DNA from: Tetraselmis striata
Lineage: Eukaryota > Chlorophyta > Chlorodendrophyceae > Chlorodendrales > Chlorodendraceae
Reading direction: 5' to 3'
Length of the DNA stretch: 64,000 bases
NCBI GenBank assembly: GCA_006384855.1
Contig: VCJN01000257.1
Coordinates: 20,148-84,147 of the forward strand
Both the position numbers and the translations under genes were made by a program. Of this stretch, positions 1 to 64,000 are shown one piece after another; position 1 is the stretch's first letter; the number at the start of each line of letters is the position of its first letter. The notes below the pieces were generated by a model. That model did no database searches, was not told where the DNA came from, and saw only the letters and a list, made by a program, of their open reading frames with translations.

Positions 1-190
1 GTTCCTCCGCCGCCATGCCCTCCGGTTGTGCTGCGGGTGGCGATGGTGGGTGTGCTGGGCGAAGAGTGTGTGTGTGTGTGTGGGGGGGGGGGGGGGGCGT
101 TCACCGGAAGGCGGGGCCCGAGGTGGTGTTGATGGTGTTGGTGATGCGGTCCGGCATGGACGCCAGCCGCTTGGCGCCGATGTCCTTGTC

Positions 191-471
191 CTAGAGGAAC
201 TCCGACACGATCCTGCCGGACACCGCAAACCCCAGCCAGCCGGTACGCATCAGAGCCGCCACCACATTGGCAGGCCGGAGCACCGTTGGGAGGACAGAGC
301 AAAAGTGCGCCATCCAAGTCCTGGTTCTGATTTTCAGGCGCTGGAGGTCGGCGGCGAAGGGAGAAGGGGGGAGGGGATACGAGAAGAGGCGCACTTGCGG
401 TTCTTGAAGTCGTCCTCCCAGCGCTGCGCCACCTCCGGCAAGCCCGCCCAGCCCTCCTTCTCCATCAGCGC
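191..471 (-). CDS. Unidentified host gene, two 3' exons (partial)
   Basis: Two minus-strand exons can be joined in frame. The first is 471-395, entered from an acceptor reading GCGGGCGCAG, and its donor is GTGCGC. The second is 326-191, entered from ATCAG. The 68-bp intron (394-327) splits a codon and the reading frame stays open across it. The encoded peptide starts ALMEKEGWAGLPEVAQRW, continues into a hydrophobic stretch (res ~35-65) and ends at a TAG at 193-191. Beyond that TAG the same frame is open for 29 more codons to a TGA at 103-101, and that extension looks coding (begins DKDIGAKRLASMPDR). The TAG may therefore be a mutation, or the 3' part may be a separate exon entered from TTCCTCTAG. 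No family is recognised. The 5' end is not found and the exon model is inferred from splice signals only. Confidence 0.35.
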
Positions 472-1241
472 CTGCGCCCGCAATCCGAGGCAACCTGAGC
501 CTACCTTCCTCGCATCAGCAAGCCCCCCCCCCCCCCCCCCCCCCCCTGGAGGTCTCCGCCTTTGTAGGCTGGGAGTGCGGCTGCCCTTTGCTGCTGCCAC
601 ATCCCCTACGGGATGCCGACGCACCCATGAGAGCCCGGAATATCGGCCTCAACTTGGGTTTGCGCGCAGCGTATAGGATTGGGATTGCTTGTCCTCCCCC
701 CCCGCCCCCCCCCCCCCCACACACACACATACATACACACACCCACACCCGGCAGGCGCATGCAGCAGAGGGCGACAACATGCGGAGGGGGGGGTGACAA
801 AACGAAGTTGAAACTGAAGTCACTATATACTATCCACAATGTGGGTGAACGCTCGGCTAAGAATGGTCGCCAAGGGCTCGCTCTACTTCACCATATCACG
901 CGTCCCGGCCTTGCCTATTGACACCCACAATGGACCAACACGCACGTGACAGGGTTTTCCCTGGTTCTTGTGGATTTGAACCAGGCGCTTCCGCCGGGGC
1001 GGGCACCATTATCGACTACATGGGTGGCTGCTTGTAGGAAGGGGTGCCGGGAGCTTGTGCGGCCGTCCAAATCACCGCACTTTCCATCACCACCTGATGA
1101 TTCATTGCCGGGACCCGCAGACTGACCCTCCACCCCTCCACTCCCCCCTCCCTCATGTGTGTGGCTCGCCATTCAGGCCTTTGGAGCCGAGTCCTCCATC
1201 CCGAGGACCCCCAGCAGCCGCTGAGGACATGCCTCGTTCTC
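472..1241. other. Non-coding stretch with poly(C)/poly(G) runs
   Basis: This stretch holds two long C runs (about 523-546 and 698-718) and a short CA/TACA microsatellite (719-748). I see no convincing exon. Open frames over the C runs are proline/glycine artefacts of low complexity. Confidence 0.5.
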
Positions 1242-1475
1242 TGTCCGCTCGGTAGAGCGGAGATCTCTTGTACAAGAGGTCCCCGGCCCGATTCCCGGCT
1301 CTGCCATTGAGGGCAATATCGTCAGGGCCCGTGTCCCGGGTTTATGCATTAGCCTTTCGGGGTTCGAATGAGGCAACGGTCTAATGGCTATGCCAGGCCT
1401 ACGACTGCAGTTGGCGCAGGAGGTCAAGTGTTGGGGTGGCTTCGGCCGATGGATGACCCGGGGCAAAGTTATTTA
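1242..1475 (+). repeat. tRNA-derived SINE, copy 1
   Basis: The head resembles a tRNA gene: an A-box-like GCTCGGTAGAGCGG and a B-box-like CCCGATTCCCGG about 40 bp further on. A non-tRNA body follows, with CCCGGGTTTATGCATTAGCC, then GGGGTTCGAATGAGGCAACG, CTGCAGTTGGCGCAGGAGG and a tail near CCCGGGGCAAAG. The same order of blocks recurs at 41345-41600, inverted at 25920-25750, and as a 3' fragment at 42013-42078. The repeated head-plus-body structure is what identifies a SINE family. A free-standing tRNA gene is unlikely because the anticodon arm is not conserved between copies. Confidence 0.7.
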
Positions 1476-1813
1476 CGCTACTTAACTTTTAGCACCCACT
1501 CAGGCGCTCTGTCAGCACGCCCTGGCAGCCCCGTCACGGCGTCATGGCATGCAGGCGCATATTATGCTGGCGCCGGACCTCTTGGCCGACCCGTTCCACG
1601 CACCCGATGATTCGCCGTCATTGGGCGGGCCTGGCCCGCCGCTTTCGCTCGCCACCCTTACATGTTGCCTCGCCCACCGGTACCATGGACGTAGGGCACC
1701 TCCGAGAGCAGCCCCGCCCCCCTACTAAGTAACACCTCAGCTGAAAGCGCGCATGATTCAGAGCGCAGAGACGGCGGGATTGGGGTCGCCTCTTTAAAGA
1801 GGGGGGAGGGGGC

Positions 1814-2603
1814 TTAGGTCTGCATCAGCACGCGCAGCGCGCTCGCGACGACGCCGTGGTCTGACGGGAAGTCCAGTGTGGGGAACGGCGCCTCCTCGTC
1901 GTAGGTCTTGGCGCCGGTGTTGTCCTTGATGGTCACCTCCTGCACGGGGCAGGTCCAGCACCCGTGATTGCATGCCGCCACTGCTCCATGCAATACATGT
2001 CCCGGCCATGCAACACTACACGTGTGTCGGTGCCATTGATGCGCGATTGGTACCGCCGTACCGCAACATAGCCACATGGCCTACAGAGGCCCCACCCTGC
2101 GCGCTTTACTTTGTGGACGGACCCTATGCGGGTTGGCCATGGGAGGGGCGGGCCCTTCTCTGATGCTGGGTAGCGACAGCTTCATGTCAAGGGAAAGAGC
2201 TTGATTCACTTGTTCACAAATTACAAGTTGCGACATGTCTAGCGAGAAGCATGTGACAATATACTACGAGTTGGTACAAGCGTGATTTGTACAAGTATGA
2301 TGTGTACTTGAGACCACGAGTACACATGAGTGCGATATGAGGCTGCCATGTGGCGAGCGTTGTGCTTTTGAGACGAACGTCGCCTCGAATTTCACAAACA
2401 AGGATAATAATAGATATTGTGTACATATGTACTAACATTATACTCATAGTGTCTATGTAATACGATGAGGGCGGTGGAGGAAGGATGGGTTGGGGGGCCG
2501 GGGGGGGGGGGATCTTGACAAAGTGCTCGTTGGTGAACAGGATGAAGTCCTTGGGGTTGCGGTCGGTCAGGCTGCTAGTCTTGCGCTCCGCAATGCGCAC
2601 CGC
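1814..2603 (-). CDS. Endonuclease/exonuclease/phosphatase (EEP) domain protein, last two exons (partial)
   Basis: Two minus-strand exons of a longer gene. Exon A is 2603-2520 (acceptor GCCCAG, donor GTCAAG) and exon B is 1939-1814 (acceptor CCGTGCAG), ending at a TGA/TAG stop. Both junctions are phase 0. The joined peptide contains NPKDFILFTNEHF and then, about 30 residues on, LDFPSDHGVVASALRV. This pairing of a D-x-I-hydrophobic strand followed by a PSDH motif near the C-terminus is the signature end of the EEP (DNase I-like) superfamily, in which the SDH histidine is catalytic. The superfamily includes nocturnin/CCR4-type deadenylases, sphingomyelinases and inositol phosphatases; which member this is cannot be told. 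The 580-bp intron contains a dispersed repeat (about 2030-2225) and a G run. The 5' exons were not found. Confidence 0.5.
2030..2225. repeat. Dispersed repeat, copy A
   Basis: About 190 bp similar, with substitutions and small gaps, to 44545-44720. Shared blocks include GCAACATAGC, GTGGCCTACA-like, GCGCGCTTTA-like, TTGGTCATGGGCGGGCCCTT-like and TGATTCA...ACATGTC. It lies inside the intron of the EEP-domain gene. No coding capacity; family unknown. Confidence 0.5.
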
Positions 2604-3569
2604 CTGGGCAGCAGGTGGGCCGGGGGGGGGGGGGGGGGGGGGGGGTTCGTAATCACACGTGCAGCCAGGATATCACCCGTAAAAACAGGGTGCCGTGCGC
2701 ACAGGTTGGCCGTAATAATACTGCGCTACACCGGGCATCAACTGATGATGCTCCGGTGACTGCCGGAGGACTGCTGGTATATTCGGTACAAATACAGCTT
2801 GCTCATCTTCGGCCTAGCCGGGTGTGTTGGGGGGAGAAACCTAGAGGGCGGGGGAGGGGGGGGGGGGGGGGTGTCGATCGTTTCTTCATGGGGCTGCGCG
2901 CGCTAGGTGCCGGCTTGGAGAGTGAGGCTGGCCGATGAGCAGCGGCCAACCTCACTCTGGGATACCATACGGCGCGGATGCAGTTATTGGATGAGGCTAG
3001 GTGGCCCTTTCGGCTAGGGGCAGGAGGCACAGGATGAAGGTGTTAGAGAGGGGGGGGGGGGGGGGCGCAGCCTGTACGAAAGGTTGGCAGGCAGGTATGT
3101 AGCGTTTTTGGGCTGCAGCATTGGATGTTGGTATACGACGAGTGCGCGCCAGTGGGCTGGCTATGAGTAGGGCAGCATGTAGTGTCGGCTGGCAGACATC
3201 GGTGGTAGGCCTCGGCATGATGCGGCTTCTGGCAGAGGGAATGGGGCTGCTGGCTGCGGTCAGGTGGCAGCCAGCCAGGGAGGCATGTATGGGGACTGAG
3301 TGTAGTGGCTGCCCAAAATTTCCGTAGAGCTGAGCGGGTCGGGGTACATGCTAGCATGACAAGAATAATGATTTAAATAATCTTGTTTTCTTTGGGCTCA
3401 TTGTCCTGGCTGCGAACATAATTCGGTGCCTGCCCTGGTCTACCACCAATGAGAATTCACATCTACGTGCGCGTGCATTTCAAAGCAGCAGCAATCAAGC
3501 AGATCAGAGCCCCAAACCCTCTCCCTGACTTGTACCAGCATTATAAGCCGTATAACCTAGGACCCATAC
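2604..3569. other. No gene recognised; poly(G) runs and a strong hairpin
   Basis: The interval contains three G runs (about 2624-2645, 2856-2871 and 3051-3065) and a near-perfect palindrome at 2921-2958. In that palindrome AGAGTGAGGCTGGCCG pairs with CGGCCAACCTCACTCT around a short loop. No reading frame here has splice or motif support. Upstream exons of the EEP-domain gene would be expected in this direction but none is convincing. Confidence 0.4.
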
Positions 3570-4331
3570 GAGGCGGCATTATAGCGCTCAGCCATGGTGT
3601 CCTTCACCTCCATCAGTTTCCTGGCATACTCTTCATGCCACTCCTCATTGTGCTGTAAAATTTTGTGCGCCACCTCCAGCTCCTCTTCAAATCATTTGCC
3701 ACCTCCAGCATTTGAAATGTCCTTCACCAGACTCTCCAAATCATAGGCTTTTGCAGCGATTGGCGTATCATAGTCCACGCGAGGTGACTTGATACGAGCC
3801 ATCCACTGCTCACCGAGCTGAGTCTTGTTGAGAGTGTTTATACTGCTGACCTGGTTATAACGTCATGCCTCTTTGCATCTTTGGGTCTTGTGGGTCGAGT
3901 GCGCGATGCCAGCCACGGCCTCATTGTTGTTGGACTTGCAAAATGATCTCACGGCCATGGTCATGTTGGTGTAGTGCCCATCTGTGTTGCAAGCATCAAT
4001 GGGTGAACGATCCAAACAATTATTGATGGGTTCCACAAACACAAAATGCTGCGAATTATTGGATTGTTGATTGCAAAGCAAAATAACCGAAAAATCGGGC
4101 GGCAAGTACAACAGAAGCGCTTACCAAATGTCACCAGTTTTGGTATCACATGTGGTCCAACAATACCATGACACTCCAAAAACTCAAGGAAACCAAGCTT
4201 TGTATCCTTGCTGACCCATCCATTCTCAGTGTTGGAGACAGCCACTATGTCACCTTTCAGCTCCCTGTGTTTCATGATCACATCCCTATTGTAAGTATGT
4301 TTAACACAACGTATCGTAATTGTTGAAGACC

Positions 4332-4430
4332 GAGCACTGTTGTAGCTACCAATAGGTAAAAACAAATCAACAAGTATGTTTTTGTCAATCGTCCGTCATG
4401 CACCAGACTAATTAAGTGGAACTCGCTTGG
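4332..4430. repeat. 99-bp direct repeat, copy 1
   Basis: Begins GAGCACTGTTGTAGCTACC and contains GTCAATCGTCCGTCATGCAC; repeated at 4588-4686 with a few substitutions. Both copies lie within the decayed transposase and include its splice-donor region. A shorter relic of the block start (GACCGAGCACTG) occurs near 5760. A local tandem-type duplication of an intron piece is the simplest reading. Confidence 0.75.
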
Positions 4431-4587
4431 TATCCTGGTCATACTTCTGGATTTTGTGGCGCTATGCAGCCCGCAATGCAGTCATTGGTTCCGAGCTTGA
4501 CACACCGAGGATGGGGCAATTGTGGTATCTACAGCAACCGTGTTCCCGCGGATACCACCACACCCAAAAAGCCCAACATCGGCATGT

Positions 4588-4686
4588 GAGCACTGTTGTA
4601 GCTACCAATAGGTAAAAATAAATCAACAATTATGTTTTTGTCAATCGTCCGTCATGCACCAGACTAATTAAGTGGGACTCACTTGG
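4588..4686. repeat. 99-bp direct repeat, copy 2
   Basis: Second copy of the block at 4332-4430. Its right end runs into the exon encoding the end of the MMLIFAQKDLPANLAK segment of the transposase, so the repeat covers an exon/intron junction (donor GTGAGTCC on the minus strand). Confidence 0.75.
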
Positions 4687-5765
4687 CCAAGTTTGCAGGC
4701 AGATCTTTCTGTGCAAAGATCAGCATCATCGGAAGGGCCTTCCTGCCCATTGTGGCCAGTATCGCAGTAACGTGTTCGGCTCGCTTAGAAGGCACCAAAA
4801 TCTGTTTTTGTATCCCTCCAAGGTCAGGAACCCTTTTTTGGTCCCACTGCACTGGATTAGCAGCACGTTGATATCCAGAGTTGTTTCATCATAATTGATT
4901 ATCTGCTGAATGGTGAGCATGGGTTGAGGCAGCAAGGCATCTGCGCCATGTTGCGCCCTAACCCACTTGATGGTGAGCTCACACATGTGACAGCGCATGC
5001 CACATAACCTATCAACATTTGTGGCAGCACAGAACAAGGCATCAAAGTTAGTCCAACTCGCTGCCGTAATTCATATACAATGCACATACTGTGTGGTGAT
5101 CAATCATGGAATGCATGCTGGCGCTCATATTCTCATGGAACCACTTAACATCGTCCTTAGTGAGTGCATAGATGCGCTGCATTCCCACTGAGTGTCCACT
5201 GCAATGAGCAAACTCAATCCCTGAGATGCCTGACCTGTGGATCCATGCCTTGTACCAACCATCCATACATGTGTCCTTGGTGTACGGCCGGCCACAGATG
5301 TGTCCTTCATGCCAAGCTCAATGAACATGGCCTTCGCCATCTTCTTGATCTCTCGGTGATGCAGAGGCTCATCGCGCAAGATCATCACACTGACGACGTC
5401 CGCCAACCACAAGTCTGCATCTGGGCATAGTGGAACTCTGCCTGGGGGTCGCAGTCCCTCGCCAACCTTGATGCGCAGCACATACTTGCGCTCCTGCTCG
5501 CCATGTGGCACGCCCCAATAGGACTTGATAGTCTCGAACTTTATGGGCTTAACTGCTACGGGCCATGACTAACTTTCTTCCAGGCCCTTGCTTCAGGGCA
5601 TCGTGGTCCTTCTCCTGGCGATGCGAATGATTTAGTGTGACGCCGCCCTTGGACAGCACCTCTTCAAGGGACACCGCTGCCTTGCGGGCAATCCTGTCCT
5701 CCCACTTCTCGAGCATGCTCATCACCAGCGTCAGGTTCTTGGGGTTTGTCTTGTTGTAGGACCGA

Positions 5766-6542
5766 GCACTGGATTTCTGTAAAAATCAACGGACGACAAA
5801 AAGACAGGAATTAGCCTTTTATCATATGCGATATGAGTCATTCGCATCAAAATTTCCCACAGCAAACACACATACACAAACGTGTAAGCAAGCATCGTAT
5901 AGAAAGTGTATGTTTATAAACAACGGCTGTCGGCGTCCATATATACCCCACCTTCTTCGCCTTCCTCCTGACCCCTCCAAACTGCCCGCCCTTAGTACCA
6001 CCGGCGGCGCCCGCCGTACGTTGTAGAGTTCACCCCCTTGTCATGATGGCAGTCTTTCTGGTAGCGTCCCTGCTCGATGCGGCGGCAGCCTTCGTTACAT
6101 ATAGTCGCCCGTCCAGTCGTTCCGACCCGGCCGACCGCCGCGGCTCGCCGAGTCACCGCCGCGCACCGTCACTGCCGCCGCCGGCGGCCCTCTTACATCC
6201 GGGAGTGTTCCCCCGCCCTGCCGAGGGTGTGACTGGGGTCACTGTGCCCGCCCTAGGGAGCAGGCGGAGTCGCTGGAGGTCTGGCTGTGTGCGCGGTACT
6301 GATTGGACTGGTCGCGGTATTGTTTGGACTAGTTGCGGTATTGATTGGACTGGTCGCGGTAAAGTTTGAGCCCCCCGCGGTATTTTATCATTTTATGGAC
6401 CCCCCGCGGTAAAGTATGGACCTTTCCGCATGTCGGGTTTCCGGTGTTGTTTGGACACCCGCAGGGATAACCACGTCCTGATACCCGGATACACCGCGGA
6501 CGTTCTTATATCTGTTATGTATGGCGCCGCAAAGGTATCCGT
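5766..6542. other. No gene recognised; short tandem repeat
   Basis: No supported exon. At about 6292-6362 a 24-bp unit is repeated three times with small changes (core GATTGGACTGGTCGCGGTA), followed by two GACCCCCCGCGGTA-like units. The GC content rises sharply from about 5990 onward. Confidence 0.4.
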
Positions 6543-7367
6543 TTATTGGATATCCATAATGTGGATGTCTCTAATTAATTGGCTCCGGACTCCGAGACGT
6601 GCTCGCCGGCAGCTCCCCCGCCTCCATCCGGAATTATGCAACTCGCCGCCATCTCGCGACTCGCGCCACAGTTGCTGCATCCCGCACACCGAGAATCCGG
6701 CGCGCAGAGGATTCCCCTCCTCCCACAGCCGCTCTCGCCGCTCCGCCAATTTCCGCACAAATGCGGGGATGCTGGATGGGTAGGGTCGCAGTAGCAGCTC
6801 CGCAAACACGCAGACAGCGCCTTCGGCCCCATACGACCGGTCGTCGATAGGAGTGGAGCTGTCAGCATAGGCTAGCGTACGATCTAGTAGGGGGAAGAGG
6901 ACAGGCCGAGCCGCGGGACAGACGCCGACAGCCGTACCCCGCAGCGGCGTACGGGGCATCATGCGGTAGACGTCGCGGGTAGCGCACCACCGAGCGGTGG
7001 CCGCGAGGGCGGCATCATGGGCGGCTGAGGCAGCAGCCGGCGCGTGCTGGCGCTGCAGCGCCCGCACGCCAGCTGCCGACGCCGGGAGAGCCACACCGGG
7101 GGGCGGAGCCGTGGGAGGAGGGGGGCTGCAGAACTCGCAGGTGGCGGCACGGGCCGCCGCTCGCGCGCCCGAGCGCGGGCAGCCGGCTCGTGAGGCGCAC
7201 CACACATACACAGAGGGGTCGAAAGTCGCAGCGCAGGCGAGGTGCATAGCAGCTACCGCCGGGTCGTCGGACTCCATCCCGTGGTTCACGTGCGTGCTCA
7301 GGGGGGCGGGCCGCTGGTAGGTACGTCCGTCCGCAGCTGCCATCGCATCACCGGAACTGCCAGTCAA
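6543..7367 (-). CDS. Hypothetical protein (274-aa open frame)
   Basis: A GC-rich minus-strand frame of 274 codons, longer than expected by chance for its surroundings even allowing for the GC content. Its N-terminal third has a possible metal-binding cluster (CASRAGC followed after about 15 residues by CEFC); the middle is alanine/proline-rich. There is no signal peptide, membrane helix or familiar motif. It could be an intronless gene, one exon, or a chance frame in GC-rich DNA. No neighbour suggests a role. Confidence 0.3.
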   Translation of the reverse strand: MTGSSGDAMAAADGRTYQRPAPLSTHVNHGMESDDPAVAAMHLACAATFDPSVYVWCASRAGCPRSGARAAARAATCEFCSPPPPTAPPPGVALPASAAGVRALQRQHAPAAASAAHDAALAATARWCATRDVYRMMPRTPLRGTAVGVCPAARPVLFPLLDRTLAYADSSTPIDDRSYGAEGAVCVFAELLLRPYPSSIPAFVRKLAERRERLWEEGNPLRAGFSVCGMQQLWRESRDGGELHNSGWRRGSCRRARLGVRSQLIRDIHIMDIQ

Positions 7368-8433
7368 CGCCCCCGCCGGGCGTCGACGACTGTACCCGCG
7401 CCATCGCAGCGCCGTACGCCAACCACCACCACCTCCCCCGCCGGGACCGCGACCCCCACGGAAGACGCCCTAGCAGAGGGGCCGGAGGACGCCCCACGGT
7501 GCTGAACCCCCACCGGCCACGCCACAGCCAGAAGCCAGGGGTCGGGGGGGATCGCGCTGTCGAATGGCCCGGTATAAGCAAACCTCTGTGTCTATACCGA
7601 TGTGACCATAAACCCGCATTATATAGCTGTATAGTAGCTATCTGAGTACAGGTGCGGCGGCGCTACCTCAGTAATAGTACCCTGTACTGTCAGGCGGACC
7701 GACGCCGACGGCTTGCCCCCGCCGGCTCGCTCCCCTGCCTGCCTCTCGTAGTACTGTAGTAGCAACTAAGGATTAGTACTTTGCCTTCGCCCGACTCTAC
7801 TACCGCGTGTAACCTTTTTAAGTAAACTTTTTGGGAACCTTTTTAACCTTTTTGGTAACTTTTTGTAGTGCGCTTTTGTGAAAGCCCTTATGTAATTAAA
7901 AATTTTTAACCAAACCCATCACCGACACGCTGCCATCCGTGTGATACCAAAAATAGAAGCCCTGGCGCCCCCGCCACAAAAAGCGTCTCATCATCCGCAA
8001 GCCTGCCCCGTTTCGCAAGTCTATCCGCAGGCAACCCTCCACCCTGGCAAACAATCTCATATGGGGCCACCGCTTGGGCCTTAATGTGAGTGTGTCACGG
8101 TGTCTGCGCTTGGCTTCCCCTCTCTAGTCTCGTTACTGGCACTGATACATGCGTCGAACTGTGGCGAGTGTGTTCTGATACTCTCCTCTCCGCATCCAGG
8201 CGTCACCTCGCCGTCTCCGCCCTCTGCCCCCGTTTCACAGCCACAGCCTGCGAGCATCCCGAATGTTAAGAGGAAGCCAGCCAAGGTGAGTGTGCTTGCG
8301 TGTGTTCCGGCTCTGTGCTCTGCCTTCTTCGTCACTGCGAGTGCGCCCTATCACTGCGAGTCGGGTGACATGTTGCCCAACACGCCACCACAGGAGCCGG
8401 CTCTCGCACACTGCCCAGCCCGCTCTGCACACG
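7368..8433. other. Upstream region of the TIR-WD40 gene, with possible 5' exons
   Basis: The left part is AT-rich non-coding sequence (7790-7910 has repeated CTTTTT/AACCTTTTT). Near 8085, 8200, 8286 and 8393 there are splice-like signals: donors GTGAGTGTG at 8085 and 8286, acceptors ATCCAG at 8199 and CACCACAG at 8393. An exon 8200-8285 would join 8394 in the frame of the downstream ATG without a stop. The gene may therefore have spliced 5'-UTR or N-terminal coding exons; the sequence does not decide. Confidence 0.35.
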
Positions 8434-10561
8434 ATGTCGTTCAGCGATGCCCACCTCCACGACGTTTTTCTCACCCACGACTGGCAAGGCGCCGACGGCA
8501 GGAACCATGAGCGCGTGGCACGTGTGAACTGCTGCCTCCAGGAGCTTGGGCTCCGCACCTGGTTCGACGAGAGGCAAACAGGGAAAGTGCAAGAGCGCAT
8601 GGCGGAGGGGCTGAAGGACTCGGGAGGTGTGCTGGTCTTTGTCACACAGCGCTACCATGACAAGGTCACAGGCGAGGAGCAGTCAGACAACTGCAAGTTC
8701 GAGTTTGACATTGCGTTGGCGTACAACCAGGCCAACATGCTGCCAGTGGTTATGGAGTTGGACATGCTCAACCCCAAAAAATGGCGCAGAACGATGAGGG
8801 CCTTGGGCACCAAAATGTTTGTGAACCTGTCCAACATCGACAACCTCACAGACGACCAACTGTTGGGGTTTGTGGAGACAAGGCTTTTGCCCCAAATGAC
8901 TTGGCTACCGGAATCCCTGCACCAGAAGGCCGAGTCTGCGGCTGCCATCACCCCAAGAAGCAGCAGCAGCAGATCAAGAGCACCCTCCGTTGCCGTCAAG
9001 TTCGAAGAAGAGCCGGAGATGGATTTACAGGTTGAAGAACTTGATGCGCCGGTTGTCGCACCGGCTATCCATGCATCAGCAGGTACATTTTGCGCGGATG
9101 AATTACATTTGGACGGATGTAGTCTTCCTTTTGGAGTTTTCAGCATGCTCACATTTCTGTGTCAAACATGCGGTCCAGAGCTGCCAGGAATGATGGTCGG
9201 CACGGCAGATCAAGCTGAGGGTCACGGCTACTTTTCTTCTAGAGAGCGTGAAGAGTCTGGGCTGCTGATACCTGACTTTGAGCCTATGTCAGACAGCCAA
9301 GCATCAAGAATCAGCTATACCAGGAATACGGAAGTGCCGTCTGCTGTAAACCATGAGGTAATGTTGTCACCATGTTTGTTTATGGTCACTCAAGGTTAAG
9401 TGTGTTGATTCTTTTTTCTCGTTCTGTCAGGATTTCAAGAACCAAGGCACCAACAAGTTGACATCAGATCTTGAAAGGAAGGCAACTAGAGGATGGCCAT
9501 TCTCCAAGCGAGTCGCGTTTGTCTTGATTGCAGTGGTATTGCTTTTGGGTGCAGTCATTGGACTGGCAGTTGGTCTCAGTGGCAATCAGCAAGGTCAGTC
9601 AATCAATCACTCGGATCCTGTATCCTCGGTGGCTTTCACGGCGAAGCTGGAGGGGCACTCGGATTACGTGTCCTCGGTGGCGTTCAGCCCCGACGGCGCG
9701 ACGATCGCCAGCGGCAGCGGCGATACCACTGTGCGGCTGTGGGACGTGGCGAGCGGCGCGCTCACCGCCACGCTGGAGGGGCACTTGAGTCCTGTATTCT
9801 CGGTGGTGTTCAGCCCCGACGGCGCGACGGTCGCCAGCGGCAGCTGGGACGACACCGTGCGGCTGTGGGACGTGGCGAGCGGCGCGCTCACCGCGAAGCT
9901 GGAGGGGCACTCGGATTACGTGTCCTCGGTGGCGTTCAGCCCCGACGGCGCGACGGTCGCCAGCGGCAGCGAGGATACCACCGTGCGCCTGTGGGACGCG
10001 GCGAGCTTCGCGCTCACCGCCACGCTGGAGGGGCACTTGGGCTGGGTCAAATCGGTGGCGTTCAGCCCTGACGGCGCGACGGTCGCCAGCGGGAACGGCG
10101 ATGCCACCGTGCGGCTGTGGGACGTGGCGAGCGGCGCGCTCACCGCCACGCTGGAGGGGCACTTGAGTCCTGTATTCTCGGTGGTGTTCAGCCCCGACGG
10201 CGCGAAGGTCGCCAGCGGCAGCTGGGACTATACCGTGCGGCTGTGGGACGCGGCGAGCGGCGCCCTCACCGCGACGCTGGAGGGGCACTCGGGTATCGTA
10301 TTCTCGGTGGCGTTCAGCCCCGACGGCGCGACGGTCGCCAGCGGCAGCGGCGATACCACTGTGCGGCTGTGGGACGGGGCGAGCTTCGCGCTCACCGCCA
10401 CGCTGGAGGGGCACTGGGAAGGGGTCAGCTCGGTGGCGTTCAGCCCCGACGGCACGACGGTCGCCAGCGGCAGCTACGATACCACCGTGCGGCTGTGGGA
10501 CGCGGCGAGCGGCGCGCTCACCGCCACGCTGGGGAAACCCTCGCGGCTGAGTGGAGGATGA
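8434..10561 (+). CDS. TIR domain - transmembrane helix - WD40 propeller protein
   Basis: Two exons, 8434-9357 and 9431-10561, joined by a 73-bp GT-AG intron (GTAATG...TCTGTCAG, phase 0), give 684 aa. Residues ~5-155 are a TIR domain: it opens HDVFLTHDW, has a BB-loop-like WFDERQTGK, a LVFVTQRY strand and NCKFEFDIAL, where the Glu sits at the position of the NADase glutamate. A serine-rich, acidic linker follows. Residues 336-357 are one hydrophobic helix preceded by basic residues (WPFSKR), which by the positive-inside rule puts TIR in the cytosol and the C-terminus outside. Residues 378-671 are seven 42-aa WD40 repeats, enough for one closed seven-bladed propeller. The last 13 residues break the repeat pattern. 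TIR domains signal by self-association and, in many cases, NAD+ cleavage. A role as an innate-immune-type receptor is inference from architecture. The ATG at 8434 is chosen because it directly precedes the TIR domain. Confidence 0.75.
9358..9430 (+). other. Intron of the TIR-TM-WD40 gene
   Basis: 73 bp, GTAATG donor and pyrimidine-rich TTTTTTCTCGTTCTGTCAG acceptor, phase 0. Without splicing the upstream frame stops at 9397-9399. With splicing the TIR frame runs directly into the segment DFKNQGTNK and on into the membrane helix and WD40 repeats. Confidence 0.8.
9638..10519 (+). repeat. Seven 126-bp tandem repeats encoding WD40 blades
   Basis: Seven units of exactly 126 bp, each encoding a 42-aa blade of the form TATLEGH-xxx-V-x-SVAFSPDG, then VASGS and TVRLWD. 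Nucleotide identity between units is very high. Units 2 and 5 share almost the same variable residues (LSPVFSVVF), as do units 1 and 3 (SDYVSSVAF), which points to recent unit duplication or conversion. Changes cluster at repeat positions 8-12, 28-30 and 37-40 while the framework residues do not vary. Confidence 0.9.
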
Positions 10562-11559
10562 TGGCAAGCAGCGCGAGAGCCTTGGAGGGTTCCACCTCTT
10601 CCGTTTGTTGCATTTTCTGTTTACACCACTTCTCCAAATGTTCCTCTTGGGATGTGCTTCATGCATGTAAGACATGGAACAACCCGTGTATCGGATGTCC
10701 CTACTAAACACATTTTCAATTAGCCCTGACAGCATGCATGATGGGCGAGTCCACCGCTCGAGATATGCTTTGTGAACTGTGTCGAAATCTAGCGGGGTTG
10801 TGATCATATTCATGCCATCGACTGAAGATTGGTTTGATGCCCCACTTGGGTGGGGAGGGAGCTCCCGAGCCTCCCATCTGCACTTTGTGCCATGCAGTTA
10901 TAGCTAGCCAGCAGAGACAAGCTCGAAGTGTGTCGAACAAATAGGAATTTTCTCTCTAGGCTGCGCTGTCCAGGCATACCCTGGTGCTTCAGCACGCACT
11001 TGTGATCATATCCTAATCGCATAATACACGACACCGCTGCTTCCTGGCGGCATGGGGAAGTCTGTCCAAACTGTCAGTGAGCTAGCTATCTAGATTCTAG
11101 ACGTGACATATACTGCATTATGAAGCAACTTGACAGTTGAATCAGCGATGCGTCGATTTTTCAGAAAATTCTAAAAGAATGGGTTCTATATCACTGGCCT
11201 ACAGTTCCATCAATTGCATTGCCAGCGCTTTGAAGTACCATAGTTTTTTTTTCCATTACCAGCAGCGAGTAGCGAGTACCAGTACTCATAGCCTCCCAAC
11301 CGTGAGATCGTATTCGGACGGCTGTGTAATTAAGGACCGTGGGTGGGCGGGTGCTTTGATTATAGTACTCAGTATTACATGCAAGTAGATAAGCGCTTTA
11401 GTCATGCACCTATAGGCCCGATCCGCTGCACTACACGGGTACCCGTGAGGGCCCCATTTGACGTCAATCGGGGATTGTAACGGCCAAGACCTTCGCTTAA
11501 GCCCTTGCACCCTGACCGTTACGCGGTTTCAGCCCTACGGGACCCGGTGGCCCAGTACT
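10562..11559. other. Non-coding gap between the TIR-WD40 gene and the viral element
   Basis: No exon or repeat family recognised. The left border of the integrated viral element should lie in the last ~100 bp (about 11450-11560), but I could not find a terminal inverted repeat matching the right end near 24500. Confidence 0.4.
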
Positions 11560-12231
11560 TTACCGCCTCACCGCCTCACCCTCCGCCCCCGCGACGCCCG
11601 CGAACAGCTCGGCCAGCAGCGCCTCCGGGATCTGGTACGTCTTGGCCCGCCCCGTGCGGCGCTTGAACGGCCGCTTCCGCGGGTCGCCGTGCAGCCCGTT
11701 CTGGGCGCACGCCAGGTGGATGCCATGCTCGCGCTTGTAATCGCACGGATCGAGGTGGCAGTGCTTCAGCTCGAGGCCCGCCTTGTTGGTCCAGATCGCG
11801 GTGTACTTCTTATAATCCCGCCCGTATTTGCAATATGTGCACCGGTGGAGGAACGGCTCCAGCGGCGCCATGAACTCCCTTTTCCTAAGCATCCCCGTAT
11901 ACGGGTTCTCGATGAACCAGTGGCGCGGCGCGAACCACTCGATGATCTCGAGGCACTTTTGGGCGATCGAGTCCGCCAGCGCGAGGTCACGCACACCGAT
12001 CGTCTTCGCGGTGCTGTACTCGGTGCACGGCGGGCTGGCCCATATAACGTCGAAGTGCCCCTGGGGGTACGCCGACCGGTAATCCCACTCGCGCACGTCC
12101 ACCAGGTGCGTGGGGCGCGTCGAGGCGGTGGTGTCCACCGACACGTACTCCACCTTGTCGTGGCCATACATCTCGCGCAAGGCCGACCCCACGCTCTGGG
12201 ATCCCGAACAAACATCCAGAACGCGAATCAT
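11560..12231 (-). CDS. DNA (cytosine-5) methyltransferase-like protein
   Basis: 223 aa from the ATG at 12231. Motif I (SAM binding) is VLDVCSGSQSVG at residues 3-14; motif IV with the catalytic cysteine is WASPPCTEYS (res ~67-76); a motif VI-like WFIENP follows at ~107. The C-terminal RTGRAKTYQIPEALLAELF resembles the closing motif IX/X helix. It is short for a C5 enzyme (usually >300 aa), with a reduced target-recognition region rich in Cys and His, as in compact viral and phage Dcm-like enzymes. It would transfer a methyl group from SAM to cytosine in DNA, perhaps to protect the element or mark it. The reading frame stays open 85 codons upstream into the 455-bp repeat; I prefer 12231 because motif I begins three residues after it and poly(T)/A-rich sequence precedes it. 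Confidence 0.75.
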   Translation of the reverse strand: MIRVLDVCSGSQSVGSALREMYGHDKVEYVSVDTTASTRPTHLVDVREWDYRSAYPQGHFDVIWASPPCTEYSTAKTIGVRDLALADSIAQKCLEIIEWFAPRHWFIENPYTGMLRKREFMAPLEPFLHRCTYCKYGRDYKKYTAIWTNKAGLELKHCHLDPCDYKREHGIHLACAQNGLHGDPRKRPFKRRTGRAKTYQIPEALLAELFAGVAGAEGEAVRR

Positions 12232-12365
12232 TACCGATCGTGACGACAAAAAACAAGAAAATGCCCCAGGTCCGTCTTTTTGGGACGAACCTGCGCGCAC
12301 CTGGTGCTGGTAGCAGGTGTAGCAAATGAGGGTCACAAGAACCCCTCCCCCTCCCCCTCCCCCCC

Positions 12366-12820
12366 TCCTGAAAACGTTTTCGGTTCGCAGCCCCATGGGA
12401 ACATTTCCGGAGATCGTGGCTGGGTAGACGTCTGCTCTACCCCTGGTGATTTTTTGATCAGGAGCTTTCTTCGCCCACCGTATCATTTAAACGGTAAAAG
12501 CTCTGGGTAGAGCAGGTAGAGCAAAATGGGCTTTTTAAAACTTATCCCATATTCACGTTGTGAGTTTCGGGCCCGGCCGAAACTCGTTTTCCCTTACAAA
12601 AGTATTTTCCGGATTTTGCTCTACCTGCTCTACCTCTGATTAAAATGATACTAAAATTCTCTGAGAATTTCTGAAAATCAACCGGTGTACCGCTTGATTT
12701 TGCTGGGTAGACGTCTGCTCTACCTCTGCTCTACCTGCTCTACCCAGCCCCCTCGCTCGGCCTCACACAGGAACCCCTCCAGATCCGGAGCCCCTCCACC
12801 CTCCCCCCCTCTCCTCGCCC
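12366..12820. repeat. 455-bp tandem repeat, unit 1
   Basis: First of two near-identical 455-bp units between the methyltransferase and the replicase. It starts TCCTGAAAACGTTTTCGG, which includes the palindrome GAAAACGTTTTC. It carries eight copies of GTAGAGCA/TGCTCTAC in both orientations, two of them forming an inverted pair (TAGAGCAGGTAGAGCAAAA near 12518 and its complement near 12612). It is non-coding apart from spurious frames. Candidate roles are origin of replication, promoter or protein-binding array. Confidence 0.85.
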
Positions 12821-13275
12821 TCCTGAAAACGTTTTCGGTTCGCAGCCCCATGGGAACATTTCCGGAGATCGTGGCTGGGTAGACGTCTGCTCTACCCCTG
12901 GTGATTTTTTGATCAGGAGCTTTCTTCGCCCACCGTATCATTTAAACGGTAAAAGCTCTGGGTAGAGCAGGTAGAGCAAAATGGGCTTTTTAAAACTTAT
13001 CCCATATTCACGTTGTGAGTTTCGGGCCCGGCCGAAACTCGTTTTCCCTTACAAAAGTATTTTCCGGATTTTGCTCTACCTGCTCTACCTCTGATTAAAA
13101 TGATACTAAAATTCTCTGAGAATTTCTGAAAATCAACCGGTGTACCGCTTGATTTTGCTGGGTAGACGTCTGCTCTACCTCTGCTCTACCTGCTCTACCC
13201 AGCCCCCTCGCTCACCCTCACACAGGAACCCCTCCAGATCCGGAGCCCCTCCACCCTCCCCCCCTCTCCTCGCCC
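12821..13275. repeat. 455-bp tandem repeat, unit 2
   Basis: Second unit, offset exactly 455 bp from unit 1, differing at only a few positions (for example GCTCGGCC versus GCTCACCC before CACACAGG). Its end runs into the 3' end of the replicase gene, so the last ~18 codons of that gene (ending GSGGVPV) are repeat-derived. Confidence 0.85.
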
Positions 13276-15692
13276 TCCCTGGCCTTGTAGTTGCGCAGAA
13301 CGGTGACCCCCTTCGCCTTCGAGATCGCCAGTCCCTTGTTCCTGAGCTTCTGGCAGAGCTGTCGGCTTTGCTTGACGTCCACCATCTGGTCGCTGAAATC
13401 GCGGGCGGAGCGGAGCTTGCCCCAGATGTCGCTGAGGGTGACGAAGTCGGAATATTCACCCGTCTCCTCGTAAAACTCATTCAAGAACTGTCCCACGAGA
13501 TCGTTCTCCCCGAGGAAGTCCCTCGCCTCCTGTCTCACGGACTCGGGCGGGTCGAAGGCGAACCCGGTTTCGTTGTATATCTTGATCAGAGAGCTGAGGA
13601 AGGCCGCCCCGAACACCTTGCTCGAGAACTTTTTCTGGAGGGAGCGGTCCACCTGCTTCTCGTGGGGGAGGGAAGGGGAATCGACGAACTTGAACGGGTA
13701 TCGGATGAGGTCGAGGCGTCGCTCGATACCTCCTGAAGAATCGTCCACGCCCGGGATCTCGTTGAAGCACAGGACGATGTTCGCCACGCACCGGAACTCG
13801 CTGGCGGACTTGTAAAGGTCTCGGGCATGGATGAGGTCGTGGCCGGTACACTGCTTGAGGAGGCCGGCGCGAAGCGTGTCGCCCGGCTCGGCTTCGGATG
13901 CGATACAGACCCGCTTCCCCTTGAGCTTGGCCAGTTCGGATGAGAGAACGGATCCGGTGACCGATCGGGTGGCGAAGAGGCCCGCTGTCGGTTCGTAGTA
14001 ATACTGGCCGAGCGCTGAGGAGACCAGATTTTTCACGAGGCCTTTCCCGTTCCCGCCCGTTCCTGACCAGATCTGGAAGCGATCGTTGGGCCGGTCGCCG
14101 ACCACGGAGGTGGCGAGGGTTTGCAACACGTACCACAGAACCTCATCGGAAGCGTGCATGGTTTCGATGGCGTCGATGATTTCTTGTCCGATATCGCTTC
14201 CGAACATGTGGGCCTCCACGTCCGCCTGCGTGTGCCCGACGCTCATGGAGATCATGTCCTCGGGCCGCCCTTCGCGAAAGCACTTCTCGTCGAAGTCGTA
14301 CACGCAGTCCTCGAAGCCGAGGGTGTGCGTGTTGCTGTCGAGCGCCGAAAGCCACTGGGAAGGGTCGGCGACATGGTACGAGATTGCCAGCTGATCGACC
14401 AGGTCCCTTTTGAACTTCATGGTCGAGATGAATGTCAGGAGCCCCGACACGAGTTCGATCGTGAAACCGTCGGGAACCTCCTCGTTTTCGAGAATCTTGA
14501 GGGACTTCGCGACCGTCTTGTACAGGGAGGTATCGATTTTCTTCATGATGGGCTGGACGTTCATGTTGATCGGGTACCACCGCGGCGACCTGAACACGTA
14601 CCAGCCGTCGGGCTTCCCGAGGAAGGCGTACGAGTCTGGGTACATCGCGTGGAACAGTTTGGCGAGGAGGCGGTGGCCGCCCTCGAGGGCCGCCTCCACG
14701 ACCAGCTTGGTCTTGTCGTCGCGCTTGTCGGCGATCTCCTTCATCTCGGTGGCGTGGTTGGCGAACCCCTCCTCGACTTGCTGAACCCACGCCTCGTCGT
14801 CGCCGGTGAGGTCGAGTCCTTTGACGGCGAAGGAGCACTCGAGGCCGGTGGCGTCGCGGACGTGCGTTCCCAGGGCCTCCAGATCGACCTTGTGTTCGTC
14901 GGCGGCGCTGATGAGCGCTCCGTCGTGGATGAGGGAGGCCACCTGAACGCCGCCGGCGCGGAGGTGACCGATGGCCGCGAGCATGCACCGGGCCTCGAGA
15001 TCCTGGAGCCAGAGCGCAAAGGCGGTGTTCTGCCACGCCCTCCTGAGCTTCTTGGATTTCGCCGCTTTCACGAACGTCTGGTTCTCGGGCCGGGTCTCGA
15101 AGTCGCCCTTGAGCGCCACGACGGTGTAGTACAGCTCCTGGCAGATACTGGGAAGCTGGAGGGATTCCGGGATGTTGTGGTCGGCCTTCCACCCGTCGAC
15201 GGAGCCCCCGAAGATCAGGACGATGAAGAGCTCCTTCGCGACTGCGCGCGGGACGCCGGCGGCCTCCTGGACGGCGCGGAGGTGTTCCTCGCGGTTGGAG
15301 ATGTAGTCGTGGATGGCGGGGGCGTCGGGGTACTTGCCGGCGAGGAGCTGGAAGTGGGCGTTCTGCATGTCGACCTCGACGTACTTGCCGGCGATCAGGA
15401 CGCGGCGGAGGCAGCCGAGCATGTTCTGGAAGCACACGAACCGCTGGTTGGAGGGGTACATGCGGCCGATGAAGGCGTCGCCCTCGCCCGGGATCGGGTA
15501 CGCCTTCTGGACGTACTCGACCGTGGTGGAGGCGTTCTTCCTGAGCCTCTGGTGCAGCTTCTTCGCGATCGTGACGAGGGACTTGTCGATCACGGAGCTG
15601 CTGGACTGGGAAAACAATTTCTTCAAGAAATCGACGTTGTGGCAGGTTTCCGTGAGCTCGATCCGGAGGGGCATGTTGCTAGCTCCTGACAT
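13218..15692 (-). CDS. TVpol DNA polymerase - superfamily 3 helicase replication protein
   Basis: 824 aa from the ATG at 15692 (an in-frame TTG lies six codons upstream). The N-terminal part has the three palm motifs of the family A-like TVpol: motif A VDMQNAHFQLL (Asp ~108), motif B RAVAKELFIVLIFGGS (~149-164) and motif C SLIHDGALI (~253-261). The C-terminal half is a D5-type SF3 helicase: Walker A GTGGNGKG (~544-551), Walker B around VCIASEAEPG (~595), motif C with FNEIP (~643-647) and the arginine finger in RRLDLIRYPF. The TVpol-S3H fusion is known from virophages, polinton-like viruses and transpovirons and replicates the element's DNA. All catalytic motifs look intact. The C-terminal tail is encoded by the flanking 455-bp repeat and may not be original. 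Confidence 0.85.
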   Translation of the reverse strand: MSGASNMPLRIELTETCHNVDFLKKLFSQSSSSVIDKSLVTIAKKLHQRLRKNASTTVEYVQKAYPIPGEGDAFIGRMYPSNQRFVCFQNMLGCLRRVLIAGKYVEVDMQNAHFQLLAGKYPDAPAIHDYISNREEHLRAVQEAAGVPRAVAKELFIVLIFGGSVDGWKADHNIPESLQLPSICQELYYTVVALKGDFETRPENQTFVKAAKSKKLRRAWQNTAFALWLQDLEARCMLAAIGHLRAGGVQVASLIHDGALISAADEHKVDLEALGTHVRDATGLECSFAVKGLDLTGDDEAWVQQVEEGFANHATEMKEIADKRDDKTKLVVEAALEGGHRLLAKLFHAMYPDSYAFLGKPDGWYVFRSPRWYPINMNVQPIMKKIDTSLYKTVAKSLKILENEEVPDGFTIELVSGLLTFISTMKFKRDLVDQLAISYHVADPSQWLSALDSNTHTLGFEDCVYDFDEKCFREGRPEDMISMSVGHTQADVEAHMFGSDIGQEIIDAIETMHASDEVLWYVLQTLATSVVGDRPNDRFQIWSGTGGNGKGLVKNLVSSALGQYYYEPTAGLFATRSVTGSVLSSELAKLKGKRVCIASEAEPGDTLRAGLLKQCTGHDLIHARDLYKSASEFRCVANIVLCFNEIPGVDDSSGGIERRLDLIRYPFKFVDSPSLPHEKQVDRSLQKKFSSKVFGAAFLSSLIKIYNETGFAFDPPESVRQEARDFLGENDLVGQFLNEFYEETGEYSDFVTLSDIWGKLRSARDFSDQMVDVKQSRQLCQKLRNKGLAISKAKGVTVLRNYKAREGEERGGGWRGSGSGGVPV

Positions 15693-15733
15693 TTTGGTTA
15701 TTCTTGACAAAAATGTTTTCTGCTCGCGGACGC

Positions 15734-15943
15734 TTAGGCACTTTCTGCGATCTCGTACTTTCGGGGACGTCCGGGAGGCCGAACGTCGCTGCCCCGGTTC
15801 TTGTAGTATCGCGCGAGAGCGGCCTTGCGCTCCCTCTCGAGGTTGTCGACGTAGCGCTTCCTGTAATTCTCGCGGGCGATCCGCTTCTTCTTCTCGGCGG
15901 CGGATTCAACGGGGGCGATATCGATGGCTTCGGATACGTTCAT
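15734..15943 (-). CDS. Small basic AT-hook-like protein (69 aa)
   Basis: ATG at 15943, stop at 15734, 42 bp upstream of the replicase start. The middle is a basic helix (EKKKRIARENYRKRYVDN) with regularly spaced Tyr and Arg, and the C-terminus has an AT-hook-like PPGRPRKYE. AT-hooks bind the minor groove of AT-rich DNA. A similar pattern (YYMENYEALRRRALDRYYR) occurs in the small protein at 16584-16781, suggesting distant paralogues. It is divergent from the zinc-ribbon gene on the plus strand, with only 84 bp between starts. A chromatin, packaging or regulatory role is inference. Confidence 0.6.
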   Translation of the reverse strand: MNVSEAIDIAPVESAAEKKKRIARENYRKRYVDNLERERKAALARYYKNRGSDVRPPGRPRKYEIAESA

Positions 15944-16027
15944 GTTGATCCTTCTCCAGAAAATTATTTTTGTGTTCCTGACGGACGGCGCGTCTCCGGG
16001 GCGAGGAAAAAAATATCCTAGGTGAAC
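15944..16027. promoter_or_regulatory. Divergent promoter region, 84 bp
   Basis: Separates the starts of the AT-hook-like gene (minus) and the zinc-ribbon gene (plus). It contains two AT-rich patches in GC-rich surroundings: AAAATTATTTTTGT on the minus-gene side and GGAAAAAAATATCC on the plus-gene side. Each sits about 12-20 bp from the nearest ATG. No experimentally known motif is recognised. Confidence 0.45.
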
Positions 16028-16660
16028 ATGTCGTTGGAGTCCATCCCGTATCGGAAGTTCATGAACAGGTTCAAGGAGTTGGGCCACTCCGAGGAGGAGA
16101 TTACCGAGTTCGAGAATGGAGGGAAGTATGGCGAGGAATATTACCGGAAGGTGTGTGCGATGTTCGGACTGGATCCCCCACGACCGACCGGCGTGTGTGT
16201 GTGCCAAGTTGAGATAGAGCATCACCACCTGGTGTACCGCCTCCGCGACAAAAAGTGTTATCTCATCGGAAAGGACTGCATTAAGATATGGAAAGGGATG
16301 CATCGGAAGCAGATGTGTTTGCTGTGCAAAGCGAACGCGGTGAAGGCATCCTCGACGGGGGAGTCCTCGTTCATTTGCGCCACGTGCAAGAAGTCGGCGA
16401 CGAGTATCATGAGGAACGGTAAGCACGCCGGTAAAACGATTTTGGAAGTCATATCGAAAGACCCGGGATACTGCGAGTTCATAAGGGAAAACATCGGGAA
16501 CTGGGCCGTTAAGAAACCCGATTACGTGAAGCTGGTGGAGGTGTATAACATGAAAACGCGTTCAGGAACCCATCAGGAACCCATCAGGAACCCCTCGGAA
16601 CCCTCCTGGGTCTTCCCTTCTCCTGAAGAGGCGGCCGCCCCTCGTGTTCCGGGTACTTGA
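16028..16660 (+). CDS. Zinc-ribbon protein with ExoX C-terminal-like motif
   Basis: 210 aa from the ATG at 16028 (a GTG two codons upstream is less likely). A first Cys/His cluster reads VCVCQVEIEHHHL with CYLIGKDC after it; a second is a zinc ribbon, CLLC then about 17 residues then CATC. After this comes NGKHAGKTILEVISKDPGYC, which matches the G-x-x-x-G-K-(S/T)...V...DPGY pattern seen in the small C-terminal domain of exonuclease X-like proteins and in related short viral proteins. Nucleic-acid binding is the likely role; no nuclease domain is present. The last ~25 codons overlap, tail to tail, the small basic gene at 16584-16781. Confidence 0.6.
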   Translation: MSLESIPYRKFMNRFKELGHSEEEITEFENGGKYGEEYYRKVCAMFGLDPPRPTGVCVCQVEIEHHHLVYRLRDKKCYLIGKDCIKIWKGMHRKQMCLLCKANAVKASSTGESSFICATCKKSATSIMRNGKHAGKTILEVISKDPGYCEFIRENIGNWAVKKPDYVKLVEVYNMKTRSGTHQEPIRNPSEPSWVFPSPEEAAAPRVPGT

Positions 16661-16781
16661 GGCGGTAGTACCGGTCGAGGGCTCGCCTCCGGAGCGCCTC
16701 GTAGTTTTCCATGTAATATCTGCGGCACCTTTCGCGCTTCCGGAGCTTCCTGAAGAAGTCCTGGTCGTGCTGCGTCGGCAT
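16584..16781 (-). CDS. Small basic protein, possible paralogue of the 15734-15943 product
   Basis: 65 aa from the ATG at 16781; an in-frame ATG at 16808 would add nine residues and nearly touch the recombinase stop. The centre, RRYYMENYEALRRRALDRYY, has the same Tyr/Arg-spaced helix as the AT-hook-like protein, and the C-terminus ends with an AT-hook-like KGRPRRVPRGS. It follows the recombinase gene directly, consistent with co-transcription. It overlaps the zinc-ribbon gene by 77 bp on the opposite strand. Confidence 0.5.
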   Translation of the reverse strand: MPTQHDQDFFRKLRKRERCRRYYMENYEALRRRALDRYYRLKYPEHEGRPPLQEKGRPRRVPRGS

Positions 16782-16813
16782 TGTTGACCTGCGTGGCGAT
16801 ATTTTCATCCCGG

Positions 16814-18016
16814 TTAGTCCTCCTCTTCGGAGGGCGGCGCGCCCCGGAAGTACCGGAGGGACATGACGGGCTTGTGCTTGAACTTGGCGGCGACCCGCCT
16901 GACGTTCGCCTCGGAGGGGTTGGAGCCGATGAGGGTCGTGATCCACGAGTGGCGGATGGCGTTGACCCCCACGTCCAGCCCGACGTCCTCGAACGCGGCG
17001 GCCACCCTCCTGCCGACCCGGGCGGGGAACAGTTTCTTGCGCGGTTTCCTTTTGAGGGAGTCGGCGACGAGGTCGGCGTTCTCGGTGGACAGCTTGAACT
17101 CGTAGGGTGGGTACGACTTCGCGGTTTTGAACTCGGCGATCACGAGCTTGCGGGTTTGCGGGACGTAAAAGTTTTTGATCCCCTTTTGCTGGGCGGTGCG
17201 TTCGCTCTGAACGATGACGACGGAGGACAGGTCGTCTCGTATCCCCGCGAGGTCGACCTGAAGCTTGGCCTCGAGGTACCGATCTGATTGTTTCCCGAAC
17301 TTGTTCCCGATCTCGTCCAGGCCCTTCTTGATCTCGTCGAGCGGTTCGACGGTTTGCGTTTCGGTGTCGATGATGGCCTGCGTCTCGGCCTTCACGATGG
17401 CGCCGACCATGGCCTCGTGGTACGCGTCGTGCGCCTCCTGGCCGAGGGTGTCCCTGAACGGCTTGATGTACTTGGCGGTGGACACGATCGAGCCGATGAT
17501 TGTTTTGAACGAGTTCTCTTTCGGGTACCGATCGCGGACTTTCGCGATCACGGCTTCGTGATCCCGGAGGCACTTCCCGAAGTCTTCCTGGGCTTCGCAC
17601 GCGGCGATTTCCGCGATGGCGCGCACCCCGCGCTTGTACTGGTCGACGGAGCTGTCGGAGATGATTTTCGGCGACCCGTCGGGTTTCTTCGCGGGTTTGC
17701 CGTTGCGGCCGATCATCTGTTTCCCTCGTACGGCGTCGACCTTCGCGAGGATATCCTGAACGGTTTGCGATCCTGAACGGGGTTCGGGAAGGTGTACCTG
17801 AGCCTCGGGGGGTTCGTTTCCGAAATCGAGGGGCGGCAGGTCCTTCTGGGCCCTGATGCGGTTGACGTCCTCGGCGGATATGCCCCACTTGGCGAGGGTG
17901 GCGGCGCGCGGGACGTGGTCGGCGGCAATCCGATCGAGGGCGCGGCGGCGGGACTCGGTATCCCGAACCCCGGGTCGCGAGCGGCGATCGCGTTGGTACT
18001 GGGCGGTGCTGGCCAT
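16814..18016 (-). CDS. Tyrosine recombinase / integrase
   Basis: 400 aa. The C-terminal half has the tyrosine recombinase catalytic residues: Arg I in AGIRDDLSSVV (R260), a beta-hairpin lysine region around EFKTAK (~296-300), the box II motif NAIRHSW (R355, H356; the usual first His is Asn), then FKHKP (H381) and the nucleophile Tyr in LRYFRG (Y389). The N-terminal half holds a helical SAM-like arm-binding region. Such enzymes integrate virophage and PLV genomes by cutting and rejoining via a 3'-phosphotyrosine. It starts 37 bp downstream of the fibre gene stop. The Asn substitution in HxxR may lower activity but occurs in some divergent families. Confidence 0.8.
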   Translation of the reverse strand: MASTAQYQRDRRSRPGVRDTESRRRALDRIAADHVPRAATLAKWGISAEDVNRIRAQKDLPPLDFGNEPPEAQVHLPEPRSGSQTVQDILAKVDAVRGKQMIGRNGKPAKKPDGSPKIISDSSVDQYKRGVRAIAEIAACEAQEDFGKCLRDHEAVIAKVRDRYPKENSFKTIIGSIVSTAKYIKPFRDTLGQEAHDAYHEAMVGAIVKAETQAIIDTETQTVEPLDEIKKGLDEIGNKFGKQSDRYLEAKLQVDLAGIRDDLSSVVIVQSERTAQQKGIKNFYVPQTRKLVIAEFKTAKSYPPYEFKLSTENADLVADSLKRKPRKKLFPARVGRRVAAAFEDVGLDVGVNAIRHSWITTLIGSNPSEANVRRVAAKFKHKPVMSLRYFRGAPPSEEED

Positions 18017-18052
18017 TTTTCATCCCGAAGATATAAGTTTGGTGGTATTTCT

Positions 18053-21000
18053 TTAGAGGTCCACCCGGAGAACCGTGGGGGAGGACCACTGGCCCTGGGC
18101 GTGGGCGGTCATGACGGGCCTCCTGAACCCCGCGATCCTGGCGTCGATAACGATCTTGAGGCTGAGGTCGCCGACGAGCGAGGTGGACGTCCCGAAGGAG
18201 AGCGAGCCGGTTTGCGAGGCGAGGATGGTGTTGGTGGCCTGGTCGAACGAGAGGCCGAGTTCCTGGTCGGCGCTGGTGATGTACACGCCGGAGGCGGAGT
18301 GGAACATTCTCACGGTGAGCCTGACGGAGTCCACGGTCTGGACGTTTTGCGCGAGGAGGACGGAGCTTATTTTGAACCTGATCGTGTTGGGTATGTTGAA
18401 GGAGGCGGTGGCGAAGGTGCCGTCGGAGGAGGCGGCGAGGGTCCCGTGGGTGGTGGCCGCGGCCATTTCCGAGAGGAATTCGCCGATCCAGTTCAGGACC
18501 GTGAGTTCGGCGTACGTCCCGTCGTGGTCGTGGTTTTTCGGGGAGTACCGGTCCTCGGTGATTTTCTTGGTGACGAGCTGGTTGGCCGAGGGGTGGGTGG
18601 GGTTGGTCTCGATCACGGACTGGGCCGGCACGGTGATGTTGGTGTTGATGGTCCCGCTGAGGCTGAGGTAGTTGGCGTCCGCGTACCCCTTGGTCATGGC
18701 GTCGCTGGAGTTGGTGGGCGAGGCGACGCCGGTGAGCGTGTTGTTGCCGAAGTCCGCGGCGGCCAGGACGCTGAGGGTGTTGACGGTGGCGGCGACGGTG
18801 GCGTACACGTTCTGCGCGTACGACTGGGCGGAGTCGATGGTCGTGGAGTACGTGTTTTTGGCGTAGATCTTGTCCCATTTCTTGTCGATTTTGCCGAGGG
18901 AAAACGTTTCCGTGCCGTCGGGGAACACGTCCCTGTCGACTTCGCACCCGTCGGGGTGGGTTTTGAGGCGGCACACGTCGGAGCCGTCCACCATGAAGCG
19001 CACGTCGTTCCTGACCTTGACGTCGTCGGACACTTCGACGTCCTTCACGAAGATGTGGTCCCACTCGCGGGTTTCGCTCCCGAGGTCGTGGGACTGGTTG
19101 TTGTTGGGGACGATGTTTCCGGAGACTTCCACCCCGCCGGTGACGAACTTGAGGTCGGTGAAGTCCGAGGCGGTGATTCCGAGGAGGCTCCCGAGCCTGA
19201 TTTTGTCCTCCGTGCCGATGTATGAGGACTGGAGCGTTTCGCACCACACCTCGGGCCAGCGGAGCGAGCGGTCCTCCTCGCCGGTGTCGGCGGAGTAGTT
19301 CCCCCCGAAGATGATGTTGGCGAAGGCGGACGGGTCGACGGTGGCGAGGTAATCGTAGTTGGGCGAGATGGAGTATTCGCCGTAGTTGTTCACGACCCGC
19401 ATGAACTTCGCGGCTTCGACGGCGGAGAGGTCGGCGGCGCCGCCGGGGTTGGACACGGCCGCCACCGCGGTGTCGACGTACGATTTGTTGACCACGTCGG
19501 TGCCGGTCGTGGGCGCGCCCACCTGGGTGATTTTGTTGCCGTTGAGGCTCATCACGTTGGTCACGTTGAGGAGCGGGGTCTCGAGGGAGCCGATGTACGC
19601 GCCGCCGGAGGCCGTGAGGAACTGGGTGTATACGTCCCGGAAGCTGGTGTTGGAGGATCCGAGGTCCCACGTTTCGTCGAGGGTCGGCACGAGGGATTCC
19701 CCGACGAGCATGTCGCCCCCGTCGAGGTTGATGAGCGGCTTGGTGGCGCCGGTGATGGAGGCCCAGTCGGTGGCGGGCGTGGCGGCCGCGACGGCCGAGT
19801 CGACGTACGATTTCGTTACAGCCTCGGCGTCCAGCTCCGGCGTGCGCGAGAGCGTGAGCGGCCGGTCGAGCGTCATGAGGTTGGACTCGGCGTCGTAGGC
19901 GAGCCGGACGCGGTCGGTGACGGATCCGATCTCGACGACGTCCGAGAAGCGGCCGGTTTTCGCGTACAGGAAGAGCCATCTGAGCTGGTCCTGGCCCAGG
20001 TTGTACCCCATGTTGCTGGTGGGCGTGATGGAGTCGAGCGCGACGATATCGAAGTTGGACGTTTCGACGGGAAACATCTGCGGCCCGACGTTCTGCGTGT
20101 ATACGAACTTGTCGGTCCACGACGGCCGGTTGGCGAGCGTGTCCCACTCCGAGCCGGTTCCGAAATCCTGCGAGGTAACCCACGCCTCGGTCGCGTACCC
20201 CGCGAGCGACGGGATGGTGGGTTTGTTCGTGAGATCGTCATAGTTTCCCGAAAAGAGCGTCGGGGGATTCAGAACGTTCGCCCACTCGATCGAATCGGCC
20301 GTGAGAACGAGATCGTTGTCGAATCCGCTGAGGGGAACAGTCGCTTGGGAAGTGGCGACCCACGCGGGGATCGTGGGGATCGTGGGAGTATCCGCGAGAT
20401 CGTTGTAACTTCCCGAAAAGAGTGTGGGTTTGTTCAGAACGTTGGCCCACTCGATCGAATCGGCTGTGAGAACGAGATCGTTGTCGAACCCGCTGAGGGG
20501 AACAGTCGCTTGGGAATTCGCGACCCACGACGGGATCGTGGGGATCGTGGGTTTATCCGCCAAATCGGTATAAGATCCCGAAAAGAGCGTGGGTTTGTTC
20601 AGAACGTCGGCCCACTCCACGGAATCGGCCGTGAGGGAAAGATCGTTATCGAATCCGCTGAGGGGAACAGTGTTCTGAGAAGTGGCGACCCACGCGGGGA
20701 TCGTGGGGATCGTGGGCGTGTTCGTGAGATCAGTATAAGATCCCGAAAAGAGCGTGGGTTTGTTCAGAACGTCGGCCCACTCCACGGAATCGGCCGTGAG
20801 AACGAGATCGTTGTCGAAGCCGCTGAGGGGAACGGTCGCTTGGGAAGTGGCGACCCACGCGGGGATCGTGGGGATGGTCGGTGTGTTCAGGACGTCCTCC
20901 CAGTCGACGGAGTACGAGACGGAATCGCCCTCGAGGAGGACGCGGCGCGAGGTTCCGCCGGAGTCGCTCGCGAAGAGGTTGTCGGCGTACACCGCGCCGA

Positions 21001-21904
21001 AGTGGCCCTCGAGGAACGGGAAGGTGGAGTTGCCGAGCCGGGCGAGCGGCGGGAAGCCGGGGTTGACGTCGTCCGGGACGAGGTCGCCCTTTATCGTGAT
21101 CCCCTGACTGAAAACGTTTTCTTCCAGCCTGGGCGTGGCGAGCGCGGAGGTCACGACCTTGCGCCAGGGGTCGTTGGAGGTTCCGAGGTCCAGCGTGTCG
21201 GCGGCGTCGCCCACGGCCGCGTTCCCCCCGCCGGGCGCGGCGACGAGTTTGAGCGCGGAGCCATGCGCCGCGAGCTCGAGGAGTTCCGAGAGGGTGTACG
21301 AGCCGGCCTCGCCGAGGAAGGAGGTGAACGTGAGGAGGTCCGGGTTCGAGAGGGTGGCCTGCGACGCGTACACGTGGCGCCAGGGGTTGCTGGGTTCGCC
21401 GAGGTCGAACAGGTTCGCGAACGGGACGCGGAGCGTGCCGAAAACGTCGATGCGGCCGGGGTTATCGTCGTGCGCGCCGATGGCTTTGGGTTCGAGCACG
21501 TCCACGATGAATCGCGCCTTTTCGGTTTGCGGGATGTACCCCGTCACGTCCACGGCGGCGACCTGGTTGCTGAGCGCGGCGATGAGATCGTCCTGGCGGG
21601 CCTGGTCGGCGAACAAATCGTTACATGCGGATTCTAGGGTTGCTATGGCGCCGTCCTGGCGGTCCTGGTCGAGCCAGATTTCGTTACAGGCGGTGGCGAG
21701 GTCGAGGTCCTGGCGGGCCTGGTCGACCCACACGTCGTTGCTGAGCCCGTCGAGGTCGAGCTCGAGGTCGCTAAGGTTCGCCTCCGCCTCCGCGAGCTGG
21801 TTGCTGAGGCTCTCGAGTTCCAGCTGAAGCTCCGAATTGTCCACCTCGAGCGTCCGCCTGCCGTTGACTCTCAAGGGCGCGAACGCCGTCCGAGACCTCT
21901 GCAT
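18053..21904 (-). CDS. Giant tail-fibre-like attachment protein (1283 aa)
   Basis: The N-terminal ~120 residues form a coiled coil with DQARQD-type repeats. There follow repeated D-L-G-x-S...W/F-x-x-V/I-Y modules (for example DLGEPSNPWRHVY at ~168-180 and DLGSSNTSFRDVY further on), a pattern common in phage, giant-virus and PLV fibre shafts. Residues ~333-563 are four to five 55-aa repeats with the classic fibre motif Y-x-D-L-x-x-x-P-T-I-P. The last ~130 residues are a non-repetitive, beta-rich region that could be the receptor-binding head. A trimeric fibre attached to the penton is the likely role; the penton gene is immediately upstream and overlaps it. Large size and modular repeats fit recombination-driven host-range change (inference). 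Confidence 0.7.
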   Translation of the reverse strand: MQRSRTAFAPLRVNGRRTLEVDNSELQLELESLSNQLAEAEANLSDLELDLDGLSNDVWVDQARQDLDLATACNEIWLDQDRQDGAIATLESACNDLFADQARQDDLIAALSNQVAAVDVTGYIPQTEKARFIVDVLEPKAIGAHDDNPGRIDVFGTLRVPFANLFDLGEPSNPWRHVYASQATLSNPDLLTFTSFLGEAGSYTLSELLELAAHGSALKLVAAPGGGNAAVGDAADTLDLGTSNDPWRKVVTSALATPRLEENVFSQGITIKGDLVPDDVNPGFPPLARLGNSTFPFLEGHFGAVYADNLFASDSGGTSRRVLLEGDSVSYSVDWEDVLNTPTIPTIPAWVATSQATVPLSGFDNDLVLTADSVEWADVLNKPTLFSGSYTDLTNTPTIPTIPAWVATSQNTVPLSGFDNDLSLTADSVEWADVLNKPTLFSGSYTDLADKPTIPTIPSWVANSQATVPLSGFDNDLVLTADSIEWANVLNKPTLFSGSYNDLADTPTIPTIPAWVATSQATVPLSGFDNDLVLTADSIEWANVLNPPTLFSGNYDDLTNKPTIPSLAGYATEAWVTSQDFGTGSEWDTLANRPSWTDKFVYTQNVGPQMFPVETSNFDIVALDSITPTSNMGYNLGQDQLRWLFLYAKTGRFSDVVEIGSVTDRVRLAYDAESNLMTLDRPLTLSRTPELDAEAVTKSYVDSAVAAATPATDWASITGATKPLINLDGGDMLVGESLVPTLDETWDLGSSNTSFRDVYTQFLTASGGAYIGSLETPLLNVTNVMSLNGNKITQVGAPTTGTDVVNKSYVDTAVAAVSNPGGAADLSAVEAAKFMRVVNNYGEYSISPNYDYLATVDPSAFANIIFGGNYSADTGEEDRSLRWPEVWCETLQSSYIGTEDKIRLGSLLGITASDFTDLKFVTGGVEVSGNIVPNNNQSHDLGSETREWDHIFVKDVEVSDDVKVRNDVRFMVDGSDVCRLKTHPDGCEVDRDVFPDGTETFSLGKIDKKWDKIYAKNTYSTTIDSAQSYAQNVYATVAATVNTLSVLAAADFGNNTLTGVASPTNSSDAMTKGYADANYLSLSGTINTNITVPAQSVIETNPTHPSANQLVTKKITEDRYSPKNHDHDGTYAELTVLNWIGEFLSEMAAATTHGTLAASSDGTFATASFNIPNTIRFKISSVLLAQNVQTVDSVRLTVRMFHSASGVYITSADQELGLSFDQATNTILASQTGSLSFGTSTSLVGDLSLKIVIDARIAGFRRPVMTAHAQGQWSSPTVLRVDL
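20215..20905 (-). repeat. 165-bp tandem repeats in the fibre gene
   Basis: Spacing is exactly 165 bp (anchor GAAAAGAG at 20250, 20415, 20580, 20745), encoding 55-aa units each containing WVATSQATVPLSGFDNDL and a PTIPTIP turn. Units differ at a small number of positions. The fifth, outermost unit diverges near 20890. The length keeps the reading frame, so gain or loss of units would change fibre length without breaking the protein. Confidence 0.9.
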
Positions 21905-22637
21905 TATTGTGACTTATTCTGAGTTTTATTGTGGCGGTCCACCGGGAGCCGTTGAGGTCGAGGAAGCGGCCGTTGTCGTCCTCCAGGCGACACACGATGA
22001 AGGAGACGGCCATGTTTTTGCACTCGACCCACGCGTCGGTCGTGTGGTGCTCGAGCTCGTTGAACTGGGACGTGAGCGGGATCTTGGCGAGGACGTTGGA
22101 GGTGCGGCGCGTGATGGGGTCGCGGTTGGAGGTGTGGAGGGACGTGCGGAGGAAGATGGAGGAGGTTCGCGTGAGGTCGACGCCGCGGGGCGCCTCGAGC
22201 TGGCCGTCGGAGCTGGTGTCGCCTGGGGCTAGCCCGAGGAGGGATGAGCATGTGGTGGCGGCGTCGACGGCGACTTCGGCGATGTGGTCCGAGACGAGCG
22301 TCACCTTGTTGGTGGCGGGCGAGTACACCATTTCGAAGGTGTACAGGAGGCTGGGGTTGACGAACTCGATGAGCTCGTCGATCGACCTGTTCCCGTGCGG
22401 GAGGGTTATGATCTCGGCCCGGCCGCCGGGATCGCCCGGGGTGTAGTACCGGAGCGCGAGGGTGTCGTTGTCGGCGAAGACCGAGTAAAAGGTGTGCGGG
22501 ATCCACGCGTTCAGGAGCCGCGCTTCGAGGAAGTGGCGGGCCGGGACGTCGATCGCGTCGGGGAGCCAGAACACGTGCGATCCGTCGGGGAACACGAAGT
22601 CGCTGTGCTGGGTGTCGAGAAACAGCTGCTGAAGCAT
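21771..22637 (-). CDS. Penton-like minor capsid protein
   Basis: 288 aa as an open frame. The N-terminal half contains ARLLNAWIPHTFYSVFADN (~39-57), resembling the N-A-x-I-P-x-S/T-F/W-Y-N element of PLV, virophage and polinton minor capsid (penton) proteins. It is followed by a GN-x-S-I-D-E-L-I segment and alternating beta-strands typical of a single jelly roll. It would form the capsid vertices. The last ~45 codons overlap the fibre gene by 134 bp in another frame and read like a shadow of it, so the original stop was probably near 21910 and has been lost. Assignment rests on motif resemblance and position next to the fibre and ATPase genes. Confidence 0.6.
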   Translation of the reverse strand: MLQQLFLDTQHSDFVFPDGSHVFWLPDAIDVPARHFLEARLLNAWIPHTFYSVFADNDTLALRYYTPGDPGGRAEIITLPHGNRSIDELIEFVNPSLLYTFEMVYSPATNKVTLVSDHIAEVAVDAATTCSSLLGLAPGDTSSDGQLEAPRGVDLTRTSSIFLRTSLHTSNRDPITRRTSNVLAKIPLTSQFNELEHHTTDAWVECKNMAVSFIVCRLEDDNGRFLDLNGSRWTATIKLRISHNNAEVSDGVRALESQRQADARGGQFGASAGTREPQQPARGGGGEP

Positions 22638-22647
22638 TTCAGTTTAC

Positions 22648-22953
22648 TCAGTATATCACGAATTCGGGGAGGGGCGGGGACTGCGGGATCGCGGGCGCCT
22701 TCTTCTTGCGCGTTTTCGGGATCGGGATCGGGTCGGAGGGGGGCGGAAGCTGGTGGGAAGCTGCAAAACAGCGTGTTTTTTCGTCCGGAAGCTGCGGGGA
22801 AGCTGCCGGAAGTACGGAAACACGCGGTTTCCTGGCCTTCCTGGTCGGCTTGGGCGGCGGCTGGGGCGGGTTGAGGTACTCCTCGTACAGCCTCTCCATG
22901 ATCTCGCGCTTCTCCGATTTCTTCCGCCTCGCCTTGGCCAGGTGCTCCACCAT
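22648..22953 (-). CDS. Basic, proline-rich small protein (about 101 aa)
   Basis: Read from the internal ATG at 22953: a charged helix (KARRKKSEKREIMERLYEEY) followed by a proline/lysine-rich tail with short basic clusters (PKTRKKKAP) ending LPEFVIY. The frame is also open upstream to an ATG at 23166, but that extension is a Glu/Gly/Arg low-complexity shadow of the next gene, so the shorter form is preferred. The basic, Pro-rich composition would suit a DNA-condensing virion core protein; that is inference. No family recognised. Confidence 0.45.
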   Translation of the reverse strand: MVEHLAKARRKKSEKREIMERLYEEYLNPPQPPPKPTRKARKPRVSVLPAASPQLPDEKTRCFAASHQLPPPSDPIPIPKTRKKKAPAIPQSPPLPEFVIY

Positions 22954-22976
22954 CCGGGCGCTGGGCTGCCGCTTGG

Positions 22977-23174
22977 TCACTCCCGTGGCCCTTTCAACTG
23001 GCTCTCCTCGCTCTCCTTCTCCTCGCTCTCCTTCTCCTCGATCTCCTTCTCCTCGATCTCCTGAGGCTTCTCCGCTTTCCTCGAGCTGGGAATCGCCCGA
23101 TTCAGACACTCGCTCAAGTACGTCACCATTCCGATCGCCACCAGGGTTCTCCACGCGGCCGTCCATGGGTCCAT
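22977..23174 (-). CDS. Small single-pass membrane protein (65 aa)
   Basis: ATG at 23174, stop at 22977. Residues ~5-23 (TAAWRTLVAIGMVTYLSEC) form a possible membrane helix; the rest is a lysine/glutamate-rich tail with EEKE repeats. It lies 20 bp head-to-head from the 72-aa gene on the plus strand. Small membrane proteins are common near the structural genes of PLVs; the function is unknown. The tail overlaps an alternative frame that is also open, so the choice of frame is not certain. Confidence 0.45.
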   Translation of the reverse strand: MDPWTAAWRTLVAIGMVTYLSECLNRAIPSSRKAEKPQEIEEKEIEEKESEEKESEESQLKGPRE

Positions 23175-23193
23175 TTGTGTCTATCTATAAAAA
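23175..23193. promoter_or_regulatory. 19-bp divergent intergenic spacer with TATA-like sequence
   Basis: The spacer between two head-to-head start codons reads TGTGTCTATCTATAAAAA. TATAAAAA directly abuts the plus-strand ATG at 23194. This is the point where transcription polarity switches from the minus-strand block to the plus-strand packaging genes, so promoters must overlap the coding ends or the spacer itself. Confidence 0.4.
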
Positions 23194-23412
23194 ATGTCGC
23201 CGGCCACGACCCCTCCCGCGATCGACGATATCGATTTCCTGCTCCTGCGGGAGCCGAACTACGGGAGGCGCGAGTGGTGGGCCGCGAAGTACCCGGGGTT
23301 CACCCCGGAGCAGTGCGAGATCCTGGAGATCCAGTGCTGGGCGGAGGCGGAACCGAAGGAAACAAGAGGAAAGATTAAAAAGCTATGCCGAAAGCGGGAG
23401 AGTTCGAGATAG
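23194..23412 (+). CDS. Hypothetical PLV protein (72 aa)
   Basis: Acidic N-terminal half (AIDDIDFLLLREPNYGRREW) and basic C-terminus (KIKKLCRKRESSR). It overlaps the ATPase start by 28 bp in another frame, an arrangement that suggests co-transcription and perhaps coupled expression. No recognised family. Support is its compact position between a divergent start and the ATPase gene, and its coherent composition. Confidence 0.5.
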   Translation: MSPATTPPAIDDIDFLLLREPNYGRREWWAAKYPGFTPEQCEILEIQCWAEAEPKETRGKIKKLCRKRESSR

Positions 23413-24107
23413 TCGAGCGGTCGGCCTTCGCGATCGATCCCCCGGAGTTCCTGTGCGATCGTCCGATATGCAAGCAGATCGTGGCGCCGCTTCCGAGCCG
23501 GCCGTTTTTCATGGCGATCATCGGGAGCGCGGGGTCGGGGAAGACGAGCCTGATGATTAATATGTTGACCAGCCGGAAGGCGTACCAGCGGGCGTTCCAC
23601 CGCGTCCACGTCGTGATGCCTCCTCACAGCGTGGCCAGCCTGAAGAACAACCCGTTCGAGGAGCACGAGCGGATGTACGGCGAGCTGGATTTCGACACCC
23701 TGGGCGGGATTCGGGAGGGCGTTCGGGAGGCGGGCGACTCGAAGAAGAACAGCCTTCTGATTCTGGACGACGTGACGGTCGCCCTGAAGGATTTGGACGT
23801 CCAGCGCGATCTTAAGGATCTGATATACAATCGTCGGCATTACCGCCTCTCGATTATCATTCTGGTGCAGTCGTACATCGCGATGCCGCTGTCGATCCGG
23901 AAGAGCCTGAGCCACTTCGCGATGTTCAAGCCTCGGAACAAGAAGGAGTACGAGGCGATATTTAACGAGATAATCAGCATGGACCGGGCGGAGGCCGAGC
24001 GGATGATGAGGTTCGTGTACGACGACCAGTTCGCGTTCCTGTTCGCGGACGTGGAGCGCGGCCAGTTCTTCAAGAAGTTTGATCTGATTCGGGTTTCGGG
24101 CGAGTGA
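23385..24107 (+). CDS. A32/FtsK-HerA-type DNA packaging ATPase
   Basis: 240 aa. Walker A is IIGSAGSGKTSL (res ~46-56), Walker B is SLLILDDV (~123-130), and a sensor-type segment LSIIILVQSY (~157-166) precedes the C-terminal region, the order seen in A32-like genome-packaging ATPases of PLVs, virophages and large DNA viruses. It would pump viral DNA into the capsid at the expense of ATP. Length is typical for the family and all motifs are intact. The start at 23385 lies within the preceding gene; it is the first Met before the conserved domain. Confidence 0.85.
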   Translation: MPKAGEFEIVERSAFAIDPPEFLCDRPICKQIVAPLPSRPFFMAIIGSAGSGKTSLMINMLTSRKAYQRAFHRVHVVMPPHSVASLKNNPFEEHERMYGELDFDTLGGIREGVREAGDSKKNSLLILDDVTVALKDLDVQRDLKDLIYNRRHYRLSIIILVQSYIAMPLSIRKSLSHFAMFKPRNKKEYEAIFNEIISMDRAEAERMMRFVYDDQFAFLFADVERGQFFKKFDLIRVSGE

Positions 24108-24169
24108 TCTTGGGGAACGTCCGCCGGGGGGCCGAGTTCTCGACGCCGAAAATTTATCAATAAAAACAA

Positions 24170-24490
24170 ATGCCGAGGCAGACCAGGCGAGTGAAGGACC
24201 CCTGCGCTTGCAAGAAGAAGAAGGGAACGGGATCGCGGTGCGGGTGCGGGACTTCGTCTCGGCGGCGCGCGCCCCGAAGGGCCCCGGCGGCGGCCGCGGG
24301 CCCCGAGCCTTTCGCGAAGGGATGGAACACGTACTACCCCACGCACGCGCCGTTCGGCATCGACCACGCCTACGGGCAGCGTCCGATGTTGCCGGTCGTG
24401 GTTCCTCACAACACCGGGAAACCCCTGGGCCACGCCGCGGGCGGGAACATCCTGGGCGGGTCGGCCGAGCGGGCTAGAACAGTAATTTAA
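24170..24490 (+). CDS. Small Cys/Arg-rich protein (106 aa)
   Basis: ATG at 24170, preceded by the AT-rich stretch AAATTTATCAATAAAAACAA, unlike the surrounding GC-rich DNA. The N-terminus is very basic with paired cysteines (CACKKKKGTGSRCGC), followed by Ala/Arg-rich sequence and a Gly/Pro/His-rich C-terminal half (GWNTYYPTHAPFGIDHAYG). It is the last gene before the right border. A virion DNA-binding protein is possible; no family is recognised. Confidence 0.5.
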   Translation: MPRQTRRVKDPCACKKKKGTGSRCGCGTSSRRRAPRRAPAAAAGPEPFAKGWNTYYPTHAPFGIDHAYGQRPMLPVVVPHNTGKPLGHAAGGNILGGSAERARTVI

Positions 24491-24770
24491 CCTATTTTGC
24501 ACCGTGGAATTCATTTTGCACCGTAGGGTTTGTTTATACCCTAGTTCCCGGGTTTACTATCAGTACTTAAGACTCACTGGTGATGTAGCTTGGGTTTGTA
24601 GACCTTGGGTGCAGTGCAGCATTCATTAGCATGAAGGCCAGCCGCGACGCATATCCAATGTTGGTTTTGGAGCATTTTGTCCAAAATGGGACAAGATGAG
24701 GCAATGATATCAATATTTATTATGATTATTACATCCAGCGGCTAGCTAGCCACAAGACGTTGCTAATAGT
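24491..24770. other. Right border region of the viral element
   Basis: Immediately after the last viral gene the base composition falls and ATTTTGCACCGT occurs twice (24497 and 24515) within 20 bp. Host-like sequence follows. The exact junction and any target duplication could not be defined by eye. Confidence 0.35.
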
Positions 24771-25737
24771 TTATTCGTTGAGCATCCCCAACTCAAGCAA
24801 GTCCTTCTTCGTGGCTGCGTTAAACTTGACGACTCCGCCGGGTTTGCGTTGCGCTGGGGTGGTTGACATAATGTGGACGCAGTTGTTTCGTGGCTGGCTG
24901 ATTTGCCACCCAGTTTGCGCATATGTCTTCACGACTTGGACGCTTTCACCGTACCACTTCTTTCTGACCATGGTGCCGTTCTCGTTGAACACCTCTCGAC
25001 TTCCCGACGCGTCGTGGATGGCCTTCGCGTACGATAGGGGGACGGCTTCAACAAGCTTCAAAGGAAGCGTCAGGCACTTCTCCCAGCTTGTGTCAACTGG
25101 CTTCTTCCCTCCTTTTGTCTGCGCGTACAACCATAGGGGCATGAGGGGTTTGCCCTTTGCATCGGCATGGAAGGGCTCGTATACGGCCACGGTCAACGTG
25201 TCTTCGGTAGTCTCGCGCGACTTCACAAGCCCGATGACGAATCTCGACTCCCAATCACCAAGAGTTTCGGGACACTTGTCTTCCTCATGCACCTGACGAT
25301 GGCCAAGACCGCGAGCTATGTTAGTCCCGAGCGAGACACCACGCCATTTTTGTCCCAGTTGGGACAAAATAACAAGCAAGGTAGATGAACCAAATTGTTT
25401 TGTCCCGTAAAGGACAAAAATGACAAACAATGGGACTCACATCGGAGACGTCGATGACAACGAGGTTCGAGCCCTTTGCATCGCTGGGCGATGTGTTGTC
25501 ATGAAGCCTCTCCTTGGCGCCGGCGTGAACTCCCCGGAAGGCGCTGTCATCTTGAAGCACTTGAGCACGAACCTCGGCTTCAACGCGAGCGGCTTCGGCA
25601 TTGTTGAGGTCTGCGTTGGTAGCCATCGTTTGACGTGCCTCGGCGGGCGCGGTCTGCCCGTGCTCGCGCAAGAAGTCGTCAACTTCCTCTTTCCGTTGCG
25701 GCCAGAACCCGGAGAAAGCTGCATGTAGGTTTTGCAT
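24771..25737 (-). CDS. Two-exon hypothetical protein (272 aa)
   Basis: Exon 1 is 25737-25441 (ATG, 99 codons) and exon 2 is 25292-24771. The 148-bp intron has a GTGAGTCCC donor and a CATCGTCAG acceptor, phase 0. Exon 1 encodes an acidic, alanine-rich helix; exon 2 encodes a mixed alpha/beta region with WLYAQTKGGKKPVD and KKWYGESVQVVKTYAQTGW and no recognised motif. The intron contains TTTTGTCCCAACTGGGACAAAA, an inverted pair built on GGGACAAAA. It is just outside the viral element's right border and is read towards it. It could be a host gene or an ORF of another mobile element. Confidence 0.45.
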
Positions 25738-25749
25738 GTAGCCATCATA

Positions 25750-25920
25750 CTATTAGACCGTTGCCTCGTTCGAACTCCAAGGGGCTAATGCATCCACCGG
25801 GTAAACCCGGGACACATACGGGTCTGGACGATATTGGAATGCCCTGAAATAACAGAGCCGGGACGAATCGAACCGGGGACCTCCGGAGTAGGACATCACC
25901 GCTTTATACCGGGCGGACAG
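25750..25920 (-). repeat. tRNA-derived SINE, copy 3 (3' truncated)
   Basis: Reverse complement of the family seen at 1242 and 41345: head CTGTCCGCCCGGTATAAAGC, B-box-like CCCGGTTCGATTCG, then CCCGGGTTTACCCGG, ATGCATTAGCCC and GAACGAGGCAACGGTCTAATA, where it stops. It lies 13 bp upstream of the start codon of the two-exon gene. Confidence 0.65.
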
Positions 25921-26280
25921 ACAACGAGGTAGTGTAGTACTGTAGTGCGACTAGTAGTCCTCGTGCCTGTAGTTCTCGCGTAGTGTGGCAGCGACTAGTA
26001 CCCGTAGTCCCATATTATGGACTGGGGATTGCTACCCGCGTAAAAAAATAAGAAAAATCATTAGTCGCTATATGGGCTATCCGCAAAACCACCCAAAATG
26101 GCACTAGGAAACGCCCACCTGTGGTAAGAACTCTACAGAACAGTTGCGGGCATACCGCTGCGGGTACTTCAGGGTTTAGTCGCTAGCAGTCGCGCAATAC
26201 GAGCTGTATTTTACATGCTGAGCAATCCTTTTAGTCGCGCCATTAATAATAAATAGCCGGCTGTCGTGATATTACTGTCG
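25921..26280. other. Non-coding, rich in TAGTCGC/GTCGCTA motifs
   Basis: No gene. Short motifs such as ACTAGTAGT, TAGTCGCTA and TACTGCGAC recur here, across the foldback element that follows, and again at about 61900-62520, suggesting shared repeat ancestry. Confidence 0.35.
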
Positions 26281-27042
26281 TGATATGCTCGTCGCAATCC
26301 TTAGCGCTATCACACTAATCCTTGGCGGTAGCGCCTGGAACCCTTCTTCTACTTGCTGCACATGGGTACCCGAGTCGCTACTCGCTACTGCGACTCGCTA
26401 CCAGAGGCTTATCGCTCTTGTGGTCGCTTTATTTTACCGCCTGGCAGTCGCGCCATTGTAGGAGCCGTATTTTATATAGCGAGCGATCCTTATTATACGC
26501 TGATTAGCACCATTAGTAGCTGATTCGTACGTGCAGTCGCGCTACGACAGTATCTGCTAGCTACGGCGACTGTACTACTACCAGGGGCGGTAGTGGTACG
26601 GTAACTAATAATAAAAATTCCGCCGACAGGTACAGGTACGCGCACCTGCTACTAAGGGATAAGGATCACCACACGTGAAGATTTTTCGTACGTCGTCGCG
26701 CGGTGCTACATATATAGTGGCTATTATCCCCTTATACACGACTCCGGGTATGGGCAGTGGACTACTGGTATGGGTACTGCTATGGGCCTTACGCGACTAC
26801 CCGTACCAGGTATCGCTCGTAGATATTTGCCAATACCCCGTCCCGTACTGGTACCAGAAAGAGAATATTGTGGGCGGGTTAGTGAATCCAATTAGGGAAT
26901 CTTCCTACTCGCTGTAGTAACTGTAGTGCGCCTGTGTGTGTACTCGCTACCAGTAAAGCAGGTACTACTCGCTACACCTACTAGCGACTACACCTCGCTA
27001 CACCTACTGCTGGCTGTACTCGCTACGTGCAGCGACTGTTTT

Positions 27043-27348
27043 CGTCCCACTGATGACAGACCGTTTCGTCCCACTGATGACAAACCGTTTCGTCCCACTG
27101 AGGACAAACCGTTTCGTCCCACTGATGACAAACCGTTTCGTCCCACTGATGACAAACCGTTTTGTCCCACTGATGACAAACCGTTTCGTCCCACTGATGA
27201 CAAACCGTTTTGTCCCACTGATGACAAACCGTTTCGTCCCACTGATGACAAACCGTTTTGTCCCATTGATGACAGACCGTTTTGTCCCACTGATGACAAA
27301 CCGTTTCGTCCCGCTGATGACAAACCGTTTCGTCCCACTGATGACAGA
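27043..27348. repeat. 24-bp minisatellite, left arm (about 13 units)
   Basis: Units of CGTCCCACTGATGACAAACC followed by GTTT, with C/T and A/G variants (TGTCCC, GACAGACC). It is open in several frames because the unit is 24 bp without stops. Confidence 0.9.
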
Positions 27349-28841
27349 CCTATTTCCCTTGCAAGACCTTAAGTACTGCGGTTTAATTATGTTGTGTGCT
27401 TAACTACTGCGATTGATCAAAATGCTAAATAACCACTCATGACGGTCGATGTGTATGGGGGAGTACAGGTCAAAGCTCCACCTGCTCACCCTCCGCCCCC
27501 CCCCCCCTCAGTCCACCACCAAACGTCCCTACTAGTGCCGCCGCGGCGGCCTGACGAGACATGTAATACTACCTAGCAGGACCATGATACCGCTCGTCTC
27601 GTTCGGGCTTGTATTCCTGCCGACTTAGTTGCCTATCCAACTCGAACGCGGGCGTACATTACACCGCATCCGGAGGGGACCTGACCGAACTCGCCAGATC
27701 TGGCCGCAACACGCGTCGAGCAGGCGGGCATGTACTGTAAGCGCGCACAACTCACCTGGGGTGGCATCGTCCTTGTCTCCTTGGCGTGCCGAGAGGTGCG
27801 CCTGCTGATCAGAGACGAGCCCTTGCCAGTCTCGTTGTCGGCGACCTCACCGGAGTACTACTCCATATGTACTTTCTTTTCTCAACCTCCTTCCGATCAC
27901 AGGCACGCGCGTCGCAATCACACGAGTAGTCGCTGCGGCACGAACGCGGCGGTACTGTACTTGTGGTGTGTGACGCGCCCGATCCTAGATAGAGAAGAGG
28001 CCGTGCTTTCGACCGTCGCCATGCTGCAGCGTTGGGCGAGTGGTGGGGGCGGTGGAGGACGGTGATCTGTGGTGAGGAAGAGGCGGCGGATGATGACCGT
28101 TCTCGGACGGGCCGTTGACTGGGCGGCATAATCTCAAACTATGGGTAAAAATAATTGACCGAGCTGCTGATAGTTTTGTACTAGTACGTATACCGAAATC
28201 CAATCCAAGGAATATATCATCCCATACGGGAATATTATTGCCACGCTACTGTATACTCTCGTACCGGTATGACTCTCGAGTAGAGAATATATAATCCCAT
28301 ACGGGAGAACCAGTAATCGCAATTTATATTCGCAGTAGTTTGCCCTTTATATTCGACGCAGTGCAAAGTACATGTACGGAGGCACCTGATGACCACAACG
28401 AGGTGCACTATAGTGCGCGCGCGCGCGGTTGGTCTGGCAGGGGTCAGAGCGGCGGCAAACGGAAATCAGGTCATTTCCACCTCACCCTCACCGCTCCCGA
28501 CCCAGAACCCGCCGCTGATCTGCCGCGCCGGACCCAGCTACCGCCAGGATGGCGCAGCACAAGAACGAGCCTGCCAACGGGAAATAAGACAAGGATGACG
28601 CCACCCCAGGTGAGTTGCGCGTACAGTAGCTGCCTGCCTGCTCGACGTGTGATGTGGCCAGATCTGTCTCGTCGCCGCGGCGGGACTAGTGAGGATTCCT
28701 GGTGGTGGACTAGGGGGGGGGGGGGGGGCGACTCCCCTATACACATCGACCGTCATGAGTGGTTATTTAGCATTTTGATCAAGCGCAGTAGTTAAGCACA
28801 CAACATAATTAAACCGCAGTACTTAAGGTCTTGCAAGGGAA

Positions 28842-29226
28842 ATAGGTCTGTCATCAGTGGGACGAAACGGTTTGTCATCAGCGGGACGAAACGGTTTGTC
28901 ATCAGTGGGACAAAACGGTCTGTCATCAGTGGGACAAAACGGTTTGTCATCAGTGGGACGAAACGGTTTGTCATCAGTGGGACAAAACGGTTTGTCATCA
29001 GTGGGACGAAACGGTTTGTCATCAGTGGGACAAAACGGTTTGTCATCAGTGGGACGAAACGGTCTGTCATCAGTGGGACGAAACGGTTTGTCCTCAGTGG
29101 GACAAAACGGTTTGTCATCAGTGGGACGAAACGGTCTGTCATCAGTGGGACAAAACGGTCTGTCATCAGTGGGACGAAACGGTTTGTCCTCAGTGGGACG
29201 AAACGGTCTGTCATCAGTGGGACGAA
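28842..29226. repeat. 24-bp minisatellite, right arm (about 16 units)
   Basis: The reverse-complement counterpart of the left-arm array, with about three more units and a different order of variant units. The two arms have therefore changed independently in copy number since they arose. Confidence 0.9.
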
Positions 29227-30018
29227 AACAGTCGCTGCACGTAGCGAGTACAGCCAGCAGTAGGTGTAGCGAGGTGTAGTCGCTAGTAGGTGTATCGAGT
29301 AGTACCTGCTTTACTGGTAGCGAGTACACACACAGACGCACTACAGTTACTACAGCGAGTAGGAAGATTCCCTACTTGGATTCCCTAACCCGCCCACAAT
29401 ATTCTCTTTCCGGTACCAGTACGGGACGGGGTATTGGCAAATATCTACGAGCGATACCTGGTACGGGTAGTCGCGTAAGGCCCATAGCAGTACCCATACC
29501 AGTAGTCCACTGCCCATACCCGGAGTCGCTACAGGCAGTCGCGTATAAGGGTATAATAGCCACTATATATGTAGCACCGCGCGACGACGTACGAAAAATC
29601 TTCATGTGTGGTGATCCTTATCCCTTAGTAGCAGGTGCGCGTACCTGTACCTGTCGGCGGAATTTATATTATTAGTCACTATGGTTACCGTACCACTACC
29701 GCACTACCGCCCCTGGTAGTAGTACAGTCGCCGTAGCTAGATACTGTCGTAGCGCGACTGCACGTACGAATCAGCTACTAATGGCGCTAATCAGCGTATA
29801 ATAAGGATCGCTCGCTATGTAAAATACGGCTCCTACAATGGCGCGACTGCTAGGCGGTAAAATGAAGCGACCACAAGAGCGATTAGCCTCTGGTCGTAGC
29901 GAGTCGCAGTAGCGAGTAGCGACTCAGGTACCCATGTGCAGCAAGTAGAAGAAGGGTTCCAGGCGCTACCGCCAAGGATTGGTGTATAATAGCGCTAAGG
30001 ATTGCGACGAGCATATCA

Positions 30019-31176
30019 GCACAGCATCTGGTACCTGTAGTAGCGATATACAACATCCTGCTGTAGAGGTACCAGTAATAGGCGGCGGAACTATTCGCTT
30101 GGAAATAACGTATAATTCTAATTTATATTTAAAATAATATCATAATAAAAGGGTGGTAGTGTCATTGGCACCCAATGGGTGCACTCTTACTTTTGCCTAC
30201 GTCTAATTTGTGCGTACGTCTTGGGGCAGCGGCAGGTCAGGTGAGGGATGATGTCTTGGCGGTCGGGTTGGAGGGCATGAGCTTCACCATTCAGATCGGA
30301 GCACGGCCCGTGATCCAGCCCTACGACTGCGGTAACGACCTATGCTAGGTCCATAGTAGAATGATAATTTAATCTGGGCCAGCTAATTATACTCGTAGTC
30401 CGACTCTACTACCACATGTACCCATTAGCCACTACCTGTACTCGTGCATATATTACCGCGACGACGATCGACGATATATGATGAGCAGCAAGCGCAGTGC
30501 TGAATAATATGGTCCACTACTTCTTTAGTCATCGTCCATTTTGAGAGAGTTGCAACTGAAGTGCACTAACGGCCCTCGGACGAGGGACACTGGGAAGACG
30601 GGCCTTCAAATATTCAAATATTCATGTAGCCGTCCAAGACAAGGTGCCATGTAGCCAAAGGACCCCTAGGGGACGCGTCTGACAAAATAAATCCCCAGAC
30701 GGAACAATGATGCCGGCGACGGCTGATCGTGTGTGTTGCCATCGGCGAAGTTTCCGAGATACAACTCGTGCAGTACGCAGGCAAATACATGATATCTCCG
30801 CGGGATACATCATCCGCGGGATCATACAAGTAAATTATTCCAGTGTCCCCGTAACCCCACCCGCTGCGTGCCATGTCTTGACGACAACGTCGCTGGTCAA
30901 CTAGTGAGACCCTCCTCCGCCTACATGTGGCGGAACCACCCCAAGGTGCCTGCTCACACCGCGTTGGTGCTGAGTATTTATACAAATCCTGCATTATATT
31001 CATATATTATTACTATGTTGCCGTATTTAGTCGCTATTGTATAATATGTGAGTTACGGCGTATCAAAAGTACCGAAAGCATCCCGGGTGACATAACATAG
31101 CAATGCGATCAACATAAAAAAATATCGCCTCGTCGGTTTGCCACGCATTCAGGTCCCTGCTGCATGACTTCGGTGT
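30019..31176. other. No gene recognised
   Basis: AT-rich patches (30105-30150) and low-complexity sequence. I see no exon, RNA gene or repeat family that I can name. Confidence 0.4.
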
Positions 31177-31482
31177 ATGGTGGGACGATATATAATTCAT
31201 CCGACCCACTCGTTTACACAGAGGAACTTGAAGACGGTCCTTATCGACAACAACAAGACGCAAATCGTTGGGATGAAGTCCAGGATGACCTCATGGTTCA
31301 AAGAGAAGCCATGGGACGAGACTCAAAGACTGCGTCCAAATGACTTCGAGAAGTGGCGGGGTCTACCCCTTCCAATGACCGAGGAAGAGGAGAGGGGAGA
31401 GCGTGCAGCGGCGGAGAAGAGGAGACTCGAGGCGGCAGAGCGTCAAGGGAATTATTATGTGATCGAAGATGATGATATGTAG
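31177..31482 (+). CDS. Possible terminal exon, hypothetical
   Basis: An acceptor-like TTTACACAG at 31220 is followed by an open frame to a TAG at 31480. The peptide begins RNLKTVLIDNNKTQIVG and ends in a highly charged helix and acidic tail (NYYVIEDDDM). A second frame over the first 120 bp also looks coding-like, so the correct frame is uncertain. No family recognised. Confidence 0.3.
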   Translation: MVGRYIIHPTHSFTQRNLKTVLIDNNKTQIVGMKSRMTSWFKEKPWDETQRLRPNDFEKWRGLPLPMTEEEERGERAAAEKRRLEAAERQGNYYVIEDDDM

Positions 31483-32479
31483 TACAATTCCGCAAAAATA
31501 GCCGCTCATATGTTTTGTCCCGGCTTTGACGGAGTTTCAGCCCCCAACGGCACAAACTACTTGTAGCCATCACGCCCCACCCCCCCCCCCCCCCCCCCGC
31601 CCTTATTTTTGTCCCAGTTTGGACAGAGTTTCAGCCCCCGACGGCGCAAACTTCTTGTAATCATCCCGTTTCCTTCACTCTTTTGATTTGTCCATGTTTG
31701 GACGGAATTGGTTTCCCGACTTGGCACAAAATGAACCAACCGGCATTCATATTAGCTTTCAATCCCACAGCTGCCCCCAAACCCTAATTTAGACCTAACC
31801 ACAATGCACCGCGTGCCTCGGGGCAAAATAGGTTACATTACTGTTACAGCTTGTCTCCTCTCCCCGCCTGCGAGCTACCCACGCCCCCTTCCGCCGCCTC
31901 CCTCTACTGCCGTTGCCGCAGTAGTTTCGCTTGCGGTTGCTTGGATCCCGCCACTGCCGGCGATGGCGGAGCCAATTCGGCGCTGGTCTTTAAGGTGCGC
32001 TACCGTGCGCCCCATCTCCCCGCGGTCCGACATGATAGTCAATCACCGATAAACTGCATTGGACAACCATCTTGCCCGCGCGCCACGCCCACTCGACCGT
32101 GCGTCTGCGTTTACGAGATAGCACTAGTGATATACATGCATGCATGGCTACCTTTTGTTTTGTAGCCAACTTCTCCGTGGACAACCGGCCGCGTCCGGTG
32201 GTGTTGCGCAATATCCCGACGCTAGCGACAGGTTGCCCCCCGCACGCCATGTGAGGTTCGGTCGTGTCCCAGCTAAACGCAAGGCCGCGATTAACGGCCA
32301 TGTCGCGGAGCCGGCAGGGGACGCCGGACTCGCCACATGAGCAAAACAAAAAATGTTGAACACACCGCGGCGCCCTCGCGAAGGATGGAGCCGTAGCCGG
32401 GGGTGATCATGGGAAGGGTAGCAAGGTCGTCAAGGATGTTGGTGATGACGTCACCGGGAAGGGGGCGCGCCGCAACTCC
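31483..32479. other. No gene recognised; repeated 'tttcagccccc' block
   Basis: Two related blocks (31513-31565 and 31605-31660) share a TTTGTCCC...TTTGGACGGAGTTTCAGCCCCC-like core separated by a C run (31577-31598). The remainder, to 32479, shows no supported exon. Confidence 0.35.
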
Positions 32480-32996
32480 TCGCTAGTCTTGGGCTGACAG
32501 GATTTGAAGTGCCCGCTTCATGTCGCTGATGGATGGGCCGGTGGCCGGGGTGTCATCCCCACCGGCGTGACGAAGGAAGCTGTTGATGGCCAGGAGGTAG
32601 GGTTACAGAAGCCGGCGCCGATGGTGCCGCGCTCCGCAATCCAGGCGAGGTAGCGGACGCTACGCATACATGTAGACTCGGTGGAATGCAGAGGGGGGAT
32701 GCCTCCTCGTCGATGCAAAACTCGGCGAAGAGACGAATCTTGCCTTCGTAGTTGGTGTAGGTGCTGGCCACGAGCGAGGTAGTCAGCATATCGAGCACCT
32801 TGGCGCCCCAGTCGTATGTGCCGTAGATGGCCTCGATGCTGCCTCGCATGAACTCGCTCCAGGGCGCCTTCGCTTCGGCGTTGGCGATGAAGTAGGTAGG
32901 TGTCTTCGCGGTGCGGCGGACACACCGGAACGCGCCGTACGTTGCTGCCGGGCTAGAGGGTGGGCGCTCGTCGGGTGGTGTCGACATGACAAGGTG
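32480..32996 (-). pseudogene. Tyrosine recombinase core-binding domain fragment (DIRS/crypton-like)
   Basis: Read on the minus strand in three successive frames, the fragment gives LTTSLVASTYTNYEGKIRLF and FCIDEE, then SVRYLAWIAERGTIGAG, then (after a TAA where Gln would be expected) PYLLAINSFLRHAG and ISDMKRALQILSAQD. This is the usual layout of the SAM-like, core-binding domain of eukaryotic tyrosine recombinases (T-x-x-x-Y...F-x-x-F/Y-C...YL...Y-L-x-A-I). It ends before the catalytic domain. It is unrelated in frame and sequence to the viral integrase at 16814-18016. Most likely the relic of a DIRS-like or crypton-like element. Confidence 0.5.
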
Positions 32997-33510
32997 CGAC
33001 CCGAAGATGAAGCCATGACGGCAGTAGGGTACTGTAGCCGCTGACCTCGTAGCGAGCGTCGAGTGAGTACCATGCTCGTCTAGCTGCCCGTGAGAGGCCG
33101 CTGCGCTAACGGTGGGCGAAGAGGGTTAGCGCGGCTGGTCGGGGAGGCCGCGCCATAAAGGGGGAGTATGTGTAGACTCGCGATGTAGCGCCGGAGGGGT
33201 TGACCCAGACAAGGGTACATGGAGGATGACGGCTCGCGCATAAGGGTCAGTGATAAGGGAGTCCCGCTCATGCCGACGACTCAAGTGCGGCATTACTTGA
33301 AAGGCGCGCCAAGAGGCGTGTCCTCGACACGCAACTGCATGGGGTCGGCACGGCAGAGCACCCCATCATTCGGCCTTGTCGACAGAAGGGGCCTCGGCCT
33401 TCGTCTTGCCCTTACCGGAGTCCTTGGTGGCGTCCTTTGCAAAGGTGGCTCGTGGCGCTACGTCTCGCGCCCCGGGCATGTAGTCTTGAAGGGTTCGCGG
33501 CTGCCGCCGC

Positions 33511-34270
33511 CTAGTCGCGGTCGTTGCGCCGAAGGGCGCCGCCGAAGCGCTGGCGGGCGGTGGGTTTTGCGGCGCTAGAGATGTTGGCGTCATAGACGCG
33601 GTCCTTGTAGAGCTTCAATAGCTCGAAAAACTCGGGCGACCCCAGGGTCTCGGTGCCGGGGCGGAAGTAGCTCTCCCGTACGACGTCGAGCTCGAAAGTG
33701 TCGCCGTGGTGCATCGGTGTGCCCCACTGCTTGCGGAGATAAGCCAGACGGAGATGATGGCCGTCGTTGATGGCCTCCATGTTGTGGACGATGGCCTCAA
33801 GCCGCCGCCCGAAGGCTAGAGTAATTCCCTCGGTGACGCATGCCGCCGCCAACAGCTTACGCAAGTCGATTGTCGAGCCGGCGATGAAAGCCACGTAGCA
33901 CGCGTTGTGGTAGTATTCATATGCTGCCGGTTGGAGGCGGGGGTTGCCAAGAAGGTACCCGAGCACACGGTCGAGGGCGATGGGGAAGAGCCCGGGGCGT
34001 CGCAGACTATCGGGAGGCATCCCGTTCTCGAAACCAGGCAGAGCCGTGGCGATGGCGGTTTTCTAGTCAAGGTAGTGTGGTTCGCTTGAGCGGGCGAAGG
34101 GCGGACGGACGTCTTGGTCGTGACCAACACCGGCGCGGGACTCGTCCCCCGTCCCCCCCCCCCCCCCCCCCCCCCGGAATGGCGCCGTCCTCTTCACCGG
34201 CGACTGCCGGCGGCATAGGAGTCTCATGAGTGGTGAAGAACCGGGAGAGCTGCTCATGAATGAATTGCTT
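33511..34270 (-). pseudogene. Retroelement-like ORF, possible gag (low certainty)
   Basis: A 169-codon frame (34020-33511) with a helix-rich, coherent composition (for example YEYYHNACYVAFIAG and LRLAYLRKQWGTPMHHGD). Upstream, beyond a G/C run at 34157-34174, a second fragment starts MKQFIHEQLSRFFTTHETP. Position on the same strand and upstream of the recombinase fragment would fit a gag-like ORF of the same element. No zinc knuckle or defining motif is seen; function is not established. Confidence 0.3.
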
Positions 34271-35683
34271 CAATATTATATCTTCCGCCTTACGACGAGT
34301 CGATGAAGTATGCCTCGGTAGATGTTGTTCCGACGCCCCCGACAGCCGCCGCCTTGGGGATAGTCGACGGCGTCGACCATCTTGGGGGCGGTAGGTGAGC
34401 CGCTGCCAGACATCTCAAAGGGGTCGCCGGGAGAGAGACGCGTGGCGAAGAAAGAATAAAAGAAGAGCCTCGGCTTGACATGGTCATGTAGCAGCAGCGC
34501 GAGCGGAGGATGGAAGGTTTTGAACCGTTTCCGAAGGCCTGAAAACTCTGCATGGTCCGAAACCGCAAGTTCGTGTTGTCCGGGCAGGAAGCCATCATAA
34601 AACTAAGAGAGTGGTCCAGTGCAGCGGACAATGATGGTTTTATAAGATTTGATGTGTACGGGGTGACCGCCGTTCTCGCCGTGGGCGGCACGCAAGGTGC
34701 CGTACATCGGCTCTCAGTAACCAACGCACCAGTGAGTGACAAACCACCCGTGCTCAATCGCCAGTGTTCAAGCAGCAGTGCTAAACCACCAGAACCGGGT
34801 ACAGGTGTCGGCACCCGCATACCCTATGTGCAGGGAGGAAAAACGAAACCCCAACACAGCTCTAAACAAAAGCCAGGTACCTGTAGTAAGAATACCACCG
34901 CTTTCAAAGCATCAGTACTAAAAGATCAACAGCATAGCAAGCCGCTTTAAGGGGGCCCAGGAACCTGTACGGGTACCGGGCGCGCTTCGTCGTCCATCGT
35001 CGTCCATCTGCTGCTCACGGCATGCCTGTCGCCTGCGCGAGCCGTGCCCGCACTGCTGAAAAACCGTGACGCAACAGACTACAAGGTGTCTGCACGCTGC
35101 CGGGCCGAGACAATACGCCGGGTTGGGGGCGAGCCTACACAACTCAGCGGCGCTCTGGAGCCCGCAGCCAGGGCTAAGGTCAAGAGCAAACGCACGGCTA
35201 CCGTTCCTGGAAGGTGGGGTACACCCCGGTGCGTACAGGTACCGTACGCGGGGATCGCAACTCGCTTAGTAGGGCGCTGCGCGCTCCGCGTTGTAGTGTG
35301 TTGCCTGCGACCCACCTGCAGCTCATGGCGCACCCGTCAGGCGCGCCTTATTGCACTTTCACGGAGCCTCTCCACAGAGCAGCTCCACAAGGGCGCTCTC
35401 CTCGCAGGATAGCGGCTCACCCCGGCGAGCACTACGCGCGCGCGCCAGAGGGGGGGGGGGGGGGGGGGGGGGGGCAACGTGTGGTCCGTGTCAGCTCACT
35501 CGGACTCAGCTGACTAACTGGCGCTGTCGAGCAGCACAGGTGGAACTCGAGTGACAGAAAAGAACTACGCGGTCGCCTGCACCTGCATCTGCAGTAGCCG
35601 TCGGCACGGCAGCCGCAGCAGCAGTGGGAGTTGCGGTAAAGGCGAGCGAGCGGTTGTCGTTGATATCCGCGCCAGCGAGCGCG
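34271..35683. other. No gene recognised upstream of the SnRK2 gene
   Basis: Contains a long G run at about 35450-35474 and no supported exon. The 5' region of the kinase gene (35560-35683) is GC-rich with a CAG-like stretch (GCAGCCGCAGCAGCAGTGGG), probably 5' UTR/promoter. Confidence 0.4.
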
Positions 35684-38600
35684 ATGGCGGGCGCTGCTAA
35701 TGCCGAGAGTTTTGAGCTGGTGCGTTGCCGCACGGCAAATGCATCACACGTGGTGGAGCTGAGATATTTGGGCCCTTAGACAGGTGGGCAGGTGGGCAGT
35801 GGCGCAGGGCTGAGCCTGCGGGGCTGCCGGCGGCGCAGGTGAAGAAGCTGCACGAGGGGCAGCAGGGGACGGCCAACCTGATGCGCAACAAGCTGACGGG
35901 GGAGCTGGTGGCGGTGAAGTTCATCCAGCGAGGCCCCAAGGTGCGCGTGCCGCCCAGCTTGGGGTGATGACACAGGGGCCATTGCTCATGGGCGGCCGCG
36001 GCAGCGCAGTGACAAAACCCCTAACACGGTGACATCCGTGGGGAGGGGGTGGGGGGTCCCTATATCACCCTTAGTTCACTACCAAGAATATACCTCATAT
36101 TAGCGCTCAGGGAATAGTAAGATATCAGCATCCACCATTCACCTTGAGCGCGGGCGCGCGCGCGGGGGGGGGGGGGGGGGGGTTCTACTCAGGGGTGTTT
36201 TTATACCAGTAAAGCACTGTCTATTTCCCCGCCAATGTAGCAGTGGCAGCACGCTCACCGTGGAGCTTAGCGCAGCTTAGTGGGCATGCCCCCCCCTCCC
36301 CCCCCAACCCTCCGCCTTCCCCCTCCCATAACCCTGCCTTCCGCCTGATGCGATGAGTAGGTGGATGAGAACGTGGAGCGGGAGATCATGTGCCACCGCG
36401 GGCTCAGCCACGGCAACGTGGTTCAGTTCCTGGAGGTGCGGTGTCAGCAGGAGGGTGGGGGTTCGCCTGCGTGCCAACCCGCCCTGCGGGCGCCGGGCCA
36501 CCAGAGCTGTGAGCGCATCCCCTCGCGCGCCGCCTTCCCCGGCCCACACGAGCAGGTGTTTCTCACGCCGGAGTACCTGGGCATCGTGATGGAGTATACA
36601 TCCCACGGCGAGATGTTTGACTACGTGGCGTCCAAGGGCCAGCTGGCGGAGGCGGAGGCGCGCTACTTTTTCCAGCAGCTCGTCTGCGGCGTGGAGTACT
36701 GCCACAAGATGGTGCGACCCCAGCAGAGACGCCAGGGGGGGGGGGGGGGGGGGGGGCATTGGCGGGCGAGCAGGCAGGTAATGAATGGCGGTGAGGGAGT
36801 ACTTTGTGGGAACCCATTATAGCTGCTGGGTGAAGTCCCGTCATCGCTGCGCCAGGGCGTGGTGCACCGGGACCTCAAGCTGGAGAACACCTTGCTGCAC
36901 ATGGAGGAGGGCCATGCACCACGTGTCAAGATCTGCGACTTTGGCTACAGCAAGTCGATGCACTACCACTCGATGCCCAACTCCACGGTCGGCACGCCCG
37001 CGTACATCGCGCCCGAGGTGTTCCTGCGCTCTAGCTCGGAGGGCGCCTATAGCGGCGAGGTGCCCCCCCCCCCCTCCCCCTGCCCCCTCCCCCGGGCCCT
37101 CTATTGAGGCGTTTCCATTTCATGCCCGTGAGCTGACACTTGTGTGCCCCCCTGACACCTTACATCCAACCACCGTCTCGGGCAATCCATTTGTCGCCAG
37201 GCTTCAGACGTGTGGTCGTGCGGCGTGCTTCTGTTCGTGATGCTATTTGGCACGTATCCCTTCGGCGACCCCGACGGCGGCGGCGATGCCTCCATTGCCA
37301 CCGTCATAGAGGTGACCCCCTCCCCCCCCAAGTTCCCCTCCTTTCTCCACCAATTCCGCGCCTTGCCCACGGTAACTGGGAAGTTTGATTGCCGCTCGTG
37401 GTGCCCCTGCAGCGCATCGTGACGGCGCAGTACAGCTTCCCGCCGGGAGTGCCTGTATCCGCCGAGGTGGTGGACCTCTTCTCAAAGATCTTTGTGCCGG
37501 AGGCATCCCAGCGCATCAGCATCTCCGGCATCCGATCCCACCCCTTCTTCACTGTCAACCTGCCCTGGGAGTTCCAGGTGCATTCCTGGTCAACCCCTGC
37601 CTGCTCAAGCTCACTGTGCACTCAACCGCCATGGTGCGAGTCCATTGGACATATGGTCTAGAGGAAATATGCAACGACACTATGCATGGGACACCACAAG
37701 CATCAACAAATATTTGCTGCATTAAAATAGGAATGATGTGCCAGTTACATTGTGCAAGGATATATAGGACATTTTCCTGTGGTAGTATGCATACATATAC
37801 GTATACATGTACACGAATGTGAACTTTTATATGTATTGGTATCCATACCACACTCACATAGTCATGGTTGACGTTACGCAGTGGGATTGATATATATGTA
37901 CATAATATCTATACATACATACATGTAGTGGTATTGACATACATGTACATATATACACACAAATATATACAAATATGTATATATATATGTATATTGTACA
38001 TACATATACACAAATATGTATATATATATATATATATCCTCGTGTACCATATATATGCCAATGTATTTCACATTATTATTATTTAACACATTGGCATGCA
38101 TGGAGCGCGAGGTATATTGATAGCATCTGCATAGCATGGCACTACCTCCCGAGTACCGAGCGAGTTGTGCCGCCACCTTCCTCTCCCCTCCCAATATAGG
38201 TCAACGCACCGCTGCCGGTATCAGTGAGGCAGAGCGACGAGGACACGCTGGCCATCCTGCAGGAAGCAAAGCGCGCGGACCACTCCATGCAGGTGCCCGC
38301 CTGGGCGGACGACGTCATGGAGGTGGACATCAGCCCCACGCCAGTGTCGTCTATGGACAACGAAGCGGCAGACTGGGCCATCACCGCCGACGAGCTCAAG
38401 GTGCGGTTCAGTCGGCCTTTTCCCGCCGGGGATACCTGGTTTCAGGGTTGCTGGACACCTTGTCCTGCGCGCTTGCTCTGGACTCAGTGCCGATTGCCGT
38501 CGCCCGCGCAGGACATGTTGGCTTGCATAGACGTGGCGCAGGAGGCAAGCTCCCCAACGCCGGCTCAGGCACCGCAGGGGCTGGGTGGCATGAGGCTGCC

Positions 38601-38820
38601 CGGCGGTGGCGCCGCCCGGCATGTACCGCCCCGGCTGAGCCCCGCCGCTTCCACCGGCTCCTCTGGCGGCTTCGACCCCTTGGGGTGGAAGTCCCACCCC
38701 GTGCCCGCGTCCAGCGCGGTGTCGTCGGAGGTAGTGCACGTCTCGGCGTCCTCAGAGGTCTCCTCCGCTCCTATGGGTCTCGGCCTCGGCGGCGGCCTCA
38801 ACCCGAGGCGTCGGAAGTGA
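35684..38820 (+). CDS. SnRK2-type serine/threonine protein kinase
   Basis: Nine exons: 35684-35719, 35839-35940, 36361-36435, 36556-36711, 36856-37059, 37201-37311, 37413-37577, 38200-38400 and 38512-38820, giving 452 aa. All eight introns are GT-AG (mostly GTGCG donors) and phase 0. The kinase begins at [17 protein letters not shown] holds the ATP-binding lysine; [11 protein letters not shown] is the catalytic loop; [10 protein letters not shown] and [13 protein letters not shown] form the activation segment, which is almost diagnostic for SnRK2 kinases of green plants. [19 protein letters not shown] follows. The ~170-residue C-terminus has an acidic segment ([12 protein letters not shown]), as in SnRK2 regulatory tails, and a Ser/Gly-rich end. 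SnRK2s act in osmotic-stress signalling. The glycine-rich loop is degenerate ([11 protein letters not shown]). Introns carry G runs and a TA/ATGTAC microsatellite. Confidence 0.85.
37780..38070. repeat. AT-rich microsatellite in SnRK2 intron 7
   Basis: Interspersed (TA)n, ATGTATATAT and TACATACATA blocks within the 622-bp intron 37578-38199. The composition is extreme for this otherwise GC-rich gene. Confidence 0.8.
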
Positions 38821-40342
38821 GTTGTCTTCGGGGGCGCATTCCTGAATGAGTGGGCCGCAGCATAATGATGGCCTTGGTTCACAACGCTTGCACTCCCATG
38901 TAAGGTTAGTTGTTCTACACGATAGTACAAGGAGGGCCCGCCCGCCAAGAGGGGACGTCAGGTATGCGCCGGCAGGTATCATAGCCGCATCTGATACCAG
39001 CACTGCACCTCCCGACGTGCCCCTATGCCCACAACAAGCCCGACATGCACAAGCGCCTTGTGCTACTCTGAGCTCACATTGGCGCATCGCTGCGGGGGCC
39101 GGTGCTGTGGTGGACAGTGACTCGACCTGTGAGGCTTTCGGGTTGCGTCCGGCTGATTCAGCAAGTCTGCAGCCAATGTGTTGTCAAAGCACTGGGGGCG
39201 GGGGGGAGGGGGGGGGGGGGGGGATGAGCACTACATGATTGACGCGGCGTGCGCCACGGCGTCAACGTTCGCAGAAACACGTGGGCCAGCGACAATGATG
39301 TGCATTGGGATGAGCGCAGAGCCGTGGCCTCGGCTGGTGAGCGCGTGAAGGAGGCGGTTGGAATGCTGCTGCTTCTCCCCACCTCGTGCACCAGTATTTT
39401 AATATTGTTACTGGACTTTTTTGTGGTGAAACATACGGAGCGCTTAGAGTCCCCGCGGCTTTGGCGTTGCTTTATGTCTTGGTGATGCTTACTGCGGCCA
39501 AGCTAGATATCATCCCACGGCTCAGCCACGTGATCGCGGCGATTGCGCAGGGGATGCACAGTCCCTGGTATCATGAACTATGTGGCTAATAACTAGTTCA
39601 ATCCCCCTGTTTGTCCCATCAACTGTCAGCACGTGGCGCAGGTGTGTTCCCTTCTTTCGCAGCGCATCTCCGCTACATGGCTCTACTGCCCACAGCACCA
39701 GATTCATTCTTCCTCGCCCTCCCGGGATGGGGGGGGGGGGGGGGGGGGGGTAGCACGCGATCTCCTGCATGGACGAGCTCGACCGAGCGGTGGCTAGGTT
39801 TTGCCTATGGGTTCCTTTTGGTTGTAATTGATTATCGTTTCGCTGCTGGCTGTTTTCTAGGCTATTACTCATTCAGATGACCATTGATGAGATAATATAA
39901 GTTTTGTCATACAAATTATAGCGCATGTGCTTCGTGATCATAATCATCCTCGTAGTAATTTGCTGCAGACTGCTGCAACAGTATGTAGTGCTGGTTGTTA
40001 CACCTCGCTGCTGCATGCGTCAACCGCGATAATATTGCACCCTCACTTGCTTAATATTCATGGACAATAACTCGTAGTAACTACTGGTACTTGTCATATA
40101 GATGTTTTATGCATAGTCTTACAGTCATCACAATGATAGCAGCGCGCTCTTGACATTATGACCCCCAATATGATCCCCCCCCCCCCCCCCCCCAATATTA
40201 GTTCCCTCACACAAGAAGTGTCACGTGGGGTATTGTCTCAGACGGATAACAGTCGCAAGTAATAGCAGGAATTAATTCCAGAGTCTGTGTGAAAAACGGC
40301 ACCAGCCGTATACGTGAGTGTCACCTTTCAGAGAGAGAGGGT

Positions 40343-40374
<32 letters not shown>

Positions 40375-40579
40375 CTTACATGGAGCTGTACGTTGGACGG
40401 CGTCACGGCACCCCGGATCCCCTTTTATTGTTTTATGCAATTTGGTTGCTATGCCAGTGTTATATGGGACATGGAGGTGTCACTGTCTCTGACTTCATCA
40501 GCATCGTACTCGTACAAGTATCCACCCGAATGAGTGTAGCGCGTGTGCTGGCTGGCCCTTAGTCACGCCGCCTTCCGCA
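38821..40579. other. Largely non-coding; four poly(G)/poly(C) runs
   Basis: Runs at about 39203-39223, 39729-39750, 40176-40193 and 40341-40374. A short frame at 39386-39589 encodes a hydrophobic segment (ALALLYVLVMLTAAKLDIIP), but without splice or family support I do not call it a gene. Confidence 0.4.
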
Positions 40580-41133
40580 CTTCCATCAAGGCGTATATGT
40601 GAGGCTCGAGGTGCGCTTTGACAAGATGCACATGTACAACGCCGACCTGGAGGCTGCGCGGCGCGAGGCCCCGGCCGACATCGACTGGCCCGACCCGGAT
40701 GGCCACGACCGCATCCCGCCCGTCCTCAACGCGCCACGCGGATCGCCAGAACATGTGCATGTCTGCTTGCGCGGTAAGGTTGAGGAGCTGCATGAGGAGG
40801 CGGACGCCAGCTTGAGGAGCTTGGAGGTTGCTATCCGCCAAGCCAAACCGTCGGTACGTACAATCATGTAATGTATCACCACGCCCGGACCTTACCCAAG
40901 CACTGCATGCGGCACATGGCAGGGTAGCGGGCGGGGTATTGGCTCCGCAATCTCCTCGCGTCCGATGTGGAGGCCTTCGCGGAGATAGTGGATGCCACCA
41001 TCCTCGCGGGGGTCGAGCGGGTGCTAGGGGCCTCCTTCGACCCCTCCACGCACGTACGGCACCGACACCAACCCAGCCAGTAGTCACCGATTACTTGGCG
41101 GGGATCTTGCACGACTCGGCAGATTCCGACACG
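40580..41133 (+). CDS. Possible exons of an unidentified gene
   Basis: Three coding-like stretches with splice signals. About 40580-40854 encodes VRLEVRFDKMHMYNADLEAA, then ADIDWPDPDGHDRIPP and a charged helix, ending at a GTACGT donor. About 40927-41053 encodes YWLRNLLASDVEAFAEIVDA, ending at a GTACGG donor. About 41072-41133 encodes VVTDYLAGILHDSADSDT, ending at GTGAGG. The last segment faintly resembles the N-terminal helix of ABCF-type ATPases (DYL-x-G-x-L-x-D). Exon phases are not all verified and the first stretch may belong to a different gene. Confidence 0.3.
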
Positions 41134-41344
41134 GTGAGGCAGAGGAGGCGGCTACATTGAGCGAGGACTGCCGTAAGAGGGCAGCATGCTTCGGGGTACG
41201 CCCGACCCTATGCGGGTTCATGCAACCGGTGCGTAAGACTTTTAGCTTATTATGTAGTTGGGAGACTGGCAGGTATCCCGATAAATTAATTATTCTAAAT
41301 CTCAAATTTTGATCGAGACTGCAGTGACTACAAGGTACATCCCT
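41134..41344. other. No gene recognised
   Basis: Short intergenic interval with an AT-rich part (41270-41320), ending at the SINE. Confidence 0.3.
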
Positions 41345-41600
41345 TGTCCGCTCGGTTGAGCGGTCGTCTCGTATGCGAGAGACCCGAGTTCGATTCCTGG
41401 CCGATGTATTTTGGCAATATCGGCCCGGCGTGTCCCGGGTATACCCGGTTGATAATGCATTAGCCCTTCGGGGTTCGAATGAGGCAATGGTCTACGGTTA
41501 GGTCTATGCCAGACCTACGACTGCAGTTGGCGCACGAGGTCAAGTGCTGGGGCGGCTTCGGCCGATGTCCCGGGGCGAACTTTACTTTATTTTACTTTTA
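41345..41600 (+). repeat. tRNA-derived SINE, copy 2
   Basis: Head TGTCCGCTCGGTTGAGCGG and B-box GAGTTCGATTCC, then the shared body (GGCAATATCGGCCCGGCGTG, CCCGGGTATACCCGG, ATGCATTAGCCCTTCGGGG, CTGCAGTTGGCGCACGAGG, CCGATGTCCCGGGGCGAA) and an AT-rich tail. It is the most complete copy in the window. Confidence 0.75.
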
Positions 41601-41641
41601 CAACGGCGCACGGCAGGCTTCACCTCCCCACTCCGCTGAAT

Positions 41642-41676
<35 letters not shown>

Positions 41677-42012
41677 GGTGCCCGCCTTTCCCCTCCAACC
41701 TCCCTTGGAGACCCTACCGCAAGAGCTCAGGCGGGCGAGATGCAGACCGCATTGGCGGACCGCAGCCGAGGCCAGCGGACCGCCACAGCCTGCGGCGCGG
41801 CGGGGTGATCAGCAACGCCGCGACCTGCGGGATATTTTCAGCGCAGGTGGAGCCAAGACGCAGCACGACGACCGAAGATTTCGCGGTGCCGGTGCATTAC
41901 TGATGTACATGACAACCTTTTCGGGTGGAGCGAGTATTGCAATAGCGGTAGTCGCTTGTACTGTTGGCGACCGCTTATTGTAATCATCCGGAAATAACAC
42001 AAATACTGATCA

Positions 42013-42078
42013 ACTGCAGTTGGCGCAAGAGGTCAAGTGATGGGGCGGCTTTGGCCGATGCCCCGGGGCAAACTTTTT
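42013..42078 (+). repeat. SINE 3' fragment, copy 4
   Basis: Only the last ~65 bp of the family: CTGCAGTTGGCGCAAGAGG, GGGGCGGCTTTGGCCGATG, CCCCGGGGCAAAC and a short T run. It is typical of a 5'-truncated copy. Confidence 0.6.
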
Positions 42079-42619
42079 ACAACTACTGATCACGTGATGG
42101 AAGGAGGTGGGGTGTGGGCACGAAAGAGGATGGCCGGAAGCTTGAGCTGTAATTACTTGCACACGGCGCCCCCCCTTGTTTGCGTGTCGTCGATCCGTGG
42201 TCGGCATGCCGGTCATGCTCGCCTGCGAGCTACTTGCTTTGCCTCCACGGCGCGCCTCGTCGATGTAGCCGCCCGTCCCATGTCAGACTGAGATGGCCGC
42301 TCGCTGATTTACCCCGTTTCATATGGCTGAGACTCCCTCAGGGCCCTCCGGCTCCCGCCTCCTGGCCCCTAAGTCGCGGGCGTGCCCGGCAGCTCCGCCC
42401 CCAAACGCCCGCCCCGCCTTTAAGTGCCGGGCTCCCGTCGTCTCCTCGCGCTCGTCGCCCTCGCTCGTTCGTTCTCACGGGGCGGCTGAGTGTTTCCGGG
42501 TGTTCCGAACGGGTCAGCCGAGGGGCGCCGCCGATCACTCCGCTGTAATAGGTCGGGACTCAAGTGATTCAAAGGTGGAACACATACAAGTGGGTGGTAC
42601 GCCAAATCTTCTGCAGGTC

Positions 42620-43010
42620 TGTCGCGGGTCTTACCGAGGTACGAGAATACGATTTTATTTCGAACAGCCCTCGCGAGTAGGCTGCCCTGTCCTAGTCGTA
42701 CACACCCCCTCCGCACCCGCATGCGGATCTCGGAGAGGCCGACGCAAGGCTGAGATCGTACATGATTTGTTTTTAGTAGCCCCCCGTACAAAGATGCTGC
42801 CCAGCGGCACCAGCAGGCGCCACCGGGACTACGAGCATTATTTGAAAAGCCAACCCGTAGGGCTCCCCGGTCGTCGCAATATCCGAGGACCCGCCACAAC
42901 CGGCCACCCCGCTCAGCCCCCTGCCGCGCCTAGCCGGGCAAGGGTCTTAGGGGCTACCAACGCCCACCACGTGGAGGTGGGCGTACGTGGTGCCGCACCC
43001 AAGATCCTCC
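42620..43010 (+). repeat. Inverted repeat pair, left arm
   Basis: Similar over about 390 bp to the reverse complement of 43680-44035. Shared blocks include GGATCTCGGAGAG, CGACGCAAGGC, GGGACTACGAG, TTATTTGAAAAGCC and GGTCTTAGGGGCTACCAACG. Identity is roughly that of old repeat copies. No coding signal is conserved between the arms. Confidence 0.7.
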
Positions 43011-43139
43011 ACTTACGGTGAATCGCTGCCTGGCGGCCGGCGCCTCTTATGTCTCGGGTACGACTAATGTCGCACTCGACCTACACGGGACAAGCTTGGG
43101 GAACCGCACGGAGCTGCTGAGCCGAGACCTTTTTGTTTT

Positions 43140-43443
43140 GCGCGTCGTTTCTATCAACCCGCCATGTGTGGGTCCCGGGGCGAGCGTGGGACTGTGTGGG
43201 GAGCAGCGTGAAGCACGGAAACTGCTGAGTGGCCGGTTACATAGAAGTGACCAGGCCCGTTGGGGCGCCGCACGCATGTAGGCAGGCGAAGCGGTACTAA
43301 CATGACTACGTGCCTGGCCGTAGGCGTGCGTTGTATGTGCTAGTGCGGAACATCAATAATGATACGCGATTAAGTACTAAGGTATACCCTATGTACATTG
43401 TGCATAATTATGCAGTAGTAGTGTACCAACACTAATGTCACAT
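43140..43443. repeat. Dispersed repeat, copy 1
   Basis: About 300 bp similar in direct orientation to 45915-46186. Shared blocks include CAACCCGCCATGTG, GAGTGGCCGGTTACATAGAAGTGA, GTTGGGGCGCCGCA, AAGTACTAAGG and GTACCAACACTAATGTC. No coding capacity; family unknown. Confidence 0.65.
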
Positions 43444-43679
43444 GCCCCCCCCCCCCCCCCCCCCCCACAATCTCGCAAGGGGGTGCTCCAAGCCGGGGCG
43501 GGTCCGGTTGCCGTAGCTTGTCGCTACCGTAGAGAGGCAGCCCGGCATGCCCTGACCTAGGAGTGGATCGGGGCTGGCCCTCTAGGAAGTCTAACTGCGC
43601 GAGCTAGGCGCTCCCCGCTAGGCAGCGGCGCACCAAGATGAGTGAAGGATCATGGGTGCGGCCGGCGGCCCGGCGGCAC

Positions 43680-44035
43680 CACGCCCACCTCCACGTTGTG
43701 GGCGTTGGTAGCCCCTAAGACCCGTGCCTGGCTAATCACGGCAGGTGGCTGAGCGGGGTGGCCGATTGTGGCGGGTCCTAGGATCATGCGACGACTCGGG
43801 AGCCATGCGGGGGGCTTTTCAAATAAATCTCGTAGTCCCGGTAGTCCTGTTGGCGCTGCCGGGCAGCATCCATGTACGGGGTTCTGCTACAAGAATTCCG
43901 GTACGACCTCGGCCTTGCGTCGGGCTCTCCGAGATCCGTCTACGGGTGGGGAGGGGGTGTGTGCGACTCGGTTGTGGCAGCCTACTCGCAAGGCATGTTC
44001 GAAATGAAATCGCTTTTTGTACTTCGGTGCGACCC
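43680..44035 (-). repeat. Inverted repeat pair, right arm
   Basis: Reverse-complement partner of 42620-43010. The ~670-bp spacer contains a separate dispersed repeat (43140-43443) and a C run (43446-43467). Confidence 0.7.
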
Positions 44036-44544
44036 GCCCAATGCGGAAGCCGTTACAACACACGGCACAACCTCCACGATGGCGGCTGAAATAAATCCAA
44101 CCGTACACGTACGGGGTCCAAAAATCCGCCCTCGGCCATGAGCGTAGGCAGCAGGTTGATGCCGCGCGTCGGGCGATCCCGCACGGGTGTGATACACAAG
44201 ATCGGAGAGCAAATGGCCAACGGTGCATGGGGCGTTTTCCCCGCATTTACCTCCGAACCCCGAACCCCGGGGACACCGCTGCCGCAGCTCAAGGATGGGG
44301 TTGGTCGTCTCAGCAGCTCGACGGCCGAGCGGCCTCGCCGCTTGGCCGTAGCCAGTGGAGCGCAACCCCCGAGCAGGCTACGATTTCCGGGAGAGAATGA
44401 ACGGCGGGATCATGCGCATGTACGGCGCGGTCACGTGATCCAGGGCAAGCTTCCGAGGACGGGCGTGTAAACACATACTGGCGCCCTTATTGTGCGAGCG
44501 TAAGAAACCCCGTCCCGGGATTCGCGTGTAGTGTACCGTACCAT
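44036..44544. other. No gene recognised
   Basis: GC-rich sequence without splice or motif support. The open frames present are of chance length for this composition. Confidence 0.35.
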
Positions 44545-44720
44545 TGATGCAATCTTAGTATTTGTACTGCAACATAGCAACGACGTGGCCTACAAAGGTC
44601 CTGCCGTACGCGCTTTATTTAAGCCGATCCTATTCGAGTTGGTCATGGGCGGGCCCTTGCCCGAGGCAGAGTAATGACAGCTTGTCAATAAGACGCAAAA
44701 TTGATTCAGTTGTAAAACAT
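44545..44720. repeat. Dispersed repeat, copy B
   Basis: Counterpart of the block at 2030-2225 in direct orientation, more diverged in its middle part. Confidence 0.5.
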
Positions 44721-45559
44721 GTCAAATTTCAAATTGCGCGAGCTATAGCCGGTGTCGAGCGAAGCAAGCTTGCGTCGCGTGACTCTTCTCCGGAAATGAC
44801 GAGCTCCCGCATGCCTCTGGCATTGTGTGCCGAGCTTGGTCATGACAAGAGCTATCGGCGCCAATCGCTAGCCTAGAGACGAGCAACCCGCCATGTTCCG
44901 ACGTTGGCGTGGATTGGGGCTTGCCCTCGAGGGAGTATGACTGCGGGGGCCGTACGTGGAGCGGACTAAATAAGTCGTGGCTGACCACTCCTCCTCGGCG
45001 TTGGTGTGCCGAGCTGCACATACAAGTTTCCCAGCGGTACCGCGAGCCGAGCGTGCACACCATGGCGGCATACATGGCAGCGCGCAGCGGCGTGGTAGCT
45101 GGCGTGGCATGGTAGCCGACGCCGATGCTGCTGGCTTTGCCGCCGTCCGTGGTGATAGGGCTACTAGGGTCCGAGAGTGGATATACGATTTTTTGACTTA
45201 GCGACGAGCGTTGCCCGAAGTTTCTCATCGGCCGAGCCGAGAAAGTGTTCGGGCGGGAATTGCAATACGCGACGGTCGATGGCGTCGTGGTAGCCGGCGA
45301 GCCCGTAAATGACGGTCTTAGGCGTCATGGTAGCAAGCTTCCGGTGTGCGTTATCGCTGAAGCTGCGCGAACCTTGAGGCGACATTTCGCCGCAATTGCG
45401 ACGTCAAGTCGTTGTCTGAGCGTCGAGAACCGATTGCCCACCGCCGGTGATTTCAGTTCAACGTCAATACCGGCGTTTAGACGGACTTCTCGCGTCGGCG
45501 TCAGACAACCCTCCGAGTAGAGGGCCCATGACATGCTGTGCGCAGCGTCCCTACCAGGG

Positions 45560-45905
45560 TTGGGCTGCAGTGTCTACTGCATTGCAGATTGCAGAAAGTG
45601 CAGCATGCAGTTAAGGTACTGCACTGCAGCCTGCAGTACTTCCCGAAAAGGGGCTGCAGTGCAGTTACCCAAATTGCCCCTAATATATGCCCTTCAAGTC
45701 CCGCACTTACCTATAATCAGCAGTTTCAGTGCTACTGAAGCCTGCACTGCAGTCTGCCTACAACATGCAGTATTGCAGCCTGTTGACTGCAGCCTGCACT
45801 GCCGCCTGCACTGCAGCCTGCCTGCAGCCTGCAGTACTGCAGCATGTTGACTGCAGGCTGCACTGCAGCCTGCCTGCAGCCAGCGGTACTGGAAAGGGGA
45901 CTGCA
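45560..45905. repeat. CTGCAG-rich tract
   Basis: Imperfect short tandem sequence with many CTGCAG/TGCAG words in irregular spacing (for example GCACTGCAGCCTGCAGTACT), interrupted at 45670-45740 by ordinary sequence. Its words are self-complementary, so it can fold into many small hairpins. Confidence 0.7.
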
Positions 45906-45914
45906 GCTCAATCC

Positions 45915-46186
45915 TGGTCCCTACCAACCCGCCATGTGCGCGGCGGGTCTCGGGGCAAGCCGGGGACTGTGGAAAGGAGCATGAAGCACGGAGACTGAGT
46001 GGCCGGTTACATAGAAGTGATCGGCCCCGTTGGGGCGCCGCATGCATGCATTCATGCGGTGAATGTTCGTGGGGCCGCGCTGTGCTACTAATGCGGGCCA
46101 TCTACAATGATATGTGCTAAAGTACTAAGGCGTACCCACATTGTACATAACTATGCAACACGTACCAACACTAATGTCGACACTTC
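45915..46186. repeat. Dispersed repeat, copy 2
   Basis: Direct-orientation partner of 43140-43443, ending at GTACCAACACTAATGTCGACA. Confidence 0.65.
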
Positions 46187-46740
46187 CCTTAGGGCCTACC
46201 TAGGCATGTGCTAAGACAATCGGGGTCGGGCAGTGTTTTCATGTTGGCCGCCCTATCGCCCATAGAAGTTGAAATTGAAATTGATTACGATTGCTAGTCT
46301 GCAGCATCCTATGACTCATATTGAAATGCTCTTGAGCCCGATATCTCTATCCAAAGCAAGAAACACTATGTATAATTACAGTTCAAGCTAACGGCCATCC
46401 TCATGTGTGTCCTAGCCCCTCCTCCTTCCTGTGGGCTATAGCTAGGACAACCGCGCTCATCTGCGGTCCCTACCTAAGTGAGTCCTATCTAAGTTAGAGC
46501 TCAGCAAGTAGGCTTACGCAACCAAAGCCGTCCCGCCTACATCCAAGGTGGGATTGGGGAAGGGAGCTGACCATAAGATCGAAGTGTCGCTCATCAGTAT
46601 TTATCCACTGCTGAGCCGGCTAGTAGGATTTCGTGGGGGCTGCGATCCCCTCCGTCACGGTATTGGTGTACAATTATACTAAGCGGAGTAAAATGTGCTA
46701 CGGTCCTCAACGGCGTGCTCATCTCGTGCATCGGTGCGGT
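46187..46740. other. No gene recognised
   Basis: Moderately AT-rich intergenic sequence; no exon, RNA gene or named repeat seen. Confidence 0.35.
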
Positions 46741-48460
46741 TTAGTCATAATAATTGCGTGAAAATATAGTATATTCGCAATTCCGGCCACAAGGGTTAGT
46801 AGTGGTCGGGGTTCTTGGTTGGCGAGCTGGTCGCGTCGATCGGCGGATCGCGTAGCCCTTGTTGGTGCGAGCTGCCGGATGGTTGGATTGTTTCGTGGTC
46901 CGTCTCCCGCTCGCTTTCAGAGTTGCAAGTGCCTGAGAGGCGCGGCTTGCTCCTACTGCGGGTACGGGCGGCCCCGCCGGAGCGACTGCGACCTCGGAGT
47001 CGCTGCCTCTTGCGCTTGCCGGGTGAGGTTGCCTTGCCCTTCCCTTCGGCATGGGCTGGTGGGAGGGGGCTGCTGCTCAAGCTAGATCGAGTGGCACTGG
47101 AGGTGAAGCAGGCGGTGAGACTCCGCCGCGAGTCGAGCGAGTTCGGCCGCGAGTGCGGGTTTGCTGGCTGGGGAGGACGTCTTTAGCATCTCGGTGGTCT
47201 CGGCAGTGAGTTCTTGGATGTCGACCACTCGTTCTGCGGTGCCGCCATGTGCGCCTTCGCGGAATGTGCGCTTGGATAGAGAGCGCTAGGGGAGTCGAGG
47301 GAGACGTCGGCCATACATGGTACCTCCGCTGCTCCGCGGTGGGCGTTGTCGTCCACGTCCATGGTGATGTCGTTCTTCTCGTAGTTGAGTTCCAACTTGT
47401 CCTCGCCGTCGGCATGCATGTCTGTCATGGGGCCGCTCTTAGGGCAGGGGCAGGGGGCACATGGGCTGGGCGAGCGCTGGGGGCTGGCTCCGCTGTTGCT
47501 CGGCGCCGATCGAGGGCTGCGACCGCAGTGGCGACTACTCCGCGCATCGGCACCACATAATCGAGCCCATATGGGGAGTGTCGTTAGCCTGGGGGGAGTG
47601 GCGTTATCATGGTGGTCGGCCTGTGCTGCCGGGGTTGCAGCTGATGGCCGTTGGGTTGGGCCGAAAGGTACATGCACCGGTGCGGCGTCCGCTGGCGGCT
47701 CGGCCGGCGCCGGAGCTGGCGCGGCCTTGATCTTCTGGCTCCCCGTCGACACCGTCTTGCACCGATACTCCGTTCGGTCAGTGGTCCGGGTGCCACCGAT
47801 AAGGCTGTGATGGCGGGCGGTTAGCTGCATGCATATGGCGAGGGTGTAGACCGGGCGTTGTTCGGCTCGGATGGTGAGGGATGCTGCGGGGGGGGGGGGG
47901 GGGGGGGGGGGTCTTCCGAGCCTTCTTGCGTAGGCTCAGCGCGCCGTGCGGCGTAGATGGTTGTGGCATGCGGTGCTTCCGAGCTCGCATGCCTCGCGGA
48001 CCGCCGTCGGCCTGAAAAGGGTGTACATGTAGCTCCGAGGGATCGAACTCGGACTCCGTGAGATAGATGACGATTGAGCGGAGGCGGACCGCCCGCATTA
48101 GGGCGATGGGGAAGGTGAGGGCCACGGCCAATCGCCGGGTGGCCGCAAACTTCTCGTCTTCTTTTTGCCAAGAGAGATAGCATAAAGGTCGTCGTCCCCA
48201 CGCGTAGCAGCTTCGGCTCGGTGCAGTGTTGCTTCAAGTTGACATTAGCAACCGTCATGGTGTATGTCAGCCGCATATTGGCTCGCAATAGGTCGAGGGG
48301 AGCGTTGATGCGCTTGCCCATGGTGGCGGCGATCGCCTCGGCCAGCAACTCGAACGTCGGCAGCTCCAGGTCGGCCAGGGGGGCGGTGCAAATTGCGCGA
48401 GCTGTCCGCGCGCATGGCAAGGACTGCTCGGCAAGCTCTAGAGGCAGCATTCTCCGCCGC
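46741..48460 (-). pseudogene. Decayed retroelement-like coding region (minus strand)
   Basis: Minus-strand frames that read coherently if one allows a frameshift near 48160: LPTFELLAEAIAATMGKR, LLRVGTTTFMLSLLAKR, then in another frame LAVALTFPIALMRAVRLR and EFDPSELHVHPFQADGG, followed below 47830 by a Pro/Ala/Ser-rich region with KNDITMDVDDNAHRGAAEV. A long G run interrupts it at 47888-47911. No reverse transcriptase or other diagnostic motif is present. A comparable layout (Pro-rich region, G run, short acidic TMDIDRPEE) occurs at 60657-61274, so it is likely a repeated mobile-element ORF, but the family is unknown. Confidence 0.35.
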
Positions 48461-49570
48461 CCCGCCGCCACACACAACCCACATGACGCACCGGCCGACC
48501 CGGCCGCTGCTGACCCCCACACCCTATCTCCGGGTGATGCGACATGGAGGCCGAAGAGGGAGAGATCCCGGCCGACCAGGCCGCCAACGCCCCCCCCCCC
48601 CCCCCCCCCCCCCCGCCCCCCCCCGGCAGTGCAAGCCTGACCGCGCCGGTCGGTCAGACCCTCCACACCCCTCGAAGACCCCTTCGTATTCAAAAGCCGC
48701 AGGAACCGGGGCCCCCGCCCATTGACGTCCCGGCCGCCGCTGCACCTTGCGGGAGCGGCAAAACAAAAACAAAACACAACGCTCAAGCGCGGCCTTAGCA
48801 ATCGCCGCCAGGCCGCTACGACCGCAACTACCTCTGACTCAGGGCCAGCCGGGTCGGTCGCCCATGCGGCCGGCGAAGCCGAAGACCCCACCTCCCCCGC
48901 CCGCAAAACCGGCCATGCACGCAGACAAACTCAAGCACCAGAAGCCACGTCCCAGGCACCCCTCGCGATCCCCAAGACGCCTGTCATACACAAGTCTCCC
49001 CAACCAGTCGGCCACCCCGGTAGGTATATGGGCGCCGCAGAGGGGTCGCAGGCAACCGCTAACCGCGGCCGAAGCCCCGCCCCGCCCCGGCGGGCGGTGC
49101 GCGCGCGCTCTCGCGCCCCACCCCAGAAATACCGGACGGGGCGGTCGCTAAAGCGGCCGCTACCCTATAGAAAGCCCTAAAAGGCAAAACCTCGGTCCCG
49201 ATGACGCCCGCGGCGTCACCGCCAACAGACCCGGGCTAAGCTGGGCAATTCACAACCACAAGAAGGGCGTCTCCAAGCCCCCCTCGCCGTCATGCCTGTG
49301 CTGAATTGACATGAGCCCATCGCGTTCACATATTCCCAACTGGCGCCATAGCAGGGACCCGATGGCTCGATGGAGCGTGCCACATCAAAGGAGAGTGAAC
49401 CGTCGATCGCAGTGAAGGCAGGTAATGGTCATGGCCGGTTGCCGTAAACATGCGCATGAATACATGCGCTACGGGCATCGCGCCAAGGTAGTTGTCCCGT
49501 ACAATGATAGATAGAAACCCCTTATTAAACTAACTTAGAACATTTCACAAGGAACGACTGGTTTGCCGAC
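48461..49570. other. GC-rich, proline-rich frames, no assigned gene
   Basis: Contains a C run at 48591-48625. Plus-strand frames here are Pro/Ala/Arg low-complexity without motifs; they may belong to the same decayed elements as their neighbours. Confidence 0.3.
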
Positions 49571-49600
49571 TTGGTGATGCCGGGCGCGAAGCCGCGAAGC

Positions 49601-49731
49601 CGGTAATAGTAGACATGCGAGCATCCCAAGGATGCAACGAAAGGAGGCGGGGATGGACAGAGAAGAGGAAGGCTGGTAGCCGGGGCTGTAAATAATACAC
49701 ATATGTGTCCCTACTATGGTTAGAGAGTGCC
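49601..49731. repeat. Direct repeat bounding a split element, left copy
   Basis: About 130 bp similar to 59279-59409. Both contain ATAGTAGACATGCG, CCCAAGG-TGCA, GGAAGG-C-GGTAGCCGG and ATACACATATGTGTCCCTAC. The two copies are in the same orientation, 9.7 kb apart, and enclose the split plus-strand coding region and the nested Ty3/gypsy element. Confidence 0.65.
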
Positions 49732-49744
49732 ATAGCTCTACAAA

Positions 49745-50743
49745 CTTCCCCTCCACGACCGCCTACAACACCTAAGCCTTACATGCGAGTACAACCTCAC
49801 CACCCCGCGTCGGACACCGCCACCCTGGTGCTCAACGACATCGCCAAACCCCACCATGACGTCACCACCTCTGTCGAACGCTACAGCGCAATGCGTCGGC
49901 GGCGGCCATTCTCCACAACATCAAGATGCAGACACTGGCCCCACATCACAGCAACCCCTACGGACTTGTACGTCTGCTCCAAACGCCTTAAGGCGGATGG
50001 CAAGACTGAGCTCCGAGACATGACAACGGGCAATGTCAAACTCGCCCTTCCAAAGTCCATGCCGCTGTGGTCATCCGCATGCAAGCCGACCCCCGTACCA
50101 GGATGGCGAACCGACTGTTCACCACCACGTGCTAGGGCTCAAAACCCCGCGTAGACGCCCCAATAATCTCACCCGCCACCCGTGCTCTACGCACAATCCA
50201 CATCGCAAGCCCAACCCTCGCGGGCATATCATCCACCGAATTCCACATGTGGTTGCCCAACATCCTCACCCCCGCCATGCACGCCCGCAAAGTCGGAGTC
50301 GCCGCCAAAGGCTCCACTTGCCGTCCGGCGAACCTCGAGTCGGTGGTTATCGCTGCCGCAGACGCAACATGGCAAGCGCATGAGGCACCCTCCGACATCT
50401 CCCCCCCTCCGGTGTCCCCATCTAGCCGTTTCCGATGGTGCGCCTCTCCGACGCGTTCCTATACAATACCTTGGAATTACGCCCTGTCCACAAATCAGGC
50501 TCCGCCACCACAACATCCCGTCTGGAAATGGCCTCCGAAGATGATGCCCTTCTCCTCGCGGGGACGGCACAAGGAGCATTGATCTGCCTCCCCGCAACGG
50601 ACCACATGCCGGAACTCCACCTCCAGATCAGCAGCGCACTGAACCCATCCCCGATTTCGCCCTCCCCGGGCAACGAGGCGTCGGAACTGATCAGTGATGC
50701 CTTCTTCACATGGGTCATGGACGGCCACCTCGAACCCCTCGAC
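49745..50743 (+). pseudogene. Mobile-element ORF, 5' part, interrupted by LTR insertion
   Basis: Plus-strand frames with coherent composition, for example STEFHMWLPNILTPAMHARK then ESVVIAAADATWQAHEAP, then DAFLYNTLELRPVHKSGS and ending SDAFFTWVMDGHLEPLD at the exact left end of the LTR at 50744. Coding-like sequence resumes on the same strand after the right LTR. No diagnostic motif is seen; a gag-like or other structural ORF is a guess. Confidence 0.35.
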
Positions 50744-51133
50744 TGTTAGGCTATAGCTTAAGTATGTTCTTTAGGCCCTGTAGGATGCAGCGGAAGGATT
50801 TAGAAAGTATGGCCAATCTCTTCTGGTTACATGGGTTCCTGGGTTATATTCTGTCTCTGAATTCTCCCTAGTAGACTTGTCCGGGGCGGTATTTATATCC
50901 GCCGAGGTCAATAGTAACACCTGTGCTATTATGTTAGCCGGGTGTCATGGGATACCCGTGCTGTGGTAGCCACGTAAGGCTTAAGTAAGAGAACTCTAGA
51001 GAATTCCAGAACAGTCTTCGGCCTTATACTACAAATATTTATACCCGCAGTACTAATATATGCTACTTTAGCGGGGAATTATACCTGCTAGTATAGCAGA
51101 ACATTATGGCTAAAGGGAAAATGGAGCATAACA
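50744..51133 (-). repeat. 3' LTR
   Basis: 390 bp, TGTTATGCTCC...CCTAACA read on the minus strand. It differs from the 5' LTR by several substitutions and a ~24-bp indel (sequence around GTCGTACTACTTTAG is present only in the 5' LTR), so the insertion is not recent. Confidence 0.9.
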
Positions 51134-51146
51134 CTCTCTCCCCCTT
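51134..51146 (-). promoter_or_regulatory. Polypurine tract
   Basis: Reads AAGGGGGAGAGAG on the minus strand directly before the 3' LTR, the position of the plus-strand primer in LTR retrotransposons. Confidence 0.7.
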
Positions 51147-51279
51147 AAGCACAAGCGTCCTCGCTGTGCATGTGTCACATGACTACAGGAAACTACAGTC
51201 TTGGTCTTGATCTTGAAGTTCAGGCGGAAGGTACTCGGCTTGGGTAGCGATTCCGGAACCGAATGAAGTCTGGGCTCAC

Positions 51280-51535
51280 AGTAAAATGTCGGTATGGTTT
51301 AGACAGTAAGAACGACCGGAAAATGTCCAAGTGTTTGACTCCGCGTAGGGGCTCCCATGTGTCTTCGCTTGGTACGTTGTACGGGAACGCCCATTGCACT
51401 CGAAACAGTAGTCCAGTAGTGCCATTGTTGTCGAAGGCAACATCAAGTATGTCTTGAGCATGGAATCGGTTTGCGTCATGGACAATCTGTACTCGTTCAT
51501 GCTTCGCCGCTTGGTCAGGGTCGCCCTACCACTTT
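51280..51535 (-). pseudogene. Chromodomain at the integrase C-terminus
   Basis: The segment DILDVAFDNNGTTGLLFRVQ, then W...DTWEPLRGVKHLDIFRSF, matches the chromodomain pattern (I-L-D...L-x-x-V-x-W...S-x-x-D-T-W-E-P). It is preceded by a HVSMLEKW linker with an in-frame TAG after the Trp. Chromodomains direct chromovirus integrases to modified chromatin. Confidence 0.65.
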
Positions 51536-51689
51536 TCCAGCATACTCACGTGAACCACGTCGTGGACTCGTACGCCCGCAGGTAGTTGCAATCGGAAAGC
51601 AACTGGTGAGATCTGCTCTGTAATGACGAAGGGGCCCACGTAGCTGTCGCGTAGCTTAGGACAAGGTTGTTGAATAAACTTGAACTGAG

Positions 51690-52480
51690 ACGCTTTCAGG
51701 TTAACTTTGTCCCCGGTCTTGAATGGTACGGTAGTCGTTTACGATTAGCTGCAGTATGCATACGAGTTTGAGCATCCAGTACGCAATCATGCGCGAAGCG
51801 ATGAAGCTCCTGTACATACTTGACGTGTTCATGAAGAGCTCGAGTTGGCTCGGTTGCGAGTTGAGTAGTAGTAGTCGGCTCGAATCCCAAAGTCGCCTTG
51901 AAAGGGGACATAGTAGTCGAAGCCGACTGAGCAGCGTTGATCACAAACTCCACGTTGGTGAAGTGGTTGACCCAATCATCGTGCAGAGGGTGCACGTAGC
52001 AGCGTAGCACTTGCTCCCAAGTTTGGTTAGTCAAACTCCGTACCGTCCGGCCATCGGTTGCTGGATGAAAAGCTGTAGAGATGTTCAGCTTAGTACCCAT
52101 GGTATTGAACATAGTTTGCCAGAATTCCGACATAAATATTGGGTCTCGGTCAAAGATGAGTTTAGCCGGTAGGCCGAAATGACGAAAAAGTGAGCGATGC
52201 ATAATTTCCGCTAGGCCTTCAGCAGTAACTGTCTTCGTAGTTGGCTCAACAATTACTCGCTTTGACAGTAGACATACGAAAATCACTACAGAGTCATACC
52301 CCTGACACTCCGGAAGATCTGTGATTAAATCCAGGGATATTACCTCAAATGGTCGTGACGGTACGTCATGGGGCTGAAGTAAGCCGTATGGCTTATGCCG
52401 GGCCGCCTTAGTGCGTTAACAAGTAGGGCAGCGTCGCACGTAATTAATGATAGTCTCTTTCATACGGGACCACCAGTACA
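51690..52480 (-). pseudogene. Integrase (rve) with lost catalytic Glu
   Basis: A zinc-finger remnant around WWSRMKETIINYVRRCPTC is followed by a TAA in place of Gln. The core includes FGLPAKLIFDRDPIFMSEFW (second Asp of DDE) and FHPATDGRTVRSLTN, where the usual TDGQTER-x-N has Val for the catalytic Glu. With Glu lost, the enzyme should be inactive. Confidence 0.75.
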
Positions 52481-52675
52481 GTTCCACAGTACGCGCCAGT
52501 AGTCGTCGTCCTCCTCGGTGTCCAGCAGTAGGTGCGTCATGTAGTTCGTACAGTGCTCGTTGTCGCAGGTCCGCCACATTTGGTACGTAAAGTCGCGAGC
52601 CGTAGGCGTACAGTATACCGTTACTATGACGTACGAGCCAGCATGGTAAAGCGATTCCAGGTATTCGTCGGAGTC

Positions 52676-53155
52676 CTATGCGGTCTTGATTTCGTCGTAA
52701 AACTTGTCCGCATGTAGTCGCGACTCCATAGAAAATAAAACTGAATTTATTTCGCAGTCATCCTCGTCTTCTGACCAGTTGTTCAGCAGCTCTAGCTTCT
52801 GTAGCGCATCCTTCAAGTCGGGTCGCCGAGAGAGGGCGTCCGCATGATTGGCAGCTCCTCGCTTGTAGACGATGTCCATATGTCGTTGGTAAGGCGCAAA
52901 CACTTGCAGCCATCGTACTTGTCGCGTTGACAAATTGCGTTGGCGAAAGAAGTGTCGTAGCTTGTCATTGTCGGTGATGACCGTAAAGCCCGCCGCTCCA
53001 TCGAGGTAGCATCGGAACTTGATGAGTGCATAACGAACCGCTAACAACTCTTGCTCATGTACCGGGTAGTGAACTTCGTGTTTGTTCATCTTGCGTGCAT
53101 GGTACGCAACAGGTCGAAGTCCTGAGCCAAGACCTTGCAGCAGCACGGCTCCCAC
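52676..53155 (-). pseudogene. RNase H domain of the Ty3/gypsy pol
   Basis: Contains MGAVLLQ, the PVAYHARKMNKHEVHYPVHE segment with the ELLAVRYAL helix, VITDNDKL (catalytic Asp) and NHADALSRRPD (final Asp), all typical of Ty3/gypsy RNase H. It is in a different frame from the RT upstream, so a frameshift separates them. Confidence 0.8.
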
Positions 53156-53159
53156 TGCA

Positions 53160-54100
53160 ATCCAAAAGCATATGTATACAGTGTGTAACGGGTGTCCGCA
53201 GATGTGTCCGGTTTACTCAGTACATGTGCTCGTACCATTGCGTCCTTTAATGCACGAACCGCCGCATCAGCACGAGGCATCCACACAAACTCCGGTTGAT
53301 TCTTCGTCATGTCATGTAGTGGCTCCGCAACAGCCGCGAAATTATGGATGAACTTGCGGTGATAGCCAGCAAGGCCGAGAAAACCTCGTACGTCCTTTAC
53401 TGTCTTCGGCACGGGCCACTGTTGAACTGCCTCCACCTTCCGGGGGTCCATCTTGATATGTCCTGCTTCGACGATATGCCCCAAAAACTCCACGCTAGTA
53501 CGGCCGAACGAACACTTCGACAGCTTGATATGCAAGTGGTGTCGTTGCAACTCCCGTAGCACCAATCTGATGTGCTCGAGATGCTCTTCAACTGTCTTGC
53601 TGTAGATCGGCACGTCGTCCAGGTATACCACGCAGAATTTGCCGAGATAGGGTCTCAAAACACGGTTCATCATGCATGGTCTAAAATACAGCTGGGGCGT
53701 TTATTTGTCAAGCCGAAAGGTAACACATAGTACTCGTAGAGTCCATAGTGTGTCCGGAACGCTGTTTTGTAGATGTCTTCCGGTTTAATTCGTACTTGAT
53801 GATAGCCTTTATACATGTCCAGAGTACTGAAAGTAGTCGCACCGTGCAATGAGTCCAATAATTCGTCAAAACGAGGAAGCGGGGTCCGGTCTTTCTTCGT
53901 AAGGTACTTCAATTTACGGTAGTCCACACACACGTCTTTCTTGCGCACAAATAAAATTGGGGCGCCGTAGTTTGACTTGGACGGACGAATCTACCCTTTT
54001 GCCAACAGTTCCTCAAGTTGTGACCGTACCTCTTGTAACTCCGCTGGTGACATACGGTACGTTCGTTCCTTGGGGGGTTCATCGCTCTCCAGGTTGATCC
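53160..54100 (-). pseudogene. Reverse transcriptase
   Basis: The fingers/palm segment [20 protein letters not shown] then [15 protein letters not shown] (first catalytic Asp in LD) and YVLPFGLTN are in one frame. After an indel and a TAG for Gln near 53690, the second frame carries [13 protein letters not shown] and VVYLDDVPIYS (the YLDD active site), then VEFLGHIVEAGHI and VRGFLGLAGYHRKFI of the connection. Confidence 0.85.
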
Positions 54101-54214
54101 CAAAGTCGAACTTGCGCTCCGGTGGCAGGTCAGTAGTCCGCGATGATGTCTGCAAACTCCATAAGGGACTCCTTGAGCTCCTCGGTCCACTCGGTCGACT
54201 GGTCCGTACGCAGC

Positions 54215-54907
54215 TCAGCTACCGCATCGAACACCTCGCGTACCGCAACAGCAAACATTTCCTCGCCGCGACTCTTCCTCAGCTCCGTCCTTCGCCATCT
54301 TAGCCGCGTACAGGTGGTAAACCGTCGTAGGTATTGTATACTGCTTCGCTGTAGCAATGTGTTGTCCAGTCTTCCGGTGTTTATTGATTTTAGCAGTCCA
54401 GTCGATGTCAGGATTAACTGTTTCTAGCCAAGGTTGTCCGAGAATAATGTCGAATTTCTCCACGTCTGTAACTATAGCGTCCAATTTGTAGTCGAAAGCT
54501 CCTACGGTGAGTACTTCACTCCTCAGCCGCTTGGTACTGGTACTCACACTGCCGTCCGCCAGTTTAATGCGATACCTTCCTCCGGATACTGTAGGGCACT
54601 TATGCTATTGTACCCATTCAGTACTCGCAAAATTTTCGGTTACACGAGAGTCCACCAGAATTTTACTGTGTCGTCCTCGCAATTCGCCAGTAACGGCTAG
54701 TAGTCGGGTACCGCTCGGTGAAGATACGTTGCACACATTCGATGTGGAGTCTTCGCCTGGTAGTCGGACGTTACGGTTGACATATTCATCAATTTGTTCG
54801 CCGAAGCTTTCGTACCGTAGTGGATAGCGTACTGTGTCCGTCTCCAGATAACTTGTACATCGTGCCTCCAATAATTTCTTCCAGGTTGTCCATAGTGCAC
54901 GGTTCAA
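54215..54907 (-). pseudogene. Aspartic protease (retropepsin-like)
   Basis: Active-site segment KILVDSRVTENFAS, where the expected DSGAT has Arg for Gly, and downstream FDIILGQPWLETVNPDIDW, the usual second hallmark (I-L-G-x-P-W-L...I-D-W). The Gly-to-Arg change should disable the protease. Frameshift between the two parts near 54560. Confidence 0.7.
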
Positions 54908-56027
54908 AGGAGTCTTCGTAGGTACAGTATTACGACGAACGCGATACAGGTATACACGACACCGGTTGTTTCCCGTCCGCTGAGTGCCGAGGTACCGTAG
55001 ATTGCTCTCCTGTACCCGGTACCCAGTTTGCTCGAGTAATCATCGTACTGCTGTTGTCTCCGGCGTCGCGTCCGTGTCGCCGCGCTTGCCTTCTGGAAAC
55101 CAAATCAGTCCGCTGTCTTCTATAGTCAGAAGCACTCGCCTGCCATCGGTTACTAGAACCTTCGAGTGCGCCCACTCAGGCTTCGGTGGGGTTCTCAGGT
55201 GCTGCGGTAGAAACCGTACGCCGGCACCATCGTCAGCGTAGATCTGTGTCGCCCATCGAGTGGGGCCAACATCCTGTCTCGCACCTTCTATGCCATCGTT
55301 CGTTGGACACGTAAACACAGAAGTCTCCGCTAGTAATTCATCCACCAGACGAAAATTTCGAAGTAGTCGAAATCACGGCTTACGCGACCATTTTGGGACC
55401 ACAATTATTGCTCGCAGATGCGGATGCAATAACTTATGTAGAAGGTAGTGGCCCAAAAATTCTTCAATTCGGTCATACGGGGCATTTAGCCAAATACGCC
55501 GATATTCTCCGAGATCTCGTTTCTAAAATGGGCGCGTTGGACAGCAAAAACTACCAGAAATTTGAGAATTCAGGCCGTCATTGTCGCAAGCTCCGTCCAT
55601 GTCGCAGGGTCCGTATTTCTTCGTGTACTCGTGAAATAATTCGCGATGTACCATCCATTCGCTGAAATCCTTGTGGAGGAAATCATGCCTCAGTGTCGTT
55701 CGAGGATACGAGGGCTGTACTTTTGTAGTCTCACGAGCCGTTTTAGGGGACAGTCCTTCACCCTGCCGCGCGCTGCGCGCGGCCGACTCACGTCTTAGTT
55801 TCCCGGCCGGGTCTTTCTGGGTCGATAATCAGAAATCTTCTTCTTCTTACTCGGGCACGCGGACGCAACATGACAGAACTTTCGCCCTGCAGATAAAGAA
55901 GCATCTCTCCTTCTTAAATCTCTCAAACTCCTTCTCGGTCAATCGCCGCGCCATCAACATGTCGTCTTCTTGTTCTGTAACCTCACCCTCAGCACTGCTG
56001 AAGTACCGCTCGTCGTCGTCGCCATCG

Positions 56028-56799
56028 TCATCTATATATGATGTTCAGGCGCTCGCGACGGATCTCGCAGTGTACATCTGTCTCCCGCTCCGCAGCTTCG
56101 ACAGCCAGGGCTGCATGTACAACTTCTGCCGGGGTCTTAGAGTTTTTCAGGGCAACTTCCTTTCGAATGGAGAGTTTCTGTCCGCGCTGGAAGTCATGTA
56201 CATTATCTTCCTCGTGACGATGGGGTAACTCCAGTAGTTGCTCTCGGAAATAATTCGCGCACTTTTGTACTGTAGTCCGCTGTGTCGCGCGATCCATATT
56301 GATACAAGCTTGCTTCGCCGTTGTGCGTCCACAGAATTCGGTGATTAGTGCCGCCTCCATGTGCGTAATACCGGTAAAACCGCCGCCAATTTCGTCGTGC
56401 GTACTCGCCACTTGCGCATACCACCACTTGGACAGATGTCCGTGAAAGTAGCCAGATGCCCAGTACACGCTACGAGGTTCCTCCGGATTTACGTTGTGAT
56501 ATTTCAGGTAACCCCGTCCATGACGAAACGATTTCCGTAGCTCGTCGATATTTGTAGTCGATAGCTTCTCGATCTTCGATGGTTTCACATCGCTCGGCAT
56601 CAGTTCATGCATGTCGCGGGTCCGGGCATAACGAAGCTGGTCGCGCATCTGCTGCTCTACAACTCGGCTTCGCTCGGTTCACTCGGTCGTCGAAATGACT
56701 AAAGCCTTGCCGCACGTACTCGTCCAAGCGGCGAATTTCCGCCGTTGCCACCTTTGTAGCTTGCGCTACTTCTTGCATCCTCGCTTGCTCCGTCGACAT
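56028..56799 (-). pseudogene. Gag capsid region
   Basis: Begins MSTEQARMQEVAQATKVATA (56799) with a helical N-terminus, then after a frameshift near 56660 a capsid-like region (RSVYWASGYFHGHLSKWWYA, ITEFCGRTTAKQAC, YFREQLLELPHRHEEDN) matching the retrotransposon gag domain layout. No zinc knuckle was seen downstream, though the region 55000-56000 is poorly readable. Confidence 0.6.
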
Positions 56800-56988
56800 A
56801 ATCTCGACTCGGTCGGCTAGTCGCTCGTTGAAGCATGCTCATCATGTTTGCGAGGGTCGGTTGCGTGCCCTCTTGACCTCCTTCGAGCGGAATCGGCTGT
56901 GCTCCGCCGGCAGTGGTCGCTACCGGAAAGCTTCCGCTGTCCTCGGGTGGCGTCTCTCATGGTGTAGCCATCGCTTGCCGCTGCCTCA

Positions 56989-57000
56989 GCTCCGAAACCA
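56989..57000 (-). promoter_or_regulatory. Primer-binding site
   Basis: TGGTTTCGGAGC two bases inside the 5' LTR differs at two positions from TGGTATCAGAGC, the sequence complementary to initiator tRNA-Met used by many plant LTR elements. Confidence 0.6.
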
Positions 57001-57002
57001 AG

Positions 57003-57416
57003 TGTATGGCTCTAGCTTAAGCCTGTTCTGTACGCCCTTTAGGATGCAGCGGAAGGATTTAGAAAGTATGGCCAATCTCTTCTGGTTACATGGGTTCCTG
57101 GGTTATATTCTGTCTCTGAATTCTCCCTAGTAGACTTGTCCGAAGCGGTATTTATATCCGCCGAGGTCATAGCAACACCTGTGCTATGTTATTACGGGTG
57201 TCATGGGATACCCGTGCTGTGGCAGCCACGTAAGGCGTGAGTCAGAGAACTCTAGAGAATTCCAGAACAGTCTTCGGCCTTATACTACAAATATTTATAC
57301 CCGCAATACTAATATGTACAGCGACTTTGCGGATGCGTAGTCGTACTACTTTAGCAGGGAATTATACCTGCTAGTTTAGCAGAACATTATGGCTAAAGGG
57401 AAAATGGAGTATAACA
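57003..57416 (-). repeat. 5' LTR
   Basis: 414 bp, TGTTATACTCC...GAGCCATACA on the minus strand. It is about 24 bp longer than the 3' LTR. Confidence 0.9.
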
Positions 57417-57442
57417 TCGCCCCCCCCCCCCCCCCCCCCCCC

Positions 57443-59080
57443 GCCCCCGCCCCCCCGGGCCAAATCGCGGCTGTTGTCATCGACGCCCTCCATCGTCGCC
57501 ATGCATAACTCCATGCCCGCGCCCCACACAATATGACCCTCCTCACCGAGGAGCTTCAAGCCGCCGGTGTCGACTTCACCACGTACCCGACCGAACTCAA
57601 ACTCCGTACTTGCCAAACGGGTGAAACCGCCATCCCACGTAGACCGCTATACAATGACCCATGGGCCATGCGAGTTGGTCACCTCCCCACTGGCGGTGAT
57701 CTTCGGTGATCTTGACGCAGACCCGCCGCCTTCGCTTCACCATCGATGACGACGCCACCAACCCAAACGCCTACCGCATGCCCCCCCCCCTCCTCCCCCC
57801 CCCATGACGGCGAGTGGTCAACCGGCCAGTAGACCCGCGTGGCTGCTAGGCGCACTCGCTACCCGTTGAGCCGGACTACGCTTCATCGGCGTTTCCTTAG
57901 ACGAGTGCGGTGGAGGCAACCTGCACAGATACACCCGCCCGGACAGCACCAACACCGAGCATGCCCTCTTCATCCGGGCGGCAATAATGGCACAGCTCGC
58001 GGGTTGGACCGCCATCGACTCAGGCTGCGCCTCCGAAAAAGCAAAGCCCTCTGCCCTCCGGCGCACCCAAAGAGAGCGCCGCACCCCGACGTCAGGCGGC
58101 CGAGGCGGCCGAGGGCAAGGCCGCGGCCCGCCCAGTGGCGGCCGCCGCCATAACGAAAAACCGCGGTAGTAGCCACATCACGGGCCGCAGCTTCCTCCCA
58201 CCCGAGACCCAGACTACCGAGTCCTCCGCTTAACATAGCCCCAAGCCGACATCAGACCCTCTCGCGGACCCGACCATCCGCATATCCGCAACCCAATAAC
58301 CACAACGCCAACCCATCCAAACACGGCAGCCCCCTGACGTCAAACCCATGGACCGAGGCTGTAGCCCCGCGCCTCGTCAGCGGCGAATGGCCCACAAGCG
58401 CACAGCAACCGCGTCCCGACCCCCTTCATCGGCAAAAAGCCCCAAGCGAACGAACTCTCTCTCCCGGCCCGCACTCGCACCCCAAGTGACCTCTCATGCC
58501 GAGAGACCTCCCCCGAAGCCGACCTCCGCAAGAAAGTCATCTCGGAGACCGCCACCTTGCTCACCCGACGCTTCCCCCGCACGCACCCCCGCCTCACCGC
58601 CATGACTGTGGCCCTGGGCGCGGGCGGCCCACTACACCCCATCACACGCACGCCCTCACCAGATCCCCATGCGGAGAACGAACATATGGCAGACGACCCA
58701 CTACCCTCCATCCGGGGAGGAGTACCTCGACCTCGTGGAAGAAAAAAATGGGAGCGAGGCCATGGACGACGACGAGGGGCTCTAACTTATCCGCCACCCC
58801 TCCTCCCCAACCTGCCTCTCCCCCACCAACGCACACACCTATGGTTACCGTACCAACCCCCAACACCGACAGAACCACCCTCGCGGAACGGACCTCCCGC
58901 ACCCGCGCTAGCATGCCGCCTACCTCCACCCACAACCCCCACTCGGCGGGCACTTCGTGCTCCCTGCTCGCCGACATCAACACAAGCGGCACATCCCACA
59001 CAACAACTCCCCCATCTAACAACGGCCGCGATGGCGCTTGCTTCGGGATGGGGACCCCCGCAAGATACCTAGAGCGGGCG
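57443..59080 (+). pseudogene. Mobile-element ORF, 3' part, after LTR insertion
   Basis: After the LTR and a C run (57420-57442), plus-strand coding-like sequence resumes: NMTLLTEELQAAGVDFTTYP, TELKLRTCQTGETAIPRRPL, and further on KKVISETATLLTRRFPRTHP and EYLDLVEEKNGSEAMDDDEG, in shifting frames. Composition and strand agree with the fragment ending at 50743. No diagnostic motif is present, so the element class is unknown. Confidence 0.35.
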
Positions 59081-59278
59081 TGACGCTTCTGCTGCTTTAG
59101 ACCAACTGGGTCTCCTCTGCAGTACACCCATGCCTTAGTCGGAATAGACGGTAACATGGCACCGCCCTAGCTTGACGCCTATCCGTGTAGCGGGTCGACG
59201 CTGCGACTAGCCGGGACCAGCGGACTGGCTGGGGCTCTATGCCGAACCGGGCGAGGAAGCCGGAGAAGCCGCGAAGGC

Positions 59279-59409
59279 GGTGATAGTAGACATGCGGGAC
59301 AGCCCAAGGTTGCACCGGAAGGATGCGGGGGTGGAAACAGAACGGGAAGGCCGGTAGCCGGAGCTGTAATACACATATGTGTCCCTACGATGGTTTGAGA
59401 TGGCATGCC
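59279..59409. repeat. Direct repeat bounding a split element, right copy
   Basis: Same-orientation partner of 49601-49731, ending ACACATATGTGTCCCTACGA. Confidence 0.65.
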
Positions 59410-59464
59410 CTAAGAATGGCATGCCCTAACTCGATGCGGGAGGCGGAGAGCAACTCGTCGTCGG

Positions 59465-60178
59465 CTAGGGAGCCGCGGAAGCGCTGATGACGGCCGCCTT
59501 CGCCACGGCTGTGACGGTGTAGTCGGCTTGTCGTTGTAGAACTTCCTCTCGGAGCGCCGCCACTGCCGGCGAATCATCGTCAGCGTAGCGGGGCCGGAGG
59601 AGGCGAGCGCGTGTAATCTCGGCGAGCGTCTTGTCCCCCGCGTCCGCATCGCCCGCCGTCTTGAGCCGCAAGTAGGCGAGGAAGTCACGGCGGTGTTGGT
59701 TGCTGGCCCCGAAGGCCGCGATCACCGCCTTAAGGACGCTAACGACCTCCGGACTAGGGGGGACTGCATGGCTAGCCGCTCCCTCGATCGCCGCAGCCGC
59801 CTCGCAGAGGGTTGCGTGGGAAGCCGCATCGTAGAAGCCAAAACCGTACAGCGAGCGGCACTGGCCAAGCGTGGCCCAGCGCCGCTTCTCGGTGAGAATT
59901 CTGGTGGTATCGTCAGCAGAGACGTCGTAAAGATCCGGCGTCGCAGACACGCCGGGCGCCGGATGAATCGCGAACCCGGGCGCAATAAGGGGTGCCCATT
60001 CCTCCCACGTGAAAAAATCTCTGGCGGCGGGGGGCGGGCGTGCCAACGGCGCCTGTGCAGGCGGCGCGTCGGCCGGCGAAGGGCTCTTCGCGGCGGCGTC
60101 AGGGACTATGGGCGAGCGTGGCTCATAATCAGTGCCGCTAGGCCGTTGTGGGTTGCGGGACAGCGTGTCGCGCAACAA
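59465..60178 (-). CDS. Helix-rich open frame, possible gag-like protein
   Basis: 237 codons, uninterrupted. After a Pro/Ala-rich N-terminus comes RDFFTWEEWAPLIAPGFAIH, a helical middle (ILTEKRRWATLGQCRSLYGF) and an Ala-rich C-terminus. The general layout resembles the frame at 33511-34020, but no specific motif links them. It could be a structural ORF of a retroelement; the intact frame suggests it is younger than its neighbours. Continuous GC richness makes a chance frame possible. Confidence 0.35.
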   Translation of the reverse strand: MLRDTLSRNPQRPSGTDYEPRSPIVPDAAAKSPSPADAPPAQAPLARPPPAARDFFTWEEWAPLIAPGFAIHPAPGVSATPDLYDVSADDTTRILTEKRRWATLGQCRSLYGFGFYDAASHATLCEAAAAIEGAASHAVPPSPEVVSVLKAVIAAFGASNQHRRDFLAYLRLKTAGDADAGDKTLAEITRARLLRPRYADDDSPAVAALREEVLQRQADYTVTAVAKAAVISASAAP

Positions 60179-60656
60179 GGCTGCGAGATCCGCTGCCGTG
60201 GCCTCCAGCTCGGCGCAGCGGGCAGGGGAGACGGCGGACGTAGGCTCTAGGCATGGTTCGTCGTTGGGGCTTGGAATTCTGAGCCGAGCAAATGCCGCGC
60301 TTGCAGCGTCGTGCGGGAACGGGCAAAATCAAGTCGGTAGACGCGCCCTCACATCACCGTGTGCTATGCGATTATTGCACTGCGAGTAGCGCTACAACAG
60401 GAGGGACTAGCACGTTGTATTTCAATTTCAATGTTAATTTCAATTGGCTTCGCCGCCGGGTGATTCGCCGGCTCTTCGCCTATATTGGGTAGGGCTGATC
60501 GTAGGCCGGGACGAGGCCCTCCTCTAGGTGTTGCCACACGTCGGCCTCCGCGAGGCTTCGGAACGAGGGAGAGCGGAGCCACACCTAGTGTATCGGGCGC
60601 TTGATGTCGTCGAGGTGCGGTGCTCCGAGCATGCGGGTGGAGCAGCGGCGGCAATG

Positions 60657-61274
60657 TCAATCGAGGATCGATGTGCCCTCTCCACTCCATTGGGTTTGCA
60701 TGACGGTGGCGGCGGTTGCTTGGCGGGCCCGTCTCATGATGACAGACCCAATAGTAGCGGAGAGCTTGGTGCCGCTCGTCCTTGATGGGTCGGCGGCGGC
60801 GGGCTTGGGGAGGGGCGGCGAGTCACCACCCAGACGTCTCCTAGTACGATTACACTTCCGATTTTGGGGCTGAGGGTGCGGGTTAGGGTCACAATAATAC
60901 GGTCGCGTGACTCCTCGTCCATCGCTTGATGCTTGGCCGCCAAGTCGCCGAACATCATGGCAACGTGGTTGGCGTCGTCTATGCCGGCAGGGAGGCCGGT
61001 TAGAAGCATGTGGGACTGGCGTTTCAGTATGCGATGGCGGCCGCAGGTAGCCGGTGGGAGTTGGGTTCCGGCGATGTTTTTGCAGCGGCGATCGTGCGGA
61101 TCGCATGCGGCTGGATTGTTGTTTTTGCTCCTCGGGTCTATCGATGTCCATGGTGGGCGTAGCGATGTCGTGGGGGGGGGGGGGGGGGGGGGGGGGGGGT
61201 TCCTCTTCGCGCCGCTGTGGGCGCAGGCCGGCAGTTGGCCTGATGGTGGGTCGTCCAATCATCGGACGGTCCAT
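60657..61274 (-). pseudogene. Decayed coding region similar in layout to 46741-48460
   Basis: In one frame: HMLLTGLPAGIDDANHVAMM, then FGDLAAKHQAMDEESRDRII and VTLTRTLSPKIGSVIVLGDV, a coherent alpha/beta segment that could be an RRM-like fold. In other frames, Pro-rich sequence with TMDIDRPEEQ lies next to a G run (61170-61199). Frameshifts separate the parts. No family recognised. Confidence 0.3.
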
Positions 61275-62976
61275 TACCGTTTCACATGATGAGCATTACA
61301 CTACCAATACCAATAGGCGCGCGCGGGCTCGACCAGATTTAGTACATACGCAGTATTGTACACCCGGTGGTTAGGGCCGGCGGGAAAGTAAGAAGTGACG
61401 GCCCATGGATGTGCCGGAAAATGGGGGTCAAGCGGTGGTCCGCCGATCGCACGATCTCGCAACTTACGATGACCCATGGGCTCCGGGCTCGCCGGCGATT
61501 GAACCATCGCGGGCACCGGCGGCCACTTCAACGTCGGACGGCTTGCTGCGGGGCCTCTATCGTCTCGAGGGCCTACTGTGTGTATCACACCGGCAGTTTG
61601 ATGGTCGCGGGGCCAGCAAATGAGCCGTGATCGCCTTGTCGCCGGCATGCCTGCCGCGCCACGAAAGCGGGGTGCGACATGTGTTTGTTACCTACGCTGA
61701 ACCGACCCGACTTCGGGCCCATAATACGACCGACCCTGCCCCCTCAGGGCCACGTCCGCTAGGTCAGCACCCTCACAGGGTCCCAGATTGGCCCTAACTT
61801 CAAGCCCATGGGGTACGTCCTGTCGAGGTTCGGGCAGTGCAACTAGGCTTGGGGTGCGCCAGCGTAGGTGCGAACTCGACATGAGATATTATCGGGCGGT
61901 AGCTGTCACACCTATCGGACATTACTGTACCGCTACCATAGGAAATTAGTCGTCATTACTTATGGCGGCGGTAAAATACCGGTCGTACCAGTACGCTTCA
62001 TCATTCTTGCATGACTACGGATACGGTACCCGTACCGCCGGTACGAGCTCCGGGCCGCGCTACTGTACTTTGACGTAGTTGCTTGTGACGCGCTGTGTAC
62101 CTGGCGGTAGTCTCTTGTTCTTTGTCTATTATAAAATGCTGCTTATTTTACTGTATATAATTCACGTGAGGACAGCCGTGCGGGTACAGGTATTCCTTAC
62201 TCTAGAGTCGTACCCGCAGTCGATCGCCGCTCGATCCGCCGCGCGTCGTGCGTACAGGGTAATAATGCATGCATGCATGCTACTGGCGGGGCGGCTGCAA
62301 TTTATAGATAAATATCCGAATATCCGTACCCGTACGTTGAATACATCGATGGCCTGGATGGCCACTGCAATAATCATTATCAGCGCACACGCGGCTGAAC
62401 TAGTCGCTACGACTAAAGCTGAAATCAGCGAGCAAATAATTATCCCCGCTACTGGAATCGTGCTATATTGCCGCCATTGCCGTAAATTTCCAGTAATCCT
62501 TAGTCGCTAGTAAATATTAGCGGCTAACTTGTCGCCAATGTAGCAACGCCAATAAAGTTACGCGAAGGATACAGTAGCACCAGTTTATACACCAGGAGCA
62601 CAAAAAGGTACTACGGCCATACGGGGCGGGGGCAGTAGCGACTGTATCGGTAGTATCTCGTACCCCATCAGCTCTGCAAACAGCACCAGGCGGCCATCCA
62701 CAGGGGATGCTGTCACAGGCGCACATCACTCGTACATACACATACCAATACGATTGTCATGCCCGCAGCGCCTTGAGAAACACAACTGCCCCTGGCTCAC
62801 ACTCGTTTCCATTTAAGGTACAGGATCACCATGGCATCAATGTCTCGCCACTCTTCCGCCGATGCGCCCTACGACAGTCCCACCGAGGCCCGACGCCGTA
62901 TTGTTAGCACTCGGCGGGAAGCAAGACTTCGCGGCGGGCTCCCAAGCGCCGCTTCGACCCTAGAAGCATTCTCACA
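61275..62976. other. No gene recognised upstream of the kinase
   Basis: 61900-62520 is rich in TAGTCGC/GTACCG-type words shared with 25920-30000. At 62831 an ATG opens a 49-codon frame (starts MASMSRHSSADAPYDSP) that ends 20 bp before the kinase start in another frame; it could be a uORF or a frameshifted N-terminal extension of the kinase. Confidence 0.35.
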
Positions 62977-63000
62977 TTGATCCCAAACAGCTCCGCAGAA

Positions 63001-63852
63001 ATGCCACTCAAAGCCGACACCGACGCTGGACCAAAGGGACTAAACCCCAAGCCATTACGAGCGTGCTACACGTTCGGCCCTGTCCTTGGGATAGGCGCTC
63101 ACGCGGCGGTACGCTCCGCCGTGGACGTGCACACCGGCGCGAGGGTCGCTGTGAAAGTGTTCTTCACCGGCAAGAAGTCCGCAAGAGCAACAGCACTGAA
63201 TGAGATTGCGCTTCTACAGCAGTTGAAACACACCTCCGTGATTCGTTTCATTGAGTACTTCGAAGAGCAACAAGGCATTTTCCTCGTCACAGAGCTGGTA
63301 TCGGGACGCGACGCAGAGACTTGCCTGTTTGATCGCGGCTCATACGCCGAGGAGGATTGCCGGACCATCGCACGACAGCTGCTCCGCACCCTGGAGTACC
63401 TGCACGGTCGGGGGATTGCTCATCGCGACCTGAAGCTCAGCAACGTGGTGCTCGGAGAGAATGACTGCGTGTCCTCTCTCAAGCTCGTCGACTTTGGACT
63501 CGCAGAAAAATTGACTCAGGACGAGCCGCACTTCTCGGTGCCCTGCGGAACTCCTAGGTCTACTGCCCCCGAAGTTCTTTCGAATGACGCACGATATGGT
63601 ACAAGCTGCGACCTTTGGAGTCTAGGCTGTCTGATTTTCACGCTCCTCTCCGGCGAGCCGCCCTTCGGCAGTGCTAACGGCATCCGAGGGCTTGTGCTCC
63701 AGATACGCCGCGGCGAGTACTCCATGGCTGATCCCGCGTGGCAGTTGGTCTCCGAAGGCGCGAGGGACTTCGTCAAAAGCCTCTTGACTGTCAACCCGGC
63801 GGACCGGCCTACGGCCTCGGGGGCTATGCAGCACCCGTGGCTGCAGGAGTGA
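63001..63852 (+). CDS. CAMK-like serine/threonine protein kinase, single exon
   Basis: 283 aa from the ATG at 63001; the frame is open further upstream without another good ATG. The glycine loop is GIGAHAAVRSA, the ATP lysine is in VAVKVF, HRDLKLSNVVL is the catalytic loop, KLVDFGLAE the DFG, and GTSCDLWSLGCLIFTLLSGE subdomain IX; it ends at RPTASGAMQHPWLQE, the usual end of a CAMK/SNF1-like domain. It is only a kinase domain, with no regulatory tail. In the activation loop CGTPRSTAPEV replaces the usual GTPxYxAPE Tyr with Ser. No introns, unlike the SnRK2 gene, so a retrocopy is possible. Confidence 0.75.
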   Translation: MPLKADTDAGPKGLNPKPLRACYTFGPVLGIGAHAAVRSAVDVHTGARVAVKVFFTGKKSARATALNEIALLQQLKHTSVIRFIEYFEEQQGIFLVTELVSGRDAETCLFDRGSYAEEDCRTIARQLLRTLEYLHGRGIAHRDLKLSNVVLGENDCVSSLKLVDFGLAEKLTQDEPHFSVPCGTPRSTAPEVLSNDARYGTSCDLWSLGCLIFTLLSGEPPFGSANGIRGLVLQIRRGEYSMADPAWQLVSEGARDFVKSLLTVNPADRPTASGAMQHPWLQE

Positions 63853-64000
63853 CGGTTCAAGGGCCGAGAGTACGTCGTAGCGACTAATATATACGAATTA
63901 GATGCCCCCTGTTTGTATGGGTTCCCAGCGAGTCCCGGGCGTAGGGACCACGCGATTTGACAATAGCAATCTAATAGCTGTATGAGCTTGGATCTTCAGG
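63853..64000. other. Window end, no feature
   Basis: Short 3' flank of the kinase gene; nothing recognised. Confidence 0.3.

Follow-up and report, generated by a model that had tools for sequence, protein, structure and literature searches.

A putative TIR-transmembrane-WD40 membrane receptor family with a variable propeller surface in the green alga Tetraselmis striata

The window, a 64,000-nt stretch covering C200:20148-84147, lies in the 224 Mb genome of Tetraselmis striata, a chlorodendrophyte, which is assembled in 2903 contigs. The gene at window positions 8434-10561 (plus strand) is a nuclear gene of this marine green alga and one of four copies; it is called paralog A here. The gene consists of three exons. 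Exon 1 (8434-9082) holds the start codon, the TIR domain (about 8449-8907) and the start of a linker, and is followed by a GT donor at 9083. The next 96 nt (9083-9178) form intron 1, a stop-free GT-AG intron whose length is a multiple of three and which is skipped in the protein records P0001, P0002 and P0004. Exon 2 (9179-9357) encodes the rest of the predicted cytosolic linker. Intron 2 (9358-9430, 73 nt, GT-AG) is absent from P0004 and kept in P0001. Exon 3 (9431-10561) encodes a juxtamembrane segment, the transmembrane (TM) helix (9512-9577), a short stalk, the WD40 propeller with its seven repeats (9641-10522) and the stop codon. The initial annotation described one clean intron of 73 bp; that intron stands, and intron 1 was overlooked within its first exon. 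Because P0001, P0002 and P0004 are without the 32 residues encoded by intron 1, the spliced product of paralog A has 652 residues and not 684 as first given.

Two of these records look cDNA-derived, since introns are missing from them. P0001 (JGI, 1383-nt contig) has intron 1 removed and intron 2 kept and encodes a 290-aa TIR-linker protein. P0004 (JGI, 1895-nt contig) has both introns removed, with the TM segment kept and joined to WD40. It is partial, beginning in the linker and having three repeats, by eye it is a mosaic of several paralogs, and it is probably a short-read assembly of transcripts. Retention of intron 2 in paralog A brings the frame to an end at TAA 9397-9399 and leaves a TIR-only protein with neither TM nor WD40. 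Transcripts ending at 9399 had been named as evidence against a joined receptor. Such a form appears to exist, as P0001 keeps intron 2 and stops at this TAA, but it occurs beside the joined form of P0004. The closest named proteins belong to the JGI set Tetstr1 and are the public gene models of paralog B (P0002, TSEL_003136) and paralog C (P0003, TSEL_011941). These models, which need not reflect transcripts, begin 22 residues further upstream, where paralog A has no in-frame ATG. An upstream coding exon of paralog A was considered and rejected, the in-phase frame having a stop across the one junction examined.

Several other features lie in the window. A DNA methyltransferase ORF adjoins paralog A at 11563-12486 on the minus strand (phrog_757, 4.1e-15; no Pfam match). 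Large minus-strand ORFs at 11500-22643, five of which were scanned and have no Pfam match, give weak matches of integrase-like (phrog_216, 0.009) and of tail-fibre-like or head-decoration-like kind; this region is possibly an integrated virus-type element. Four tandem copies with 165-nt spacing lie at 20201-20995 within a 1286-aa minus-strand ORF. A large inverted repeat at 26400-29894, with arms of up to 617 nt at 97%, encloses arrays of a 24-nt tandem repeat, and a protein kinase gene lies at 62908-63849 on the plus strand (Pfam Pkinase, 3.1e-65).

The N-terminal TIR domain claimed for this gene is well supported. Pfam TIR_2 matches residues 11-133 (5.5e-10; 40.2 bits against a cut-off of 28). 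Over residues 1-363 of the unspliced version TIR_2 is the sole Pfam match up to E 1, with no NB-ARC or NACHT NTPase, and no LRR family is found there or among the best 25 of 48 Pfam matches. As a single sequence the TIR of paralog A finds no match in the PDB up to E 1. A nine-row TIR profile matches Cat1 (3.5e-6), which we take to be an NADase TIR, and 3h16 (0.0026); its matches to Roq1 (0.027), AbTIR (0.046) and SARM1 (0.23), in the range 0.02-0.24, are too weak alone. Glu90 (codon 8701-8703) belongs to a C-x-x-E motif and is invariant in all 15 aligned rows, several of which are near copies. When profiles are compared, the motif aligns with the C-x-x-E of TIRs from cyanobacteria. By alignment, Glu90 presumably occupies the position of the catalytic Glu of NADase TIRs, as the initial annotation had it, and the domain may act as an NADase. 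Between paralogs the TIR dN/dS is 0.16-0.35 in all six pairs, with few changes (3.5-12.5 nonsynonymous per pair), and by this measure the TIR is constrained.

The single membrane helix, flanked by basic residues towards the TIR, is also upheld. It spans residues 304-325 of the 652-aa protein, is indicated by hydrophobicity, charge bias and paralog conservation, and has five Lys or Arg in the preceding 15 residues and none in the following 15. The 19-residue Kyte-Doolittle mean in paralog A reaches 3.06 (computed on the unspliced version), and basic residues lie on the TIR side of the helix in all four paralogs. The TM segment is near-identical across the four paralogs and P0004, and a genome search with it finds matches at the four family copies only. 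With five basic residues before the helix and none after it, an N-in/C-out orientation is predicted and thus a cytosolic TIR. On the propeller side only paralog C has a Cys, a single one, and sequons are limited to one each in paralogs A and B. This scarcity of Cys and sequons means that the propeller has no positive mark of an extracellular location. If exon 3 were spliced past the helix, the mature protein would be a soluble TIR-WD40, an NLR-like sensor without a nucleotide-binding domain. P0002 does skip the TM segment and P0003 keeps its last third only, and related arrays occur in P-loop WD40 frames, a kind of protein that we would expect in the cytosol. However, the two models cut at different places and the stretch that they skip is an open frame, the segment is near-identical in the four paralogs, and P0004, though partial and mosaic, has the helix joined across both introns. 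We consider a soluble product quite unlikely.

The seven near-identical 42-aa WD40 repeats reported at first are confirmed by Pfam (WD40, 6.1e-90, seven stretches) and by a DNA period of 126 nt. The mean pairwise identity of the repeat units of paralog A is 81%, with a range of 74-93%. In the PDB the array matches the WD-40 repeat protein 2ymu, the WRAP proteins, which we take to be designed proteins, and the WD40 domain of the kinase PkwA. The nearest array outside the family is in the same genome, on contig C1221, with 79% identity to the array of paralog C, and bacterial arrays reach at most 64% to that of paralog A; the two values come from different queries and give a rough comparison. 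A frame was read in 76 of the 78 bacterial loci closest to the paralog A array, and an N-terminus of at least 100 aa in 45. No TIR is found among the best 25 of 136 Pfam matches of these 45 N-termini, which are of WD40, NACHT, nSTAND1 and AAA types instead. Two frames of T. striata (L058 and L059, on C1221 and C2068) combine a P-loop motif with near-identical repeats in 14 WD40 stretches. From the P-loop motif they were read by eye as NACHT-like; the best 25 of their 60 and 54 Pfam matches include no NACHT and are all of WD40 type. Very many WD40 frames, many with in-frame stops, also lie among the matches listed at C2379:22403-187004 (minus strand; genome G000), suggesting a cluster of WD40 genes that derives from repeats or is decaying.

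The four copies of the gene are A in the window, B at C200:5038, C on C828 and D on C2490. A and B carry nearly the same array, while the arrays of C and D differ. Seven complete WD40 units are present in A and B, and six are read by pattern in C and D, with a seventh cut short at the end; no polymorphism in repeat number is seen among the four copies, all of which have seven repeats when the incomplete seventh of C and D is counted. Paralog D has a Pro-rich stalk between helix and propeller, a linker segment triplicated together with its intron, and a TAG that ends its seventh and last repeat. In paralog C a TAG is read if intron 1 is spliced at the sites homologous to those of A. Six further T. 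striata loci have related TIRs (46-50% identical) in frames of 221-408 aa. By eye they are without WD40, and the one scanned with Pfam gives TIR_2 alone; weaker TIR matches exist in the genome beyond these ten loci. Between paralogs B and A, at C200:8050-9162 (L057 1051-2163), a six-repeat WD40 fragment is preceded by an antisense copy of the methyltransferase region, with which it is in frame, and resembles a relic of array shuffling. Protein searches, which reach close relatives only, gave 8, 3 and 3 matches, among which the TIR-TM-WD40 order occurs in T. striata records and in no other eukaryote.

Variation within the 42-aa unit falls at positions 7-9, 11, 27, 29 and 36. In the HNWD unit of Podospora, Paoletti and colleagues (PMC1805685, in the part available) describe codons 7, 9, 25 and 27, which flank the conserved positions 8 and 26, as under positive selection and place them on the top face of the modelled propeller. 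Aligned on conserved residues, these codons correspond to positions 9, 11, 27 and 29 of the algal unit. In 18 complete units of A, C and D, the four positions rank 1, 2, 3 and 5 of 42 in entropy, with position 8 fourth; this count omits one D unit that carries an extra residue, as well as the seventh units of C and D, which are incomplete. The entropy sum of the four positions is reached by 2 of 111,930 four-position sets. At these positions pN is 0.630 and pS 0.358, against pN 0.058 and pS 0.146 at the other 38. The picture is the same in 31 units from all copies and the stray fragment, and likewise in the arrays of the two P-loop proteins. The parallel drawn at the outset with the WD40 recognition modules of fungal NLR-like proteins thereby gains quantitative support. 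As pairwise counts are not independent, the figures lend support to diversifying selection at the predicted propeller surface and do not constitute a formal test. Between paralogs, dN/dS is 0.64-1.23 for the linker and 0.56-0.96 for whole WD40 arrays, which is not above 1. In five of the six pairs dS is higher for WD40 than for the TIR, from A-C (0.203 vs 0.048) to the weakest, B-D (0.117 vs 0.102), and the order is reversed in A-B (0.004 vs 0.058). This pattern fits, without proving it, an exchange of arrays between copies.

In an alternative reading, repeat shuffling would have produced the WD40 array as a by-product that became joined to a TIR gene; the TIR-only form with intron 2 retained would be the functional product, and the full-length family would be decaying. 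P0001 is such a TIR-only form, paralog C meets a stop on splicing of intron 1, paralog D has a stop in its last blade, and the six-repeat fragment lies behind the antisense methyltransferase copy. But all four copies are open through the helix into the seventh repeat (complete in A and B), the helix is conserved, and the repeat positions away from the surface are constrained, with pN well below pS. We find a decaying family quite unlikely.

The initial annotation knew of no described family with the TIR-TM-WD40 order; the order is not unique to the alga and is present in cyanobacteria. A query made of the TIR, linker and TM of a cyanobacterial TIR-TM-WD40 protein from G002 (with L131, Nodosilinea sp. 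P-1105) matched, within the class to which G002 belongs, 77 of 291 genomes at E <=1e-20. The 30 loci taken for reading are best matches rather than a random sample, and one is the query's own gene. By pattern, 25 gave readable TIR frames and five gave none. All 25 frames match TIR_2 and 18 match WD40 at E <=1e-5; WD-like motifs are seen in 18, behind a hydrophobic peak at frame residues 203-222, after the TIR. The loci were cut about 1.5 kb from the match, which limits the readable units, and six of the 18 arrays have at least five units by strict pattern. For these six, between 1 and 31 of 23,751 sets have an entropy sum as high as that of the four positions. Since the same four positions vary in the arrays of the P-loop proteins and of cyanobacteria, the pattern is a general property of arrays of this type and does not single out the algal receptor. 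Three cyanobacterial frames (L162, L163 and L165) have three TIR matches in a row, with WD40 after a hydrophobic helix plain in L162 and L165 and less so in L163. In the parts of the open-licence papers available on TIR with WD40, TM or propeller, on green algae and on cyanobacteria, no TIR-TM-WD40 family is named, and the term TIR-WD40 has no occurrence among the matches listed from that literature.

A tree was built from 28 TIRs. Those of the four algal TIR-TM-WD40 copies group together (95/91) and adjoin the alga's six TIR-only proteins (96/97). The 12 cyanobacterial TIRs stand apart (100/100); the root is a midpoint root and long branches are flagged. Because the closest kin of the TIR in this tree are TIR-only proteins of the alga itself and the repeats are nearest to arrays of the same genome, the layout was probably assembled separately in the alga and in cyanobacteria. 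Local assembly, in which a resident TIR would have been joined to a new TM segment and an array from an NLR-like pool, is the simplest history. Transfer of the whole layout from cyanobacteria is opposed by the TIR tree and by repeats closer to the alga's own arrays, and a later swap of the TIR after such a transfer is possible. A bacterial origin and viral relatives of the TIR were also considered and rejected. With a three-row TIR alignment, 29 pattern matches in bacterial and archaeal genomes and 36 in viral contigs include no relative, in scans that depend on short conserved words and so overlook distant relatives.

We give about an even chance to the reading that paralog A encodes a type II single-pass membrane receptor, with a diversifying WD40 propeller as sensor and a cytosolic TIR NADase as effector. 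The N-terminus and TIR would lie in the cytosol, and the seven-bladed propeller would face the cell exterior or the secretory lumen. Its recognition surface would be kept diverse by changes of a few top-face residues per blade on a nearly identical scaffold and by exchange of arrays between copies. A non-self or partner ligand would bind the propeller and cluster the protein. The clustered TIRs would then associate with one another and either cleave NAD+ or produce a nucleotide signal, and a defence or death response would follow. Retention of intron 2 would yield an untethered TIR, able perhaps to act without the receptor or to amplify it. As the initial annotation proposed, a propeller sensor and a TIR effector on opposite sides of a membrane agree with the charge bias at the helix, the Pro-rich stalk of paralog D, the variable propeller surface and the mirror-image protein P0007; the receptor function itself is what we infer. 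Ligand-driven clustering of a TIR NADase is favoured because of the charge bias and the PDB matches of the TIR profile and the array. The protein could instead reside in an inner membrane (ER, Golgi or endosome), with the propeller as a lumenal trafficking or scaffold module and the TIR as an adaptor without enzyme activity. The propeller bears no positive mark of surface exposure and its sequons are few, and TIR domains are described as most commonly forming signalling complexes (PMC7075850, in the part available). The conserved Glu of the C-x-x-E motif, with the best PDB match to Cat1, an NADase TIR, argues against this, and a hypervariable propeller surface is unexpected of a housekeeping scaffold. 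Such an adaptor appears unlikely.

Tentatively, unicellular green algae may have evolved a cell-surface TIR receptor independently of animals, plants and cyanobacteria, with a propeller diversified by repeat exchange and by selection at the surface codons of fungal allorecognition genes and with intron retention yielding an untethered TIR effector, so that one gene would provide both a sensor and a death switch. If this is true, the membrane logic of a sensor on one side and a TIR on the other has more than one origin, here with LRRs replaced by a WD40 propeller, and diversification of the fungal non-self-recognition type also acts on a green algal membrane receptor. A lytic virus of T. striata, TsV-N1, is known (PMC10120064, in the part available), so binding, NADase and death assays look feasible.

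Animal Toll-like receptors have one membrane helix between an LRR ectodomain and a C-terminal TIR. The description of the algal protein as Toll-like is apt in logic, one helix separating ectodomain and TIR, but the TIR is at the opposite end, LRRs are absent, and the proteins are not homologous as a whole. Related TIRs occur in other settings in proteins from elsewhere (P0005-P0008), in P0009 with ankyrin-type domains and in P0010 alone. One of these proteins is P0007 (Pfam FG-GAP_2, 2.9e-43; TIR_2, 2e-11), with a hydrophobic N-terminus and a TM segment between the domains by eye. Its TIR is 43% identical to that of paralog A and it has a propeller across one helix, but in mirror orientation, propeller first and TIR last, with FG-GAP in place of WD40. 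As far as predicted helices indicate, P0007 and the cyanobacterial proteins show that the separation of a TIR from a propeller by one helix recurs.

The fungal HNWD proteins of Podospora anserina (het-D, het-E and het-R), in the parts available of PMC1805685 and PMC2873952, share internally conserved repeats and variation at the positively selected codons. They differ in having HET and NACHT domains and a variable repeat number, whereas the alga has a TIR and a helix, no NTPase, and seven repeats in all four copies. The mean unit identity in paralog A is slightly below the 85% repeat identity threshold used for fungal NLRs (PMC4986451, in the part available). In the red alga Chondrus crispus, 23 of 58 NB-WD40 genes have a TIR and a transmembrane dipeptidyl-peptidase-like domain (PMC7145615). 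These proteins (see also PMC9806590; both sources in part) likewise combine TIR with WD40 in an alga, but carry a nucleotide-binding domain, which is not found in the green algal protein; the comparison here is one of architecture. From the parts available of three further papers, TIR-NBD-WD40 has been named as a class (PMC9153377), seven chlorophyte TIRs fall in a mixed group (PMC7075850), and, of the four APAF1_C/WD40 homologs that T. striata has, two contain NB-ARC (PMC8891106). The P-loop WD40 frames on C1221 and C2068 share the genome, repeats (for C1221, at the identity given above) and variable positions with the receptor family, and differ in that a P-loop NTPase motif replaces TIR and helix.

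Dictyostelium TirC (preprint, PMC13142454, in the part available) is likewise a TIR with a membrane helix, toxic once the helix is removed, and differs in that the available part reports no ectodomain. According to its authors this TIR was acquired from bacteria, and they speculate that an alternate transcript without the helix could activate TirC. By analogy, the algal form that keeps intron 2 may be the counterpart of that transcript. The cyanobacterial TIR-TM-WD40 proteins (e.g. Nodosilinea sp. P-1105, L164/L168) share with the alga the TIR, the helix preceded by basic residues, the C-terminal WD40 and, in the six arrays above, the four variable positions. Their TIRs are distant (19% identity in a profile alignment) and form the separate group described, their spacers are longer and helical or coiled-coil-like, and they have no introns. 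These counterparts offer a bacterial model of the TIR-TM-WD40 layout.
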